A DNA stretch of 64,000 bases, from NCBI GenBank assembly GCA_947497145.1, contig CANMFQ010000020.1, positions 1 through 64,000 of the forward strand. Direction: 5' to 3'. The notes below the pieces were generated by a model that did not search any database, was not told the DNA's origin, and saw only the letters and a program-made list of their open reading frames with translations. Positions 1 through 64,000 of the stretch are shown piece by piece. Position 1 is the first letter of the stretch. The number at the start of each line of letters is the position of its first letter. Position numbers and translations under genes: made by a program. The DNA is from an uncultured Flavobacteriaceae bacterium (GTDB taxonomy: Bacteria > Bacteroidota > Bacteroidia > Flavobacteriales > Flavobacteriaceae).

Positions 1-438
1 TATGGTGATTCAAGTGGAAATTATTTTTCTAGTAATCTTAGTAATGGAAATTATACACTTCGGGCTATAGCCTATTCAGGTAGTAGTGCTAGTGGAACTG
101 TACTAGAGGATACAACGATAATGTTTACGGTGAGTAGTGCTTCTTTCGCTGCCGCTCGAAGTGCTAGGGCAGGGCAAAAACCATATGCGTATCCTAACCC
201 AATACATCAAGATGGTAAGTTTTCCATAAAATTCCCTAATGGAGGTTCAGGTAATTATACATATACTGTAAGTAATTCTCTTGGGGCAACATTAGAAACA
301 GGTGAATTTAGGGTGAGTAACTCTGAAATGGATGTTCATTTACAGCTTAGAAATGTTGGTAAAGAAGTTACCGGTGTATACTATATCACAATTATAGGTA
401 ATGATATGAAAGAGATAATTTCTATTATCAGGAAATAA
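1..438 (+). CDS. C-terminal part of a type IX-secreted protein (5' end outside window)
   Basis: The reading frame is open from base 1 to the TAA at 436-438, so the gene enters the window from the left; the first ATG (121) is internal and should not be taken as the start. The last ~85 residues have the look of a T9SS type A sorting domain: a YPNP motif after a short linker, alternating beta-strand segments, and a GVYYITI...IIRK ending. The ~40 residues before it (SNGNYTLRAIAYS) resemble an Ig/fibronectin-like beta-sandwich repeat. Proteins with this tail are exported to the cell surface by the Bacteroidetes PorSS machinery, where the tail is normally removed. The catalytic or adhesive part lies outside the window, so its activity cannot be stated. 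Confidence 0.8.
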   Translation, partial: YGDSSGNYFSSNLSNGNYTLRAIAYSGSSASGTVLEDTTIMFTVSSASFAAARSARAGQKPYAYPNPIHQDGKFSIKFPNGGSGNYTYTVSNSLGATLETGEFRVSNSEMDVHLQLRNVGKEVTGVYYITIIGNDMKEIISIIRK

Positions 439-548
439 GCAATGCTTTATAAACTTCCTAGTTTTAGGATAAAGAACCTTAATCATTAATTTGGTCGCTC
501 AATGCACATGAGCAAACAATCATATAGCTTGCTTTGACTGTATATTAA

Positions 549-596
549 AAAATAAGATATCCCAAAGGTTTTAAAGCCTTTGGGGTATCTTATTTT
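549..596 (+). terminator. Rho-independent terminator after the T9SS protein gene
   Basis: A 20-bp stem (549-568 against 577-596, one G-T wobble) closes an 8-base loop and ends in a TTATTTT run. It sits 110 bases after the stop at 438. The A-rich left flank means it could also stop transcription arriving from the right. The rest of the gap (440-769) shows no other feature. Confidence 0.85.
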
Positions 597-769
597 AATC
601 GTAGGGAGATAGTCAAGAGTTTAATTCCCTGAAGGCTTGTCTTAAAATAGCAATCATTTTCAGGAAGTATATCTCGTATATGTGGGTAGAGTTTGTTGAT
701 TATTAAGTCGCATGGTTAAGGCATTTTTTACGGTAACAAATAGCCGCTAACATTAATAGCTAGATGCAG

Positions 770-2380
770 TTACTTTGTTATCATATAAAAATTCCGATCT
801 ATGGTGATGCTTTTTAAATCTCCTTTAATGGTAGTTGTTTTCCATTCTTTTGATGGATGAATCCACTGTGGTGTATCGTCAATAAAAATACGAAGGGGCA
901 TTTCAAAACCATCTATAACTTTGGTATAACGATATTTTAAGGTGCCATTTTCAACAATATACTCAAAAACAGGAATATCAGGTGTACGTAAATATTGATC
1001 AAAAACAGGAGCTAAATTAAGGCCTGATTTTTCGCATATGTAATTTTCTATCTGCTGGGTAGTTACTGTTTGATGGTAAAAGTCTTTGTTCAGTCCGCGA
1101 AGAATTTGTCGCCATTTTTCATCATTGTCTACCAGCTGTCTGATGGTATGAAGCATGTTAGAACCCTTGTAATACATATCTTTGCTACCCTCTTTATTAA
1201 CATTGTAAGGGCCAATTATGGGTTTGTCGTTTGCTATGTTTTTTCGTAATCCAATAACATAATCTTCGGCGGCTGTTTTGCCATAGTAGTAGTTTAAAAA
1301 CAAATTTTCAGAATAGGAAGTAAAACCCTCATGAACCCACATATCGGCAATATCTTTGTAGGTGATGTTATTGGCAAACCATTCGTGACCTGCTTCATGA
1401 ATAATGATAAAATCAAATTTCAAACCCCATCCTGTACCCGATAAATCCTTCCCTAAATAGCCTTTTTGCCATTGGTTGCCATAGGTTACCGAACTTTGAT
1501 GCTCCATTCCCAAATACGGAACTTGCACAAGTTTAAAGCTGTCTTCATAAAAGGGATAGGGACCAAACCAATATTCAAAGGCTTTCATCATTTTTGGAGC
1601 ATCTTTGAACTGCGCTTTCGCTTTTGTCAAATCATCGCGAAGCACATAATAATCCATGTCTAAGACGCCTTTTTCTCCATCAAATTGCTCTCCAAAGTGT
1701 ACATAATCACCAATATTTACATTTACACCGTAATTGTTTATGGGATTAGCAACAAACCAGTGATATGTATTTGAAACTGAATCTACTTTACGCAGTCTTC
1801 CATTTGAAACGTTCATTAGGCCTTTAGGTACTTTTACGCTTATGGCCATGCTATCTACTTCATCATACATATGGTCTTTATTTGGCCACCATACACTAGC
1901 GCCTAAACCTTGGCATGAAGTGGCTACAAAATGGTTGCTATTATTGTCTTTTTTCCATGAAAAACCACCGTCCCAGGGGGCTCTTACAGCCTCTTTAGGA
2001 TGTCCTGCGTAATACACAATTACTTCATTGAAATCACCTTTTACTTGCTTTTTTTGAAGATGAATGAAATGCGCATTTCCTTTGGATTTCACCTGTAGTT
2101 TTTTACCGTCCTGTACCACCTTTTCAATCTGTAAAGGGGGTTGCAGGTCTACTTGTAGTATATTATACGAATCTAAAACTTCATAGCGAATGGTATTGCT
2201 ACCCGAAATATATTTCTCATCGGGTTTTACCTCAATGTCTAAGTGGTAATAATTTAAATCCCACCAAGCACGCTCTGGCGTTATACTCCCTCTTAGCGTA
2301 TCTTGTAACGTAAATTGCTGTGCATACACTGAAACTGAAAGTATACACATGAAGAGCATTAGTAAATTTAATTTGCGCAT
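770..2380 (-). CDS. M1-family zinc metallopeptidase (aminopeptidase), secreted
   Basis: 536 residues with a signal peptide (MRKLNLLMLFMCILSVSVYA). The gluzincin zinc site is intact: HEAGH at 328-332 plus the third ligand Glu351 in VHEGF, and a GMEH motif at 291-294 in the place of the GxMEN substrate-binding loop of M1 peptidases. The N-terminal ~200 residues match the beta-sheet domain of the family. It lacks the long C-terminal helical domain of the ~850-residue enzymes, as in other short Bacteroidetes M1 proteins. Predicted role: removal of N-terminal residues from peptides in the periplasm. Last gene of a leftward operon, 38 bases after the M28 peptidase gene, which supports peptide use. 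Confidence 0.9.
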   Translation of the reverse strand: MRKLNLLMLFMCILSVSVYAQQFTLQDTLRGSITPERAWWDLNYYHLDIEVKPDEKYISGSNTIRYEVLDSYNILQVDLQPPLQIEKVVQDGKKLQVKSKGNAHFIHLQKKQVKGDFNEVIVYYAGHPKEAVRAPWDGGFSWKKDNNSNHFVATSCQGLGASVWWPNKDHMYDEVDSMAISVKVPKGLMNVSNGRLRKVDSVSNTYHWFVANPINNYGVNVNIGDYVHFGEQFDGEKGVLDMDYYVLRDDLTKAKAQFKDAPKMMKAFEYWFGPYPFYEDSFKLVQVPYLGMEHQSSVTYGNQWQKGYLGKDLSGTGWGLKFDFIIIHEAGHEWFANNITYKDIADMWVHEGFTSYSENLFLNYYYGKTAAEDYVIGLRKNIANDKPIIGPYNVNKEGSKDMYYKGSNMLHTIRQLVDNDEKWRQILRGLNKDFYHQTVTTQQIENYICEKSGLNLAPVFDQYLRTPDIPVFEYIVENGTLKYRYTKVIDGFEMPLRIFIDDTPQWIHPSKEWKTTTIKGDLKSITIDRNFYMITK

Positions 2381-2418
2381 AATTTTTGTATTCTGTTAGA
2401 TTTCTATTTCAAAATAAT

Positions 2419-3750
2419 CTACCTAAAAATTCCATTAGGAAAAACTACGGGACTTTCAAATCCGTTTTTACCTACTGCCGAAACACCAAAAAAGTAGTTG
2501 TCAATAACAATACCTTTTAACAGGTATTCGGTAACATCACCTACATACCTACTATTATCCCAGGTTGGCGAAGTTGTGTCTCTCCAATAAATTTTATACC
2601 CTACGGCGCCAGCTACTTTTGTCCATTTGAATTTTGCTGAGGGTTCAACTATACCACCAATTTCTACCTTTTTAGGCGCTGGGGGAGCCCATGCCAAAGA
2701 TGCTAAATTGATAGCATTAACAGCCGTTAGTTTTTTGGCGTAATCAAAATTTACATGTGCTAAAACATCACCATAATTGATGCCGTTTTCGGTGCGAATG
2801 TCTTGGTGTTGTTGGGTATAGTTTTCGTGGGCTTCCATGATACGAATACCCGCATAGCCCGCATCGTTAAAAGGGCGGTGATGGCCTCCACGTCCAAAGC
2901 GATCTAGGCGATATATCATCATAGGGTTCATTTCGGGCATATAGGTTTTTGTAGTTTTATAAACATAACGTGCTAATTGGCGTGAAATACCATCAACCTC
3001 ACCTCCATAAAAACGTCTTGCTCTCCGCTGTTCTTCGGTTTCAGTAGCTGGTACTGGCTCAGAAAATATTCTAAAATCTACATTGCTAATAACGCCATCA
3101 ACACCTTTTATGTTTCCTATCATATCATTGTTAAAAATACCAATGATATCCCAATTGTTTTGTTTCATCTGTTTTACCAAACCTTGTCCACCAAAAAGGC
3201 CTTGCTCTTCTCCCGAAAGACCTAAATAAATAATACTATTATCAAATTGGTATTTTGAAAGGACTCTAGCTGCTTCAATAGTGCCCGCCATACCACTGGC
3301 ATTGTCATTGGCACCAGGAGAATCGTCGGTAAAATTGGTAGGGTCACTCACACGTGAATCAATATCACCACTCATTATAATATAGCGGTTTGGGTATTTT
3401 GTGCCTTTTTGAATAGCTACTACATTCACCACATTAACATCATGAACTATTCTTGCATTGGTACCTTTTTTTACCAAATCTTTTTGAAAAGAAACCGCTA
3501 AACAGCCATTACATTGTTTAGAAATTGCTTCAAACTCCTTTTTTATCCATCTTCGTGCGGCTCCTATGCCTCTTGTTTGTGATATTGTATCACTCAAGGT
3601 ATGTCTGGTGCCAAAATTTACTAAGGTGGTTACATCGTTTTCAATGCGTTGCGCCGATACCGCATCAATAATATCATATAGTCGTTTATCAGTTTGCGAG
3701 AATAGTAAGGTAGAACAGAGGAATAGAAGGGTAGTAAGAATTCTTGTCAT
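2419..3750 (-). CDS. M28-family zinc peptidase with C-terminal fibronectin-III-like domain
   Basis: 443 residues with a signal peptide ending near the TLLFSQ segment. The M28 core carries the expected metal-binding pieces: a DIDSR segment, DDSPGANDNASG (bridging Asp), and GEEQGLFG (catalytic Glu pair), followed by an NDMIGN segment. From about residue 355 a compact beta domain (GAVGYKIYWRDT...YLLKGI) looks like fibronectin type III. The family contains aminopeptidases and related hydrolases; the exact substrate cannot be read from the sequence. The next gene upstream (MFS carrier) ends 14 bases before this start, so co-transcription is likely. Confidence 0.88.
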   Translation of the reverse strand: MTRILTTLLFLCSTLLFSQTDKRLYDIIDAVSAQRIENDVTTLVNFGTRHTLSDTISQTRGIGAARRWIKKEFEAISKQCNGCLAVSFQKDLVKKGTNARIVHDVNVVNVVAIQKGTKYPNRYIIMSGDIDSRVSDPTNFTDDSPGANDNASGMAGTIEAARVLSKYQFDNSIIYLGLSGEEQGLFGGQGLVKQMKQNNWDIIGIFNNDMIGNIKGVDGVISNVDFRIFSEPVPATETEEQRRARRFYGGEVDGISRQLARYVYKTTKTYMPEMNPMMIYRLDRFGRGGHHRPFNDAGYAGIRIMEAHENYTQQHQDIRTENGINYGDVLAHVNFDYAKKLTAVNAINLASLAWAPPAPKKVEIGGIVEPSAKFKWTKVAGAVGYKIYWRDTTSPTWDNSRYVGDVTEYLLKGIVIDNYFFGVSAVGKNGFESPVVFPNGIFR

Positions 3751-3764
3751 TGGTCGTTTGTTTT

Positions 3765-4952
3765 TTAGTTTTTCTTAGTTAATTTTAGAAATAGTTTCCT
3801 TTTTTTTAGGGCTATTAATCCTAAAATAGGCCCTAGTGATAAAAGTATGAATAATTGTTTTGGGTTAATGATATTTGCTAAAAAAGATAAAAGTTGAATA
3901 CTCACAATGGTTAAGGCGAAACCTATACAACTTACCAAAGTTAAGCCCGTTCCTTTTAATTCTGGTGGACTAGCTTGTGCTACCAAATTTGAAAATTGAG
4001 GAGAATCGGCAGCTACCGCCATTCCCCATACACACCATCCTAGAAGAAAGAAAAAAGAAGAGAACCCAAAAAGAAAAGGGGAAAGCAAACAAAATATGCC
4101 TGATATTGTTAAGGCGAAGCTGGCTACATTCTTACTACCAATTTTTTGCGCTACTACACCACCTAAACTACAAGAAACACCACCTAAGATGATAATAATT
4201 CCTGTCCAAAAAGGAATTTTTAGTGTTGCGTTGTGTAAGGCATTAAAAGTTTCAAGTGCAAAAGGTGTAAATGCCCAAAAAGCATAAAGCTCCCACATAT
4301 GACCAAAATAACCAAAAGCTGCATTGCGAAATGATGGAATTTTGAACAGTTGTGAAGCTGCGTTTAAATGCAATTGCTGACTAGGTTTACGAAACGGACC
4401 ATTGGGTACAAATAAGAACATACATAACCCACCAATAATAGCAAGTGCAGCTACCGTTTTAATAATAATTACGGGATTATTACCCCAAGTTGTTCCACGT
4501 ACCAAATAGGGAAGTGCTGTACCAAAGACTAAGGCGCCTACAAGGTATCCCAGTGCTTTTCCTAGCCCTTTTTCGTAATAGTCGGCAGCTATTTTCATGC
4601 CTATAGGATAGATGCCTGCCAAAAAGAATCCGGTGCCAAACCGTACAGTGAGTAGTACCCATGTTGTGATTTCTTCGGATAGTAATAGCAAATTGCAAAG
4701 CGCCACTAGTACTGCACATACAAGAAACACTTTGGAAGGTGAAAAGCGGTCTGCTATCATAAAAAGCCCAAAAATTAGCGTGCCCGTAATGAAGCCTAAT
4801 TGTACAGATGACAGTACATAGCCTATGATTTCTGTGCCCAAACCGGTCTTGGCAATAAGTTCATCTGCAATGGCATTACCAGCAAACCATGATGAGGTAC
4901 AGGCAAACTGCGAGAGAATAATGGTTGGTAAAATATAGGGTTTAGCTTTCAA
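3765..4952 (-). CDS. MFS transporter
   Basis: 395 residues, about 12 hydrophobic segments, no signal peptide. A GxxxDRFSPSK-type loop between TM2 and TM3 (ADRFSP) is the degenerate MFS signature. It resembles the NarK/cyanate-permease-like group of small-solute carriers, but the substrate cannot be inferred. Its neighbours are a PLP decarboxylase and two peptidases, so an amino acid, peptide or amine substrate is possible (inference only). Six bases separate it from the gene upstream, so it is part of the operon. Confidence 0.85.
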   Translation of the reverse strand: MKAKPYILPTIILSQFACTSSWFAGNAIADELIAKTGLGTEIIGYVLSSVQLGFITGTLIFGLFMIADRFSPSKVFLVCAVLVALCNLLLLSEEITTWVLLTVRFGTGFFLAGIYPIGMKIAADYYEKGLGKALGYLVGALVFGTALPYLVRGTTWGNNPVIIIKTVAALAIIGGLCMFLFVPNGPFRKPSQQLHLNAASQLFKIPSFRNAAFGYFGHMWELYAFWAFTPFALETFNALHNATLKIPFWTGIIIILGGVSCSLGGVVAQKIGSKNVASFALTISGIFCLLSPFLFGFSSFFFLLGWCVWGMAVAADSPQFSNLVAQASPPELKGTGLTLVSCIGFALTIVSIQLLSFLANIINPKQLFILLSLGPILGLIALKKRKLFLKLTKKN

Positions 4953-4958
4953 CTGATG

Positions 4959-6482
4959 CTATTCTTGTATAAATGTAACCTTTGCAATTTTTCCGTTTTT
5001 TACTTCATAAATTGCTACAGCTTTATAACTATTGCCATTTATAGTGATATGTTCTTCGTCAATCACCTTATTGCCAATGACAATTCTATTTTTTATCTCA
5101 CAATGCAAATCGGGGGTTGACGCAAAGAAATGGGAAAAACGTTCACGCATTGCTTTTAGCCCCTGCATTGTTTTTGTAGCAGGAAAATTATATGCAGCTA
5201 TATCTGGAGCATAGGTTTGTAAAAAACCATCAATATCGCGTGCATTATAGGCGTCGAGTTGTTTTTGGACAATGACTTCGGGATTTGCAACATTAGTATC
5301 ATCAAAGATAAAGAACATGTTAGCAATAGCAGTGTTTTTTACTTCGTATAGGGCAACTTGCATTTGTATTTTGTTGTTTCTGGTAAGCTTTTCTTGGTCT
5401 ATTACGATATTGTTTAGCGTTATTCGCTTCGCCACTTCAACGGTAAACGCTCTTTTTTGTGGAGAAAGGCCTTTATAGTTTTGACGCATTTTTTCATGCC
5501 CCACATAAAGGGTATCGGTAGGGAATTTTTTGACTACCACATCTTTTGTAAAACAATTGACAAATGCCTCAAGGTTTCCGGCATTATAGCTATCTACCTG
5601 TTTTTGTACAATTTTATAACTGGGCACTGCAGAAACAAGAGCTAGCTGTTTTCCATTAGCACTTACGGCTAGTCTAGAAATGGCATTTATTTCGTTGTCT
5701 GCTAATAGCTTTATGACAGCTGGTTGTGCTTTTGATGCGGGGTTTAATTTGTATATCTTTTCTTTTTCAGGAATGAGCAAACTTCCATCGGGTAGCCAAT
5801 TAATATCTTCCGTTTTTACGGCTAGTTTAAAAATAAGCTTTGTATCGCCTGTAGTGGGGTGCAATGATTTAACACTCCAAGCGTCTTCTTCTTTTGCGAT
5901 ATAGCTAATAAGCTCGGTATTTGGTATCTTATGTAGCGATCTTCCAACATTTTTATAGACGGTATGTACCGAATTGTCTTGTAAGTTGGCAACAATTAAA
6001 TCCATGCGATCTGCTACCAAAACAGTAGTTACAAGAACGTCTTTTGAATACCATACATGATACCCCACTTTTTGGTTTTTTAAAATCGGTTTTGAAGTTC
6101 CAGTTGTACTATTATAACGATATAATCGTTGGTAGCCCGTGGTGTCTAATCGTACTGCTGATATCGCTGTAGAATTAGGAATCCGCAACGGAGAGTATTC
6201 ACTACCAATTGCCGTGTTTGTTACCCAAGAAATTTCACCTGTATTGGTATCATATTTGGCAATATCAGTTTGCTTATTTCTTGTGGAGGCAAAAAGTATT
6301 GTATGCTCATCATAAAAAGAAGGTTGATTGTCATAGCCTTCATTATTTGATATGTTTCTGAGATTTGAAAGCACCGTTTCCCCATTGGTAGTGGTAATAT
6401 CAGTTAGGTAAACTTCTGTATTTGGCTGACCAAAAAGCTGCGTAAGCGACAATAAAAGTAGTATACTGAGTATGTTTTTCAT
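4959..6482 (-). CDS. Secreted beta-propeller protein with two C-terminal NTF2/SnoaL-like domains
   Basis: 507 residues with a signal peptide (cleavage near LTQLFGQP). Residues ~25-290 contain TolB/PD40-like blades (SFYDEHTILFASTRNKQTDIAKYD, then repeated blade-like strands). Residues ~290-400 and ~400-507 are two similar NTF2-like domains: each starts with VQKQ(V/L)D(S/A)YNA(G/R) and ends with ALYEVKN or AIYEVKNGKIAK. The two copies look like an internal duplication. NTF2-like domains bind small hydrophobic ligands or act as isomerases; with no clear catalytic residues I do not assign a reaction. The fusion is unusual and the partner domains may have separate roles. It sits between the decarboxylase and the MFS gene. 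Confidence 0.7.
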   Translation of the reverse strand: MKNILSILLLLSLTQLFGQPNTEVYLTDITTTNGETVLSNLRNISNNEGYDNQPSFYDEHTILFASTRNKQTDIAKYDTNTGEISWVTNTAIGSEYSPLRIPNSTAISAVRLDTTGYQRLYRYNSTTGTSKPILKNQKVGYHVWYSKDVLVTTVLVADRMDLIVANLQDNSVHTVYKNVGRSLHKIPNTELISYIAKEEDAWSVKSLHPTTGDTKLIFKLAVKTEDINWLPDGSLLIPEKEKIYKLNPASKAQPAVIKLLADNEINAISRLAVSANGKQLALVSAVPSYKIVQKQVDSYNAGNLEAFVNCFTKDVVVKKFPTDTLYVGHEKMRQNYKGLSPQKRAFTVEVAKRITLNNIVIDQEKLTRNNKIQMQVALYEVKNTAIANMFFIFDDTNVANPEVIVQKQLDAYNARDIDGFLQTYAPDIAAYNFPATKTMQGLKAMRERFSHFFASTPDLHCEIKNRIVIGNKVIDEEHITINGNSYKAVAIYEVKNGKIAKVTFIQE

Positions 6483-6536
6483 ACTTTTTTTAGTTATGTG
6501 ATTGACTTTAATTATGTTGTTTTTGTATCACTGCTT

Positions 6537-7982
6537 TTACCCCAAAGGGATAAGGTTTTTGGCACTTATTATTTCGTTAATTACAGCCAATAATTGCTTA
6601 AAATGGTTGACTGTAGTAAACGGATTCATAACTGTACAACGCATATAGTGTTTGTCTTTTAGCGTAGTTTGCACAATATAGAAGGTACCATCTTCTAACA
6701 GTTGTTGCCTAATACCTCTATTAATTTTGTTTAAGGTAGTTGTGTCTAAATTGTCATTGATATACCTAAAACAAACAATATTTGAAACAGGTTTTACCGC
6801 CAGCTCAAAATTAGGCTCATTGGTAATTATGTCTCCAAAAATAGCTCCCATATCATACAATTGGGTGACGTACTGGTCAAAAATTTCTTCGCCATAGGTT
6901 TTGAAAAGCGTGTACCAATGGATGCTCATCATAATTTTAGTACATTCAAAAGTACGTTTGGCAAGGTTGTACCAATCTTCATCTTCTGATTGTGTTAAAA
7001 GATAATCAGCTTTTTGACTAAAAGTAGTATGCGAGTGTTCTCTGTCTTTAAAGAGGAGGGCAGTAGTAATGGCAGGCATCATCATCATTTTGTGTCCATC
7101 AATAACCACAGAATCTGCATCCTGAATTCCTGCTACAGTATGTTTGTATTTTTGAGAAAAAATCGCTGCACCACCATGGGCACCATCAACATGAAACCAT
7201 AGGTTGTGTTTTTTTGAAAACGCTGCAATGGTTTCTAAATCATCATAAATACCAGTTGCTGTAGATGGGGCACTACCAATGATAGCAAATACTTCAATGT
7301 TGTTTGCAGTAGCTGCATTTAGGTGCGCTTCTAAAGAAGCCGTATTCATTTTAAAAGCTTCGGTACTGGGAATTTTAATAACGCCTTTTTCACCCAAGCC
7401 CATTATTTTTGCTGCTCTAGCGATACAATAATGCGCTTCTTCACAGACCATTACACCCAAGGCCTTTTTATGGCCATTTACCCATACATCACTACTGGCT
7501 TTTGCTTTTCTTGCTGCTAACAAGGCAGTTAAGTTAGCTAATGTTCCTCCTGAGGTTAAAAACCCTCCAGAATTTGTAGTATAGCCTAGTTTTTTGCAAA
7601 GTATATCGGTAACAATACGTTCAATAGCAGTAGGTGCCATGCCCATTTCATAAACTGCCATACCATTATTTAGCATGCCACTCATCATGGCCGTAAGGGC
7701 AGTAATTGGGATGGTAGGTGTTACCTGATGTCCTATGCACTTGGGGTTATGTACATTGGTGATACGCTGTAATAGCTGCGAAAAAAGCTCGTTTTTATCG
7801 CCAGCAACTAAAAACTGTTTCCAAAAGGCATATTCGTCCTCAGGAAAATGCCAGTCTAAAGTTTTGGCTTTTTCATCATACAATTGCTTTTCTAAGTGAT
7901 TGGCCAGCTCATCAATTAGTTGGTGGCCCTTTTCTCTAAAATCTTCAGGAGTGTAGGCCGCTTGAAGTAGTTTGTTATGCAT
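6537..7982 (-). CDS. Group II PLP-dependent amino acid decarboxylase
   Basis: 481 residues from the chosen ATG at 7982. An open frame extends 16 codons further to 8030, but that extension crosses the terminator of the gene upstream and starts with an unlikely hydrophobic peptide, so MHNKLLQAAY is preferred. The PLP lysine is in VVIDGHKMMMMP and the PLP-ring stacking/carboxylate region in FHVDGAHGGA. This is the fold of aromatic-L-amino-acid, glutamate and diaminobutyrate decarboxylases (fold type I, homodimer, cytosolic). The substrate cannot be set from the sequence alone. It heads the operon that also carries two secreted peptidases and an MFS carrier. Confidence 0.88.
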   Translation of the reverse strand: MHNKLLQAAYTPEDFREKGHQLIDELANHLEKQLYDEKAKTLDWHFPEDEYAFWKQFLVAGDKNELFSQLLQRITNVHNPKCIGHQVTPTIPITALTAMMSGMLNNGMAVYEMGMAPTAIERIVTDILCKKLGYTTNSGGFLTSGGTLANLTALLAARKAKASSDVWVNGHKKALGVMVCEEAHYCIARAAKIMGLGEKGVIKIPSTEAFKMNTASLEAHLNAATANNIEVFAIIGSAPSTATGIYDDLETIAAFSKKHNLWFHVDGAHGGAAIFSQKYKHTVAGIQDADSVVIDGHKMMMMPAITTALLFKDREHSHTTFSQKADYLLTQSEDEDWYNLAKRTFECTKIMMSIHWYTLFKTYGEEIFDQYVTQLYDMGAIFGDIITNEPNFELAVKPVSNIVCFRYINDNLDTTTLNKINRGIRQQLLEDGTFYIVQTTLKDKHYMRCTVMNPFTTVNHFKQLLAVINEIISAKNLIPLG

Positions 7983-8020
7983 GCCTAAATGTATGCTCTT
8001 GGCAGTTGTTATGCAAATAA

Positions 8021-8050
8021 AAAAAGCCACTTCGATTGAAGTGACTTTTT
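8021..8050 (-). terminator. Terminator after the subtilase gene
   Basis: A 13-bp stem (8021-8033 with 8038-8050, one mismatch) closes a 4-base GATT loop and is flanked by A and T runs on both sides. It lies 22 bases after the stop of the subtilase gene and overlaps the upstream in-frame extension of the decarboxylase, which argues for the shorter decarboxylase start. Confidence 0.8.
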
Positions 8051-8072
8051 AGGTGACATGTTTGGTTTAAAA

Positions 8073-9488
8073 TTACTCTGTAACTGCACGATAGGCGTTT
8101 ACTCTGCCATTGCCATGATAGAGACTATTTCCATTGCCGTCTACTTTGTCAGCGGTATTTATGAGCTGTTTAGTAACTTCATGTGGACTCATTTCGCCAC
8201 CATTTTCACCTATTATTAAAGCTGCCACTCCTGCTACATGTGGAGATGCCATACTGGTGCCAGCACTAAAGCTCCATCCTCTAGGGTCTGTACTAATTAC
8301 CATATCATACTGCCATCTGTTTATTGGATAGCTATCAAAATCACCTCCAGGCCCAGAAACCGTAACATGGCTTCGTCCATAATCGGTATAGCTAGTAGGA
8401 ACATCCAAATCTGTACTTGGATTTGCTGCCCAATTAAAAGGTGCAGTAGCAGCCACCGAAATTACATTATTTAAACCAGCAGGGATTATGATTTTGGAAC
8501 CATCACCATCAGCATTGTTTCCACCGTTACCGGCAGCAGCAACAATGGTGGTACCTTTTCTATACGCATAATTGATAGCACGCTGTTGCGCATGAAGAAT
8601 TTCAGCGATAACCTTTCCAGGATATTTTACCGTAGAACCGTCTTCTAGAGTAAATTTTCCGTTTTTGTATAGTTCGGCACCTAAACTCATGTTTATAACA
8701 TCGGCATCTATATTGGCAGCATAAACAATACCAGCATTAATACTACTAAAAGCACCAGAACCTGTAAATTCTGAAAGCACTTTTACAGCAACAAGTTCGG
8801 CATTTGGTGCTACGCCAATAACTCCCAATTCATTATCTGCAGCTGCGATAGTTCCTGCAACATGCGTTCCGTGATTGAATGAATTGAAATTCACTACCTG
8901 CCAGCCTTCACCGTCTACGAAGGAGGCACTGAGGGCAGTGTTTAAATTTGGCGCTAAATCGGGGTGGGTGCCGTCCATTCCAGAATCTAAAACAGCTACT
9001 CTTACACCACTTCCAGTTTGTCCCGTATTCCATGCTTCTGGGGCGTTAATAGCATCCAAGCCCCACATTAAATCAAAAAAGCGTTCATCATTACCTATAC
9101 TAAGCGGAGAAGCTTGAGGGTTAAAATCACTAGGTTCTATCCATTTTACTTTTAGGTCTGGTACTACAGAGCGTATATCACTGCGAGATGCAATAGATTT
9201 ACTTACTTTTTTACTAGAAGATACAACTGCTATGCCTACTTCTGGAATTGTAGATTTTACCGTTGCTCCCATGCTTTCCATGGTAGCTTCAAAATCACTG
9301 GGAATACGTTCATTTTTTAAAATAATCATATAATCCGTTTTAGCCGATGCCTTGGCGCTAACGGTATTGATTTCTGCTTCTTCAAAACTAGCTGTCTCAG
9401 TAGAGCAAGAGGCTAAAAAAATCATTACTAATACAATTGACCAATAGTGATTGGGTCTAATTTTTAAAGTTATTTTTTTCATTTTCAT
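8073..9488 (-). CDS. Subtilisin-like serine peptidase (S8), lipoprotein with I9 propeptide
   Basis: 471 residues. A lipobox (FLASC, Cys28) indicates an outer-membrane or periplasmic lipoprotein. Residues ~50-115 form an inhibitor-I9-like prodomain (TDYMIILKNE...IPEVGIAVV). The S8 catalytic triad is complete: Asp168 in AVLDSGMDG, His206 in NHGTHVAG, Ser412 in GTSMASPHVAG, with an oxyanion Asn in AAAGNGG. No C-terminal sorting domain is present, so anchoring is by lipid. It stands alone: a terminator follows and a ~350-base gap precedes it. Two closely spaced starts exist (MKM and MKK); the first is used. Confidence 0.93.
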   Translation of the reverse strand: MKMKKITLKIRPNHYWSIVLVMIFLASCSTETASFEEAEINTVSAKASAKTDYMIILKNERIPSDFEATMESMGATVKSTIPEVGIAVVSSSKKVSKSIASRSDIRSVVPDLKVKWIEPSDFNPQASPLSIGNDERFFDLMWGLDAINAPEAWNTGQTGSGVRVAVLDSGMDGTHPDLAPNLNTALSASFVDGEGWQVVNFNSFNHGTHVAGTIAAADNELGVIGVAPNAELVAVKVLSEFTGSGAFSSINAGIVYAANIDADVINMSLGAELYKNGKFTLEDGSTVKYPGKVIAEILHAQQRAINYAYRKGTTIVAAAGNGGNNADGDGSKIIIPAGLNNVISVAATAPFNWAANPSTDLDVPTSYTDYGRSHVTVSGPGGDFDSYPINRWQYDMVISTDPRGWSFSAGTSMASPHVAGVAALIIGENGGEMSPHEVTKQLINTADKVDGNGNSLYHGNGRVNAYRAVTE

Positions 9489-9699
9489 AATATTTAATGA
9501 TTATATGAACTGAAATTACGAAAATTATCTGTACGTAGTTTGTTTTTTGCTAAATAAATGAGTTATTACTTACTTGTAATCAGTCTTTTATCTTATATTT
9601 TGTAGGTTTTATAAATTATAATAAGAAAGATGATTTCTATAATTTTTTGCTTTAAATTCGAATTTTTATTGCTTAGATTTTGTACATAAAAGAAATGAA

Positions 9700-9734
9700 A
9701 AAATCCTTGTGAGCTATTGCTGCACAAGGATTTT
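9700..9734 (-). terminator. Terminator after the trehalose synthase/phosphatase gene
   Basis: A perfect 12-bp stem (9700-9711 with 9723-9734) closes an 11-base loop and reads into a T-run on the minus strand. It lies ~105 bases beyond the TPS-TPP stop. The remaining gap (9489-9839) is very AT-rich and shows nothing else that I can identify. Confidence 0.8.
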
Positions 9735-9839
9735 ACTGAGATGTAGGAAAAGATAAATTTCTTTACAATTTTCTAATTTTAAAATAGAAGCAAGCCACAA
9801 CAACAGTTCTTATTTTGAAGTATTAGCTGGTCTACCAGA

Positions 9840-12056
9840 TTATAGCGCAGCTACAAATTTTTTCAATAATATACGTACGTTTTTAATGTCGTTTACAAAA
9901 TATTTGGCAGCGGTTTTTTGTCTTCCTACTTTAACAGTTATTGTACTTTCAGGTAATTCTTGAAACATGAATTCGTCTGTCCAATCATCGCCTATAGCAA
10001 AAACAAAATCATAATTTTCTTCACCTAGCATGCGCATGGATGCGCGCCCTTTGTTTACGTTACTGCTTTTTACTTCTATGACTTTATTACCATTTAATAC
10101 GCTTAAATCATCTGTGCCAATTAAACTTGTTAGTACTGTTGTCAATTCAGTAGCACGTAAATTACCAAAATCAGGATCTGTTTTGCGATAGTGCCATGCT
10201 AGGGAGTAATTTTTTTCTTCAATAAAACTGCCAGGTGTTCTATCAACAAAAGACTCTAGAACAGGGCGTATTTTTTCCATCCAATCATTTTTTACATTTT
10301 CTAAAAGCGAAAAGGCTTCCCCATTTCTTGAAATCCATACCCCGTGTTCAACAATCATATTGTATTTCTTGTGAAGAAACCACTTGGTAAAAGTGTCTTT
10401 ATCACGCCCACTAATAAGAAAAAGCGTGGTGTTTTCTTGGGTGTGTAAAGCGTCTAAAATAGTATATAATTCGTCATCAGGACTAGCTTTTTGAGGGTCA
10501 TTATGAAAGCCTGCCAAAGTACCATCATAGTCCAAAAATAAGAGGCGTTTTGTCGCTTTTGTATAGTCTGTTGCTATCAATTTTAGTTGATTGTCAGTTA
10601 TTTTGGTCGATACATTCGCAGCTTCACGGGTACGTTGTTTGGCTAGTGAGTTCATAAAGTCATTGGCCCATTTTTCAACGTTGTATCGTTTTAAACGTTT
10701 TTGTAATTGCCCATTGCGTTGTTGTTGTTCTTCAATAGGCATATTTAGGGCTTGGTACAATGCATCAGCAATTTGTTCAAAATTGTTTGGGTTAATTAGT
10801 AAAGACTCATTCATTTCATTGGCCGAACCAGCCATTTCACTTAAAATAAGTACACCTGTTTTGTCTGTACGGGTAGCAATATATTCTTTGGCAACCAAGT
10901 TCATTCCGTCACGTAATGGTGTTAACCACGCAATATCACTAGAGGTGTAAAGGTCTATAAGGTTTTCAAATGGCATGGAGCGATAGAAATACCAAATCGG
11001 AGTCCAGCTAACAGTTGAAAATTCACCATTTATACGCCCAACCAATTCATCAATTTCCTTTTTTAAAAGTTGATATTGGGGTACGTTAGAACGTGAGGGT
11101 ACCGCTAAAATGATTAAACGTACTTTTTCTTTATACTGCGGATATTTGTTTAAGAAATACTCAAAGGCATTGAGGCGTTTGGCAATACCCTTCGAATAAT
11201 CTAAACGATCAATAGAGAGCAAGAATTTATTTTCAGGATCTGATTTTTTATGGCTATTAAGGCGTTTCTGCAATTCAGAAAGTTTGTCAGGATCACGTTT
11301 TGTATGCTCTTTGGCTGCGTCGCTAAATTTTTTGTAATCAATGCCCATAGGGAAGGAGTCAACTTTAATAACCCGATTATCAAAATAAATCTCATTAAAA
11401 CTCACTTCAACACCTAGTAATCTTTTTACTGAACTTAAAAAATGACGTTCGTAATCATAAATATGAAAGCCAATTAAATCTGCACCCAATAGCCCCCGTA
11501 AAACCTCTTCGCGCCACGGCATGGTTCTAAAAATTTCAAAAGAGGGAAAGGGTATGTGTAAAAAGAAACCTATAGCAATGTTCGGCCGCTGCTCACGTAC
11601 CATTTGCGGAACAAGCATTAATTGATAATCATGTATCCAAATAGTATCTGCATCGTCTTCTATTTTTTCTATAATAGCATCGGCAAACTTTTGATTTACC
11701 GCTTTGTAGGTGTTCCAACTATCCAATTCAAATTCAGAATATTCTAAGAAATAGTGAAACAAAGGCCATATAGTTCTATTGCTAAAACCGTAGTAGAAAC
11801 CCTCCACTTCTTTGGCTGTCAATCGTACTTTTGAAGAACCTTGTTGTGCTAGGGCATCATCAATATCCTTGGAAAGTTCCTCAGGTATTTCTTCATCGGT
11901 AAGTCCGCTCCAACCAATCCAAAGACTATCACCACTTGAATGTACAGATTTCATTCCTGTTGCTAAACCGCCAACACTTGGTACTGCAGTAATGCTACCA
12001 TTACTAATTTGTAATTGTACAGGTAATCTATTTGAGATTATGATAGTTTTACTCAT
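9840..12056 (-). CDS. otsA: Bifunctional trehalose-6-phosphate synthase / phosphatase
   Basis: 738 residues in two domains. Residues 1-~465 are a GT20 glycosyltransferase with HDYQL (142-146), LDYSKG (285-290) and LRDGMNLVAKEY (381-392), which bind UDP-glucose and glucose-6-phosphate. Residues ~500-738 are a HAD phosphatase with the nucleophile motif DYDGT at 509-513 and a late GDDWTDE motif, which removes the phosphate from trehalose-6-phosphate. The fusion makes trehalose, an osmolyte and reserve sugar, in one protein; such fusions are common in Bacteroidetes. It is divergent from a GH15 gene 103 bases away, and the pairing suggests coordinated synthesis and turnover. Confidence 0.95.
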   Translation of the reverse strand: MSKTIIISNRLPVQLQISNGSITAVPSVGGLATGMKSVHSSGDSLWIGWSGLTDEEIPEELSKDIDDALAQQGSSKVRLTAKEVEGFYYGFSNRTIWPLFHYFLEYSEFELDSWNTYKAVNQKFADAIIEKIEDDADTIWIHDYQLMLVPQMVREQRPNIAIGFFLHIPFPSFEIFRTMPWREEVLRGLLGADLIGFHIYDYERHFLSSVKRLLGVEVSFNEIYFDNRVIKVDSFPMGIDYKKFSDAAKEHTKRDPDKLSELQKRLNSHKKSDPENKFLLSIDRLDYSKGIAKRLNAFEYFLNKYPQYKEKVRLIILAVPSRSNVPQYQLLKKEIDELVGRINGEFSTVSWTPIWYFYRSMPFENLIDLYTSSDIAWLTPLRDGMNLVAKEYIATRTDKTGVLILSEMAGSANEMNESLLINPNNFEQIADALYQALNMPIEEQQQRNGQLQKRLKRYNVEKWANDFMNSLAKQRTREAANVSTKITDNQLKLIATDYTKATKRLLFLDYDGTLAGFHNDPQKASPDDELYTILDALHTQENTTLFLISGRDKDTFTKWFLHKKYNMIVEHGVWISRNGEAFSLLENVKNDWMEKIRPVLESFVDRTPGSFIEEKNYSLAWHYRKTDPDFGNLRATELTTVLTSLIGTDDLSVLNGNKVIEVKSSNVNKGRASMRMLGEENYDFVFAIGDDWTDEFMFQELPESTITVKVGRQKTAAKYFVNDIKNVRILLKKFVAAL

Positions 12057-12159
12057 TTTTCTGAAGTTTTTAATTGCTATTAAATTCTTTGTCTTTAAAT
12101 TTCGACAAATTGAAGCGGAAAACCAATTGTTAAATAAATTGAATAGTTATTTTTATTAT

Positions 12160-13962
12160 ATGGATAATTTAGACTACGGAATTATAGGAAATTGTAGAAG
12201 TGCAGCTTTAGTTTCAAAGACAGGAAGTATTGACTGGTGCTGTTTGCCAGAATTTGACTCTTCTTCGGTATTGGCAAAATTGCTAGATGAAGAAATTGGT
12301 GGAAGTTTTGAAATTTTGGTGGATGAAACCTACCGTATTACGCAACGCTATAAAAAGGATACGGCAGTTTTAATAACTAAATTTTCAGACGGTAAAAATA
12401 CTTTTGAAGTACGTGATTTTATGCCTCGTTACCATAAAGAAGATGGTAGTTATCATTCGCCACCAGAGATTGTGAGGTATATACGACACGTTTCTGGTAA
12501 ACCTAAATGTCGCATTAAGTACGACCCTAAATTAGAATATGCAGCTGGTAAAACTGAAACTTTTGTAAAACATAATTATATTACTAGTTTAACACATACT
12601 GATAAATTTGATACGGTTTTTCTTTATACTTCCTTTAATAAGAATGCTGTTGTAGAAGGACGTGAAATTGAGATTAAGAAAGATGGGTACTTTTTGATGG
12701 GTTATAATGAAAAAATTATCATGCCCAATACCAAAAAAATGTACCTAGAGCTTGAACGCACTAAGGTATATTGGTTGAATTGGAGTAGTGAAACCCCAAC
12801 CTACAAAAAATATAATGCAGCAATAAGTCGTAGTGCAATTACGCTTAAGCTCCTGAGCTATGATAAAACAGGTGCCATATTGGCTGCCGCAACCACATCG
12901 CTTCCTGAAACTATTGGTGAGGTTAGAAACTGGGATTACCGATTTTGTTGGATTAGAGATGCTTCAATGGTCGTAAAAGTTGTTTCTGAACTAGGTCATA
13001 AAAATGTAGCGCGTAGGTACTTACAGTTTATTATTGATTTGATTCCTGATAAGGATGAAAAATTACAAATCATGTATGGTATCAACAAAGAAAAAATACT
13101 AACAGAAAAAACACTCCATCATTTATCGGGCTATAAAGGTTCAAAGCCTGTTAGGGTGGGTAATGCTGCATATGCCCAAAAACAAAATGATATCTACGGA
13201 ATATTGATGGATGTTATTTATACCCAATTGGTACGTTTTAATACTGATATTGAAAATGGGGAAGAATTATGGGGTATTACAAAGGGTATAGTTTGGATTG
13301 TTTCAAAGCACTGGCAGGAAGCAGATAAGGGAATTTGGGAATTTCGTACTGAAGATCGTCATTTTACCTTTTCAAAAGTTTTATGCTGGGTAGCCGTTGA
13401 TAGGGCAATTAAAGTAGCTAAAATCTTTAAAAAGACCCGAAAATTAGAAAAATGGCAGGCTCTTGAACAACAAATACGAGAGGATATTCATACCAATGCT
13501 TGGAACCCCAAGGTGAATGCATTTGTGCAATCGTATGGCTCAAATCATCTTGATGCTTCTGTATTATTAATGCAGTCTTATGGCTTTATTCCTGCAAAAG
13601 ACCCAAAATTTGTCAGTACGGTAAAAGCCATAGAAAAGGACCTAAATAATGGAGGTTTACTATATCGTTATAAAAATGAAGATGATTTTGGTTTGCCTTC
13701 ATCATCATTCACCATCTGTACATTTTGGTTTATAAATAGCTTATTTAAAATAGGAGAGGAAGAAAAAGCAATGCAGTATTTTGACCAATTATTAAGTTAT
13801 AGTAATCATTTAGGTTTATTTAGTGAGGATGTAGATTTTAAAACAAAAAGGCTTTTAGGAAATTTTCCGCAAGCCTATTCTCATTTAGCGTTAATAGAAT
13901 GTGCTATAAATTTTTCTAAAAAAGCTTCTGATGAATCTATTTTAGAAACGATACGGGAATAA
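12160..13962 (+). CDS. GH15-family glycoside hydrolase (glucoamylase/trehalase type)
   Basis: 600 residues from ATG 12160 (MDNLDYGIIG). The frame is open further upstream to 11812 but that part is antisense to the trehalose gene and not protein-like. The N-terminal NCRSAALVSKTGSIDWCCLPEFDSSSVLAKLLD block is typical of the bacterial GH15 beta-sandwich domain, and YRFCWIRDAS opens the (alpha/alpha)6 catalytic barrel. No signal peptide, so cytosolic. Family members hydrolyse alpha-glucosides including trehalose, as in the mycobacterial GH15 trehalase. The divergent trehalose-synthesis neighbour favours trehalase, but this is inference from context. Confidence 0.85.
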   Translation: MDNLDYGIIGNCRSAALVSKTGSIDWCCLPEFDSSSVLAKLLDEEIGGSFEILVDETYRITQRYKKDTAVLITKFSDGKNTFEVRDFMPRYHKEDGSYHSPPEIVRYIRHVSGKPKCRIKYDPKLEYAAGKTETFVKHNYITSLTHTDKFDTVFLYTSFNKNAVVEGREIEIKKDGYFLMGYNEKIIMPNTKKMYLELERTKVYWLNWSSETPTYKKYNAAISRSAITLKLLSYDKTGAILAAATTSLPETIGEVRNWDYRFCWIRDASMVVKVVSELGHKNVARRYLQFIIDLIPDKDEKLQIMYGINKEKILTEKTLHHLSGYKGSKPVRVGNAAYAQKQNDIYGILMDVIYTQLVRFNTDIENGEELWGITKGIVWIVSKHWQEADKGIWEFRTEDRHFTFSKVLCWVAVDRAIKVAKIFKKTRKLEKWQALEQQIREDIHTNAWNPKVNAFVQSYGSNHLDASVLLMQSYGFIPAKDPKFVSTVKAIEKDLNNGGLLYRYKNEDDFGLPSSSFTICTFWFINSLFKIGEEEKAMQYFDQLLSYSNHLGLFSEDVDFKTKRLLGNFPQAYSHLALIECAINFSKKASDESILETIRE

Positions 13963-14207
13963 ACGCTGATGGATGGTTTTTGCTAAGAGCGTCAAGAAAC
14001 AAAAGTCAAGACTAAAAAAGAATCAAGAGCCAAGACCGCTGTAAATTAAACGCTCTCTTTTGCTTCAATCCTCAGGAGGCTAAAAAAATATTTGCCCTGA
14101 TTTTGTAGCGAGGCGGGTTGTTATTAGGTTCTAGCAGCATGTCTTTATTCTTGCAGCGTAGCGGTCTTGTTTTTTGGTGTTTGCAGTATAATGATACTTC
14201 ATAAAAA
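13963..14207. repeat. Intergenic stretch with CAAGA-rich repeat and a 10-bp inverted repeat
   Basis: No gene is visible in this gap. Bases ~13992-14040 are purine-rich with repeated CAAGA/TCAAGA units, ending in CAAGACCGCT at 14031-14040; the exact inverse AGCGGTCTTG lies at 14160-14169. Similar CAAGA or complementary TCTTG tracts recur at 16093-16115, 16526-16600 and 31766-31815, always between genes, so this is probably a dispersed intergenic repeat of the genome. Confidence 0.5.
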
Positions 14208-14236
14208 AAACCGCCCACCAAATAGGTGAGCGGTTT
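14208..14236 (-). terminator. Terminator after acyl-CoA dehydrogenase gene
   Basis: A 12-base arm at 14208-14219 pairs with 14225-14236 (one C/A mismatch, 5-base loop), and the minus strand continues into a T-run. It lies 29 bases after the acyl-CoA dehydrogenase stop and ends the beta-oxidation operon. Confidence 0.85.
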
Positions 14237-14265
14237 CACTTCTACTTCAAAAATTTCAATTTAAA

Positions 14266-16077
14266 TTAGTCAAAGGTATACCCATTGTCGGCAGCTACTT
14301 TATCAGCAATTTGTGTGCGTAAAGCTACTGGATTTGGGTAATTGGTATATTTTGTAAAACGTTTTAAGCCCATAAGCATCATACGTTGCTCATCACCTTC
14401 GGCAAAAGAAACGATCGCTTCTTTACCCTTTTTAATAACGGTGTCAACGGCATTGTACAGATACAATTTAGACATTGCTATTTGCGCTGCCTGTGCATCT
14501 TCACCAAAACGTTTTGCATTTTTCTCTGTTCTTAAAATGGTGCTTTCAGCCATATAAACTTCAATCAATATATCAGAAGCGGCCATCATAAGTTGTTGGT
14601 GGTTTTCTAATTCAGGGCCAAATTTTTGAACCGCGCTACCAGCAACCATCAAGAAAACCTTTTTTAACCGTGCAATGATATCTTTTTCTTCGGCAAATAA
14701 TACTGAATAGTCGGGCGCATCAAAAGAAGGAATACCCATTAGTTCTTCTCCTACAGCCGTTGCGGGGCCTAATAAATCAACATGCCCTTTCATGGCTTTT
14801 TTAACCAACATACCTACGGCAAGCATTCTGTTAATTTCATTGGTGCCTTCGTAAATACGTGCTATACGGGCATCTCTCCATGCTTTTTCCATCGGCGCTT
14901 CAGCGCTGAAGCCCATGCCACCAAAAATTTGTACACCTTCATCAGCAGTATGTTGTACATCTTCAGAAACGGCTACTTTAAGAATTGAACATTCAATAGC
15001 ATATTCCTCAACACCTTTTAATTCAGCTTCTTGATGTGTATTACCTTCAGCCTCACGTATGGCTATTCTATCTTCAATATTTTTAGCTGCTCTGTAGCAA
15101 GCAGATTCACCAGCGTAGGCATTGGTAGCCATATCGGCAATTTTACCTTTAATAGCACCAAAGTTGATAATAGGTGTTTTAAACTGGATTCTTTCGTTAG
15201 CATATTTTACAGCCTCATTGGTTACTCTACGCTGTGCTTCAAGGCAAGCAGCCGCCAGTTTTATACGACCCACATTAAGGGCGTTCATGGCAATTTTGAA
15301 TCCGTTGCCTCTTTCTGAAAGCATATTTTCTACAGGCACTTTGGTATCACTAAAAAATACCTGACGGGTAGAGGAGGAGTGAATTCCTAATTTTTTCTCT
15401 TCGTCACCAAAAGTAATCCCATTGCTGGCGTCATTTTCAACGATAAATCCGGTGATGTTTTTATCATCTTCAATACGCGCAAAAACGATAAATAAATTAC
15501 AGAAACCAGCATTTGAAATCCACATTTTTTGTCCAGAGATGCTGTAATACTTCCCATCATCAGATAAAACAGCTTTTGTTTTTCCTGAGTTAGCATCAGA
15601 ACCTGCACCTGGCTCAGTAAGGCAGTAGGCTCCAAACCATTCTCCGGTAGCTAATTTGGGTACATATTTCTTTTTTTGCTCTTCATTTCCATATAAGGTA
15701 ATTGGCATGGTGCCAATACCCGTATGTGCCCCAAAGGCAGTACTAAAAGAACCTGTAGCTCCTGAAATATAATCACAAACCAACATGGTAGAAACGAAAC
15801 CCATACCCAATCCGCCGTAAGCTTCAGGTACGGCAATACCTAGTAGCCCAAGCTCACCCGCTTTACGCATACATGCTTCTGTGTAGGCATAGTCCTTTTT
15901 TTCAAAACGTTCCCATTCGGCCCAAAGTTCGCGATCTACGAATTCTTTGGTACTGTCACGCATCATTCTTTGCTCTTCAGATAAATCTTCTAAAGTAAAT
16001 ACGTCTTCACATTTGGTTTCCTTAACGAGGAACTGACCGCCTCTTAAAAGGTCTTTGTTTGTTGTTTCTTTGTTCAT
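14266..16077 (-). CDS. Acyl-CoA dehydrogenase
   Basis: 603 residues. The N-terminal helical domain, the FAD-binding beta domain (CLTEPGAGSDANSGKTKA...WISNAGFCNLFIVFARI) and the C-terminal helical domain are all present. The catalytic Glu is in ARIYEGTNEINRML. An additional ~170-residue C-terminal region beyond the usual ~380-residue enzyme matches the long (very-long-chain-like) acyl-CoA dehydrogenase group found in Bacteroidetes. It performs the first step of beta-oxidation, forming trans-2-enoyl-CoA with FAD. Last gene of the marR-fadB-fadA-acd operon; a decayed gene and a repeat tract lie between it and fadA. Confidence 0.92.
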   Translation of the reverse strand: MNKETTNKDLLRGGQFLVKETKCEDVFTLEDLSEEQRMMRDSTKEFVDRELWAEWERFEKKDYAYTEACMRKAGELGLLGIAVPEAYGGLGMGFVSTMLVCDYISGATGSFSTAFGAHTGIGTMPITLYGNEEQKKKYVPKLATGEWFGAYCLTEPGAGSDANSGKTKAVLSDDGKYYSISGQKMWISNAGFCNLFIVFARIEDDKNITGFIVENDASNGITFGDEEKKLGIHSSSTRQVFFSDTKVPVENMLSERGNGFKIAMNALNVGRIKLAAACLEAQRRVTNEAVKYANERIQFKTPIINFGAIKGKIADMATNAYAGESACYRAAKNIEDRIAIREAEGNTHQEAELKGVEEYAIECSILKVAVSEDVQHTADEGVQIFGGMGFSAEAPMEKAWRDARIARIYEGTNEINRMLAVGMLVKKAMKGHVDLLGPATAVGEELMGIPSFDAPDYSVLFAEEKDIIARLKKVFLMVAGSAVQKFGPELENHQQLMMAASDILIEVYMAESTILRTEKNAKRFGEDAQAAQIAMSKLYLYNAVDTVIKKGKEAIVSFAEGDEQRMMLMGLKRFTKYTNYPNPVALRTQIADKVAADNGYTFD

Positions 16078-16115
16078 TTTGTATTGAAATTATATTTTGG
16101 AATCAAGAATCAAGA

Positions 16116-16474
16116 CTAGCATTTTAGTCGCTCTTGAAAGCTTGAAATCATTCTTTGCAATTTTTGAATTTTGTTTTCTAATTGTGTGTACTGTTCTTTA
16201 TTAATGTATTCTTGTCGATGTGCTATAATAATTTGAGTCTCCCATTCAAAAGCAGAACCCAAGCTCATCTCTAAATAATGACTAAAATGCTTATCGCTAG
16301 ACTTGCTAGATCCTTCCGCAATATTAGAGGGATAGAAATAGAGCATCTAAGAATTTGAGTTTTTAAACTAAATTTTTCATCATTTGGAAAAAGGGTTACT
16401 AATTGATATGTGTCATCAACTAAAGACATTCCCTCTTCCTAAATTTTTAGTTTTTTTAAGTTATGTCTTCTCAT
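16116..16474 (-). pseudogene. Four-helix-bundle protein (S23/TIGR02436-like), nonsense plus frameshift
   Basis: Reading leftward from ATG 16474 gives MRRHNLKKLKI, then a TAG where the family has Trp (xLxIWxxx), then EEGMSLVDDTYQLVTLFP and on to a CSISIP segment. Next comes a one-base loss near 16337-16340, after which the other frame continues SNIAEGSSKSSDKHF...SFQERLKC to 16116. The total is 359 bases, exactly one short of 120 codons, matching the usual ~119-residue length. Only the 76-residue 3' part would be found as an ORF. The family is known from 23S rRNA intervening sequences and stand-alone copies. A TGG to TAG change plus a single-base deletion indicates an inactive copy; a sequencing error could explain one lesion but hardly both. 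Confidence 0.85.
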
Positions 16475-16530
16475 TAGTCAATTGTCTATGTTCAACATCT
16501 AACTTCTAGTATTTTTTAACCTTTTTGTCT

Positions 16531-16619
16531 TGTCTCTTGTCTCTTGTCTCTTGTCTCTTGTTTCTCTTCTCTCTGATCTCTTCTCTTCTCTTGTTTCTTG
16601 TTTCGTCTCTCTCTACATC
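16531..16619. repeat. Pyrimidine-rich tract with 7-bp minisatellite (TGTCTCT)n
   Basis: Four perfect head-to-tail copies of TGTCTCT occupy 16531-16558, a fifth degenerate copy follows, and the tract continues as TCTTCTC/TTGTTTC to 16619, directly next to the fadA stop. The complementary purine form of the same TCTTG motif occurs at 13992-14040. Copy number could vary by slippage. The rest of the gap 16475-16530 shows nothing else. Confidence 0.75.
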
Positions 16620-17813
16620 TTAGTTCAAAAACTCATAAATGCCACAAGCTCCTTGACCCGTACCTACGCACATGGTAACGGCACCATATTTACCTTTCAT
16701 ATTGCGCTTACGCATTTCGTCAAAAAGCTGTACAGATAGTTTAGCACCTGTACACCCTAGCGGATGCCCTAAGGCAATAGCACCACCATTAACATTAACA
16801 ATATCTGGGTTGAGGTCTAATTCGCGAATAACAGCTAAAGACTGAGAGGCGAATGCTTCATTTAGTTCAATCAATTCCAAATCATCTTGTTTTAGCCCCG
16901 CTTGTTTTAAGGCTTTCGGAATTGCTGCTACGGGACCTATACCCATTATTCTTGGCGGAACACCAGCGGCAGCATAATTTACTAAACGCGCTATGGGTTC
17001 TAGGTTTAATTCTTTCACCATATCTTCACTCATAATAAGAACAAAGGCAGCACCATCACTCATTTGCGAAGAATTACCAGCGGTAACACTTCCACCGGCA
17101 GCAAAAACAGGTCTTAATTTATTTAATACTTCAACCGATGTGCCTTTTCGAGGCCCTTCATCTTTGGTTACCGTATATTTTTTTTCTGCTTTTTTTCCGT
17201 TGGCATCTAAATAAGTTTGCGTTACTTCAATAGGCACAATTTGGTCTTGAAAACGATTTTCTGCCTGCGCTTTTAACGCTTTCATGTGTGAATTGTAAGC
17301 AAATTCATCTTGGTCTTTGCGAGATACTTTGAACTCATTGGCAACAGCTTCAGCAGTATTACCCATGCCCCAGTAATAATCTTCATGCCCTTGGTTTACC
17401 AAATCGTAGTTCAATTCTGTTTTATAGCCCGTCATAGGAACAGCGCTCATACTTTCAGCACCACCAGCAATAATACAATCTGCCATGCCTGACTGAATTT
17501 TTGCTGTTGCAATTCCGATAGTTTCAATCCCCGATGAGCAAAAACGATTTACGGTTACCCCGGGTACATCAACAATATCTAATCCCATTAAAGAGATTAA
17601 ACGTGCCATGTTTAAACCTTGCGACCCTTCAGGCATTGCGTTACCAACAATAACATCATCAATTCGTTTTTTGTCAAAATCTGGCAGTTCATTCATCATG
17701 TAGGCGATGGTTTCTGCGGCTAATTCATCGGTACGCTTAAAACGAAAAACACCTTTAGGAGCTTTTCCTACTGCGGTGCGATATGCTTTTACTATATATG
17801 CTTGTTTACTCAT
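16620..17813 (-). CDS. fadA: Acetyl-CoA acyltransferase (3-ketoacyl-CoA thiolase)
   Basis: 397 residues, the normal length for a degradative thiolase. The nucleophile Cys92 sits in NRFCSSG, the His in [17 protein letters not shown], and the second catalytic Cys in MCVGTGQG. It cleaves 3-ketoacyl-CoA with CoA to acetyl-CoA and a shortened acyl-CoA, the last step of beta-oxidation, probably with the FadB-type protein encoded just upstream. The 135-base gap to that gene is filled by a palindromic repeat rather than by a promoter that I can recognise, so transcription from the marR promoter is most likely. Confidence 0.95.
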
Positions 17814-17819
17814 AGTGAT

Positions 17820-17946
17820 CCCCCTAACCCCTCGAAGGGGGCATTCCTATTAGGGGTCAATAGGATTTTTAATTAGTATTTCTAAAATTCTTTTTCAAAA
17901 CTGAAGGTATATACATTTCGTTATTCCCCCTTTGGGGGCTAGGGGC
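17820..17946. repeat. REP-like inverted repeat between fadB and fadA
   Basis: Two GC-rich arms lie in inverse orientation about 75 bases apart: ATCCCCCTAACCCCTCGAAG followed by GGGG near 17818-17844, and CCCCCTTTGGGGGCTAGGGG near 17926-17947. Each arm is itself a small hairpin (CCCC..GGGG), and the two are imperfect reverse complements. Such CCCCTAACCCC elements look like dispersed repeats; inside an operon the element could form an mRNA-stabilising or attenuating structure. Confidence 0.65.
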
Positions 17947-17948
17947 TC

Positions 17949-20354
17949 CTAGTTTCTCAACGGCTTGCCTGTTTTTAGCATGTGCTGAATTCTTTCAAGC
18001 GTCTTTCTTTCTGTACATAGCGATAAGAAAGCTTCACGTTCAATATCAAGCAGGTATTGCTCTGATACAAGCGTTGGTTCAGACAAATCTCCACCAGCCA
18101 TAACATAGGCCAGCTTGTTTGCTATTTTCTTATCATGCTCACTAATATAATGGCTAGCTTCCATGGCATCAGTACCTACTAAGAACATACCTAAAGCTTG
18201 TTTTCCAAGTACTTTGATATCTTTTCTTTTTGGAGGTTGTGTATACCCAGCTTCTGCCATCAATTTAGCATGTGCTTTTGCCGTTGCTATTTGTCTGTCT
18301 TTATTAACAACAACGATATCTTTTCCTTTTTGTAAAAATCCTAAGTCAAAGGCTTCATGTGCCGAGGTAGACACTTTAGCCATACCAATGGTTAAGAAAT
18401 ACTCTTGAAGTACATTCAATTCCACATCACCTTTTCTAAAAGTGTCTTGTGCACGTAGCGCCATTTCTTTAGAGCCACCTCCGCCAGGAATAACTCCAAC
18501 ACCAAATTCTACAAGACCCATGTAAGTTTCTGCTGCGGCTACCACTTTATCAGCGTGAAGCGATATTTCACATCCGCCACCCAATGCCATACCATGCGGA
18601 GCTGCAATTGTTGGTATTGAAGAATATCGTAAGCGCATCACCGTATCTTGAAACATTTTAATGGCCATATTGAGCTCATCATATTCTTGTTCTACGGCCA
18701 TCATAAAAATCATACCAATATTGGCACCTACTGAGAAGTTAGCCGCTTGATTACCAACGACCAAACCTTGAAAGTCTTTTTCGGCTATATCAATGGCTTT
18801 ATTGAGACCAGCTATAACATCACCACCAATAGTATTCATTTTAGACTGGAATTCTACATTCAAAATGCCATCACCTAAATCTTCTACAACTACACCAGCA
18901 TTTTTAAATACTTCGTTTGATTTACGAATGTTATCTAAAATAATAAAGGCATCTTGCCCTGGAATCTTCGCAATGGCTTTCTTTGGAATATCATAATAGT
19001 AAGAAGCCCCTTCTTTAACCGAGTAAAAGGAGTTTTGACCAAAGGCCAACATTTCTTCAACCCAAGCTGCGGGTACTTCGCCTTCAGCTTTCATTATTTC
19101 CAAGCCTTTTTCTACTCCGATGGCATCCCAAATTTGAAAAGGACCATGTTCCCATCCGAAGCCAGCTTTCATAGCGTCATCAATTTTAAATAACTCGTCT
19201 GTTATTTCAGGAATTCTGTGTGATACGTAAGCAAAGAGAGCAGCAAAACTTTTTCTGTAAAATTCACCCGCCTTGTCTTTACCACCTACCAATACTTTAA
19301 AACGGTCTACAACCTTATCAATAGTTTTTGTCAATTCTAAGGTGGCAAATTTGGCACTTTTTTTAGACCGATAATCCATCGTATCTAGGTCTAAGGTTAA
19401 GATTTCGGTCTTACCCTCCGCATTTTTTGACTTTTTATAAAATCCTTGTCCTGATTTACTTCCCAACCATTTATTTTCCATCATCGTTTTGATGAAGTCA
19501 GGGAGTTGAAATAAGTTGTGTTTTTCATCATCCTTGCAGTTTTCTGCAATTCCATTGGCAACGTGTACTAAGGTATCTAAGCCAACAACATCAACCGTTC
19601 TAAACGTAGCTGATTTTGGTCGTCCAATAACAGGGCCAGTGAGTTTATCTACTTCTTCAACGGTCATTCCCATATCTTTGACCATGTGAAAAAGGCTCTG
19701 AATGCTAAAAATACCAATACGATTGCCTATAAAAGCAGGAGTGTCTTTTGCTACTACGGAGGTTTTGCCTAAAAATTGCTCGCCATACCCATTTAAGAAA
19801 TCCAACACTTCAGGAGCTGTTTTTGGGCCTGGAATGATTTCAAACAATTTTAAATACCGTGCAGGGTTGAAGAAGTGGGTGCCACAGAAATGTTTCTGAA
19901 AATCATCACTTCGCCCTTCACTCATAAATTTAATAGGAATACCAGAGGTGTTTGAAGTAATTAAAGTACCTGGTGTTCTGTATTTTTCGAGATTTTCGAA
20001 AACCATTTTTTTAATATCAAGACGCTCAACAACGACCTCAATAATCCAATCTACATCAGCAACTTTAGCAATATCATCTTCAAGGTTACCTGTAGTTATG
20101 CGATTGGCAAATTTTTGATGGTAAATGGGTGATGGCTTTGATTTTAAGGCCGCAACCAATGCGTCATTTACCAAACGGTTTCGTACAATTTTGTCTTCGA
20201 GGGTTAAGCCCTTTGCCTTCTCTTTTTCATTTAGTTCTCTGGGAACAATATCTAATAGCAAAACTTCAACTCCGATATTGGCAAAATGGCATGCGATGCC
20301 GCTACCCATGATACCAGAACCAATTACCGCTACTTTTTTAATATGCTTGTTCAT
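17949..20354 (-). CDS. fadB: 3-hydroxyacyl-CoA dehydrogenase / enoyl-CoA hydratase fusion
   Basis: 801 residues. The N-terminus is an NAD-binding Rossmann domain (VAVIGSGIMGSGIACHFA), followed by two hydroxyacyl-CoA dehydrogenase C-terminal domains (GTHFFNPARYLKLFEII...KDTPAFIGNRIG), and residues ~495-690 are a crotonase domain (APHGMALGGGCEISLHADKVVAAAET, with the oxyanion Gly-Gly). The domain order is the reverse of E. coli FadB and the same as B. subtilis FadN. It carries out the second and third beta-oxidation steps. It follows marR by 14 bases, a strong sign of one transcript. Confidence 0.95.
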   Translation of the reverse strand: MNKHIKKVAVIGSGIMGSGIACHFANIGVEVLLLDIVPRELNEKEKAKGLTLEDKIVRNRLVNDALVAALKSKPSPIYHQKFANRITTGNLEDDIAKVADVDWIIEVVVERLDIKKMVFENLEKYRTPGTLITSNTSGIPIKFMSEGRSDDFQKHFCGTHFFNPARYLKLFEIIPGPKTAPEVLDFLNGYGEQFLGKTSVVAKDTPAFIGNRIGIFSIQSLFHMVKDMGMTVEEVDKLTGPVIGRPKSATFRTVDVVGLDTLVHVANGIAENCKDDEKHNLFQLPDFIKTMMENKWLGSKSGQGFYKKSKNAEGKTEILTLDLDTMDYRSKKSAKFATLELTKTIDKVVDRFKVLVGGKDKAGEFYRKSFAALFAYVSHRIPEITDELFKIDDAMKAGFGWEHGPFQIWDAIGVEKGLEIMKAEGEVPAAWVEEMLAFGQNSFYSVKEGASYYYDIPKKAIAKIPGQDAFIILDNIRKSNEVFKNAGVVVEDLGDGILNVEFQSKMNTIGGDVIAGLNKAIDIAEKDFQGLVVGNQAANFSVGANIGMIFMMAVEQEYDELNMAIKMFQDTVMRLRYSSIPTIAAPHGMALGGGCEISLHADKVVAAAETYMGLVEFGVGVIPGGGGSKEMALRAQDTFRKGDVELNVLQEYFLTIGMAKVSTSAHEAFDLGFLQKGKDIVVVNKDRQIATAKAHAKLMAEAGYTQPPKRKDIKVLGKQALGMFLVGTDAMEASHYISEHDKKIANKLAYVMAGGDLSEPTLVSEQYLLDIEREAFLSLCTERKTLERIQHMLKTGKPLRN

Positions 20355-20368
20355 CTATTGTATTCAGA

Positions 20369-20818
20369 TTAATTAGTGGTTTCTTTAATATGTATTTTTT
20401 TTTCTGCAATTAAATTGTTGATGGTTTTCATTACCTTAAAAAAACTATCCAGTTGCTGCTCTGAAACGTTTTCTTGTACAACGGAATTGAATCTTAAGAC
20501 AACGTCTTTAGAGTCTTTTCTTTTTTGTAAACCAAAATCAGTTAAATGGATGAGCACACCTCTACCATCATTGGGGTTTGGTTTACGTTGTATAAGACCT
20601 TTTTCTTCCATACTTTTTAGTATACGAGACAAGCTCGTAGCTTCCATACCCATTTTGGGACCTAAAGCGGTAGATGGAGTTCCTTTTTTTGGGTCTATAC
20701 TTAATAAGGTGAAACCAACCGCCATCGTCGAATCAAATTCTTTTGCCTCTTCGTTATACATTTTGGCAACAGCCTGCCATGTAGCGCGAAGGGCGTAATC
20801 AATTGTGACCTCCTTCAT
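20369..20818 (-). CDS. MarR-family transcriptional regulator of the beta-oxidation operon
   Basis: 149 residues with a MarR winged helix: LSRILKSMEEKGLIQRKPNPNDGRGVLIHLTDFG is the recognition helix plus wing. The start is just downstream of a 28-bp perfect palindrome with a promoter-like box. First gene of the fad operon. The likely role is autorepression together with fadB/fadA/acd, relieved by an acyl-CoA or fatty acid (inference by analogy to MarR-type fad regulators). The ligand cannot be read from the sequence. Confidence 0.9.
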   Translation of the reverse strand: MKEVTIDYALRATWQAVAKMYNEEAKEFDSTMAVGFTLLSIDPKKGTPSTALGPKMGMEATSLSRILKSMEEKGLIQRKPNPNDGRGVLIHLTDFGLQKRKDSKDVVLRFNSVVQENVSEQQLDSFFKVMKTINNLIAEKKIHIKETTN

Positions 20819-20837
20819 AATTTTTTGGTTATGGTTT

Positions 20838-20876
20838 CAAATATAAATAAATTTATTATGCATGCATAATAAATTT
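20838..20876 (-). promoter_or_regulatory. Promoter and 28-bp palindromic operator of the marR-fad operon
   Basis: Bases 20849-20876 form a perfect palindrome of 28 bp whose centre is ATGCATGCAT flanked by AAATTTATT arms. On the minus strand TATATTTG at 20845-20838 fits the Bacteroidetes -7 consensus TAnnTTTG and lies 20 bases before the start codon. The palindrome covers the region where the -33 element would be; no clear TTG was seen at the expected spacing. The layout is typical of MarR autorepression. Confidence 0.8.
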
Positions 20877-21040
20877 GCGAAAAAATAAAACAAAAATGAT
20901 AAGAATACCTAGTTTTTAGATAGTAAGCGTAATAAGGTAGTTGCTGTAACAGTGTTTGTTATGAACTTTGATAAGGTAAAAATGGATATTTTACTTCATT
21001 TTTTACTATTGACGATGCATATTGGGTGATGGATAGTTGA

Positions 21041-21409
21041 TTAGCTTTTTAGTTTTGAAAGAGGAGGCTTATATTCAATTTGAGTTTCCTTAAACCAATT
21101 GGTTTCTATTTTTGCCCAAACCTGTGTCGTCTTATTGTTTTTTGTTTTTAATCTTACAATGCGATAATAAGTACGTTCATACTGTACACTGCCATTATTA
21201 ATCATTGGTTTGCCTAGTGTTATTTCAAACTTTTTAAACGGTCCAACCTTAAAAAGCCCTGGGTAGGTGGAGCTGAGGTATTTTAGTCCGTACTTTTTTA
21301 AATCAGCTTCAATTATATCAGCAAAGTTTTTTGATTTGTCTGTTACCCATTTAATTGTAAGGCCTATTGCTATGGCTGGGATAATCAAGAAAATCCAATA
21401 CGTGGTCAT
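21041..21409 (-). CDS. Hypothetical protein with one N-terminal membrane segment
   Basis: 122 residues; the N-terminus YWIFLIIPAIAIGLTIKWV is a membrane anchor and the remainder is a soluble beta-rich domain (YERTYYRIVRLKTKNNKTTQVWAKIETNWF). I do not recognise the family. It follows the lipoprotein gene by 18 bases and is probably co-transcribed with it. These two genes begin the same-strand series of small accessory genes that extends to 31.4 kb. Confidence 0.6.
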   Translation of the reverse strand: MTTYWIFLIIPAIAIGLTIKWVTDKSKNFADIIEADLKKYGLKYLSSTYPGLFKVGPFKKFEITLGKPMINNGSVQYERTYYRIVRLKTKNNKTTQVWAKIETNWFKETQIEYKPPLSKLKS

Positions 21410-21427
21410 TAGGTTTTATAAGGGTTG

Positions 21428-22165
21428 TTAATTTTTTCTGGTTAAGTCTTTAAAAGCTGTTGAATATTTTTTCGGCTCTCTTCCGTCATTAATAAATTTC
21501 CCTAATTCAATTGCTATGATTCGTTTGGCTAGGTAGTCATTTATAGCTAGTTTATTTTGTTTTATCATATTAGCGAACATAGCAATACCTATTTCACCAG
21601 CTACATCTTTTGCATGATAATATTCTTCAAAAAAAGGGATTCCTGATTTGGAAGATTTAATTGCTTTAAAATATTTGCCTTTACGATTAAACATGCATAA
21701 GCCTAATTCACTTTGAATAATTGAATCTTTATTCATCCTTGTTTCATAACTACTGCTGATTTCAGTTACTATCTTTTTACCATGTTCACTCAGGTATACA
21801 CATCGAATGCTATATTGTAAATTTTCAAACCATATGGAGTCAACAGGAGCATATATTTCATGCCAGAGTTGACTTTTGAAATAATTTTCAAGATTATAGT
21901 TGCTAAATTGATTGTATAATTTCATATTCACAATCGTACGCGGGTCTTCAGATAACAATTGAGCGTACGCCTTTTCAATAGTAAGCGTAGGGTATTGTTT
22001 TTTTAGTACTTCATTTTCAAAAGCATTTACATATTGCGTTAACGCTTGTGCATTGTCCGCACCTAACGTTTGTTCAAAAACTTTAATTTTTTTGGAACTG
22101 TTTAAACTAGAACAGCCTATCAATAGTAGCAAAGAAATGATCGTAATAAAAAAGCTGGCTTTCAT
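21428..22165 (-). CDS. Hypothetical lipoprotein
   Basis: 245 residues from ATG 22165 (MKASFFITIISLLLLIGCSS), which yields a clean lipoprotein signal with Cys18. The frame is open 26 codons further upstream but that part has no signal-like character. The mature part is mixed alpha/beta with no motif that I recognise. Probably periplasmic or outer-membrane bound, in an operon with the small membrane protein downstream. Confidence 0.65.
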   Translation of the reverse strand: MKASFFITIISLLLLIGCSSLNSSKKIKVFEQTLGADNAQALTQYVNAFENEVLKKQYPTLTIEKAYAQLLSEDPRTIVNMKLYNQFSNYNLENYFKSQLWHEIYAPVDSIWFENLQYSIRCVYLSEHGKKIVTEISSSYETRMNKDSIIQSELGLCMFNRKGKYFKAIKSSKSGIPFFEEYYHAKDVAGEIGIAMFANMIKQNKLAINDYLAKRIIAIELGKFINDGREPKKYSTAFKDLTRKN

Positions 22166-22313
22166 AGCTTTGTTACAGTATTTAATTAAGCATAGTTTCG
22201 GTTTTTGTTCATAAATATTCTCGAAGAAAATAAGCAGGAGCAAAACGTAATAATTTTAGTTAAATACTAAAGATAATTATTTTTTAAACAGTTATGAGCA
22301 AACATATATTATA

Positions 22314-22787
22314 TTAGGATAATATTTCTTTCCACTTTTCAGATTCCGCAAAGTCTTTAACAATACGATTTCGTTCAGTAAGTAATTCAGTCATATATTT
22401 TTTTAAGAATAAATTGTCAGCCAACTTACCCAAAATTCCAAAAGGTGATGTATATTCAAAAACATCAGTCATTAGTGTTCCATCATTTAATTCTGTAAAG
22501 AGATGTGTGTGCTTAAATTCTTTAAATGCTCCTTTTACCATTTCGTCCACGAAATATCTCGGTCGGTCAAATTTTGTTATTTTAGAAGTCAGATGTTGAT
22601 AAATTCCAAAGTGTTTAGCCCTCCAAGTTACACTTTCATTCATTCCAATTAATCCACTTGTTTTTCCTGCTATCGCTTTTTCGTTGGTTTGCTCCGTTGA
22701 AATTACGTGTAAATCAATACTTCTCGAAAGGTCAAATACAACCTCTCTATTCGCTTTTATCTCGGTTTGGAGTTCAATTTTGGGCAT
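22314..22787 (-). CDS. SRPBCC-fold protein (START-like, polyketide cyclase/coenzyme-Q-binding type)
   Basis: 157 residues. The start MPKIELQTEIKANREVVFDLSRSIDLHV and the segment DVFEYTSPFGILGKLADNLFLKKYM are characteristic of SRPBCC-fold proteins annotated as cell-division-inhibitor-like or cyclase/dehydrase. They bind hydrophobic ligands in a deep pocket; no enzyme activity can be assigned. A short diverged repeat (U family) with a GCCTAAC core ends about 20 bases upstream of the start. Confidence 0.75.
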   Translation of the reverse strand: MPKIELQTEIKANREVVFDLSRSIDLHVISTEQTNEKAIAGKTSGLIGMNESVTWRAKHFGIYQHLTSKITKFDRPRYFVDEMVKGAFKEFKHTHLFTELNDGTLMTDVFEYTSPFGILGKLADNLFLKKYMTELLTERNRIVKDFAESEKWKEILS

Positions 22788-22802
22788 TTTGGTTGTTTCG
22801 GT

Positions 22803-22896
22803 GCGCCTAACTTAATGCGCATATTCAGTTAACCTAACTTTTTTATAAATGATTACTAATCTACGTCATTTCTACTGCTTTTGAAAGTATTTGTCG
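22803..22896 (-). repeat. U-family repeat, copy U5 (upstream of the SRPBCC gene)
   Basis: Shares the core ACTAATCTACGTC and the end TTTTGAAAGTATTTGTCG with the copies at 23529, 26866 and 31436. On the gene strand the gene-proximal end reads GTTAGGC, identical to the canonical 7-mer of integron attC sites, but a full attC structure could not be drawn. Confidence 0.55.
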
Positions 22897-22950
22897 CTGA
22901 TAAATTAGCTCTTAAAGTTATGTTACTAGTCTTTAGGGTAATTTATTCAT

Positions 22951-23520
22951 TTACCCTGCAGTGAACTCATTTTTTATTGTTGCATGAGGTCTTACTGTTA
23001 TTTTTCCTTTTGTGGGAATCATATTTTCCCAAACCCAATTGTAATGTTTAATTACTTTTTCAGCTTTTAAATGGGGTCTTTCTCCAGTGGTGTGCCCATC
23101 AGAAACAACGGTGATCGTATAATCTTTAGTCAATGCGGATTGGATAGTAGACTCTACACAGAAATCGGTTGCACAACCCGTAATTACTAATTCTGAAGCT
23201 TTTAGTTTTGTTAATTTAGATTGAAGTGCCGAATTATAAAATACGTCATTTGCATATTTGTCAATTAGAATATCAGTTGGTTCAACATTTAGCGTGTCTA
23301 ATATTTCCCATGCTGCTGTATTTTTTTCAAATTCTCCACTTCCGGTGCCATCATGTTGTATGAAAATAACGGGTAATTCCGCTTTACGAAATAATGCAGA
23401 CAGTTCATTTATTCGCTTTACAACGCCAAGGGTATCAAACCTAGGAGTGCTTGGGGTGAAAGAACCTTTTTGCATATCAATGATTAAAAGGACTTTTATG
23501 TTTTTAGAATTATTAACCAT
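22951..23520 (-). CDS. Isochorismatase-family cysteine hydrolase
   Basis: 189 residues from ATG 23520 (MVNNSKNIKVLLIIDMQ); the open frame begins 10 codons earlier but that part lies in an upstream repeat. The family triad is visible: Asp in LLIIDMQKGSF, a central Lys (IDKYANDVF) and Cys in VITGCATDFCVE, with a cis-peptide-type GCATD turn. Family members hydrolyse small amides and related compounds (nicotinamidase, N-carbamoyl-amino acid hydrolase, isochorismatase). The substrate is not predictable here. Confidence 0.88.
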   Translation of the reverse strand: MVNNSKNIKVLLIIDMQKGSFTPSTPRFDTLGVVKRINELSALFRKAELPVIFIQHDGTGSGEFEKNTAAWEILDTLNVEPTDILIDKYANDVFYNSALQSKLTKLKASELVITGCATDFCVESTIQSALTKDYTITVVSDGHTTGERPHLKAEKVIKHYNWVWENMIPTKGKITVRPHATIKNEFTAG

Positions 23521-23528
23521 ATTTTTTT

Positions 23529-23616
23529 GCAACGCAATGTACAGAACCAATACCTATATACTTGCTTTATGACAACTAATCTAAGTCTTTTAAACTGCTT
23601 TTAAAAGTATTTGTTG
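23529..23616 (-). repeat. U-family repeat, copy U4
   Basis: Contains AACTAATCTAAGTC and GCTTTTAAAAGTATTTGTTG, the two conserved blocks of the U repeats, at the same relative spacing, directly upstream of the isochorismatase-family gene. The central CGTACTCAAGTACG hairpin of other copies has decayed. Confidence 0.6.
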
Positions 23617-23762
23617 TTATGAGGTTATAAATGAAGGTTCTGTTAGTGGTTTTTTTGAGAAATTTACCTTATTTATTGACTCCACTAGCATTAGTTGTCT
23701 TTTACAAGCTTAGTTATTGCTGAATTTAGGATGAAATAAATAAAGTTTAGGGTTGTAAGTGC

Positions 23763-24149
23763 TTATCTGTATTTGTTGTAACTAAAACTAAATAACGCTT
23801 GCATTATCAAATTTGGAATTAAAGGAATCCAAATGATATTAATAAGTTCATCAAAATGTAAGGATGTACAATGAGTCAAAACTCTTGTAATTCCAAAAAT
23901 CAAAATAGATGGTAAGAAGAATATTAGTAATGAAAAATACGTGTTTTTAATTAGGTGTAAAAATAAATAAGGAAAATAGGCTATTAACCATATTCCTGAG
24001 AAAATTAAAGTCAATAGTGTAATCATTCCAGCTTCTCCATTTGGCTTAATAATAAGTCAAAAGAGTATTAAAGAAATAAGGTTAATTAGTACAGCTAATG
24101 AATATAATCTTACAGGGGTTAAATATTTTTTCATTGCGACTGTTTTCAT
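23763..24149 (-). pseudogene. Small membrane protein gene interrupted by an in-frame TGA
   Basis: From ATG 24149 the frame reads MKTVAMKKYLTPVRLYSLAVLINLISLILF, then TGA at 24059-24057, then LIIKPNGEAGMITLLTLIFSG and on to the stop at 23763, all in one frame (129 codons including the stop). The TGA falls where Trp would suit a membrane helix, so a TGG to TGA change is the simplest explanation. Only the 87-residue downstream piece (from ATG 24026) would be called as an ORF. The full protein would have about four membrane segments. Function unknown. Translation could restart at 24026, so a shortened product cannot be excluded. Confidence 0.75.
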
Positions 24150-24289
24150 AATTAATGTAAACAATTGGATATAAATACTCAAGCGCACATCTTCCTTGTT
24201 AAGCACTATCAATCTACGTTATCTGCATTACGTTTAAAAGCACTCACTACTGCACGTACTTAATTTTCAAGCACGCAATTCTACCCAAA

Positions 24290-26119
24290 TTATACCTTCC
24301 TAATTAAAACAACCCAGTCTTTTTGCTGTTCTTTTTTGTTGGGTGGTAGCCCCAAAGCATGTTTACTGCCACCTTTAATACTAGTGATTTTTCCTTTTTG
24401 CAGCGTGCCGCCTGTTCTTGGGTTGTACCATAAAACCTCAAAATTGCCTGTTTCAGATGTTAGGTTTAGTGTGGAATTGCCGCCATTTTTTAAATAGACA
24501 ACGTACACTTCTTGAGGTTTTGCAAACACATAATCTCCTTTTGTAGCTATTAGCGCATCATGTGCTTCCATTTCCCAAAACGGAATGTTGTTTTTAGTAA
24601 AAAAGTCTAAACAGATTTTACCTTGATTCCAAAACAAATCACGCGAACGAAAGTCTTGGCAACTTAAGTCTGAATGTGGGTGCTTGTAACCAAAATACCA
24701 TTCTGTACCCCAAGCTCCTGCCATAACTGCTCCCCAAAGGCCGTTTTTACGCGCGTTATCATGTGCTGGGTCTTCTGCATCGGTAATTAGCGCATGTTGG
24801 GCGTCGCCGGGCTCATCGCAGGCTACTGCCCATATTTTTCCGGCAGCCTTGGCTTCCTTTAAAACACGTAGTATTTGTTTATGTACTTGGCTAAAATCTG
24901 CTTTATTCGTTTGTAAAGAAGCACCAGTGAATTTGGTATTCTCCCCGTAAAGACCATCAAACCAAGCCCCATTATGAATTACAATATGATGCTTGTAGGG
25001 GTCGGTTTCAGCAACATAGGCGGCGAGCCGAATACGTTCGGCGACATCAAGAGGAAAGGTTGGTGGGTTTGCTGTCCAATCACCCGTTTCTTCCGCTAGG
25101 TTCCAGTTTAGGGCAAGATGATGCCCAAAACGTGCGATAAGCTCACGATAATATAACTTGGTGTACAAGCCTGTTCCACCGTTATCTAACAGCCCTTGGT
25201 TTTCGTGTTCGAGGGTTTTAAAATGCAGAAACATGCCCAATTTATCAGCATGCTCAAAAAGTACCTCCCATTGGTCTAGCTTTGAAACATCAAATCGGTC
25301 ATAGGTATCATAATCTATATACGGAAATACATTTTGGTCATCACCTGCTATATTCATCGTTAAAAATGAAAATGCATTCATGCCTTTGGAGGCTAAGTAG
25401 TTTATAGCACCAATAATTTCTTTGCCTTTTCCATTCTTCCATGTGGGGTCGCCTTTTTTCCAATCTTTGGCATGGGCACTCCATGTTTTTACTAGCTCGT
25501 CTTTATGTCCGTCAGTTTTAAACGTACCATCAAATTGATTGTAGGCCAAAAAATTCTCGGGTGCGTCAGATCCACATTTTAAAAAGTATTCGCCATTTTG
25601 AAATTTTAGGTAGCGTTCACCCACATAGCTTAGCATGCCTTTACCTCTAAAATCTCTGCCTGATTTGTCTGTTTCTTCAATAGTAAAATTGCCAGTTTTA
25701 CCATCCATAAAACCAGCACTTTTTATTTTTTGAGAGTTTCTAACGGCAGCCCATTTTCCTTTTTTAAAGTCCACCTCATAGTGCCATTTTCCTGTTTTGT
25801 TTGGCAAAAAATGAACGTTCCATATTGCACCAGCTTCGGCACTGGTATTTGCAGCATTACCATCGGCAGCATAATAGCCCGGAATACGATATTTTTCTCC
25901 TGTTGCTGTATGGGTGAAAGTTACGTTTAAGCGGTAATTTAAAAACGGATTTTCTGCTGCCTGCTCTGAGGTTTGAGGCCCTTCAAACTTTAAGGTTACC
26001 TTATGCCATTTTTTAAGGGCTCCCTCTATTTCTTGCGCCTTAGTACTTTGTGTAAATAATAGCAGACCTAAGAAAGTGGCTATTAGAAGAGGAAGGTTTC
26101 TTTTTTTTAAAATAATCAT
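24290..26119 (-). CDS. Secreted DUF5060-type (beta/alpha)8 glycoside-hydrolase-like protein
   Basis: 609 residues with a signal peptide (LGLLLFTQSTKAQ). Residues ~35-130 are an N-terminal beta-sandwich (KWHKVTLKFEGP...NPFLNYRLNVTFTH), as in DUF5060. Residues ~165-510 form a barrel with two acidic motifs placed as in clan GH-A enzymes: WNLAEETGDW (possible acid/base Glu) and ACDEPGDAQHA (possible nucleophile Glu). The C-terminal ~90 residues are a beta domain resembling the putative collagen-binding domain often attached to these proteins. The substrate is unknown; the PUL 6 kb to the right suggests an algal polysaccharide, but it is not in that operon. Confidence 0.72.
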   Translation of the reverse strand: MIILKKRNLPLLIATFLGLLLFTQSTKAQEIEGALKKWHKVTLKFEGPQTSEQAAENPFLNYRLNVTFTHTATGEKYRIPGYYAADGNAANTSAEAGAIWNVHFLPNKTGKWHYEVDFKKGKWAAVRNSQKIKSAGFMDGKTGNFTIEETDKSGRDFRGKGMLSYVGERYLKFQNGEYFLKCGSDAPENFLAYNQFDGTFKTDGHKDELVKTWSAHAKDWKKGDPTWKNGKGKEIIGAINYLASKGMNAFSFLTMNIAGDDQNVFPYIDYDTYDRFDVSKLDQWEVLFEHADKLGMFLHFKTLEHENQGLLDNGGTGLYTKLYYRELIARFGHHLALNWNLAEETGDWTANPPTFPLDVAERIRLAAYVAETDPYKHHIVIHNGAWFDGLYGENTKFTGASLQTNKADFSQVHKQILRVLKEAKAAGKIWAVACDEPGDAQHALITDAEDPAHDNARKNGLWGAVMAGAWGTEWYFGYKHPHSDLSCQDFRSRDLFWNQGKICLDFFTKNNIPFWEMEAHDALIATKGDYVFAKPQEVYVVYLKNGGNSTLNLTSETGNFEVLWYNPRTGGTLQKGKITSIKGGSKHALGLPPNKKEQQKDWVVLIRKV

Positions 26120-26169
26120 CTTTTTTGTGGGTATTTGGTTTTGGGTGAATATATTTAGTCTATCATCGT

Positions 26170-26418
26170 TTATTCGACCAGTATTTTATATATGCCAGTT
26201 TCATTATTCAACTCGAATTCGGAATCATTAATTCGTATTTCGTTATATGCTGTGTAACTACAACTGTAGCCTTCCCCAAAGTAACTGAATGTCTTGTATA
26301 GTATCGGGAAAGCAGCCGGTTCAATCAACACGGCCATCATGTTGGGGTCGTATCTAGCACAAGAAGGGGTAGTTATTGTCGGTAGGCTTTTCCGTACGCT
26401 TGTCAATTCCGATTTCAA
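26170..26418 (-). other. Doubtful ORF formed across a D-family repeat
   Basis: 82 codons from a TTG start that overlaps the stop of the PH-domain gene. The N-terminal half is a translation of repeat copy D1 (26299-26378); the C-terminal half (AYNEIRINDSEFELNNETGIYKILVE) looks more protein-like and may be the tail of a lost gene. The most likely reading is a repeat joined to a gene remnant, not a functional gene. Confidence 0.35.
26299..26378 (-). repeat. D-family repeat, copy D1
   Basis: An 80-base element ~37 bases past the PH-domain gene stop. It aligns with D2 (29260-29338) and D3 (30515-30593) along its whole length at roughly 80% identity by eye. The best-kept blocks are GGGGTAGTTATTG, CATCATGTTGGG and GCCGGTTCA (plus-strand reading). 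Each copy lies directly after the stop of a minus-strand gene. Confidence 0.8.
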
Positions 26419-26843
26419 ACAGTTATTTTTATTCCACTATTCATTTCTAAGACCTTTTTGATAAACGTTTCATTTGTTTTCGGACTAATGTAGATTTCTT
26501 CGTACTTATCATATTTTATAAGCAGTCCTTTTCTCGCTGTTGCGGGCTTAAATCCAACATAAACAGTTTTACCTTTAACAATTTCTCTTATTCTGTCAAC
26601 ACTTATTTTGCCATTAAAAGGTCCGCTTCTGTATATAAATTTATTATCACTAAGTTCGTAATTTGTTCCGAAATATAGCCAAAGAACAAATCCAAATACT
26701 AATATTATGGGAATCAAAGTCCATCTTTCACTTTGCTCCATTTCTCCCCGAAGAATACCGATAATTGTTAGTCCTAAAATGAAGGCAAGAATCCCGAATA
26801 TTATAGCACAAAATAATACGTCTTTTCTACTCTTAAATTTCAT
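26415..26843 (-). CDS. Small membrane protein with a bacterial PH-like domain
   Basis: 142 residues with two N-terminal membrane segments (VLFCAIIFGILAFILGLTIIGIL and LIPIILVFGFVLWLYFG) followed by a beta-rich domain, YELSDNKFIYRSGPFNGKISVDRIREIVKGKT, which matches the bacterial PH-like (YdbT/DUF304-type) pattern. Role unknown; many such proteins are accessory membrane proteins. It is flanked upstream by U1 and downstream by D1, so it has the form of a discrete cassette. Confidence 0.75.
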   Translation of the reverse strand: MKFKSRKDVLFCAIIFGILAFILGLTIIGILRGEMEQSERWTLIPIILVFGFVLWLYFGTNYELSDNKFIYRSGPFNGKISVDRIREIVKGKTVYVGFKPATARKGLLIKYDKYEEIYISPKTNETFIKKVLEMNSGIKITV

Positions 26844-26865
26844 TTCTAAATGTTTTCAGCTTACC

Positions 26866-26950
26866 TACAACAATGGTATATCCGTACTCAAGTACGCATA
26901 TTTTTTTAGGAACACTAATCTAAGGGATTTTTAATCGGTTTAAAAGTATT
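26866..26950 (-). repeat. U-family repeat, copy U1
   Basis: 85 bases just upstream of the PH-domain gene. It is nearly identical to U3 (31436-31520) over the block with TTTTTTTAGGAACACTAATC and TAAGGGATTTTTAAT. It contains a hairpin with an 11-bp stem and CA loop centred on CGTACTCAAGTACG (one C/C mismatch). The following gap (26951-27128) shows no feature. Confidence 0.75.
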
Positions 26951-27128
26951 TATTTTAAATAAACGATGCACCAAAATTTACTTTCTACCCTAGGGTTTTT
27001 ATAATTTTTTGTAACGAACAACTGATTCCTGAAAATAATGGTAAAGTGGATAGTACTGCCAAATAGCTAGTTAACTAACTAAAGATTTGAACTGGGTTGT
27101 GGTAATGCTATAAATGTTTAGTAAGCAA

Positions 27129-27557
27129 TTATAGTTCTAACGTTACTTCCTTTTTAACCTTATGGTACATTAAGCTGGCTTTTATACATTGTTTCAATGC
27201 TGGTATTGGAACTTCTTGGTTTATTTTAAAAAAAATGGCTCTATTCTTTTCATATTCAAATAGTTCTCCGAATACGAGTCTAAATGTTACTACCAATCTA
27301 CTGGTACACTTAAAATACATTTGGTATTGGTCTGGTAATTTTTCTTTCCAGTCTATTCGTAGGGTGCTTCCTTGTTTGGTTACAAAACTAGGCTCTCCCC
27401 ATTTTAGGGTTTCTTCTATAGTTTCAATCTCTGTAATCTCTTTGGCCGTTTCGATAATCAATGCCCTTAAAAATTGCAACTTACCCCCAACAAAGTCGGG
27501 GTAAGTTGCAAATTTTGTTTCAAATTTGGGGTCTGTTTTTATTCTTAAATCAGGCAT
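27129..27557 (-). CDS. DUF1801-family protein
   Basis: 142 residues. The segment IEETLKWGEPSFVTKQGSTLRIDWK followed by a YQMYFKC strand is typical of DUF1801 (YdhG-like) proteins, which have an alpha/beta fold related to iron-chaperone frataxin-like folds; no biochemical role is established here. Its start overlaps the previous gene by 8 bases (27550-27557), implying translational coupling with the GyrI-like protein and the WYL regulator. Confidence 0.75.
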   Translation of the reverse strand: MPDLRIKTDPKFETKFATYPDFVGGKLQFLRALIIETAKEITEIETIEETLKWGEPSFVTKQGSTLRIDWKEKLPDQYQMYFKCTSRLVVTFRLVFGELFEYEKNRAIFFKINQEVPIPALKQCIKASLMYHKVKKEVTLEL

Positions 27558-28023
27558 CTATTTCACTTTTAATACCCACGTAGATATCTACCGCTGCAGC
27601 TGCTGGGTTTTGCGCTTTTTCACCATAAACTTCAAAATCTGCAGCGTACACTCTGTTTAGGTCTTTTTGCCAAATTTCTGTCCAAGTATCATAGATAATA
27701 CCTTTACTTAGGTCTCCTTTAGAAACAAATTTAGCATAAGTACCACCTTTAAAAGACTGTCCTACCATGCCAGGTGGAATAGTTTCTAAGGAACTTACTC
27801 TACACCCTAAAATGGTGTCATAGGGAGCGGTATGGTCTCCTTCATAGTTGGTGTAAATAGAAAGGATACTTGTGTCAATTTTGTTTGGAATTTTTTCGGC
27901 AATTCTTTCTGACATAAATTTACCCCAAAGCTCACCAATATCTTGAGCAGCTTGCTTGTTGTTATTACTAGTTCTTACCGCGATTCCGATTACCTTAAAT
28001 GATTTAATTGTTACTTTTTGCAT
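27550..28023 (-). CDS. GyrI-like / effector-binding-domain protein
   Basis: 157 residues from ATG 28023 (MQKVTIKSFKVIGIAVRT); the open frame starts 8 codons earlier but the later start suits the family better. The pattern IGELWGKFM...DTSILSIYTNYEGDHTAPYDTILGCRV...GGTYAKFVSKG is the GyrI-like small-molecule-binding (SOUL/BmrR C-terminal) fold without a DNA-binding domain. Such stand-alone domains bind hydrophobic or cationic small molecules. Middle gene of a three-gene unit with a WYL regulator and DUF1801. Confidence 0.82.
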   Translation of the reverse strand: MQKVTIKSFKVIGIAVRTSNNNKQAAQDIGELWGKFMSERIAEKIPNKIDTSILSIYTNYEGDHTAPYDTILGCRVSSLETIPPGMVGQSFKGGTYAKFVSKGDLSKGIIYDTWTEIWQKDLNRVYAADFEVYGEKAQNPAAAAVDIYVGIKSEIDA

Positions 28024-28060
28024 AGTTGTTTTTTTTATTCCATACAAATGTAGCTATGGC

Positions 28061-28786
28061 TTATGTCAAAGGTGTGTCAGGGGTGCTTTCCCATTTTTTT
28101 CTTGCTTGTTCAAAATACTCTTGAAGTGATATTTTATGGGGTTCAAAGCAATTGTTTGAAATAGAAATATGTTGCATGCAATCTAATCTAAAGGCTCTAA
28201 AGTCATTCCTTAATCTGCAAAAAGCAATCAAAATCCAATTATCTTGGGTATGAATAAGAGCAAATGGTTCAATAGCTCTATTACTTTGTTTGTTTTGAAG
28301 TGAGTGGTAATTTAAATCTATGATTTGATAATTGGTTATTGCAGATTGTAGCTGAATAAGATAATCGCTGGTTTTTTCTGATGGAATATTTGTTCTTATT
28401 TGTAATCGTTTACTAAGAAGCTCAGTTTTGTTTTTTTGCGTGTGTTTTAAGACTGATTTAATTTTCTCAACGGCATTTTTATAGTGGTCCGCAAGCGATT
28501 TGTCTCTGTTTTGTACAATGATATGTTCAGCAGTAATTAATGCATTTGCTTCTTGTTGGGTAAACATTACTGGGGGCAGTGTGTAACCTTCTAGTATTGA
28601 ATATCCTTTTCCTTCCTCAGTAATTATGGGTATTCCTGACTTTTCTAAGGTTCTTATATCTCTATAAACCGTTCTTATACTTATGTTGTGTTTTTCGGCA
28701 ATAGTCCTGGCTGTTACAATGCGTTTAGATTGTAATTGGGTCATTATTGCGGTTAATCTAGCAAGTCTGGGTTTGTCTTCTGCCAT
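28061..28786 (-). CDS. HTH/WYL-domain transcriptional regulator (YafY type)
   Basis: 241 residues: an N-terminal DeoR-like winged helix (TARTIAEKHNISIRTVYRDIRTLEKSGIPI) and a C-terminal WYL domain beginning IDLNYHSLQNK and including EPFALIHTQDNWILIAFCR. First gene of the unit with the GyrI-like and DUF1801 genes (37 bases to the next). This trio is a recurrent Bacteroidetes arrangement; the regulator probably controls it in response to a ligand or nucleic acid bound by the WYL domain. Confidence 0.85.
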   Translation of the reverse strand: MAEDKPRLARLTAIMTQLQSKRIVTARTIAEKHNISIRTVYRDIRTLEKSGIPIITEEGKGYSILEGYTLPPVMFTQQEANALITAEHIIVQNRDKSLADHYKNAVEKIKSVLKHTQKNKTELLSKRLQIRTNIPSEKTSDYLIQLQSAITNYQIIDLNYHSLQNKQSNRAIEPFALIHTQDNWILIAFCRLRNDFRAFRLDCMQHISISNNCFEPHKISLQEYFEQARKKWESTPDTPLT

Positions 28787-28962
28787 TGGAGTTTTTTTGT
28801 TTTTTGCACAAGGCTAGGGTAAGCTCCTTAAGAACTGTGTAGACTAATTTGCTAGCATACGGTTCAGGTGTTTTTACTGTTTTTGAATGAATAAGGTGGG
28901 TTTAAATATAGGTCATCTGTGCAAATTTACCTTCTTCATTAGGGTAAATAGTTCGTATTGAT

Positions 28963-29154
28963 TTAGTACAAATTTTGCTGAGCATCTCTATTTTCTTTGT
29001 GATACTGTTCTTTTATTTTTTTGAATTCTGTTTGTTTTTCCTCCTCAGTCAATTTTTGATGCTGTTTTAGGCGGTTTTTAAGTGCTATATATTTTTCTTT
29101 TAATGACTTTAAATGGTCTTTTTGTCCATCAGAATGTAATTTCAATGCCTCCAT
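28963..29154 (-). CDS. Small charged coiled-coil protein, hypothetical
   Basis: 63 residues, mostly Lys/Glu/Gln with heptad-like spacing (HLKSLKEKYIALKNRLKQHQKLTEEEKQTEFKKIKEQYHKENRD), so a continuous helix or coiled coil is likely. No family recognised. The composition and clean stop are compatible with a real small gene, but proof is limited. Confidence 0.5.
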   Translation of the reverse strand: MEALKLHSDGQKDHLKSLKEKYIALKNRLKQHQKLTEEEKQTEFKKIKEQYHKENRDAQQNLY

Positions 29155-29259
29155 ACTAATTTATTACGCTATTTTAATACCTACTTTTTAAATACAGGTG
29201 AAGTTTTTTGTTTCTGTCTCCTCATGCTAGCGCTTACTGGTCATACGTAGCCATCTCCA

Positions 29260-29338
29260 TAGTATTGGCAAAGCAGCTGGTTCAGTCAAAACCGTCCTCA
29301 TGTTGGGGCGTAACTATCATACGAAGGGGTAGTTATTG
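29260..29338 (-). repeat. D-family repeat, copy D2
   Basis: 79 bases aligned with D1 and D3. The stop codon of the 330-residue gene (29333-29335) lies inside its first six bases on the gene strand, so the repeat supplies the gene's terminator codon. In this copy an AACTA/TAGTT arm pair replaces the ACTAC/GTAGT pair of D3. Confidence 0.8.
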
Positions 29339-30325
29339 TGCATCGTTTTTTATCAAATATTTAAATCCGCAATTAGTATTAATCTCTTTATAGTCTTTTA
29401 GTTTGTCCAAATCTCCTTTATTCTCAACTGGATAAAATGTTTGTACTCTGAAATAGTCTATTCGCTTATTCCCTTTTAAGTATTTTGTAAAAGGTCTGAA
29501 CCAGATAGCATAAATTTTCTTATTAAATATAATATTCAAACTTCGGTTATTAAATGTATTGCTTTCAGGTATTTTTTTATAACACTCAATTGCATTTAAT
29601 AAAAAGTCAGGAATACTCTTAAATCCTACGTTTTCGTCAAAATGGTAAGACTTGTCGGTTTGATGTTCTTTTATTTGTTCCGAAAAGTGCCTGAACATTG
29701 TATGAACATAAGTAAATCCATCAATTAATATGTTTTCGCCATTTAGTTCAGTCGTTTCTTGTTCTTTCCCTAATTCTTGATAAAATTCTTTTACTAAAAG
29801 ATAAATATATTTTCCGTGAAGGGTTAATGACTTTTTTAAATATTCTTTGCGATTACTTCCAATTCGTAATCTTTCACAATATTTGTCTAATTTTTTTAAT
29901 TGATATTTTGTTTCTTGAGAAACGTAATTAATTAATTTACTTCCGTTTAATTTGTCACTTATGAATAAATTCCAATCATCGTATTCTTTTTGTAAAAATG
30001 CTACATCGATACGTTTTCTTTCAATGGGAATTTCTCCATTAAAGTTGAATACTTTTTTGTTTCCGTTTAAATCGTTGAAGTAAAGTAAATATCTATTTCT
30101 GAAAACATATTCTTTACAAGAACTATAATCGTGAATATTCAAGTCTTTTTCTCCTTTAGCATTTCGAAGACCTTCTACAATTCTACAAACAAACTGTTGT
30201 TCCGCTAAACTAATTTCTTTATTTGCAAATACTCTGCCAGCAAGAGTTTGAACAATTTTGTCAAAATCCGCAGGTTTTTCACTTTGGGTATTAATTGACT
30301 GCAATTTTTCTCTTGTGTAATTCAT
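29333..30325 (-). CDS. Hypothetical protein of 330 residues
   Basis: No signal peptide or membrane segment. Predominantly helical and Lys/Tyr/Phe-rich, with a late segment IYAIWFRPFTKYLKGNKRIDYFRVQTFYPVENKG. I do not recognise the family. Visibly more AT-rich than the PUL and the fad genes. U2 lies directly upstream and its stop lies within D2, so it is a single-gene cassette of the same design as its neighbours. Confidence 0.65.
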   Translation of the reverse strand: MNYTREKLQSINTQSEKPADFDKIVQTLAGRVFANKEISLAEQQFVCRIVEGLRNAKGEKDLNIHDYSSCKEYVFRNRYLLYFNDLNGNKKVFNFNGEIPIERKRIDVAFLQKEYDDWNLFISDKLNGSKLINYVSQETKYQLKKLDKYCERLRIGSNRKEYLKKSLTLHGKYIYLLVKEFYQELGKEQETTELNGENILIDGFTYVHTMFRHFSEQIKEHQTDKSYHFDENVGFKSIPDFLLNAIECYKKIPESNTFNNRSLNIIFNKKIYAIWFRPFTKYLKGNKRIDYFRVQTFYPVENKGDLDKLKDYKEINTNCGFKYLIKNDAQ

Positions 30326-30348
30326 TTCGTTGATTTGGGTAAATGTTG

Positions 30349-30425
30349 CCCAACAATTGTATATACCTACTCAAGTACGTATATTTCTTTTTTAGAATTA
30401 CTAATTTAGGGTTTTTTAAGCACTT
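30349..30425 (-). repeat. U-family repeat, copy U2
   Basis: Upstream of the 330-residue gene. It has the hairpin with CA loop (ATATACCTACT pairing with AGTACGTATAT, one C/C mismatch at a different position from U1). The gene-proximal end reads GTTGGGC within GTTGGGCAAC. Different bases but the same stem in U1 and U2 suggests that the structure is kept. Confidence 0.65.
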
Positions 30426-30467
30426 GTAGCTGTACGAAATATATGACAGCCAGTATAGTCTAGTTTT

Positions 30468-30485
30468 ATGCATTTGCAAATGCAT
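30468..30485. repeat. 18-bp perfect palindrome between D3 and U2
   Basis: ATGCATTTGCAAATGCAT is self-complementary and is followed by a second degenerate copy (TGCATTGCAAACGCAT) to 30508. It lies in the spacer between the D and U repeats; function unknown. Confidence 0.6.
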
Positions 30486-30514
30486 GTGAAGTGCATTGCA
30501 AACGCATAGCTCTA

Positions 30515-30593
30515 TAGTATTAGCAAAGTAGCCGGTTCAGTCAACACCGCCATCATGTTGGGTCGTACCGACTACACGAAGGGGTAGTTATTG
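30515..30593 (-). repeat. D-family repeat, copy D3
   Basis: 79 bases starting about 14 bases after the stop of the small membrane protein gene. On the gene strand a GTAGTCGGT arm can pair with ACCGGCTAC (one T-G), enclosing an inner CAACA/TGTTG stem, a two-level hairpin. The pairing is best in this copy and weaker in D1 and D2. Confidence 0.8.
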
Positions 30594-30606
30594 AGCAACC
30601 TTTTTA

Positions 30607-30900
30607 CTACAGAAATAATTTCCATATTTCCAAAAACAAAAGTAATATTGACAAAATAGATAGACTTAAAGTTTGGATTATTGTTTTCAAGTTCTCTTTT
30701 TTAAAAATTGAAATGATTGATAATATGAAAGAAGTTATTCCTATAACAACGTAATCGAGATGCATTAGATGTTTAATTCCATATAATGCTTGTGTCTTTC
30801 CGGTTGCGGTTTGGTATCCGTCAAATAAATCATATTGGATGTAAATAGCAATCGAAATTCCGATTAGACTTATAATTATGGAAATTTTAGAAATGAGCAT
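30607..30900 (-). CDS. Small membrane protein, hypothetical
   Basis: 97 residues with three hydrophobic segments (ISIIISLIGISIAIYIQYDL, YVVIGITSFILSIISIF, TLSLSILSILLLFLEIW). No family recognised. Its ATG overlaps the stop of the gene upstream in a TAATG junction, so the two are translationally coupled and probably work together. D3 follows its stop. Confidence 0.65.
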   Translation of the reverse strand: MLISKISIIISLIGISIAIYIQYDLFDGYQTATGKTQALYGIKHLMHLDYVVIGITSFILSIISIFKKENLKTIIQTLSLSILSILLLFLEIWKLFL

Positions 30901-31349
30901 TATTGTCCAGCGTTTTTGTTCAACAACTCTTTCTCATAACTCGTCCGAAATCCGATATAAGTAATTTCCTGAATTTTGATTCTTTCATTCTCAATCCATT
31001 CCGCATCCGCATTCAGTAATTTTAATTCCACTTTATTTTCCGATATATTTTCAATCCGACCAACAAAATATGAATCATCATCAGATTCTTTAAATAGTGC
31101 AATCAATACTTCGTTTTTCAATTCCGATAAACATTCGAACATACTATTCATTTTTTTGAGTGGCAGTTTTCCGATAAATTTGGCATAGTTGTTATTCTCT
31201 ATTTCACTTAATTCTTCTTCGTCCCATTCACGATATTTGGCAATTTCGTAATTTCTGATTATTACAAACCCATCAAATTCTTTAGTCTCATTGAAGCAAA
31301 TAAAAATAAAGATTTTTTCATTTGATTTTAAACAAATTCCAGAATACAA
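30900..31349 (-). CDS. Hypothetical soluble protein; natural start probably further upstream
   Basis: 149 residues from a TTG at 31349. The in-frame sequence upstream (KNRIPIHVDLQPNRDELYSGIC) is convincing protein and runs back to an ATC at 31421-31419, just after a TAA; ATC AAG AAA ATA CAG would be a normal start if the first codon were ATG. So either ATC is used, or the start codon has mutated. The product is acidic and beta-rich (WDEEELSEIENNNYAKFIGK); no family recognised. Coupled by a TAATG overlap to the small membrane protein gene. Confidence 0.6.
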   Translation of the reverse strand: MYSGICLKSNEKIFIFICFNETKEFDGFVIIRNYEIAKYREWDEEELSEIENNNYAKFIGKLPLKKMNSMFECLSELKNEVLIALFKESDDDSYFVGRIENISENKVELKLLNADAEWIENERIKIQEITYIGFRTSYEKELLNKNAGQ

Positions 31350-31435
31350 TTCGTCACGATTTGGCTGTAAATCGACATGAATTGGAATTCTGTTTTTGAT
31401 GGTTTCCTGTATTTTCTTGATTTAGTCAAATGCCT

Positions 31436-31520
31436 CACAACAATTGTACACCCGTACTCAAGCACCATATTTTTTTAGGAACACTAATCTAAGGGATTTT
31501 TAATAGGTTTAAAAGTATTT
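31436..31520 (-). repeat. U-family repeat, copy U3
   Basis: Almost the same sequence as U1 4.6 kb away in its right half (TTTTTTTAGGAACACTAATC, TAAGGGATTTTTAATA, TTTAAAAGTATTT) but with the hairpin arm changed (CGTACTCAAGCACC). It lies upstream of the two-gene cassette that ends with D3. Confidence 0.7.
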
Positions 31521-31660
31521 GTTGCTGTAGCGGATTAATTTTTAATTCATAACAGCAGCTAGTTGCTATTTAAAAACTAAGCGTTACCGTATAGAATTTC
31601 TATTAAGCTAGCTTAAAGATTGTTTCGATATATGAATCAGGGAGATATTTATCTTTAGTC

Positions 31661-31707
31661 TGAATGTCCCTGATTGTAGTTGACCGTTTGTAGTTATTAA
31701 TTTCATT
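31661..31707 (+). repeat. Repeat flanking the AHG operon, downstream copy
   Basis: TGAATGTCCCTGATTGTAGT continuing to 31707 matches 39682-39730 at about 80% in the same orientation. The two copies bracket the eight-kilobase AHG operon (31881-39608). Between this copy and the operon end lies a TCTTGTTTCCTCTTCTCTCC-type pyrimidine tract (31766-31815). Confidence 0.6.
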
Positions 31708-31880
31708 GTTAAAAATAGTGATAATTGGCTTGTTTTTCAATAGGTATTGATTTCCATTAGTCATGTTTCTTGAATCTTGTTTCCTCTTCTCTCCTCTCTC
31801 TGCTCTTTTCTTTCTTCTAGTTTTATACGTCACACTAAAAAATGCCCGTGATTATGGGGGAAGTCTAATGAGTTTTTAAG

Positions 31881-32903
31881 TCAATTTAACCCATTACCAT
31901 AAGCAATAACAAGAATACCTATTATCATACAAGATAGGCCAGCGTATAGTATGTTTTTTGCTTTACTAGATGCATTTACCCATTCATTGGTAACAATACC
32001 ACTTACAATTGCCGTTGCTACAGAAGCTGTATTGAAAATGGCATAGCCAACAGTATTACCAGAAGCTCCTAGTTTTGATGCGGCATATGCAAAAAGGGCA
32101 GAGGCAGCGTAATGAAAGAATGCCATTACCAAAATTAGAAAAAGGTTTTTACCCAGAGCACTGGTATTAAAACCTCCCCAAGCTTTTTTTGCATTTAATT
32201 GCCAAAGGAAATAGGCGGTCATTACAATACCACCACTAATAAAAATAGGGAACATAATGGCTACGGCTGTAATCCAATCGGCATTTCCTTGGGCGGTACT
32301 TGCTTGGTGTAAGTAAGGTCTTCCCACGGCATTTGCATAGCTAAAGCCTGTTGCTAAAAGTCCGCCAATAACGGCAATTAGTATGCCTGTGGTCATTGAG
32401 CCCTTATCGGTGTTTTTTTGTGTTGTTTCAGCTATTTTTTCTTCATCTTTTTCTCGGGTTAGGCCTGCTTTTCCATTTAGTATGATACCGAGTAATACCA
32501 CAATAATTCCAATAATCACAAAAGTGAGTACGTGGATAGGAGGTAGACCGTCAACAGCAAATGGTAGCAGTGAACCTATAAGAATAACCGTGCCAATAAA
32601 AATGGAAAACCCAAGTGATAAACCAATGTAATTGATAGCTTTACTCCACATCATAACGCCAATGCCCCATAAGAAACTGGCTAGTCCCATTTTTATCCAA
32701 ATATCCGTTGGCATGTTACCAAATATCTCACCAAAGCCTTTTATTAGTGTTAATGAAGCGCTAATTGGAACTACAAACATGGTGAGTAGAAAAAAAATGC
32801 TCCATGTATTTTCATACTTAAAGCCTTTTGTGAATTTTTCTGGAAGTGCATAAAGCCCTAACATTAATCCGGCAAAAATTGCCCATAAAACTCCTTCGGT
32901 CAT
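31881..32903 (-). CDS. RhaT-family (DMT superfamily) sugar-proton symporter, probable anhydrogalactose carrier
   Basis: 340 residues with about ten membrane helices, no signal peptide, and the length and repeat layout of the L-rhamnose/H+ symporter family (GLMLGLYALPEKFTKGFKYENTW at the start; internal soluble loop ~150-170 between the two five-helix halves). No rhamnose catabolic gene is nearby; the seven upstream genes handle 3,6-anhydrogalactose. By context it is proposed to import AHG, L-galactose or a related deoxy/anhydro sugar across the inner membrane. Last gene of the operon, 42 bases after the epimerase gene. Confidence 0.85.
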   Translation of the reverse strand: MTEGVLWAIFAGLMLGLYALPEKFTKGFKYENTWSIFFLLTMFVVPISASLTLIKGFGEIFGNMPTDIWIKMGLASFLWGIGVMMWSKAINYIGLSLGFSIFIGTVILIGSLLPFAVDGLPPIHVLTFVIIGIIVVLLGIILNGKAGLTREKDEEKIAETTQKNTDKGSMTTGILIAVIGGLLATGFSYANAVGRPYLHQASTAQGNADWITAVAIMFPIFISGGIVMTAYFLWQLNAKKAWGGFNTSALGKNLFLILVMAFFHYAASALFAYAASKLGASGNTVGYAIFNTASVATAIVSGIVTNEWVNASSKAKNILYAGLSCMIIGILVIAYGNGLN

Positions 32904-32945
32904 AATATATGTTTTTAGTTGGTCATGGTTAATGACTGTTGGTTA

Positions 32946-33989
32946 TTACCATTTGAATTTAAAAATAGTACTGCTATTGTAGGTTTCTCCTTTTTTTAGA
33001 ATGCTCTTGGGCGCATTGGGTAAATTAGGACCATTGGGATAGCGATGTGTTTCACAGCAAAATGCCCTGTATTTTCCGTACTGCTGACCTGATTCACGCT
33101 GCAAAAGATTGGAGGTGTATTTGCCTGTATAAAAAAGCATTCCGGGTTCAGTGGTGGCAATTTCTAATGAACGTCCGCTCAGAGGATCTTTAATTTTGGC
33201 TATATTTTTTAAAGCGAATTCTTTTTCTTCAAAGAGATAGAAGTGCTCAAAACCATCACCCATACGTTGATGTACCTCACCAATAACTTTTTCATTTCGC
33301 AAATCGTCATCAGCACCAATAACGGAAATATTTTCTCCTGTGGCAGCTCCTGAATTATCCCAAACCTGTTTTTTATTAGCCTGAATTTGAACCGTATGAT
33401 TTTCAATACTAGTGGTAAACCCAGCTAGGTTAAAATAACTGTGATTAGTTATGGTAAAAGGCGTATCGGCATCTGTAACGGCTTTGTACTTAATTTGAAG
33501 TTCATTGTCATTATTGAGTGAAAATGTAACACTAACCGTCACATTACCGGGAAAACCTTCCTCCAAATGGGTACTGCGCAATGCCATTTCTACTTGTGCT
33601 AGTTCTTTTACTATGGGTTGCGCTAACCACAAGCGTTTGTCAAAACCAAGGGTGCCGCCATGCAAATTATTAGCACCACAATTTGCTGCCAGCGGATAAT
33701 TTTTGCCATTAAGGGTAAAACTAGCATCTTTTATTTGTGAGCAATAACGCCCAATTGTACCTCCAAAATAAGGCGAATTATTATTATAATCTTCTGAAAA
33801 ATAATTTTTTAGGGTGTCAAAACCACATGCAATTTCTTGCGGGTCGCCATTTTGTTGCGGTACAATAATAGATGTTATGGTAGCACCATAATTAGAAATT
33901 TTTACCTGCATGCCCTTATCGTTTTCTAAGGTATACAGTTGTACGTCATGTTCTTTATGCGTTCCAAAATAGGTTTCCGTAGTGTGCAT
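32946..33989 (-). CDS. galM: Aldose 1-epimerase
   Basis: 347 residues, the usual length. Substrate residues are seen in NNLHGGTLGFDKRLW and ITNHSYFNLAG (catalytic His), with a late acidic segment EPGMLFYTGKYTSN and a C-terminal FCCETHRYPNGPN loop. It interconverts alpha and beta anomers of aldoses such as galactose. No signal peptide, so cytosolic. In this operon it would supply the right anomer of galactose or of the aldehyde sugar released by the GH117 enzymes. It follows the cycloisomerase gene by 9 bases. Confidence 0.93.
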   Translation of the reverse strand: MHTTETYFGTHKEHDVQLYTLENDKGMQVKISNYGATITSIIVPQQNGDPQEIACGFDTLKNYFSEDYNNNSPYFGGTIGRYCSQIKDASFTLNGKNYPLAANCGANNLHGGTLGFDKRLWLAQPIVKELAQVEMALRSTHLEEGFPGNVTVSVTFSLNNDNELQIKYKAVTDADTPFTITNHSYFNLAGFTTSIENHTVQIQANKKQVWDNSGAATGENISVIGADDDLRNEKVIGEVHQRMGDGFEHFYLFEEKEFALKNIAKIKDPLSGRSLEIATTEPGMLFYTGKYTSNLLQRESGQQYGKYRAFCCETHRYPNGPNLPNAPKSILKKGETYNSSTIFKFKW

Positions 33990-33998
33990 ATGTATAAT

Positions 33999-35090
33999 TT
34001 ATTGTTGATATGGTTGTAGTTTTTGCCAATCAAAAACAACACCTATACCCGGTTCATTTGGTGCAACGGCTCTGTGGTTTTCTACAACCAGAGGTCTTTT
34101 CGTATATTGGTCAATAGGAAAGCTATGTACTTCTAACCAACCGGCATTGGGTTGAGCCGATACCAAACTTACGTGTAGCTCTTGCATACCATGAGAACAG
34201 GCAGGAATATGCTGTGTAGCCGCCAATTTGGCTGCTTTTAACCATCCGGTAATGCCTCCGCAATTGGAAGCGTCGGGTTGTAGAAAAGAAAGTTTAGCTT
34301 GGTCTATTGCGTATTCAAATTCATGAATGGTATGCAGGTTTTCACCCATGGCTAATGGAAAATTGGTTGCGTTAGCAATTTGAGCAAATCCTTGGTAGTT
34401 ATCGGGAATAATAGGTTCTTCAAACCAAGTAATGTCATATTTCCGAAACTTTTTTATAGCTTCGATCGCCTTTTCAACAGTCATAGAATAATTGGCATCT
34501 ACCATAAATGTGATATCAGAACCAATGTATTCACGTACCGCTTTTATGCGCTCAATATCTTCATCAAGGTTTTCGCGACCTATTTTAATTTTGACAGCAT
34601 TAAAACCTGCCGCCAAATAGCTTTCCATATTCTTTAAAAGTTTAGGAATGGGAAATTGTAAATCAATTCCGCCGCAATACGCTTTGCAGGTATTGTCTGC
34701 GCCACCAGCCATTTTCCATAGAGGTTGTGCTGCTTTTTTACATTTAATATCCCACAGTGCAATGTCAATAGTTGACATTGCAAATGAGGCAATACCACCG
34801 CGACCCACATAATGAATGTGCCATTCCATAGCGTCATAAATTTCATCAATAGCAGTAGCATCTTTTTGTAGTAAAAAAGGCGCTAAATCATGTTGAATCA
34901 TTGCTTTTATCGCATGCCCTCCTTTACCACCAGTATAGGTATACCCTGTTCCTTGAATTCCATCTACGAGGGTAATAGTTGTAGTTATTAACTCAAAATG
35001 AGTATGGTCACCATGTTTTGCATCGTTCATCACCTCGGGTAGTGGTACACGAAAGAGCTTACAGTCAATAGTTTTTATGTTTGTATCCAT
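33999..35090 (-). CDS. Enolase-superfamily enzyme, probable 3,6-anhydro-L-galactonate cycloisomerase
   Basis: 363 residues, mandelate racemase/muconate lactonising type. The active-site set is complete: Lys167 and Lys169 (KIKI), metal ligands Asp198 (VDAN), Glu224 (FEEP) and Glu250 (GEN), and a His300-Asp273 dyad (SHG, QPDAS). Two functions fit the fold: sugar-acid dehydratase or cycloisomerase. The directly adjoining aldehyde dehydrogenase (the stop and start are contiguous at 35091/35090) and the two GH117 genes favour the reaction known from agar degraders, anhydrogalactonate to 2-keto-3-deoxygalactonate. The assignment is by context and fold, not by sequence identity. Confidence 0.82.
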
Positions 35091-36545
35091 TTACGCCTTG
35101 TGTCTTATGTAAAAAGTCTTTTTTTCTAAATATTGTTCAAATCCATATTTACCATCTTCTCCACCAGAACCACTTAACTTATAACCATTGTGAAACCCTT
35201 GGTGCTGTTCGCCATGACCTCTATTCACATAAATTTCGCCATATTCAAGTTCATCATTACACTTCATAATAGTGTTCATGTTGTTTGTAAATATCATGGC
35301 AGCCAAGCCATAGTCACAATCATTGGCATAGCCAATTACCTCTTCAAAAGTTTTGAATTTAAGAACGGGTAGTATGGGGCCAAATGACTCTTCATGTACA
35401 ATGGTCATATCTTGTGTTACGTTGGTTAAAACCGTAGGCTCAAACCAATATCCTTTTTCAAATTGTGGGCCCTTTGGACGTTTACCTCCAGTGGCTATTG
35501 TGGCACCTTCTTTTACACTAATGGCTACTAAGTGCTCCATGTGTTTAAGTTCTGCGGCGTTTACTTTTGGTCCCATATCAGTTGTTTCTAATAGGGGGTC
35601 GCCAACGTTTAATGCTTTTGTTTTAGCTATAAATTTGCGCATAAAAACAGCATATATAGCTTCGTGTACATACATGCGCTCATTACAGGTGCAAACCTGT
35701 CCGCAATTGTCAAAACGAGAATGGAGTGCGGCATCAACGGCCGCATCAATATCTGCATCTTCAAAAATGATAAATGGAGCTTTTCCGCCCAGCTCAAGTT
35801 GCACATGGGTAAGGTTTTGTGCGGCATTACGGGCTATTTGTTGTCCTACAGGAGTTGAGCCCGTCATGGTCACCATTTTTGTAATGGGACTTTCTACTAG
35901 GGCATTGCCCATAGCTCTTCCAGGGCCAGTTATGATGTTGAGCACCCCATCAGGAAGGCCTACTTTTTTGGCCAAATTGCCAAGTTCTAAAGTAGCCAAA
36001 GGCGTTTCTGAAGTTGGTTTAAGAACAACGGTGTTACCAGCAACGAGTGCAGGACCTATTTTTCTTCCTGCTAATGCTAGTGGAAAATTCCATGCTGTAA
36101 TGGCAACCACAACACCGCGAGGAATTTTTTGTATCCAAATTTGCTCGTTAGGATTGTCTGACGGAATAATATCCCCTTCAATTCTTCGCGCACCTTCACA
36201 GGCATATTCAATGAAGGAAGCGGTTACCGCAACTTCCATACGGGCTACTTTTAATAATTTTCCTTGTTCTTTTACTAAAAGCTCGGCTAAATAATCGGCA
36301 TTTGCTTTAATTTCATCAGCAAGCTTTCGCAATATTTCTGCCCGCTCACGGGGGGGTAATTTACGCCATGCTTTTTGCGCTTTTTCAGCTGCTTTTAAGG
36401 CACTATGGGCTTCTTCAATAGTGCCATTCTGTACTCTTGCAACAACGTCTTCTGTGGACGGATTAATTACGTTAATAGTTTCGCCAGAAGTTGAAGCAGT
36501 CCATTTTCCGTCGATAAAAAGTAGGTACTCTTTTGTAGTTGCCAT
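35091..36545 (-). CDS. NAD(P)+-dependent aldehyde dehydrogenase, probable 3,6-anhydro-L-galactose dehydrogenase
   Basis: 484 residues with the ALDH landmarks: Asn153 (AWNFPLA), general base Glu251 (ELGGK), nucleophile Cys285 (GQVCT), and GSTPVGQ as the cofactor loop. It resembles lactaldehyde/succinate-semialdehyde-type enzymes. In characterised agarolytic bacteria an enzyme of this family oxidises AHG to anhydrogalactonate, and this is the obvious role beside GH117 and the cycloisomerase gene, with which it has no intergenic base. Cofactor preference cannot be judged with confidence. Confidence 0.88.
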   Translation of the reverse strand: MATTKEYLLFIDGKWTASTSGETINVINPSTEDVVARVQNGTIEEAHSALKAAEKAQKAWRKLPPRERAEILRKLADEIKANADYLAELLVKEQGKLLKVARMEVAVTASFIEYACEGARRIEGDIIPSDNPNEQIWIQKIPRGVVVAITAWNFPLALAGRKIGPALVAGNTVVLKPTSETPLATLELGNLAKKVGLPDGVLNIITGPGRAMGNALVESPITKMVTMTGSTPVGQQIARNAAQNLTHVQLELGGKAPFIIFEDADIDAAVDAALHSRFDNCGQVCTCNERMYVHEAIYAVFMRKFIAKTKALNVGDPLLETTDMGPKVNAAELKHMEHLVAISVKEGATIATGGKRPKGPQFEKGYWFEPTVLTNVTQDMTIVHEESFGPILPVLKFKTFEEVIGYANDCDYGLAAMIFTNNMNTIMKCNDELEYGEIYVNRGHGEQHQGFHNGYKLSGSGGEDGKYGFEQYLEKKTFYIRHKA

Positions 36546-36590
36546 AATTATTTGTTGTGATTTTATGCTTAATATTTATTGTTTGATGGA

Positions 36591-37361
36591 TTATCTGCCC
36601 ATCCAACCACCATCTACCAACATGGTACTTCCGCTCATATAGTTTGATGCTTGTGAAGCGAGAAATACAATAGGACCTTTAAAATCTTCAGGTTTTCCCC
36701 ATCTACCAGCTGGAATTCTCGCAAGAATTGATTTTGAACGTTCTGGATCATTGCGTAGGGCTTCGGTATTATCTGTACTGATATATCCCGGAGCAATAGC
36801 GTTTACTTGTACGCCTTTTCCTGCCCATTCGTTAGCAAATGCCATCGTCATTTGACCAATAGCGCCTTTACTAGCTGCATAACCTGGTACGGTAATACCG
36901 CCCTGGAAGGTGAGGAGGGAAGCTGTAAATACAATTTTACCAGCACCTCTAGCAACCATTTCTTTTCCTATTTCTCGCGTCAATACAAATTGTGCTGTTT
37001 GGTTTACCTCAATAACCTTATCCCAATATTCATCAGGGTGTTCTGCTGCTGGTGCTCGTAAAATAGTACCGGCATTATTAACCAGAATATCAATTTGCGG
37101 AAAATCGTCTTTCACCTGTTTTATGAATGCATAAAGTGAATCACGGCTGCTAAAATCACAGGTATATCCTTTAAATTTTCTTCCAATGCCTTCTACTTCT
37201 TGTTCTACAATACTACCATGTTTTTCTAGTGAGGCACTTACGCCAATAATATCTGCACCAGCTTCTGCTAAGCCCAAAGCCATTGCTTTTCCTATACCTC
37301 TTTTACAGCCTGTTACTAATGCTATTTTACCTTTTAGGCTAAATTCTTTTAAAATGCTCAT
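36591..37361 (-). CDS. kduD: SDR dehydrogenase of KduD type, probable D-KDG 5-dehydrogenase step
   Basis: 256 residues. TGCKRGIG at 18-25 (cofactor), NNAG (Asn96), Ser148, and the catalytic pair Tyr161/Lys165 (YAASK) are in place. It aligns by eye with KduD (2-deoxy-D-gluconate 3-dehydrogenase). In the L-AHG pathway worked out in agarolytic bacteria, a KduD-like enzyme reduces 2,5-diketo-3-deoxy-L-galactonate to D-KDG after an MDR dehydrogenase has oxidised C5; both enzyme types occur in this operon. 45 bases separate it from the ALDH gene downstream. Confidence 0.85.
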   Translation of the reverse strand: MSILKEFSLKGKIALVTGCKRGIGKAMALGLAEAGADIIGVSASLEKHGSIVEQEVEGIGRKFKGYTCDFSSRDSLYAFIKQVKDDFPQIDILVNNAGTILRAPAAEHPDEYWDKVIEVNQTAQFVLTREIGKEMVARGAGKIVFTASLLTFQGGITVPGYAASKGAIGQMTMAFANEWAGKGVQVNAIAPGYISTDNTEALRNDPERSKSILARIPAGRWGKPEDFKGPIVFLASQASNYMSGSTMLVDGGWMGR

Positions 37362-37378
37362 TTTTTTTGCTTTTTTAA

Positions 37379-38569
37379 TTATAGTGCTTTTTGCACATAG
37401 GTTTCAAAACGTCTTATATAATCCCAACCGTTTTTATGGTCAAAACACAGCCCCCATTTTAAGGCCGCTAAAGGGGCTTTTTCTGTTTGAATTGACCGTA
37501 CTAAGCCTGCGGCATGAGGTGGTTTTGTACGCCCGCCTATGTGTGATTTTATGTCGAAATTAATGCCATCAGCAGCCCATTGAATGGTGTTGTTTTCTGG
37601 GCCATCGGAGGTTAACATAGCCGCTATTCCTCCCTGATAGTGCCATACGCAAACTTCGTGTCCGCTATTGGTTATTGGGTTGTATGGAGATTTTTTATAT
37701 GGACCTTCTATGTGGTCTGCAATAGCTACCCCCCATTTTATTTCCCTACCGCCTAAGGTGTGTTCTTCTCCCATGCGCTCACCTTTGTAATAGAGATAAA
37801 ACTTATTTTTATAATGCATGAGGCAGGGGTCATGGACTTTGTGGCTATCAAAATCACCCTTCTCTTCAACAAGAAATCGATTGTCTTCATTACCTAACCA
37901 CTTACCATTATCTGATGGCGATAGAATGGGAGTAGCTAATTTTTTCCATGGTCCCTCGGGAGAATCAGCTATGGCCATACCCACTTGGTTTTTTACTCGA
38001 TTTAAGTAAGGAGCTTTTACGGTTTGATATACTAAATAATATTTGCCATTATGTGCTAAAACTTCGGGAGTAAATACAGCGCGGTCGTCATAAGCACCCT
38101 TACTACCACGTCCAACAGCCAGACCAACATCATACCACATAAAACCATCTGTTGATTTTGCGCACCATATTTCTGATAAATCCCAAGGAAATACTTTTTT
38201 ATTGGGGTCTCCTGTTTTAAACCCATAAGCCTTTCCATAACTTTTGGTATAATAAACATAGTAAGTGCCATCAACTTGAATTACCGCACTGGGATCTCTT
38301 TTTACAATACCTTCTTCAAAACCGATATCTCCCTTAATGTCTGATATTCGGAATTTTGTCCACCATTCAGCATTAGCGTCATACCCCATTTCAATCGCCC
38401 TTTTTGAGGCTGAACTTAGGCTATCTATGTTTGTGATGCCTAATTGTTTGACTAGTTGTTTTGAAACTTTTTTCTGGGGCTCAACTGCATCTTTTTTGTC
38501 CTTTTCTTGGCAACTACACAGCGCTAAGAATACCATAAAAAAAGTAAGGCTTGATTTTGTCGCTTTCAT
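37379..38569 (-). CDS. GH117 exo-alpha-1,3-(3,6-anhydro)-L-galactosidase, paralogue 1, lipoprotein
   Basis: 396 residues with a lipobox (LCSC, Cys20), so membrane-anchored in the periplasm or on the surface. The five-bladed propeller carries the GH117 acidic triad and His: Asp92 (KRDPSA), Asp247 (HKVHDPC), His304 and Glu305 (NSGHE). The N-terminal helical segment (SASKRAIE) is the domain-swapped dimerisation element of the family. GH117 enzymes release 3,6-anhydro-L-galactose from the non-reducing end of neoagaro-oligosaccharides. Some clades are inactive on neoagarobiose, so activity should not be assumed. It is inside the AHG operon, 17 bases before the SDR gene. Confidence 0.92.
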
Positions 38570-38591
38570 TGGTTGAGTTTTAGTACATGTT

Positions 38592-39608
38592 TTAACGTTG
38601 GCAGTCCATTAAGGTTTTCATCCCGTCAGGGTTGTTATCAATATTTTCAAATACTTGTTGAATGTTGGTCAGTGGTTGTACATCGGTAATCATTTGCTCA
38701 AAAGGCAATGTATTTGCTGTAACCAATGCTATGGCGCGCTCATAATCTTCTTTTTCATAAACGCGAGCACCAATGAGTTTTAATTCTTTCCAAAAGAATT
38801 TAAAAAGATCAATCTCTTTCTTTTGTCCGTGAATGGCAACCATTAAAATACGTCCACGAATACCCGCAATTTCGGTCATCACATTCAATGCAGCTTGAAC
38901 GCCTGCCACTTCAAAAACTACATCGGCATTACGACCTTCTGTTTGCTTTTTTACATAGTCTATTAAATCAATTTTAGTGGGGTTTACGGCATTCAGCCCT
39001 AGTTCTTTTGCTTTGGTAATTCTATTTTCATTCACTTCAGAAACGATAATATTGGCGCCAGTTTCTTTGGCTACAAGGGCTACAAGAAGTCCAATAGGGC
39101 CACCGCCAAGCACAACGGCGGTTTCGCTAGCTTGTAATTTACTCAAGCGCACATCATGAACCGCAACAGCCAAAGGCTCAGTAAGAGCGGCTAGTTTTAA
39201 ACTTGTTTCTTCCTTTAATTTATGCAGGGTGAAAGCAGGAACATTCCAATACTGTTGCATAGACCCTGGGCTATCAATGCCTATAAATTTTAAATCTTCA
39301 CAGATATGATTAAAGCCCTTGTCAGATGGTTTTACACCACGGTCATCAAGCGGTCGTACAACTACTTTGTCACCTATTGAAAATTTTGATACGCCTTCTC
39401 CTATGGCATCTATCGTACCAGACATTTCATGGCCTATGGTAAGGGGAATGCTGACACGTTTGTCCATCATACCGTGGTAAATGTGAACATCAGTACCACA
39501 TACGCCAGAATAGGCGACTTTTATGCGAACCTCTCCTTTTGCAGGAGGAGCGATTTTTTTTTCAATTACTGAAAACGTTTTATTTCCTTCATATACTGTT
39601 GCTTTCAT
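38592..39608 (-). CDS. Zinc-type medium-chain dehydrogenase, probable 2-keto-3-deoxy-L-galactonate 5-dehydrogenase
   Basis: 338 residues. Catalytic zinc residues Cys37 (GVCGTD), His60 and Glu61 (GHE) are present, and [10 protein letters not shown] is the cofactor site. The structural-zinc lobe (about residues 86-105) has a single Cys (Cys103) where most homologues have four, so the second zinc is absent. It is similar in kind to L-threonine/sorbitol/L-galactonate 5-dehydrogenases. In the L-AHG route an enzyme of this family oxidises C5 of 2-keto-3-deoxy-L-galactonate. First gene of the AHG operon, 22 bases before the first GH117 gene. Confidence 0.83.
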
Positions 39609-39911
39609 TTTTTTGAATTAAATAGTTGTTGTATAGTTTGCGAACTCTTTTTTCTACTTTAAACCTCGGAGTTTGTATCTATGCATGTCCCTGGTTATAG
39701 TTGACTGTTTTAGGTATTAGTAATTTTATTAGGTCTTATAATTAGTTCAAAATAAACTCCCCGTTATTGTACTTCTCCTCCTTAATACAAAATATCAGTG
39801 CCTAAGCCAGAAAATAAATCATTTAGTAGTTAAAGCTATGCAAGGATTTTTATCAAAGGGAAAAAATATTAAACTCTTCCATTTTAAAATTAGAGAAGTA
39901 TACCGATTCGT
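39609..39911. other. Intergenic region: promoter region of the AHG operon and flanking repeat
   Basis: 303 bases without a gene. Bases 39682-39730 carry the second copy of the repeat found at 31661-31707. No ACTAGACA operator and no good TAnnTTTG box was found on the minus strand, so the AHG operon promoter may differ from those of susC and the sulfatase gene. Confidence 0.5.
39682..39730 (+). repeat. Repeat flanking the AHG operon, upstream copy
   Basis: TGCATGTCCCTGGTTATAGT continuing to 39730 is the same-orientation partner of 31661-31707. About 85% of the first 30 bases agree, and less in the AT-rich remainder. Confidence 0.6.
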
Positions 39912-41156
39912 TTATTTTTTTTCTGTTGATAGTTTTGCTGCTTCTCCTTTTGCCGTGTGCGATGTTCTACGCTGTGAAGTAAATCGCATAATGCTCTGCT
40001 CATTATAATTATTATATATGTGTGTTAATCCCCAGCGTAAAATTTCGGTAGGTTCTTTTTCTGTATCGGCAGACCTGTTGAGCCCTATTGCATGTGGAGC
40101 GCCTTTAATTGAAGACATAATTTCAAAATTGATCCCGTCTGGAGCCCATTGAATGGTATTTTTTTCAGGACCATCAGTTGTAATTAAAGAAGCGATACCT
40201 CCGTTGTAAGGCCATACACAAATTTCATGACCACTATTACTAATAGGATTGTATGGTGATTTAATATAGGGACCTTTAGGGTTATCTGCAATAGCAACTC
40301 CGTGACGAATTTGACGACCACCAAAGGTGATTTGCTCACCCATTTGTTCTCCTTTATAGTATAAATAAAATTTTCCTTTATAAGGAAGAATGCAGGGATC
40401 ATGTACCTTATGACTGTCAAAATCTCCTTTCTTTTCAACCATAAAACGATTTTGTTCCTCGCCTTTCCAAATACCATTGTCTGCAGGGCTAAGAATAGGT
40501 TCCTTACTTTTAGTCCATGGACCATTTGGAGAATCAGCCCAGGCGAGCCCTACTTGATTTTTGACACGTACATTGTAAGGTGATTTTACCGTTTGATAGC
40601 AGAGGTAATACTTGTCTTCATATTTCATAATTTCAACAGTGAATACAGAGCGATCATCATACGCTCCTTTTTTTCCTCTACCTACAGCTATACCTTCTTC
40701 TTTCCAAGTAATACCATCTATAGAAGTGGCATACCAAATATCACAGCGATCCCATGGAAATACCTTGTCTTTTTCAATATCACCACCAAAACCTTGTGTA
40801 GCACCTGTGCTTTTTGAGTACCATACGTAGTATTTTCCGTTTTCTTTTATCATAGCGCTTGGATCCCTACGAACCACCCCTTTTTCATAAGCTAAATCTC
40901 CTTTTAAGGGCATGGGTGCGCTAAATTCTATAAACCATTCATTGCCAATGTCTGGCCATTGTAACGCTCTTTTTGAGGCAGCACTTAAATACTCTTTATT
41001 GGTGATACCCAAATGGTCTATTTTTTCATCAGTAATGTGAAGGTCTTTGTCAGTCATTTCGTGGGTAGTTTTTTTTTCAGGACATGGTTGTTTTTGCTTG
41101 CATGCAATAAAAGATAGCACTACTAGGGAGACTACTATGCAGAGTCGGTTATTCAT
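39912..41156 (-). CDS. GH117 exo-alpha-1,3-(3,6-anhydro)-L-galactosidase, paralogue 2, lipoprotein
   Basis: 414 residues; lipobox FIAC with Cys19. Complete GH117 site: Asp98 (RRDPSA), Asp253 (HKVHDPC), His310 and Glu311 (NSGHE). It shares long blocks with paralogue 1 ([28 protein letters not shown]), so the pair arose by duplication. It differs in having a Lys/Ser/Thr-rich C-terminal tail of ~20 residues and a longer linker after the lipobox. It has its own upstream region with a tandem ACTAGACA-type operator and probably its own promoter. Expected to act on neoagaro-oligosaccharides or anhydro-galactose-ended porphyran fragments. Confidence 0.92.
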
Positions 41157-41357
41157 TTTATGTTGGTTTTGTATTTAAATAGCTATGATTTTTAATCACC
41201 TTAAATACCGCTTTGCGCATTAGAAAATAAAATCACATCAAAATAAAACATTTCAGTCTGTTGTACTGATTAAGACTTGTCACGAAGTTTTAATGCATAA
41301 AGCTGTGCTAAAGGTTTTTAAAAATACAGAATGGCTATGAAATTCTTTCAAATGCGT

Positions 41358-41380
41358 ACTAGACAAATACTGAACAAATG
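41358..41380 (-). promoter_or_regulatory. Candidate PUL operator upstream of GH117 paralogue 2
   Basis: Two 11-base direct repeats in tandem, ACTAGACAAAT then ACTGAACAAAT (9 of 11 identical), ~200 bases before the GH117 start. The same arrangement occurs upstream of susC (51510) and of the sulfatase gene (57232), all in the same orientation relative to the gene. Confidence 0.55.
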
Positions 41381-41398
41381 AGAAAATAAGTTGTTTTG

Positions 41399-43042
41399 CT
41401 ATAAATTAGCAATGAAGTCTTCAAGATTTACACTTCGTTCTAATTTCATTTTCTTTCGTAATCTGTACCTTGTGGTATGTACAGACTCAACAGATATGCC
41501 CAGTAATTTTGCCATTTCTTTACTAGAAAAGTTAAGTTTGATAAGGGCACATATTTTTTGATCGGCTTGACTTAAGTTTGGATATTTTGTAGCGATTCTT
41601 TTGTAAAACTCTTCATTTACAGCGGTAAATCGTAGTTTAAATTCTTTCCAATTATTTGTGTTGTTTAATGAAATTGATTTTAAAATATGGTTGACCTCAG
41701 TACTTTTGGATCCTTCTTTTAAAGCAACAAGCTTACTTTTTAAGTCTTTAAGGAATTCGTCTTTTTCAACCAATTGTAAGGCCGATGTGGCAAGCTCTTT
41801 GTTTTTTAAAGCGACTATTTCTTTTGTTTTTTGAATTTCAAGCTCTTTGTTTTTTTGTATTAGCTCTTTTTCTATTTTGTGCTTCGATCTAATTTGCATG
41901 ATGTAAACAGCAGCAATAATTAGGGTAAAAATAAGAGCTCCCAGTAATATTATACGTTGTAAAAAAGAAATTTTATCTTCCTGCTCTAACTGTTCTAAAC
42001 GCTGTTTTTGAATTAGTTTTTCTTGGCGTTCTTTTTCAAGGCGATATTCATCTTTTATTTCTAACAGCGGTTTATTGATGGTACTTCTGCTATCAAAAAA
42101 TAGCGCATCTAATTCTTTAGCTGTTTGTTGACTTAAAAATGCTTTACGATAATCTCCTTTATTTTGATATAAATTGGCCAGCCTTTCATGAATTAGAGGA
42201 GAAAAATCTACATGACTGTTGTACGTATTAGAAATTTCAATTGCTTTCTTGTAATAGTATTCACTTTTTTCATGATCTACGGGCGCATTGCGGTAAATAT
42301 CACCCCAGTAGGTATAGATTAGTACCAAATATGAGGGTCTATTTTTTTGAAACCAAGGTTCTATATCTGTTAGTATTTTTAGGGCTTCATTTGTTTTGTT
42401 TTTTTTTGCTAAAATGAAAGATTTTTCAAATTGTAAATAGGCCATTTCAATTTGATTGGGTAGGGTTTTGTACTTAAGAAAACAACTGTCTAAATAAATT
42501 TCTCCAGTTTTTAAGTCTCCCAGTTCGCGGTAGGTGGCACAAATTAAATAATAATCTTCAACCAAATACCCTTGATCTAATGATTGTTGTTCTACTAGTT
42601 TTTTCTTCAGCTTTAATCCAGATTGTAAATATTCAAAAGCTTTTTTCTCTTTTTTAAAAAAACTATAAAGTCGACCTAATTTACTGTATACATTGGCTTT
42701 TAGTTTGTCATTTTTAATGTCATCTGCAAGGAAAAGAGCTAGCCACAAGTCGTCGTAAGATTTCGCATAATCAACTTTTTGTCCATAGATGTACGGCATA
42801 TCTAAAAGTGTATTAATAGCCATTACGGTGTCTCCGCCTTTTAAAAATTTCTCATGCGCCTGTTGCAATAAACTTACTGCACTATCAGGATTTTGAAATC
42901 GGAGTGTTTTTGAGTTTTCTAAAAGCGTTTTTGCTGCATTAAGTTCATTTAATGGGTTGTCTTGCGCATGCGAAAAGGTCATGATTACTAATAGCAAGGC
43001 TATTACAAGGGTATGAGGCACTTTTAGTACTTTATTCATCAT
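41399..43042 (-). CDS. Membrane-anchored TPR / LuxR-type HTH transcriptional regulator
   Basis: 547 residues: signal peptide or N-terminal helix (LVIALLLVIMTFSHAQ), TPR-like helical repeats ~40-340, one membrane segment (IILLGALIFTLIIAAVYIMQI), a coiled coil (KELIQKNKELEIQKTKEIVALKN), and a C-terminal LuxR-type helix-turn-helix (ADQKICALIKLNFSSKEMAKLLGISVESVHTTRYRLRKKM). The topology places TPRs in the periplasm and the HTH in the cytosol, so it could sense a periplasmic signal directly, without phosphorylation. Three bases separate it from the FG-GAP gene upstream. It is the only transcriptional regulator within the PUL and the obvious candidate for the ACTAGACA sites. Confidence 0.85.
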   Translation of the reverse strand: MMNKVLKVPHTLVIALLLVIMTFSHAQDNPLNELNAAKTLLENSKTLRFQNPDSAVSLLQQAHEKFLKGGDTVMAINTLLDMPYIYGQKVDYAKSYDDLWLALFLADDIKNDKLKANVYSKLGRLYSFFKKEKKAFEYLQSGLKLKKKLVEQQSLDQGYLVEDYYLICATYRELGDLKTGEIYLDSCFLKYKTLPNQIEMAYLQFEKSFILAKKNKTNEALKILTDIEPWFQKNRPSYLVLIYTYWGDIYRNAPVDHEKSEYYYKKAIEISNTYNSHVDFSPLIHERLANLYQNKGDYRKAFLSQQTAKELDALFFDSRSTINKPLLEIKDEYRLEKERQEKLIQKQRLEQLEQEDKISFLQRIILLGALIFTLIIAAVYIMQIRSKHKIEKELIQKNKELEIQKTKEIVALKNKELATSALQLVEKDEFLKDLKSKLVALKEGSKSTEVNHILKSISLNNTNNWKEFKLRFTAVNEEFYKRIATKYPNLSQADQKICALIKLNFSSKEMAKLLGISVESVHTTRYRLRKKMKLERSVNLEDFIANL

Positions 43043-43045
43043 TGA

Positions 43046-46000
43046 TTACTCTACTACTGTGTTTAATTTAAAAAAATCATGGGTATCATTATTATTCACT
43101 ACCACAATGATTTTTCCCTTTTTTGTGGATACGGTGGTCATATTTCTAACATCTTTATCGGCAAAAAATCCGGATTCAAGATGGGAGATAGTTTTAAAAT
43201 CAGCACTTCCGTTTCCTGCTAAAAATGCTCCTATTCCAGCATCAGCTCGTGTGGTTTCTACCTCAGATTGATAATTATTTCCTGCCAGAAGCAAGTCTTT
43301 TTGTCCATCAGCATTAAAATCTTCAAACACCATACTATTTATGGGTGATTGTTGTATGTTATTAGCAAAGGGCTTGAAGGTGAATTTTTTATCGCCATTA
43401 TTTATAAAAATTCCCGATCTAAATTCTGTGGCCTTATAGTGTAGTGCAGTCTCTAAATTTTCACCTACAATACCTCTAAGGTCTTTACTGGCAAAATCAT
43501 TATACGTTGGTATTTTTTGAGCAAGATAGGGTAGTTGTTGCGTCATACAAGATTTTCCGCGCACAGGTACTTGTTTTCCGTTATATTTTTTTGCTAAAAT
43601 AATATCTTCTGTTCCATTAGAATCAAAATCTGAGGTGTATATTTCAAAGGGTTTTTCTGTAGATGCATGAAATTTGTAATTAAGTCCAAGATTACCAGCT
43701 ACAATATCTTTATCGCCATCATTATCTATATCAATTATCAACAGTTTGTTCCACCAGCCTACAGCTTTGGATAAGGTGGGGTATGCGTTGCTTTTTTCTA
43801 AGCGATTATTTTTATTTAAGAACACTTGAATGCCCATCCATTCACCTGTGATAACGAGGTCTGTTTTCTTATCATTGTTCATGTCTGTCCAAGTAGCACT
43901 GGTCACTAAACCTACATTATTTAAAGCAGGCGCAAAGGTTTCATTTGCAATTGTAAATTTCCCCTTGTTATTTATGAGTAAGAGGCTACTTGCAGGGTGG
44001 GGGTATTGCCCAGTGATTACCCTGCCACCAACAAATAAGTCTATATCGCCATCATTGTCATAATCAGCGGGTACAACAATAGAACCTGCTATGCCTACCT
44101 CTGGTATTGCATTGATGGCTTTTGAGAAATTCCCCAAACCATCATTAAGATACAGCCGATCTACCAGTAAACGTGGATTGTTTTTGAACTCATAACTTCC
44201 GCTCACCACGTATAAGTCTTGATCTCCATCATTATCTACATCAAAAAATGCTGCGCCAACATCTTCGTGGTTGCTGTCTTTTGTAAAATCTGGGGTGTTT
44301 TTTACTTCAAAAGTGTTTGTTGATGAAGTGATAAGCAACTGACCCGCTTGACCAGCGCCACCACCTATAAAAATATCTTCATCACCATCATTATCAATGT
44401 CCGCTTTGGCAAGTGCTGGCCCCGTTTGCGAAAGTTTATGGGGGAGTAATATTTGAAGGTCATAATCATTAAAATAGGGGTCTTTATGCGCAATAGTTGT
44501 CTCTATTTTATTAAAAAGGGGGTGTTTTTTGTTGGATGAGGTTTGCGCCTCTTTTTTAGTAGCAAATTGATAGTTCATGTACAGCCATTGATTGGCTTTT
44601 ACATCTGTTAGTTCTTGGGTTTTACCGTCTGCCCATATAATTTCCATTTTTTTGGCAGCTAGGTTGTTACCCATGCCAAAATGCAAAGTGTTGTCGGTTG
44701 CAGAGAGAAACCCTTTGGTGTTCACGAGTTGTCTAATTTGGACGGAATCATTATCAAAATATAATTTAACCGTAGTTCCCACACCATATTGGTTTTCACG
44801 AGGACCATCGAAATTTAATTTCAACCAATAATTTCTTTCGGGCAGATTCATCTTTTGGTTTTCTAAGAGCGTTGCTTCATCATTTATATTATTAACAACG
44901 ATATCCAAATCTCCATCATTATCCAAATCTGCATAGATGGCTCCATTGGAAAAACTAGGGGTGTTTTCTGTCCAGGTGTCACTTACATCTTCAAATGTTC
45001 TGTCTTGGTTATTTTTATAAAAGTAATTTTTGATTTTTTGCTGGGGTAGCATCTGCGCATACTTTAAAAAATCTTCATCGGTAGGTTTGCGTTTATTCTC
45101 TTTTAGCATATTGAGAGTTTCGGCAAGCTTATCTCTATCCATTACATCTCTGTAAACGCCATTGGTAATGAATATATCATTATAACCATCCAAATCAAAA
45201 TCAGCAGAAAGTACTGACCAACTCCAGTCAGTATCGGCCATTCCTGCCATTTTGCTGATTTCGCTAAACGTGCTGTTGCCATTGTTTATATGCAACATAT
45301 TGTGCATATATTGATGATGATAGCCTTTGTTAACCATGAGTTCAAATTGATCAATAGAGGTCATCGCCATCGTTGTTTTTGATCGAATATAATCAGAAGG
45401 ATTCATGTCTAAGGTCATCAAGTCTAAAAGGCCATCATTGTCAATATCGGCCATATCGCCACCCATACTGTTAAAAGACATATGCTTGAAAATATCATCA
45501 CGTGATTCGGTAAAAGTTCCATTTTGATTGTTGATATAGACCAAATCAGGTACGTTAAAATCATTGGAAACATAAATATCTTGCCAGCCATCATTGTTAA
45601 GATCTCCTACCTGCGGATGTAAACCAAAACCAATGTCATATTGAAGGCCTGCTTTTTCTGATATATCGGTAAAATGACCTGTGCCATCATTTTCATAGAG
45701 GCGATCACATCCTTTTAGTTTAAGTGTTTTGGGGTCTTTTTGAATTTTTTCAAGGTCCAATACTTCTGTCCTGCTGGTTATATCAGGAGTGTTTGATATA
45801 TACACATCTAAATCATTGTCTTTATCAAAATCAAAAAAAGTAGCATGAATAGTTCTGTTTGCATCTGCAAGTCCCATTTCTTCAGCCCTTTCGGTGAAGG
45901 TTTCATCGCCATTATTTATATATAGTAAATTGGCAAATTTATTAGCATCATCCTTCCATCCACCTCTAGAGACATAGATGTCTAACATGCCATCATTGTT

Positions 46001-46441
46001 GACGTCTACCATAGTAACGCCTGTGTTAAAACCATCATTTTTAGTAATACCAGCAGTTTTGGTAATATCTTTAAATTTTAAGCCTCCTTGATTGAGGTAG
46101 AGTTTATCTTCAGAAGAATTGGAGGTAAAATAGAGGTCGACAAAACCATCTTGGTTAATATCACCAGCTGCCACCCCGCCACCAATATAGGTGTACATAT
46201 ATTGGTAATAATTAGAGGTTAAGGTCTCTTCTAAGGTGTTTACAAAATTGATACCTGATTTTGATGAAGGTATGGTATTGAATAATTTTGTTGTTTTTTT
46301 AGCAGTTTGTTTTTGAGATTTGGGTGTTGATTTTTTACAGCTTTGAAAAGCCAATAGTAGTATAAAAATGAAGGCTGTTGATGCGACAGAATTATACAAT
46401 AGACGGTTTTTTTGGTTCATAAGAATGGGTTTAGAATCCAC
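43046..46441 (-). CDS. Large FG-GAP/VCBS and ASPIC-UnbV lipoprotein (PUL-associated)
   Basis: 1131 residues. Lipobox Cys follows FILLLAFQS; a second start seven codons in (46420, MNQKNRLLYN) also gives a good signal. At least a dozen calcium-binding-type DxDxDGxxD repeats (DINQDGFVDLYF, DVNNDGMLDIYV, DLDNDGDLDIVV, DFNADGQKDLLL) form two beta-propeller-like blocks. An ASPIC/UnbV domain lies between them (YWLKLNFDGPRENQYGVGTTVKLYF...LHFGMG). Such proteins accompany SusC/D pairs in marine flavobacteria and are thought to bind glycans or Ca2+ on the surface. In an operon with the TPR-LuxR regulator; it starts ~180 bases past the susD terminator. Confidence 0.88.
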   Translation of the reverse strand: MDSKPILMNQKNRLLYNSVASTAFIFILLLAFQSCKKSTPKSQKQTAKKTTKLFNTIPSSKSGINFVNTLEETLTSNYYQYMYTYIGGGVAAGDINQDGFVDLYFTSNSSEDKLYLNQGGLKFKDITKTAGITKNDGFNTGVTMVDVNNDGMLDIYVSRGGWKDDANKFANLLYINNGDETFTERAEEMGLADANRTIHATFFDFDKDNDLDVYISNTPDITSRTEVLDLEKIQKDPKTLKLKGCDRLYENDGTGHFTDISEKAGLQYDIGFGLHPQVGDLNNDGWQDIYVSNDFNVPDLVYINNQNGTFTESRDDIFKHMSFNSMGGDMADIDNDGLLDLMTLDMNPSDYIRSKTTMAMTSIDQFELMVNKGYHHQYMHNMLHINNGNSTFSEISKMAGMADTDWSWSVLSADFDLDGYNDIFITNGVYRDVMDRDKLAETLNMLKENKRKPTDEDFLKYAQMLPQQKIKNYFYKNNQDRTFEDVSDTWTENTPSFSNGAIYADLDNDGDLDIVVNNINDEATLLENQKMNLPERNYWLKLNFDGPRENQYGVGTTVKLYFDNDSVQIRQLVNTKGFLSATDNTLHFGMGNNLAAKKMEIIWADGKTQELTDVKANQWLYMNYQFATKKEAQTSSNKKHPLFNKIETTIAHKDPYFNDYDLQILLPHKLSQTGPALAKADIDNDGDEDIFIGGGAGQAGQLLITSSTNTFEVKNTPDFTKDSNHEDVGAAFFDVDNDGDQDLYVVSGSYEFKNNPRLLVDRLYLNDGLGNFSKAINAIPEVGIAGSIVVPADYDNDGDIDLFVGGRVITGQYPHPASSLLLINNKGKFTIANETFAPALNNVGLVTSATWTDMNNDKKTDLVITGEWMGIQVFLNKNNRLEKSNAYPTLSKAVGWWNKLLIIDIDNDGDKDIVAGNLGLNYKFHASTEKPFEIYTSDFDSNGTEDIILAKKYNGKQVPVRGKSCMTQQLPYLAQKIPTYNDFASKDLRGIVGENLETALHYKATEFRSGIFINNGDKKFTFKPFANNIQQSPINSMVFEDFNADGQKDLLLAGNNYQSEVETTRADAGIGAFLAGNGSADFKTISHLESGFFADKDVRNMTTVSTKKGKIIVVVNNNDTHDFFKLNTVVE

Positions 46442-46620
46442 TAAAATCTAAAATACAACTATTAAGAAAACCGCAATCTAGGAATGAAGGTTAATTATTA
46501 AAAAATATTCTCATCTCCCTAAATGATATGGGTTTGTTTTTTGATAATTTGTACTACTTTTTTTTGATACATTTTGAATGCAATATTGGGTTATTGACAA
46601 GTATAATTTGGTTCAAAAAG

Positions 46621-46653
46621 TACAGCGGTAAGGTGTGACACTTTACCGCTGTA
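46621..46653 (-). terminator. Strong terminator after susD
   Basis: A 15-bp stem (TACAGCGGTAAGGTG against its complement, one G-T) closes a 3-base TGA loop. The minus strand continues as CTTTTTG. It ends the susC-susD transcript and separates it from the FG-GAP/regulator operon. Confidence 0.9.
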
Positions 46654-46684
46654 TTAAAACTAAACATACTCACTCAATTCATTT

Positions 46685-48274
46685 TTAATTTCCAAGGTTT
46701 GGCAATCTATCTACTTCTACTTGAGGAATAGGAGCAAAATAATTATCAGTACTTAATGATCCTAAGATAGGATTTGAAGGGGCTGTTAATGGGGTAGGTG
46801 TGCCATTGCCAGCACCATCAAAAACAGTGCCTATAGAAACGCGCGGGTTTCTAGCGGTTCCGCCCAAAGCTGCTTCCACCTGTTCTTTACGAACCAAATC
46901 GTTATATCTAAGATATTCTCCTGCTAATTCCCATTTGCGCTCTTGAAAGGCGAGGTCTTGTATTGTACCATCAGCAGCACTCACATCTTCTAGTCCTGCT
47001 CTTCTGCGTACCATATTTAATGCCTCCCAAGCATCTGCACCTGCATTGCCAGCTTCACCAGAAGCTTCAGCATAAATCAATAATAATTCAGCATAACGCA
47101 TAAAATAATCATTACGGTCACTTTGAAAACCTTTCCATGTGCCTTCTTCAAAAGGACCGACTATTTTTCTAAAAACTGGATTTTGCTGATCTTTAAATTC
47201 TGTCCATGGAAGTGAATCAACTGGTTCGGTAGATGCGTCTCCAATGATATTTCCGTTAGCATCAAGAGGCATCGCTACGTGATAAGTAGCCTCTTTACGT
47301 GGTCCTTCAGGAAAATCTTCAAAGAAGCGAATTTCTGCAAATGATTCTTGCCAGCCATTTGTTGGGGCTCCACTTGGTAAGCCCAATTTACCATGTTTTC
47401 TATTAGGAAGACCACAAGAAGCACAATATACAATTGAAAATATTGATTCGGTATTAAATCTTCCTGCGATAGTATATAAACTTGCCATATCTTCTACAAG
47501 GGCAAAACCATGACCACCTTCTATAACTTGCTTGGCACTTGCTGCAGCCATGGCGTATTTGGAGTTGTCTTTTACTGGAAAACCTGCCCAGTCTAGATAT
47601 AATCGTGCTAAAATAGCTCTTGCAGACCCTGAATTTGGCCTTGCAGCTCCTACTTCGGTAGTTTGTGGAAGCAGTCTTTCGGCCTCAAGTAAATCGCTTT
47701 CTATTTGTTGATACACCTCTACTTGAGATGCTCTAGAAATTTCGCTGTCTACTTCTAAAGTGGTAGGTAAAGGAATTCTACCATGCACACGAGCCATTTG
47801 ATAAAACATTAAGCCTCTTAAAAAATAAGTTTCTCCAATTAGCACATCTTGTTGTGCTTTTTCTGGGAGTTCAACCCCTTCAATATTTGCCAAAACGGTA
47901 TTAGCCGCAAGCACCATTGAATATACACCTTGCCAATTTACTGCAGATCGACCGTTGGTGGTAGAAACATTTCTTTGGTCGTATTCTCTAAAATCAGCTT
48001 TGTTACTGGCTCTATGCGTAGTCATATCATCACCCGACCATCCATTGACGTAAAAAGTAGTCATCCAGGCAGCTTTATTTAATTGCCCATAAATACCTGT
48101 TACAGCAAGGTCTAATTCTTGAATGTTTGTGTACGGGATTACCGCTAATAATGCCTCAGTGGGATCTTCTTCTAAGTCAAATTGCTCACAACTATTAAAA
48201 GTCATAGCGACGGCCATAAAGGCAACTGCCCATAGCTTTAATTTAAATGATTTATACAATTTTGTTGTTTTCAT
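46685..48274 (-). CDS. susD: SusD/RagB-family outer-membrane glycan-binding lipoprotein
   Basis: 529 residues; lipobox FNSC with Cys29. The N-terminal helical region (NTNIQELDLAVTGIYGQLNKAA), TPR-like core (ETYFLRGLMFYQMARVHGRIPL) and C-terminal segment (RNDYFMRYAELLLIYAEASGEAGN...VRRRAGL) are typical of SusD. It forms a lid over the TonB-dependent transporter and binds the glycan at the surface. 30 bases after susC, one transcript, ended by a strong terminator. Confidence 0.95.
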   Translation of the reverse strand: MKTTKLYKSFKLKLWAVAFMAVAMTFNSCEQFDLEEDPTEALLAVIPYTNIQELDLAVTGIYGQLNKAAWMTTFYVNGWSGDDMTTHRASNKADFREYDQRNVSTTNGRSAVNWQGVYSMVLAANTVLANIEGVELPEKAQQDVLIGETYFLRGLMFYQMARVHGRIPLPTTLEVDSEISRASQVEVYQQIESDLLEAERLLPQTTEVGAARPNSGSARAILARLYLDWAGFPVKDNSKYAMAAASAKQVIEGGHGFALVEDMASLYTIAGRFNTESIFSIVYCASCGLPNRKHGKLGLPSGAPTNGWQESFAEIRFFEDFPEGPRKEATYHVAMPLDANGNIIGDASTEPVDSLPWTEFKDQQNPVFRKIVGPFEEGTWKGFQSDRNDYFMRYAELLLIYAEASGEAGNAGADAWEALNMVRRRAGLEDVSAADGTIQDLAFQERKWELAGEYLRYNDLVRKEQVEAALGGTARNPRVSIGTVFDGAGNGTPTPLTAPSNPILGSLSTDNYFAPIPQVEVDRLPNLGN

Positions 48275-48303
48275 GTTATATATTTTTTAGTTCTGTAGTT
48301 AAA

Positions 48304-51300
48304 TTAAAACCCCACTTTTACACCTAATGTAAATGTTCTTGGGTTAGGGTAAGCGCCAATATTTATTCCAGCTGCTGCATCTTCATTTCCTTGTCCGTTG
48401 GTTCTTCGAGACGTAGACTCTGGGTCATATCCTGAAAAATCAGTAATTAAGAATAAATTTTGTCCACTAGCGTATAATTTAACAGATGAGCCTTCCCATC
48501 CGGCAAAATCATGCAAAGTGTATCCTAATGATAGGTTACTTAATCGAATAAAATCACCTTTTTCAACATAACGTGAAGATTCATATAAATGCGCAAAGGC
48601 AGGAACGTCTGTTTGATTTTGAGGAGTCCATGCATTTACTTGGTCACTTGCTAAAAAACTTCTAGAATCTCCTGCGCCCCCTGTTATACCTGCTTGTTGA
48701 ATGTTGTATACATCAAATCCGTGAACGCCTTGTATAAAGATATTTAAATCCCAATCTTTATAATTAACAGAATTATTAAATGCCCATGTTAAGTCTGGCG
48801 TACCATTACCTATAGCGCCATATACAATTTCATTGTTTTCATCTAAAAGATATTTTGCCTCACCTGGTTGTGCAATTGGTGCACCCTCAGAATTTAATGG
48901 AATGTTGTCATCTGATTTCCATGTTCCTAAGAAAGTGGCTCCAAAAAACTGCCCTAACGGCTGACCAAGCTCTATACCGTTAATAATGTTACCCTGCCCA
49001 CCTGGAGCGGTGAATCTTCCTGGAATACTTTCTAAATCATCATATAACTGAGTAACTTTGTTTTTTACGTATGATAACGTAAAGTTAGCGTTCCAGTTCA
49101 TGTTCTCTGTTGCAATAATATCATAACCCAGAGTAACATCAAAACCAAAGTTTTCAACTTGACCAATATTACGAGCAACGGTAATTTGCCCGTTATTTCC
49201 TCCATAGGTGTCTGGTAATGGAACAGGTAGTAAAATATCATCGGTTACCTTTTTATACCCTTCTAAAGAGACAGTTCCTCTTCCATTTTGAAACCCTAAA
49301 TCTACACCCACATTTAATTGAGTGGTTGTTTCCCATGTTAAATCAGGGTTTCCGATTCTACTTAAACGTGTTCCTGCCTGTGCAGAACCTCCGTCAAATG
49401 CATAACTATTAAACGCTGGAGTGGTATAGGTAGCATAAGGTGCTGTGTTTTGATTACCTACTTTACCCCATCCTGCTCTTAATTTTAAACTGCTTATACT
49501 TTCTGAGTCTTCTATTAAACCATTAAGACTATAGGCTAAAGCTAGAGAAGGAAAAAATCCCCATCTATTTTCTTTTCTAAAGACGGAAGAAGCATCATAT
49601 CTACCTGTTGCTGTTAGAAATAAATCATTACTTAAAACATATTCTGCACGTAGCATGAATGATGATAGCTCTCTTGGAGCAAAGGTGTTATATATTGTTT
49701 GTCCTGAATTAGGCGCTAATTCTGCGAAAAAGAAATTTTTACTATCTAGAGTTAAATCGTTAGCATTATAGCCATTGTTAACTTGTTTTGAATTACTATA
49801 TTCTTGAACTCCTGTTAATTTTATATTGTGTTCCCCAAATTCTTTTTGCCAGTTGAATATATTACTCAATTGATATGCGGTAAACTTATTATTGTAGAAT
49901 GACGTATGTGGTAGTTGATCATCTCCAACTTCTACAGCGTAACGTTGCCGATTTAAGTTGTTAATTTGAGCACCGAGTACCATAGAATATGAAAAATTAC
50001 TCGTAATATCATACTTCACGTTAAGAGCACCATTTACGCGCTCATTGATATCACGAATGTCCGTTTCATTCATCGTTCTAATAGGATTGTCATTTAAAGA
50101 AGCAATACCTTTTAGAGAACGAATATTATAGTTTCCATCGGCATCAAAAACGGGAGTTGTTGGATCCCAAGTTAAGGCCTTGTAGATAAAACTTCCTTGA
50201 CCATTACCAAGTACATCGGTATTATTTCTTTGCACTCCTCTGGTAACATTCATATTCAAACCAACTTTAAGCTTTTTATTAACTTGAGAGCTGATATTGG
50301 AGCGTACAGAAAGTTGTTCAAAACCGGTATTAATAACAATACCTTCTTCATCTCTGTAGTTTCCAGATAAGAAGTAACTAAGTTTTCCTTCTGATCCACT
50401 TGCTGAAATTTGTAAATTTTTACTGATACCTGTTCTAAGCAATTCATCTTGATAGTTGGTACCTCCATTATTTGCTAAATCTGAAATTTCTTCATCAGAA
50501 AAAATAGGGCTACCTCCTGTTTGTGTTCTTCTTAAATTTTCAATGATGGCAAATTGATCAGGGTTATCAGCCAATGTTGGTAAAAACTTGGGGGTGCGAG
50601 ACACGGTAGTAAAATAGTCAACGCTAATTTTACCCTTGCCTGAGCCTCTTTTAGTAGTTATAATGATAACCCCATTGGAACCACGCACACCATATATCGC
50701 AGTGGCAGACGCGTCTTTTAAAATATCCATTGATGCAATATCATTGGGGTTAATAGTACTTAGGTCTAAGCCTTGTATACCATCAACAACAATTAAAGGA
50801 CTATTATTACCTTCTATAGAGTTAACCCCTCTAACACGAACTTTAATAGCGCCACCGGGTTGCCCGTTTGCTTTTGCTACGGTAACCCCAGATGCTCTAC
50901 CTTGTAAAGCTTCTTCTACTCTTGTTACAGGTTGGTCTTTAAAGGAGTCTGTACTAACCCTTGAGATAGCACCCGTAAGGTCACTTTTCTTTGCAGTACC
51001 ATACCCAATAACGACCACCTCTTCAAGTTGACTTGCATCTTCAGTTAGTTGAACGTTAATAGTTGTTTTTGTTCCAACAGGAACATTTTTGGTGGCATAT
51101 CCTAAATACGAAATTACCAATACATCGCTGGGAGAAGCTTCAATAGAGAAATTTCCGTCAAAATCAGTTTGGGTACCTATTGTTGTTCCCTTTACTATAA
51201 TGTTGGCACCAGCCACTGGGCCAAGTGCATCTGTTACCGTTCCAGTGACTGTCTGTTGCGCAAAAGCACTTTGTATGCCCAAAAGCACAAAAAACAGTCC

Positions 51301-51351
51301 CGACAGGAAGCATTTTTTTAAAAGTTTAAAGAATTGTTTTTTCATAATCAT
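48304..51351 (-). CDS. susC: SusC/RagA-family TonB-dependent transporter
   Basis: 1015 residues. Signal peptide (GIQSAFAQ), N-terminal carboxypeptidase-regulatory-like domain (GTVTDALGPVAGANIIVKGT...FDGNFSIEA), plug domain beginning EEVVVIGYGTAKKSDLTGA, TonB-linked outer-membrane beta-barrel, and a SusC-type C-terminus (AGINIGAYPNPRTFTLGVKVGF). No FecR/anti-sigma extension domain, so it is a transporter rather than a signal transducer. It imports oligosaccharides delivered by SusD. Two Met codons (first and third) are possible starts. The 508-base upstream region is shared with the divergent GH29 gene and contains a tandem 11-bp repeat. Confidence 0.95.
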   Translation of the reverse strand: MIMKKQFFKLLKKCFLSGLFFVLLGIQSAFAQQTVTGTVTDALGPVAGANIIVKGTTIGTQTDFDGNFSIEASPSDVLVISYLGYATKNVPVGTKTTINVQLTEDASQLEEVVVIGYGTAKKSDLTGAISRVSTDSFKDQPVTRVEEALQGRASGVTVAKANGQPGGAIKVRVRGVNSIEGNNSPLIVVDGIQGLDLSTINPNDIASMDILKDASATAIYGVRGSNGVIIITTKRGSGKGKISVDYFTTVSRTPKFLPTLADNPDQFAIIENLRRTQTGGSPIFSDEEISDLANNGGTNYQDELLRTGISKNLQISASGSEGKLSYFLSGNYRDEEGIVINTGFEQLSVRSNISSQVNKKLKVGLNMNVTRGVQRNNTDVLGNGQGSFIYKALTWDPTTPVFDADGNYNIRSLKGIASLNDNPIRTMNETDIRDINERVNGALNVKYDITSNFSYSMVLGAQINNLNRQRYAVEVGDDQLPHTSFYNNKFTAYQLSNIFNWQKEFGEHNIKLTGVQEYSNSKQVNNGYNANDLTLDSKNFFFAELAPNSGQTIYNTFAPRELSSFMLRAEYVLSNDLFLTATGRYDASSVFRKENRWGFFPSLALAYSLNGLIEDSESISSLKLRAGWGKVGNQNTAPYATYTTPAFNSYAFDGGSAQAGTRLSRIGNPDLTWETTTQLNVGVDLGFQNGRGTVSLEGYKKVTDDILLPVPLPDTYGGNNGQITVARNIGQVENFGFDVTLGYDIIATENMNWNANFTLSYVKNKVTQLYDDLESIPGRFTAPGGQGNIINGIELGQPLGQFFGATFLGTWKSDDNIPLNSEGAPIAQPGEAKYLLDENNEIVYGAIGNGTPDLTWAFNNSVNYKDWDLNIFIQGVHGFDVYNIQQAGITGGAGDSRSFLASDQVNAWTPQNQTDVPAFAHLYESSRYVEKGDFIRLSNLSLGYTLHDFAGWEGSSVKLYASGQNLFLITDFSGYDPESTSRRTNGQGNEDAAAGINIGAYPNPRTFTLGVKVGF

Positions 51352-51509
51352 TTAATTTAAGTTGAAATAGTTGAGTTTACGTTATTGTTAGTTTTTAAAA
51401 CGGAGGGTAATTTCGCTTTAAAATTGTGGTTGATATTCATTTGATTGTAAGAACTTTTTTAAAACATGCTGTAAATTAGTACTATCAGTTTGTTCAACAT
51501 AAAAAAGCA

Positions 51510-51530
51510 ACTAGACATGAACTAGACATG
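51510..51530 (-). promoter_or_regulatory. Candidate PUL operator upstream of susC
   Basis: Two perfect tandem copies of AACTAGACATG (51509-51519 and 51520-51530), spaced one helical turn, ~160 bases before the susC start and ~330 bases from the divergent GH29 gene. The ACTAGACA core is shared with the sites at 41358 and 57232. The rest of this divergent intergenic region (51352-51859) shows no recognisable TAnnTTTG promoter. Confidence 0.6.
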
Positions 51531-51859
51531 TTAAAAAAAATACAAATTTGCAATATGCATCCGTCAGACTATCATTAAATTTAGATGTTATTCAGACAGC
51601 GTTAAATTCAACTAATAAAAGCCATGTTTAAAATTACACCGATTTAGGTTGCTTTTGTTAGCGTAGATTAACCGCTGTTAGCACTATTTTAACTTGATCA
51701 CCAAAAGGGATATGAAGATAATTTGCAATACAGTAAAAAAACATATTATTTATCATACAGGTACACGCATTTGTATATAGCATACAACTACACAGAATCA
51801 AATTTTGGAGGTAAAATATTGTTACGTCATCATTAAAATCTAAACATTTAAAAATCAAT

Positions 51860-53398
51860 ATGAAAAAACTAAGTATTCTTTTACTAATAGCGATAGGTAT
51901 TGTTTCTTGCAAAGAGGATAATACAAAAAAAGCCAAGACGGCATCGAATAATACGGAGTTGACATTTCAACCCAACTGGGAATCTATCAAGAAAAATTAT
52001 AAGGATCCAGAATGGTTTAATCAACAGAAATTTGGAATTTTTATTCACTGGGGGGCGTATGCAGTTCCTGCCTATGGTTCTGAATGGTATCCCAGACAAA
52101 TGTATATGGATACTGCTACTTTTACTGCACAATTAAAGTTACAGAAGCTAGGACCTAATCCCACTTATTTATACCATAAAGAAAAATGGGGTGATCAGAA
52201 AAATTTTGGATATAAAGACTTTATCCCCATGTTTAAAGCGGAAAAATTTAATCCTGCTGAATGGATTTCCTTATTTAAAAAAGCGGGTGCCAAATATGTA
52301 ATTCCTGTGGCAGACCATCATGATGGTTTTGCCATGTATAAATCTAATACTACAAGGTGGAATGCTGCCGATATGGGACCAAAACGCGATGTTCTGGGGG
52401 AGCTTTTTACTGAAGGACGTAAGCAAGGTTTAATTATGGGGGCTTCTTCGCATTATGCTTTCAATTGGTCTTTTTACAATAAAAAAGATCACTTTGATAC
52501 CTCAGACCCGCAATATGCTGATTTGTACTCTCCCAAAGGAAAGGATGTTCATGAGCCCGTGTCTGAAGAATTTAAAGAAATGTGGTGGAAAAGAACGGTA
52601 GATTTAATTGATAACTACCAACCAGATATACTTTGGTTTGATTTTTACCTAGACATTCCAGACTACAAAGAATATCGTCCAAAGATTGCGGCCTATTATT
52701 ACAATAAAGGAATTGAATGGGGAAAAGAGGTAGTTCTCCAAGATAAAAACTTTGATCATAATGCTTTTCCGGAAGGAACGGTAATATATGATTTAGAACG
52801 TGGTAAATTACCGGGTATTAGAAAGCTGCCATGGCAGACAGATACTTCTATAGGTAAAAATTCTTGGTGCTATGTTACCAATTGGGAATCTAAAACAGCA
52901 AACCAGCTTATTGATGATTTGGTTGATATTGTTTCAAAAAACGGAAACCTTTTATTAAACATAGGTCCAAAAGCCGATGGTACCATACCAGAAGACCAAA
53001 AGGAAATTCTTTTACAAATAGGAGATTGGTTAGCTGTTAATGGCGAAGCTATTTACGAAACTAAATATTGGAAAACCTTTGGAGAAGGCCCTACCGAAGT
53101 CAAAAAGGGACACCATTCTGAAGGTGAAAATAAAGACTTTACAGGGCAGGATATTCGGTTTACGCAAAAAGGAGATAAATTATATGCCATTATGATGGCT
53201 TGGCCAGAAGGAGGAAAAGTATCAATTGCATCACTTGGAAAAGCAGGATTAGGAAAAACACTGCAAATTAATGGCGTGCGACTTTTGGGTAGTGATGTTA
53301 ACGTAAAATTCAAACATACTGATGACGGTTTAATGGTTACTGGTTTAGGTGAAAAGAAAGGGAATTTTGCTCATGTGCTTGAAATAGGCTTAGAGTAA
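51860..53398 (+). CDS. GH29 alpha-L-fucosidase-family enzyme, candidate alpha-L-galactosidase, lipoprotein
   Basis: 512 residues; lipobox VSC with Cys17. GH29 landmarks: WFNQQKFGIFIHWGAYAVPAYGSEWYPRQMY near the N-terminus, ADHHDGF at 151-157, and the nucleophile Asp261 in LWFDFY. Most fucosidases have W-[NTS]-D-G here; this one has Phe after Asp, so the substrate pocket differs. A beta-sandwich domain follows at ~415-512. GH29 enzymes also hydrolyse alpha-L-galactosides, which occur in porphyran as L-galactose-6-sulfate; with a sulfatase, GH117 and L-AHG genes around it, L-galactose is as plausible as fucose. Divergent from susC. Confidence 0.85.
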   Translation: MKKLSILLLIAIGIVSCKEDNTKKAKTASNNTELTFQPNWESIKKNYKDPEWFNQQKFGIFIHWGAYAVPAYGSEWYPRQMYMDTATFTAQLKLQKLGPNPTYLYHKEKWGDQKNFGYKDFIPMFKAEKFNPAEWISLFKKAGAKYVIPVADHHDGFAMYKSNTTRWNAADMGPKRDVLGELFTEGRKQGLIMGASSHYAFNWSFYNKKDHFDTSDPQYADLYSPKGKDVHEPVSEEFKEMWWKRTVDLIDNYQPDILWFDFYLDIPDYKEYRPKIAAYYYNKGIEWGKEVVLQDKNFDHNAFPEGTVIYDLERGKLPGIRKLPWQTDTSIGKNSWCYVTNWESKTANQLIDDLVDIVSKNGNLLLNIGPKADGTIPEDQKEILLQIGDWLAVNGEAIYETKYWKTFGEGPTEVKKGHHSEGENKDFTGQDIRFTQKGDKLYAIMMAWPEGGKVSIASLGKAGLGKTLQINGVRLLGSDVNVKFKHTDDGLMVTGLGEKKGNFAHVLEIGLE

Positions 53399-53409
53399 TA
53401 TTTCTAGGT

Positions 53410-53440
53410 AAAAAACTACCGCTTTGAGTGGTCGTTTTTT
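53410..53440. terminator. Bidirectional terminator between GH29 and MFS genes
   Basis: AAAAAACTACC (53410-53420) can pair with GGTCGTTTTTT (53430-53440, one mismatch) around a short GCTTTGAGT loop. It lies between convergent genes and has A/T runs on both sides, so it can end both transcripts. Confidence 0.75.
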
Positions 53441-53481
53441 ACTTTCTTTGCCCTATTTAAGTGCCCAATTATTACTGAGTA

Positions 53482-55050
53482 CTATTTCTTTGGAGTTAGT
53501 GCTAGCTGTACTTCTTCAATGGTCATATTTTTTGTTTCTATTAAATAAAAATGAAGAATAACCAATCCTATTAACACAATTATAGCATAGAATAATAAGG
53601 TTGAACTGATACCCATTGTTGCCAATTGCCAAGGAAAAAACTTCTGTACCAAATAACTTACTAAGCTTGTAACTAAGGTGAAGAACGGAATGGCAATGCC
53701 TCTTATAGATATTGGAAAAATTTCAGAAAAGAGTACCCACATTACAGGGCCTACTGAAAAATGAAATGCGCCAATAAAACTTAGTATGCCAAATAAAATT
53801 AATAAGGCATTAATATCTGCTGCTTTTTGCAGCAGTAAGCCAGAAAAATCTCTAGCATCGGTATTTCCAAGTGTTTCTATTAGGGCTGCTTTAAAATCAA
53901 TATCACTCTCATAGGGGATGTCTATTAAAGGATTTAAGCGATCGGCATTTGGAATATCGGTCATTTCAACAATGGCAGCTTTAGTAATGGTATAATTTGC
54001 CGATTTAAACCCATAGAAACAAATAGCTAGGCTTAAAATAATCCAAACCATACCCCATATAATCATGGGTTTACGCCCTAGCCTGTCTACCAAAAGCAAA
54101 CCAAGAATGGTGAAAATGACACTTGTGAGCCCAATATATATCGCTTGTGCAAAAGCAGCATCTGTACCTATGCCCAATTGCTCAAATACTGTAGGGGCAT
54201 AAAATAAAATGGCATTTATTCCTGTTGCTTGTTGGGCTATAGCTATAGTCATGGCAATAATCATGGTAACCCGCATAGGTTTTGAAAAAATTTCTTTGAG
54301 CTGTGTTAGCATTGACCGGTCTTGGTTGCTATTTTTAAGACTTTGCTGCATTTCAGCAATTTTAATAGTGACTTCTTCTTCTGAAATTATTTTTCGTAAG
54401 GTGTTTTTAGCTTCTTTAGTTCTGCCTTTGTATAACAGCCATGCAGGGCTTCGAGGAATGAATAGTAGTAAAATTAACCAGAGAATGGCAAAAATAACTT
54501 CGGTACCCAACATCCAACGCCATGTGTAATCATTTATACCTAATGTGCTTACCCAGGCTGCTTGCGAATCTACTAAACCTAAAATTAGATAATTAATAAA
54601 ATATGCCGCGGACAAGCCAACTACAATATTTATTTGTGTCATTGAAACTAGTTTTCCTCGCCATTTTGAAGGAGCAATTTCACCAATGTACATAGATGCC
54701 AATGAAATAGAACTAAATGCCAAACCGCCTAAAAACCGAGCGGTGATTAGTGCCCAATAGGTAGGGGCAAAAGCGGAGCTAATGGCCGAAATAAGGTAAC
54801 AGCAAGCTGCAATAACTAAGGTTGTTTTACGACCGTATTTGTTACAAGCGTGACCAACAAAAATAAGGGCTAGCAATACACCCATAGCTGGTGCGCCAAC
54901 TACAGAACCCAATTCTAAATCTGTTAACGAAAATTCTTGAGTGATGAATTTTACGGTGCCTGAAATTAAGGCAGCATCTAAACCAAAAACAAAACCGCCC
55001 ATGGCTACAATTGTGGCATATGTAAAAGCGTTTTTTTTATAGGTATTCAT
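53482..55050 (-). CDS. MFS sugar transporter (sugar porter family, XylE/AraE-like)
   Basis: 522 residues, 12 membrane helices. Sugar-porter signatures: GRKTTLVIAACC after helix 2, RFLGGLAFSSISLASMYIGEIAPSKWRGKLVS (PESPR-like region becomes IPRSPAWLL at the end of helix 6), QQATGINAILFYAPTVF in helix 7 (sugar contact) and LVDRLGRKPM. An insertion of ~70 residues between helices 9 and 10 is typical for Bacteroidetes members. It probably imports a monosaccharide from this PUL such as galactose, L-galactose or L-fucose. It sits between GH29 (convergent) and a GH127 remnant. Confidence 0.9.
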   Translation of the reverse strand: MNTYKKNAFTYATIVAMGGFVFGLDAALISGTVKFITQEFSLTDLELGSVVGAPAMGVLLALIFVGHACNKYGRKTTLVIAACCYLISAISSAFAPTYWALITARFLGGLAFSSISLASMYIGEIAPSKWRGKLVSMTQINIVVGLSAAYFINYLILGLVDSQAAWVSTLGINDYTWRWMLGTEVIFAILWLILLLFIPRSPAWLLYKGRTKEAKNTLRKIISEEEVTIKIAEMQQSLKNSNQDRSMLTQLKEIFSKPMRVTMIIAMTIAIAQQATGINAILFYAPTVFEQLGIGTDAAFAQAIYIGLTSVIFTILGLLLVDRLGRKPMIIWGMVWIILSLAICFYGFKSANYTITKAAIVEMTDIPNADRLNPLIDIPYESDIDFKAALIETLGNTDARDFSGLLLQKAADINALLILFGILSFIGAFHFSVGPVMWVLFSEIFPISIRGIAIPFFTLVTSLVSYLVQKFFPWQLATMGISSTLLFYAIIVLIGLVILHFYLIETKNMTIEEVQLALTPKK

Positions 55051-55099
55051 GGGTTTTGTAGTTTAATAGGTTTGTTTTTAAATTCGTAGTATCAATGCA

Positions 55100-55339
55100 T
55101 CAGTTCCAAATTACAGGTATGAAGACTGACATTTCTCCTTTACCTCTGTTGCTCCAGGTGAAATAGGGTACAAGCGTAGTGGCGTAGGCCTCCATTTTGG
55201 GTTTGTCAACTTCGTTATACATTTCTTCTAGTGGGTCTTTACGAAGCATTACATCAGTTTTAATGACGGTAACTCCTCCTAAAAAAATGTCTTTGTATTT
55301 GGGTGTTTCAGACCAGTCACCTTGTAACAAAAAATAACT
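55100..55339 (-). pseudogene. GH127 (DUF1680) C-terminal remnant
   Basis: The open frame encodes ~76 residues ending VPYFTWSNRGKGEMSVFIPVIWN, which is the C-terminal strand region of GH127/DUF1680 proteins (PYYxWxNRGxGEMxVW). Upstream in the same frame are TGA (55342-55340) and TAA, and no ATG precedes it, so ~600 N-terminal residues of the enzyme are missing. GH127 members include beta-L-arabinofuranosidases and, in carrageenan degraders, 3,6-anhydro-D-galactosidases. It is a decayed enzyme gene between the MFS and sulfatase genes, which retained its position in the locus. Confidence 0.72.
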
Positions 55340-55448
55340 TCATTACGGCACAAAAGCAATAATCGGTTTCAAAATAAAAATCAAGACGAGTTTATTAAGA
55401 ATAGGTAAGCATGACTAGCTATAAAACGACCTGTTAGAATTCATTTTT

Positions 55449-57134
55449 TCAATCATTCCAATGTGCATCAATGACTTTTTGAATGTGCGGATAATTTACA
55501 TCTGTTTCATTCAAATTTTTTCGTAACTGTACTAATTGCGTTTTTAAATCACTAATTATTGCTTTGTTTTCAGGGTCATCATAGGCATTATTCATTTCCT
55601 TTGGGTCTTTCTTTAAATCATAAAACTCCCAAGCAGGTGGGGTGTGATGTGTAAAATCATTTCCCCAACTCTTTTTGTTCCATGTTGCATTAGGGTTGTC
55701 GGTATCAACCCAGTATTTTCCATAATAAAAAATCAGTTTATAGTCTTTGGTACGTATGCCAAAATGTGCTGGGTTTTGATGCCTATGAGCCAGATGCATC
55801 CAATAGCGGTAATAGGTTGCTTTAGGCCAATTTTCTGGTTCTATACCTGTTTCTAAAATGTTTTTAAAACTTTTGCCTTGCATGTATTCTGGTGTTTGGC
55901 CGCCTGCAAGCTCAATTAAGGTAGGGGCAAAATCGGTATTGTTGATTATTGCATCTGTTCGTGTACCCGCTTTTATTGTTTTTGGGTAGCGTACAAAGAA
56001 TGGCATACGCATGGCCTCGTCATACATCCATCGTTTATCAATATAATCATGTTCGCCGAGCATAAAACCTTGGTCTCCAGTATATACGATAATGGTGTTT
56101 TCTAATAGCCCTTCTGTTTTCAGATAATCTAATAGGCGCTTAATATTATCATCAACTCCTTTTACACAACGTAGGTATTTTTTTAAATAATCTTGGTAAA
56201 CTTTACTGGTGTATGCTTTTTCAGTAGTATCCATTTGCCATTTTACTAGTTCATCTTGACCAATATCGTTTGCATTTCTATATTTTTTATAAACGGTACT
56301 ATCATTCCAATAAATATTCATGGCTTGGTTTCTAATCAGGTTTCTGTGCGAAACTGAAGAACCAATAATTCTGGTTAATGAATCATTTTTTCCGCGTACC
56401 GCTTCAGAGCCATGATTGCCTATTTCATATAGACTTTTTGGTTCAGGAATAAAGGTATCAGCCAAATAATTTTCATATCGAGGCGCATATTCAAAATCAT
56501 CATGAGGAGCTTTGAAATGATGCATGAGGAAAAAAGGCTTATCCTTATCTCTTTTGTTTTTTAAATAATTGAGAGTGGCATCCATGATTCGATCAGAAGA
56601 ATGTCCTTTTGTTTTTACGATATTTTCTGTCCATGGTTTATCGCCTCTAATTCTAAAATCGGGGTCAAAATATGTTCCTTGAACTGGTAATACCTGATAA
56701 TAATCAAAAGCTGCGGGTTCATGATGTAAATGCCATTTGCCTATGATGGCGGTTTGATAGCCTAATTTTTTCATTTCTTTTGGAAGAAATTGTTTTTCAG
56801 GAGCAATAGCACCTTCTAAATCAATGACACCATTTGTTTGTGCCCTTTGACCTGTAATAATAGCGGCTCTACTAGGTACACAAATAGCATTGTTTACAAA
56901 AGCATTGTCAAAAATCATCCCTTCTTTTGCTAATTGGTCTAGATTAGGGGTTGGGTTAAGACCTGCCAACCGACTACCATAAATACCAAACGCCTGTGTG
57001 GTATGGTCGTCAGACATAATGTAGATGATATTTGGTTTTTTTTGAGGTGTCGTAGTTTCTTTTTCTTTACAAGAGTAAAATAGCACGCTTAAAAATAAAG
57101 CGTATAACAGCATCGCAGCATATTTTTTTTTCAT
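55449..57134 (-). CDS. S1-family formylglycine-dependent sulfatase, lipoprotein
   Basis: 561 residues; lipobox FYSC with Cys22. The maturation motif is Cys85 in CVPSRAAIITG (C-x-P-S-R, to formylglycine), metal ligands Asp42 and Asp43 (MSDDHT), KWHLH in the core, and a late TGDQGFMLGEH segment with the second Asp/His set. It needs an anaerobic or aerobic formylglycine-generating enzyme from elsewhere. The subfamily cannot be fixed by eye; the length and DDHTTQAFGIYG start are like S1_8/S1_11. With GH29 and GH117 nearby the plausible substrate is a sulfated galactan such as porphyran (L-galactose-6-sulfate). Own upstream region with a tandem operator. Confidence 0.92.
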   Translation of the reverse strand: MKKKYAAMLLYALFLSVLFYSCKEKETTTPQKKPNIIYIMSDDHTTQAFGIYGSRLAGLNPTPNLDQLAKEGMIFDNAFVNNAICVPSRAAIITGQRAQTNGVIDLEGAIAPEKQFLPKEMKKLGYQTAIIGKWHLHHEPAAFDYYQVLPVQGTYFDPDFRIRGDKPWTENIVKTKGHSSDRIMDATLNYLKNKRDKDKPFFLMHHFKAPHDDFEYAPRYENYLADTFIPEPKSLYEIGNHGSEAVRGKNDSLTRIIGSSVSHRNLIRNQAMNIYWNDSTVYKKYRNANDIGQDELVKWQMDTTEKAYTSKVYQDYLKKYLRCVKGVDDNIKRLLDYLKTEGLLENTIIVYTGDQGFMLGEHDYIDKRWMYDEAMRMPFFVRYPKTIKAGTRTDAIINNTDFAPTLIELAGGQTPEYMQGKSFKNILETGIEPENWPKATYYRYWMHLAHRHQNPAHFGIRTKDYKLIFYYGKYWVDTDNPNATWNKKSWGNDFTHHTPPAWEFYDLKKDPKEMNNAYDDPENKAIISDLKTQLVQLRKNLNETDVNYPHIQKVIDAHWND

Positions 57135-57231
57135 AAGTATGGTGTTCTAAAGCGTTCTTTTTTATCTATTTATTTGGCTTATAAATAGTTGCTTAAATAT
57201 AAGAAATGTCTGAGCTAACTGTAATTTATAA

Positions 57232-57254
57232 ACTAGACAAAATATGAACAAAGG
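57232..57254 (-). promoter_or_regulatory. Candidate PUL operator upstream of the sulfatase gene
   Basis: ACTAGACAAAA followed by TATGAACAAAG forms an 11-base direct repeat ~98 bases before the sulfatase start, matching the site at 41358 in 18 of the 23 bases. The gap to the next gene (57255-57416) shows nothing further. Confidence 0.55.
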
Positions 57255-57416
57255 ACTTTTTATTACACTATGGATAGAAAGATGAAATACTGAGACAGTA
57301 TTTAGTAACTTAATTTACATATTGCGCTGATGATTACAGACTGAGGGAAATTGAACGGGAAAGGGTTGGCTTTGCCTAATTTTTTTATGTGTTTCGATTT
57401 GTTTACATCGTTATCG

Positions 57417-57836
57417 CTATTTTTCAATACCTTCTTTTTCTTTTCGTCTTTGTTCGATAATAAAATCTATACCGCATGCCAATTTTTTTGCTAAATTCAT
57501 TTTCGGATTTACAATTCGCCAAAACGGGGTTATGTCTGCTATCTTTTTTCCTGCGAGGAGCTCTTCGTAAGCTGATTCGGCAACAATTCTTAAAAAAATG
57601 CCTGTGGTTACTGGGCAGGTTTTGTCTGCTTTAAAGGCGATAGCCAAATCATCTCTCATCGTAGAAAGTTCTGTTTCATTTCCAAATGCAATTGATTTAA
57701 CATATTCATCAATAATTGGGGGTGACACGATTAACATTTTACTTCCTTCAGGAATATCTGCAAATTTTTTGTCAATTGTTTTTATTTTAAATGATTTTTC
57801 GCAGTTTCTTTTTTCTATCCAAGTTTTTTTTGTCAT
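57417..57836 (-). CDS. Conserved hypothetical protein
   Basis: 139 residues, no signal peptide. The motif SPPIIDEYVKSIAFGN...LSTMRDDLAIAFKADKTCPVTTGIFLRIVAESAYEELLAGK is distinctive and of a kind I associate with Bacteroidetes conserved hypotheticals without established function. Possibly an enzyme with a reactive Cys (TCPVTTG), but that is a guess. A stand-alone gene between the PUL and the next small genes. Gap 57837-58248 contains no supported feature. Confidence 0.65.
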   Translation of the reverse strand: MTKKTWIEKRNCEKSFKIKTIDKKFADIPEGSKMLIVSPPIIDEYVKSIAFGNETELSTMRDDLAIAFKADKTCPVTTGIFLRIVAESAYEELLAGKKIADITPFWRIVNPKMNLAKKLACGIDFIIEQRRKEKEGIEK

Positions 57837-58248
57837 CGACTATCTCATTTTACTATCTAATTAGAACCATATGTTGCGCTTACTGCTGTCTTGTACTGCT
57901 TGTATGTAAATAAGTTTTGTGCAAGTAGTCAGTTATTGGTCGCTTTCATATTAGCTTTCTTTTTTGGATTAAGCCCCTCAGTTTGCTATTTTTTTAATCG
58001 ACTTTTCAGTTTCGTTAAATTTAATTTTCATCGTTTAGCGTTATTTAAAATATCTAAAATGCGGATGTATACCGTATATACGTGTCACTAAGTTACGTGA
58101 TTTTTACAATTTTTGAAAGCTTTTGTTAGTGCTTGATATACGCTCATGCACATTTAGAACAAAGTATGGTTTAATAAGAATTTAATGTTGGTAGGTAAGT
58201 ATCTATCTATGATTTTTATTGTTTAGGGGTGAAATATCCTCTATGTTA

Positions 58249-58668
58249 TTATCTAATGCAGCAATCAATTAATAAATAATATAATTCTGTTTCTCCACCG
58301 GCAATTATGTTTAAAATAATATTTACAGGAATATAAACGATGGTAATGTAACCTAGCGTAGAAACCATAAACCATGTGATAGTGATTATTTCTACTTTTT
58401 TTGAGAAATGTTTTTTTTTGTAAGATTTAAAATTAAGATACGCTATGATTTCAATGAGAAAGTATAAAAGAATGGTCGATAGAAAACCTTCTATAGGGAA
58501 CTTATACAGTTCATTCCCTGGGAAACTTTCGGGTGTTGTTAAGTGATTTACAACTAGAGAGAAAATAGTTAACACAGTTACTTTTTGTAACCAACGACAT
58601 GCAGCACTACCGATAAATCTATGCCATGCTGTTTTTACTGTTTTTTTCGTTGGTTGTCGAGTACCCAT
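58249..58668 (-). CDS. Small integral membrane protein, hypothetical
   Basis: 139 residues with about four hydrophobic segments (LQKVTVLTIFSLVVNHL, FLSTILLYFLIEIIAYLNF, ITWFMVSTLGYITIVYI, VNIILNIIAGG) and a positively charged N-terminus. It resembles the membrane half of LytTR-type regulators, but no DNA-binding half follows. After the stop another frame stays open for ~20 codons, so a late frameshift is conceivable. Family not recognised. Gap 58669-58915 is AT-rich with no feature. Confidence 0.55.
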   Translation of the reverse strand: MGTRQPTKKTVKTAWHRFIGSAACRWLQKVTVLTIFSLVVNHLTTPESFPGNELYKFPIEGFLSTILLYFLIEIIAYLNFKSYKKKHFSKKVEIITITWFMVSTLGYITIVYIPVNIILNIIAGGETELYYLLIDCCIR

Positions 58669-58915
58669 GAATTACATGTTCTTTTTTCTCGGATTCAAAA
58701 GTAAAGAATAATTTCTTTGGAGAATTTTGCTCAGAATATTGAGATTAAGGGCGAATTACCAGTAAGTCTTTTTTTCTTTTTAGTTACATGTCATGGTTAA
58801 TCAAAATAACTAGTTTTTTATTAGGGGCAATTACATAGAAATTGATACTTATACCATGGCTATATGAGTAATATGCTCCTAGTGTATTAGCTATTTTTTT
58901 ATTAAACCTTGTCGT

Positions 58916-59209
58916 TCAACAACTTTCCTTACATCCGTCGTTAATTGGTGTAGCGAATTTCAATATTTTTTGTTCATTCTCTTTAACGGGCGTTTTTGTC
59001 CATCTAATGTCTGCATCCACTTTTGAGGGAAAGCTGTCAAAAAAGAGGTTGTCAGGGTTTTTAAAATATGCAGCTGTTTCTTCACTAAGCGCATAAATAT
59101 TTAAGGTGTAGCCTTCCTTTTTTATAAAGTCGTAATAATCGAACCACTCATATAATTAGCCCAAAAGCGAGCCAATAATTAGTAGGGATATGATTAAATG
59201 GAGTTCCAT
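58916..59209 (-). pseudogene. 97-codon gene with in-frame TAA at codon 18
   Basis: From ATG 59209 the frame reads MELHLIISLLIIGSLLG, TAA at 59158-59156, then LYEWFDYYDFIKKEGYTLNI and on to a TGA at 58916, all in one frame and 98 codons in total. The N-terminus is a signal or membrane anchor and the remainder is a good soluble acidic domain (PDNLFFDSFPSKVDADIRWTK). There is no alternative ATG after the TAA. Function unknown. Either a nonsense pseudogene or a base error at codon 18; the protein-like sequence on both sides supports a once-functional gene. Confidence 0.72.
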
Positions 59210-59326
59210 TTTTTATATATGTCAACGGATTACAATAAGAAACTTAGGTCATTTCAAAGTAAATCACCAAGGCGCTTATTACATGCTATATCATTAAAAT
59301 TAACGCTTCTTACCTTATGTTTTCTA

Positions 59327-60091
59327 TTATGTATTGCCAACCGTATTCCTTATTTTGTCAATCTTAATGTCATCGAGTTCTCCCCAAAATTTAAATCTTT
59401 CGTCATCAGTTGGGTAATTACCATCAAATTCCTTTTTTATGTCGTTTGATAAGTCTTTTGCATAAATCGGACATCGGTTAATAGCTTGAAACAGATAATC
59501 CCATCCTTTTTTATCACCTTTATCTAAAAGAATATCTCCAAGTTTATCAAATCCAGCATAATTATTAACATTATGTCCATTTTTATAATCACTCTCGATC
59601 TGCTTTTCTCCAATGGTATCAATTTTATCAAAAATATTAATGGCTAATCTTATTTCGTCCTCTCTTTTTTTTATGTTTTTTGTTTTCACAGAGCCTTCAA
59701 TCAGATAACTTGCAAACAATTTTCTTGGAAATCCACAGTCAAAATTGGTTTCAAAGTCAATAATTCTTAATAATTCTCCACTTTGTCTAAATGTGGCATA
59801 ATTAACTAATCGCTGTTGATTATGAATTAAAAATCCGCCGAAGTTTTCATTAGCATTAATAGGTTTTTGATTTTTCATGTATCCAGTAAATTCGAATAAA
59901 ATGCCATGCGCATAGCCTATCAACCTGTGAGGTACATCAATTATCTCTAAATCTTTTAAACTCCATCTGTTCATTCCTTTCGTGAAAACTTTAGCAACTG
60001 ATTTTCCATCTTTCTCATATGTATCATAGATAACATCAATCCATCCTCTCGGATGTTTTGGAGTAATTAATCTGTACAAAAGTTTAATCAT
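59327..60091 (-). CDS. Hypothetical protein of 254 residues
   Basis: Soluble, no signal peptide. The first ~50 residues (GWIDVIYDTYEKDGKSVAKVFTKGMNRWSLKDLEI) are a small beta domain, the rest is helical (EIRLAINIFDKIDTIGEKQIESDYKNG). I do not recognise the family. The upstream region (60092-60150) has a CGTAT-CA-ATACG hairpin (60134-60145) that recalls the U-family hairpin of the 22-31 kb genes, so it may be a further cassette of that type. Confidence 0.6.
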   Translation of the reverse strand: MIKLLYRLITPKHPRGWIDVIYDTYEKDGKSVAKVFTKGMNRWSLKDLEIIDVPHRLIGYAHGILFEFTGYMKNQKPINANENFGGFLIHNQQRLVNYATFRQSGELLRIIDFETNFDCGFPRKLFASYLIEGSVKTKNIKKREDEIRLAINIFDKIDTIGEKQIESDYKNGHNVNNYAGFDKLGDILLDKGDKKGWDYLFQAINRCPIYAKDLSNDIKKEFDGNYPTDDERFKFWGELDDIKIDKIRNTVGNT

Positions 60092-60331
60092 ACTAGTATG
60101 TTTCTTACTATGGTTGGCAATATTCCCATCTACGTATCAATACGCACACCTCATTTTACATCCCACAATTTAGCATATTTTTAAAGGTGTTACCTGTTTA
60201 GAGGGGGTTACATTTCGATTAAATAACCTAAATTGTGGTCAAAGAAAAACGTACAAGTAGGTGCATCATAGCAAGAAACGGATTTTTTAAAGCTCTGGGC
60301 TCACCTAAATTTGTAGCGTTAATTAGATGGA

Positions 60332-61183
60332 ATGAGCAGCCAAAAAGAACAAAACTATTACCGAATAGCAACAGCAATTGAATATATAAATGCGAACTTC
60401 AAGCAACAACCAACACTGCATGAATTGGCAGAAAAGGTGCACTTAAGTCCCTATCACTTTCAAAGGCTTTTTACAGATTGGGCGGGTACAAGTCCTAAAA
60501 AATTCTTACAATACGTGAGTCTACAATATGCGAAGACCAAACTAGCCAAAGAAGAATCACTCTTTGATACAGCTTTTGAAACAGGACTCTCGGGTACAAG
60601 TCGTTTGCACGAATTGTTTGTAAACATAGAAGGTATGACGCCTGGAGAGTATAAAAATGGGGGTAAAAATTTACAGATTAATTATAGCTTTGCATTAAGC
60701 CAATTTGGAAAACTGATAATTGCGGCTACGCATAAGGGTGTTTGCTATTTGTCGTTTTTTGACCAATCAAAAGAAGCGGCGCTTGAGGTATTAAGGTCTA
60801 CGTATCCCAATGCTAAATTGGAAGAAGGTATAGATGATTTTCAAAAGAGTGCATTAAAAATTTTCAATAATGAGCAAGGTGGAATGGATACAATAAAAAT
60901 TCACCTCAAAGGCACCAATTTTCAGCTAAAAGTATGGGAAGCCTTATTAAAAATTCCGCCAGCATCCCTAGTTTCATATACTACCATAGCAAATGTAATC
61001 AACCAACCTTCGGCATCACGTGCTGTGGGCAATGCTATAGGTAAAAACCCTATTGCATGTATAATACCATGTCATCGTGTTATTAAAGCAACGGGTGAAT
61101 TGGGAGGGTACAAATGGAATGCTACAAGAAAAACAGCTATAATAGGCTGGGAAGCAGTTAAAAATCAACATTTAAAAGAATAG
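60332..61183 (+). CDS. ada: AraC-type HTH / O6-methylguanine-DNA methyltransferase (Ada-like)
   Basis: 283 residues. Residues ~10-108 are an AraC-type double HTH (TLHELAEKVHLSPYHFQRLFTDWAGTSPKKFLQY), and ~115-280 an alkyltransferase with the acceptor Cys247 in IIPCHRV and the helix-turn-helix SRAVGNAIGKNPIA. The N-terminal zinc-Cys domain of E. coli Ada (phosphotriester sensing) is missing, so it repairs O6-alkylguanine but should not be activated by methylphosphotriesters. It is followed 4 bases later by a GNAT gene. Confidence 0.92.
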   Translation: MSSQKEQNYYRIATAIEYINANFKQQPTLHELAEKVHLSPYHFQRLFTDWAGTSPKKFLQYVSLQYAKTKLAKEESLFDTAFETGLSGTSRLHELFVNIEGMTPGEYKNGGKNLQINYSFALSQFGKLIIAATHKGVCYLSFFDQSKEAALEVLRSTYPNAKLEEGIDDFQKSALKIFNNEQGGMDTIKIHLKGTNFQLKVWEALLKIPPASLVSYTTIANVINQPSASRAVGNAIGKNPIACIIPCHRVIKATGELGGYKWNATRKTAIIGWEAVKNQHLKE

Positions 61184-61187
61184 TAAT

Positions 61188-61706
61188 ATGGAAATACAAA
61201 ATTCAACAAGTGCAGATATCGATGAAATTTTTCGACTTTATGCCATAGCGTCTGAGTACCAAAGGGAAAAGAAAAAGGTTGTTGTATGGCCTAATTTTGA
61301 AAGAACATTGGTTGAAACAGAAATTGCGGAGAATAGGCAATTTAAAATGATGATAAATGATGAGGTTGCTTGCCTTTGGGCTATCACTTTTGAGGATGAA
61401 CAGATTTGGGAAGAACGCAATACTGATAACGCAATCTACATTCATAGAATTGCTACAAATCCGAAATATAGAGGCAATAATTTTGTAGCTAAAATTGTAA
61501 CTTGGGCTATTGAATATGCAAAACGAAAGGGTAGTGATTATGTTCGCCTTGATACTTTAGGAAATAATGTTAGACTCATTGCCCATTACACCAATGCTGG
61601 CTTTGAATTTTTGGGCATGTTTAATTTAAAAAACACCGACGCTTTACCTGCGCATTACCAAACTGCGCCTGCTTGTTTGTTTCAAATAGATTTACGTAAA
61701 AAATAG
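61188..61706 (+). CDS. GNAT-family N-acetyltransferase
   Basis: 172 residues. The acetyl-CoA motif A is visible as IYIHRIATNPKYRGNNFVAKIVTWAIEYAKRKG (RGNNFVAK in place of Q/RxxGxG/A), then DYVRLDTLGNNVRLIAHYTNAGFEFLGMF, the motif B region. The substrate is not predictable. Likely co-transcribed with the Ada-like gene (4-base gap). Confidence 0.85.
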   Translation: MEIQNSTSADIDEIFRLYAIASEYQREKKKVVVWPNFERTLVETEIAENRQFKMMINDEVACLWAITFEDEQIWEERNTDNAIYIHRIATNPKYRGNNFVAKIVTWAIEYAKRKGSDYVRLDTLGNNVRLIAHYTNAGFEFLGMFNLKNTDALPAHYQTAPACLFQIDLRKK

Positions 61707-61726
61707 CATTTCTAGTGTTGGATGCG

Positions 61727-63835
61727 CTAGCTAATATAATTCCAAATATTCTTATATTTTACCAACTGTGCATACGCATGCCTAATCACTAAATTAGCAG
61801 GGTTTTCTAAACTAGGGTCTGCTTTTAATAGTTTTAGGGCTTCATGGCGTGCTGTTTGCAAAATGTCATTATCTTTTACAATATCGGCAATTTTAAGGTT
61901 TAAAACGCCACTTTGTTGTGTACCCATGATGTCTCCAGGGCCGCGTAAGCGTAAATCAACTTCGGCAATTTCAAAGCCATCATTAGTACGTACCATAGTT
62001 TCTAAACGCGTTTTTGCTTCTGTTGATAGTTTATGGCTCGTCATAAGAATACAAAAACTCTGGTCAGCACCACGTCCTACGCGACCGCGCAATTGATGCA
62101 ATTGCGAAAGGCCAAAGCGTTCGGCGCTTTCAATAATCATCACAGAAGCATTGGGTACATTTACACCTACCTCAATAACGGTTGTGGCCACCATAATTTG
62201 CGTTTCACCCTTTACAAAACGTTCCATTTCATAATCTTTATCGGCGGGCTTCATTTTGCCATGTACAATTGATATTTGATAGTTGGGTAGGGGAAAATCA
62301 CGTGCTATACTTTCATAGCCATCCATTAAATCTTTATAATCTAATGCTTCTGATTCTTGTATAAGCGGATATACCACATACACCTGCCGTCCTTTTTTTA
62401 TTTCATCGCGAATAAATTGAAATACTTTTAAGCGATTTGAATCGTAGCGGTGTACGGTTTTTATTGGTTTTCGCCCAGGAGGCAGCTCATCAATAATTGA
62501 AATATCTAAATCGCCATACAAACTCATCGCTAAAGTTCTTGGGATAGGGGTCGCAGTCATGACTAAAATATGTGGCGGATACTCGTTTTTGTGCCATAAC
62601 TTAGCTCTTTGTGCCACGCCAAAGCGGTGCTGTTCATCGATAATAGCAAGTCCTAAATTTTTATATTTCACCTTGTCTTCTAACAGGGCATGTGTACCAA
62701 TAAGAATATCTAATTCGCCACTTTCTAATGCTTCATGAATTGTTTTGCGTGTCGATTTTTTTACCGAGCCCGTAAGCAATGCACAGCTTATACCAATTTT
62801 GTCAAGCAATTCTTTAATGCCTGTATAATGTTGATTCGCCAATATTTCTGTGGGCGCCATGAGGCAGGCTTGAAACCCGTTGTCAATAGCCAAAAGCATT
62901 GCCATAACGGCAACAATAGTTTTACCCGAACCTACATCACCTTGTAAAAGCCTATTCATTTGAGCATTACTACCCAGGTCAAAGCGTATTTCTTTTATCA
63001 CACGTTTTTGTGCATTAGTAAGATCAAAGGGAAGGTGTTTCTCGTAAAAAGTATTGAATTGCTCACCCACTTGGTCAAAATTAAACCCCTTAATACGTTG
63101 TTTGCGAAGCAGTTTTTTGGTAATCAGTTGTAGCTGGATATAGAATAATTCTTCAAATTTTAATCGAAACTGTGCCTTAGCAAGTAGCTCTTGATTTTTA
63201 GGAAAATGAATATTGAAGAGCGCCTCATTTTTTGGCAATAGTTTTAATGCGCTAAGCAAATTATCAGATAGCGTTTCAGAAAACTGCCCTTTGGTTTCAA
63301 TAAATAGTTGTTGAATGAGTTTACTAATTACTCTGTTTGTAATGCCGCGGTTACTCAATTTTTCGGTTGATGGATACACGGGTTGCATGGCTATTTTAAG
63401 GCCTTTTTCATGCTCAGCAAGGGGCTCCATTTCAGGATGCGGCATAGAAAAAAGACCGTTAAACCAATTACATTTACCAAAAATTACATAAGGGGTATTC
63501 AGTTTAAGATTCTCACGTATCCATTTTTGACCGCGAAACCAAACTAATTCCATTTTACTTCCTGTATCATCAATAAACGTGGCTACTAGTCGTTTTCCCT
63601 TCTTTTGCTCGACAGTTTTTAAATGAATTATTTTTCCTATAATTTGAACATCCGCATTACTACGTTGTAATTGCGAAATTTTATAATAGCGGGTCTTATC
63701 AATATAGCGGTTTGGAAAAAGGTTTAATAGGTCTTGATAGGTATGAATACCCAATTCAGATTGCAAGGTTTCTGCCCTGTTTGGTCCAACGCCTTTAAGG
63801 TACGTAATAGGAGTTTGTAAGAAATTGGCATTCAT
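61727..63835 (-). CDS. recG: ATP-dependent DNA helicase RecG
   Basis: 702 residues, close to the ~690 of the family. The N-terminal wedge/OB domain (YRKTRYYKISQL...GKIIHLKTVE) is followed by a superfamily 2 helicase core: Walker A GDVGSGKT, DEQH box (IIDEQHRFG), motif III VMTATPIPRTL, and motif VI QLHQLRGRVGRG. It remodels stalled forks and branches recombination intermediates. Convergent with the GNAT gene with a 20-base gap. Bases 63836-64000 show no feature. Confidence 0.97.
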   Translation of the reverse strand: MNANFLQTPITYLKGVGPNRAETLQSELGIHTYQDLLNLFPNRYIDKTRYYKISQLQRSNADVQIIGKIIHLKTVEQKKGKRLVATFIDDTGSKMELVWFRGQKWIRENLKLNTPYVIFGKCNWFNGLFSMPHPEMEPLAEHEKGLKIAMQPVYPSTEKLSNRGITNRVISKLIQQLFIETKGQFSETLSDNLLSALKLLPKNEALFNIHFPKNQELLAKAQFRLKFEELFYIQLQLITKKLLRKQRIKGFNFDQVGEQFNTFYEKHLPFDLTNAQKRVIKEIRFDLGSNAQMNRLLQGDVGSGKTIVAVMAMLLAIDNGFQACLMAPTEILANQHYTGIKELLDKIGISCALLTGSVKKSTRKTIHEALESGELDILIGTHALLEDKVKYKNLGLAIIDEQHRFGVAQRAKLWHKNEYPPHILVMTATPIPRTLAMSLYGDLDISIIDELPPGRKPIKTVHRYDSNRLKVFQFIRDEIKKGRQVYVVYPLIQESEALDYKDLMDGYESIARDFPLPNYQISIVHGKMKPADKDYEMERFVKGETQIMVATTVIEVGVNVPNASVMIIESAERFGLSQLHQLRGRVGRGADQSFCILMTSHKLSTEAKTRLETMVRTNDGFEIAEVDLRLRGPGDIMGTQQSGVLNLKIADIVKDNDILQTARHEALKLLKADPSLENPANLVIRHAYAQLVKYKNIWNYIS

Positions 63836-64000
63836 AAAACGAATTTAGGGGTTTGAAGAACTAACTGCAAGTCTCATCACCATACAATTTGTAGGTTTTG
63901 TGAAGACGAAATAAAAATTAGGACATTAAAAAAGATGAAGGTATATCTTGAGGGAATATATTTTCCTTTAAAATCAGTAAGGGTAGGCGTATAAAAACCT

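Follow-up and report, generated by a model that had tools for sequence, protein, structure and literature searches.

A flavobacterial operon that very probably converts 3,6-anhydro-L-galactose to D-KDG with inversion at C5

Results

Organization of the locus

The analyzed window, a 64,000-nucleotide stretch of contig CANMFQ010000020.1 from an uncultured Flavobacteriaceae bacterium, very probably contains the L-anhydrogalactose branch of a SusCD-type PUL in a marine flavobacterium, which would convert 3,6-anhydro-L-galactose (L-AHG) to D-KDG with inversion at C5. Protein families, motifs, gene order, and conservation were observed directly, and from them we infer the substrate and direction of each step. 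Eight ORFs lie at 31881-41156 on the minus strand, exactly where the first-pass annotation had placed them, and are transcribed in the order GH117b, MDR, GH117a, SDR, ALDH, enolase-superfamily enzyme, GalM, and RhaT. GH117b denotes the upstream GH117 and GH117a the one inside the operon.

39912..41156, minus strand: GH117b, lipoprotein-like N terminus (by eye); counterpart of Zobellia AhgA, an exo 3,6-anhydro-alpha-L-galactosidase (best PDB match 3p2n)
38592..39608, minus strand: zinc-type medium-chain dehydrogenase (MDR), proposed 2-keto-3-deoxy-L-galactonate 5-dehydrogenase, EC 1.1.1.389 (PF08240/PF00107; motifs)
37379..38569, minus strand: GH117a, the second GH117, inside the operon, lipoprotein-like N terminus (by eye); a distinct paralogue by identity, tree, and active-site residues
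36591..37361, minus strand: KduD-like short-chain dehydrogenase (SDR), proposed 2,5-diketo-3-deoxy-L-galactonate reductase giving D-KDG, EC 1.1.1.127 (TIGR01832, PDB 4z9y)
35091..36545, minus strand: aldehyde dehydrogenase (ALDH), proposed 3,6-anhydro-L-galactose dehydrogenase, EC 1.2.1.92 (best PDB match 6j75; Cys and Glu motifs)
33999..35090, minus strand: putative 3,6-anhydro-L-galactonate cycloisomerase, enolase superfamily, EC 5.5.1.25 (best PDB match 5xd7; motif)
32946..33989, minus strand: GalM-type aldose 1-epimerase (PF01263; NF008277, 248 bits, above the cut-off of 240; TIGR02636, 279 bits, below the cut-off of 398)
31881..32903, minus strand: RhaT-like symporter, proposed to carry the freed sugar across the inner membrane (PF06379, 68.9 bits, above the cut-off of 27)

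The intergenic gaps from GH117b to RhaT are 303, 22, 17, 45, 0, 9, and 42 bases. MDR through RhaT therefore looks like a single transcription unit, from which GH117b may be separate. A scan for promoters and terminators gave no more sites than shuffled sequences, and an Rfam search gave no match. The families were as previously claimed: six of the eight were confirmed by Pfam and NCBIfam, and the two GH117s, which are only GH43-like by Pfam, were named by PDB comparison. The catalytic residues noted in the first pass were also present. Conserved motifs, which we take to be the catalytic ones, were found in the cycloisomerase, ALDH, SDR, and MDR, and both GH117s have the active-site set described below. 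The symporter scored 292 bits against the NCBIfam L-rhamnose/proton symporter RhaT (NF010022), short of the equivalog cut-off of 369, and a search of the PDB for a solved relative returned none at 0.01.

Further genes lie upstream.

41399..43042, minus strand: TPR protein, likely a regulator; its C terminus weakly resembles sigma-70 region 4 (PF08281, 21.7 bits, below the cut-off of 25.7)
43046..46441, minus strand: FG-GAP/ASPIC-UnbV protein (domain search)
46685..48274, minus strand: SusD-like protein (domain search)
48304..51351, minus strand: SusC-like TonB-dependent receptor (domain search)
51860..53398, plus strand: GH29, closest to the exo-alpha-L-galactosidase of a porphyran system (PDB 7snk, 431 bits; 7ljj, 428 bits)
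55449..57134, minus strand: sulfatase (PF00884)

A homologue of the TPR protein occurs in the flank examined in 32 of 80 related loci. The next fucosidase match of the GH29, 9lxl, scored 280 bits compared with 431 for 7snk and 428 for 7ljj, and this putative exo-alpha-L-galactosidase-like neighbor is one of the less ordinary traits of the locus.

Proposed pathway

The two GH117 lipoproteins, probably periplasmic, would release L-AHG from neoagaro-oligosaccharides, and the RhaT-like symporter would import it. ALDH would convert L-AHG to anhydro-L-galactonate, which the cycloisomerase would open to 2-keto-3-deoxy-L-galactonate. The zinc MDR would then oxidize C5, and the resulting 2,5-diketo acid would be reduced by the KduD-like SDR so that D-KDG forms with C5 in the opposite configuration. 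A kinase and an aldolase encoded elsewhere would take D-KDG to pyruvate and glyceraldehyde-3-phosphate, and GalM would handle the released galactose. This conversion, including the C5 inversion, had been proposed in the first-pass annotation and gains support from the sequence, the gene order of relatives, the kinase-aldolase pairs described below, and published work (PMC10163077, PMC5613140, PMC5943477, and PMC6581685).

ALDH and cycloisomerase

ALDH matched 6j75 over residues 5-482 of 484 (E = 2.8e-224, 748 bits), which places it among AHG dehydrogenase-type enzymes by PDB comparison; PMC10163077 uses 6J75 as its reference for EC 1.2.1.92. The cycloisomerase matched the L-enzyme 5xd7 (E = 1.1e-186, 623 bits), as expected of a 3,6-anhydro-L-galactonate cycloisomerase. 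Its motif, HGM(Q/H)ELH, is conserved in 88/88 aligned sequences, the window's own (HGMQELH at 300) included. Cycloisomerase relatives with 57-71% identity are found on Enterobacter, Roseibium, Mesorhizobium, and Geobacillus records. A GH117 match at 1e-20 was obtained on 8 plasmid records, none of them among these, and the cycloisomerase by itself is therefore no proof of L-AHG use.

The dehydrogenase pair and the proposed C5 inversion

MDR and SDR stand together with ALDH and the cycloisomerase at the locus, which bears out the reported co-occurrence of the four enzyme types. Conservation was assessed in 80 related loci, kept out of 324 cycloisomerase relatives found. ALDH, MDR, and a KduD-type SDR occur within 10 kb on the cycloisomerase's strand in 65 of the 80 (61/71 with long flanks), and the grouping is thus more than chance.

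The MDR carries CGTD at 37 and GHE at 59. The best PDB match of the SDR is 4z9y, and its score against the KduD equivalog TIGR01832 (325.9 bits; cut-off 338.85) makes it KduD-like rather than KduD. By its stereochemistry (4S), the 2,5-diketo acid here is the usual substrate of KduD. Consistent with this, EC 1.1.1.127 is shared with KduD in the assignments of PMC10163077, where the MDR counterpart of Aquimarina sp. ERC-38 is named 2-keto-3-deoxy-L-galactonate 5-dehydrogenase. Another SDR fills the reductase slot in 5/80 loci. Measured against the replacement in L042, the other four show 81-97% identity, and with 421-441 bits all five exceed the cut-off for gluconate 5-dehydrogenase (369 bits). 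One slot is thus occupied by either of two SDR subfamilies whose names both refer to C5 oxidoreduction, which lends independent genomic support to the C5-reduction step.

Alternative roles

A reading that is compatible with L-AHG catabolism, and that we consider unlikely, is that the operon is a module shared by L-AHG and L-galactose from porphyran-like agarans. Dehydration of L-galactonate also yields 2-keto-3-deoxy-L-galactonate, the MDR/SDR substrate, so both sugars could leave by the same pair. The GH29 and the sulfatase beside the SusCD pair fit such a role, as does induction of the Zobellia galactanivorans cluster ZGAL_4657-4669 by agar and, less, by porphyran (PMC5613140). A Roseibium record without a GH117 match at 1e-20 likewise holds the cycloisomerase, MDR, and SDR together with an ABC sugar transporter. 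On the other hand, the GH29 is on the opposite strand, and an L-galactose dehydrogenase or L-galactonate dehydratase was not identified; the genome has six further enolase-family matches.

The dehydrogenases are very unlikely to be passengers beside direct use of 2-keto-3-deoxy-L-galactonate. Two steps are believed to suffice in Vibrio EJY3 before this acid enters metabolism (PMC5943477), and within the flanks examined L081 lacks both MDR and SDR and L061 lacks SDR; however, MDR is present in 72/80 loci and the KduD-type SDR in 66/80, with the replacement SDR in 5 more.

Use of D-AHG from carrageenan has next to no likelihood: ALDH and an enolase-superfamily cycloisomerase also open the D route (PMC5698469) and the genome has a single match to the GH127 family (E = 2.2e-5), which exceeds the cut-off only when its neighbors in the frame are counted, but the cycloisomerase reaches 623 bits against the L-enzyme compared with 116 against 4ggb/4hpn, the D-side comparator used (4hpn is AtGCI in a figure legend of PMC5698469), the ORFs at 31881-41156 include no D-KDGal kinase or aldolase of the kind a D-AHG operon would have next to its ALDH and cycloisomerase, and the Zobellia L-type ZGAL_4659 was unable to replace DauA on D-AHG (PMC5698469). 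As the first-pass annotation had argued, the D route contains no dehydrogenase pair (PMC5698469). These results favor conversion of L-AHG to D-KDG as the role of the operon.

Two GH117 proteins

GH117b matches 3p2n with E = 3.4e-227 and is 79-89% identical to its counterparts in Zobellia loci L005, L007-L009, and L012. GH117a is 57% identical to GH117b. A tree places GH117a in a clade of 8 with a FastTree support of 0.89, 7 of these at 1.0, and its counterpart is found in 7/80 related loci; its presence within the operon is a less ordinary trait of the locus. The fourth Flammeovirga pacifica GH117 stretch (L116) had no GH117 match in the tree analysis. The active-site residues listed for the P. 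plebeius enzyme in PMC11574756 are Asp90, Glu167, Asp245, Lys260, His302, Glu303, and Asp320. Their equivalents read DEDKHED in 76/84 aligned sequences, GH117a and GH117b included.

Downstream enzymes and the agarase search

Searches of the genome found candidate KDG kinases and KDPG aldolases as kinase-aldolase pairs on C10 and C14, which would finish the route. Each aldolase scores above a cut-off, but neither kinase reaches those for KDG kinase, and the kinases' substrate is consequently less sure.

The 198-contig assembly gave no match to one agarase query (which we take to be a GH16 member), PF18206 (presumably GH86), or one GH50 query, the three families that the search covered. These queries were positive in 15, 7, and 3 of 21 genomes, respectively. 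PF18206 matched 10 places in F. pacifica, five of them within the agarases Aga4007, Aga1974, Aga2050, Aga4974, and Aga4975 by the coordinates given in PMC6581685. In PLSDB the agarase query carries the annotation 'MS132 beta-agarase', and it has a weak match to a kappa-carrageenase model. A PF00722 search of the genome returned only two GH16 proteins, with laminarinase or beta-glucanase as best matches, and cannot rule out agarases because the agarase query itself has no Pfam match. Since no agarase was found with one query per family, the organism may not itself degrade agar. Nine of the 21 searched operon carriers had no agarase match; if this lack is real, these nine are candidates for a second-line role, feeding on agar oligosaccharides. 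Agarase matches were absent from 5/8 GH117a carriers and 4/13 others (Fisher p = 0.20), and a link to GH117a is therefore not claimed.

One speculation, which we regard as rather improbable, is that the genome is one of a flavobacterial group with the whole L-AHG pathway, two specialized GH117s, and no agarase, which lives on oligosaccharides that neighbors release. GH117a would then attack chain ends that are substituted or hybrid (containing L-galactose), and both L-AHG and L-galactose would leave through MDR and SDR.

Comparison with known systems

The operon is not new; the same set is in print for other Bacteroidota and is ordinary for its group. In another phylum, Pseudoalteromonas atlantica T6c and Paraglaciecola hydrolytica S66 share the route from L-AHG to KDPG via two dehydrogenases and a kinase, a likeness at the level of the pathway, and in P. 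hydrolytica the route was assigned by homology (PMC5943477).

The F. pacifica WPAGA1 operon (L075) shares MDR, SDR, ALDH, cycloisomerase, GalM, RhaT, and GH117 with the window, and its ALDH and cycloisomerase were assayed (PMC6581685). Unlike in the window, GH117 is last rather than first, and the MDR is 53% identical. Activity of this GH117, NABH4989, on neoagarobiose was not detected in the assays described in PMC6581685; the active enzyme is NABH4454, which the tree places at a distance from both GH117s of the window.

Bacteroides uniformis plasmid pBUN1 (L095) has GH117, MDR, SDR, ALDH, cycloisomerase, GalM, and RhaT in the same relative order as the window, but has two additions: a further gene with a sugar-binding domain separates GH117 from MDR, and a sugar kinase follows RhaT. 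The B. uniformis NP1 agarose PUL, as outlined in PMC5849685, differs from the window in including GH2, GH16, and GH86, and its RhaT homologue was earlier proposed as an AHG importer.

In agar PUL-a of Aquimarina sp. ERC-38, consecutive locus tags encode GH117, MDR (EC 1.1.1.389), SDR (EC 1.1.1.127), ALDH (EC 1.2.1.92), and cycloisomerase (EC 5.5.1.25), and the kinase and aldolase lie outside the cluster, both as in the window genome. Unlike the window, PUL-a has GH2 and six GH16/GH86 agarase genes, and it lacks a GH117 between MDR and SDR (PMC10163077). The orthologous Zobellia cluster ZGAL_4657-4669 shares the GH117 ahgA, L-AHG catabolic genes, a TonB receptor/SGBP pair, two regulators, and a sulfatase, and its induction by agar also speaks for the L-AHG reading (PMC5613140). 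Zobellia loci L005, L007-L009, and L012 differ from the window in having no GH117a, and the L005 and L008 genomes, unlike the window genome, match the agarase query (6.6e-98 and 1.2e-95). The window thus adds one genome to a well-described catabolic operon.

Operon organization and enzyme identities

The eight ORFs that the first-pass annotation had assigned to the operon are present at their coordinates, all on the minus strand; the operon and three other genes of the window are listed here.

31881-41156, minus strand: operon of GH117b, zinc-type medium-chain dehydrogenase (MDR), GH117a, KduD-like short-chain dehydrogenase (SDR), ALDH, cycloisomerase, GalM and RhaT-like permease
43046-46441: large FG-GAP/ASPIC protein
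51860-53398: GH29
55449-57134: sulfatase

Intergenic gaps are 0 to 45 bases from MDR through RhaT, and 303 bases follow the first GH117 (GH117b). Pfam and NCBIfam matched the families proposed for MDR, SDR, ALDH, the enolase-superfamily enzyme, GalM and RhaT. GH117 membership was established by comparison with solved structures, which linked GH117b to 3p2n and GH117a about equally to 3p2n, 5ta7, 3r4y and 4ak5 (457-467 bits). The two copies share 57% identity.

The cycloisomerase scored 623 bits against the 3,6-anhydro-α-L-galactonate cycloisomerase 5xd7, compared to 321 bits for the next distinct protein (2ovl), and ALDH scored 748 bits against 6j75. The nearest solved structure to SDR is 4z9y, named 2-deoxy-D-gluconate 3-dehydrogenase, and SDR lies 13 bits below the cut-off of the NCBIfam KduD equivalog model. 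MDR has no close relative among solved structures (best 141 bits). The expected motifs were found in the cycloisomerase, ALDH, SDR, MDR and both GH117s. The proposed conversion of 3,6-anhydro-L-galactose (L-AHG) to D-KDG, with MDR and SDR inverting C5, is supported.

Conservation across related loci

Searches found 324 cycloisomerase relatives, and the best 80 of these were retained for locus comparison; the named organisms among them are presumably all Bacteroidota. Genes were counted on the strand of the cycloisomerase, within the flanks covered and above set identity limits. ALDH occurs in 72 of these 80 loci, MDR in 72, KduD-type SDR in 66, RhaT in 64 and GalM in 62. The ALDH, SDR and MDR trio is found in 65/80 loci (61 of the 71 with long flanks), accompanied by GalM and RhaT in 54/80. 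FG-GAP/ASPIC homologues occur in the flanks of 12/80 loci; the window copy lies between SusD and a likely regulator.

The 15 loci lacking the trio comprise five with short contigs or short flanks (L014, L033, L036, L064 and L067) and 10 of the 71 long-flank loci. Five of the latter (L040, L042, L045, L050 and L060) keep MDR and ALDH and carry a different SDR in the KduD-like slot, in all five cases above the gluconate 5-dehydrogenase cut-off. The window's own genome has one SDR of this type outside the operon (L090). Within the flanks covered, SDR is missing from L061, both dehydrogenases from L081, and all three genes from L041 and L046. In L041, L046 and L067, whose covered flanks contain no ALDH, MDR or SDR, cycloisomerase-GalM-RhaT lies 3' of genes that by eye resemble exopolysaccharide synthesis. 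The L022 operon (Maribacter halichondriae, 3341-11098) has no ALDH; by eye, from ORF starts, TRAP-type permease, 2-dehydro-3-deoxygalactonokinase-like and aldolase-like genes precede GH117, MDR, SDR and cycloisomerase, and its input is perhaps an imported acid.

Cycloisomerase relatives also occur on plasmid records of Enterobacter (L096, 71%), Roseibium (L099, 68%), Mesorhizobium (L098, 65%) and Geobacillus (L100, 57%). GH117 matches at 1e-20 were found on 8 plasmid records, and these four records (as distinct from the chromosomes) are not among them. In Roseibium, an ABC sugar transporter is followed by adjacent cycloisomerase, MDR and SDR genes. The family may act on another substrate in these four genera, so in the window it is the whole context that supports assignment to L-AHG. 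Chromosomal genes are present on two of the records catalogued as plasmids, L096 (dnaA, gyrB) and L101 from Catenovulum (rpsB, bamA, dnaE).

Predicted polysaccharide degradation and downstream metabolism

The GH29 is closest to the solved structures of BpGH29 (7snk, 7ljj), termed an exo-α-L-galactosidase in an excerpt of PMC12316285. Pfam calls this gene an α-L-fucosidase, yet the other fucosidases of solved structure are less similar to it than is BpGH29, which belongs to the porphyran system. GH29 and the sulfatase together suggest that the locus meets L-galactose-containing agarans.

Agarases were sought in 21 genomes: that of the window, plus the genomes behind 20 loci that we picked from the 80. 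The Microscilla β-agarase MS132 matched 15/21 genomes at 1e-10, PF18206 matched 7/21, and a GH50 query from Flammeovirga pacifica matched 3/21, including F. pacifica itself; the window's genome matched none of these three single queries. Nine of the 21 genomes, the window's own included, have no PF18206, no GH50 and no MS132 match at 1e-30; among these nine, MS132 matches four weakly (7.8e-11 to 7.5e-18) and the other five, again with the window's genome, not at all at 1e-10. An agarolytic GH2 query gave matches at 26-29% only. PF00722 detected two laminarinase-like GH16s in the window's genome and adds little on agarases because it cannot detect MS132. Since these were single queries on a draft assembly, the apparent lack of an agarase is only suggestive.

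Two kinase-aldolase pairs are encoded elsewhere in the genome, on contigs C10 and C14. Both aldolases exceed NCBIfam cut-offs, and the kinases match KDG/KDGal kinase models with scores below theirs. The C10 pair directly adjoins another RhaT-like permease (L082, 2151-3152; 26% identity to the operon RhaT).

Comparison with known systems

GH117a between MDR and SDR is a little unusual, being found in the window and six of the best 80 of 324 loci (L002, L003, L004, L013, L028 and L030). The seven inserted copies form one clade (FastTree support 1.0). The L020 copy, which has Gln at the position equivalent to Glu167 of the P. plebeius enzyme and lies upstream of MDR, groups with them at support 0.89. 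As excerpted, PMC6581685 reports neoagarobiose activity among F. pacifica GH117s only for NABH4454, with none detected for the operon copy (NABH4989); NABH4454 is distant from both window GH117s in the tree. The solved structure 3p2n, named 3,6-anhydro-α-L-galactosidase, and the active Bacteroides uniformis GH117B (excerpt of PMC5849685) speak for an active operon-type GH117.

The operon type is already published and its novelty is low. Excerpts of the reports cited here give the gene order with four EC numbers in Aquimarina ERC-38 (PMC10163077), induction of Zobellia ZGAL_4657-4669 by agar and less so by porphyran (PMC5613140), and assays of both ALDH and cycloisomerase from Flammeovirga (PMC6581685). 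They also describe the route by which two dehydrogenases lead on to KDPG (PMC5943477), the D-AHG route (PMC5698469), and a RhaT homologue suggested as the AHG importer in B. uniformis NP1 (PMC5849685).
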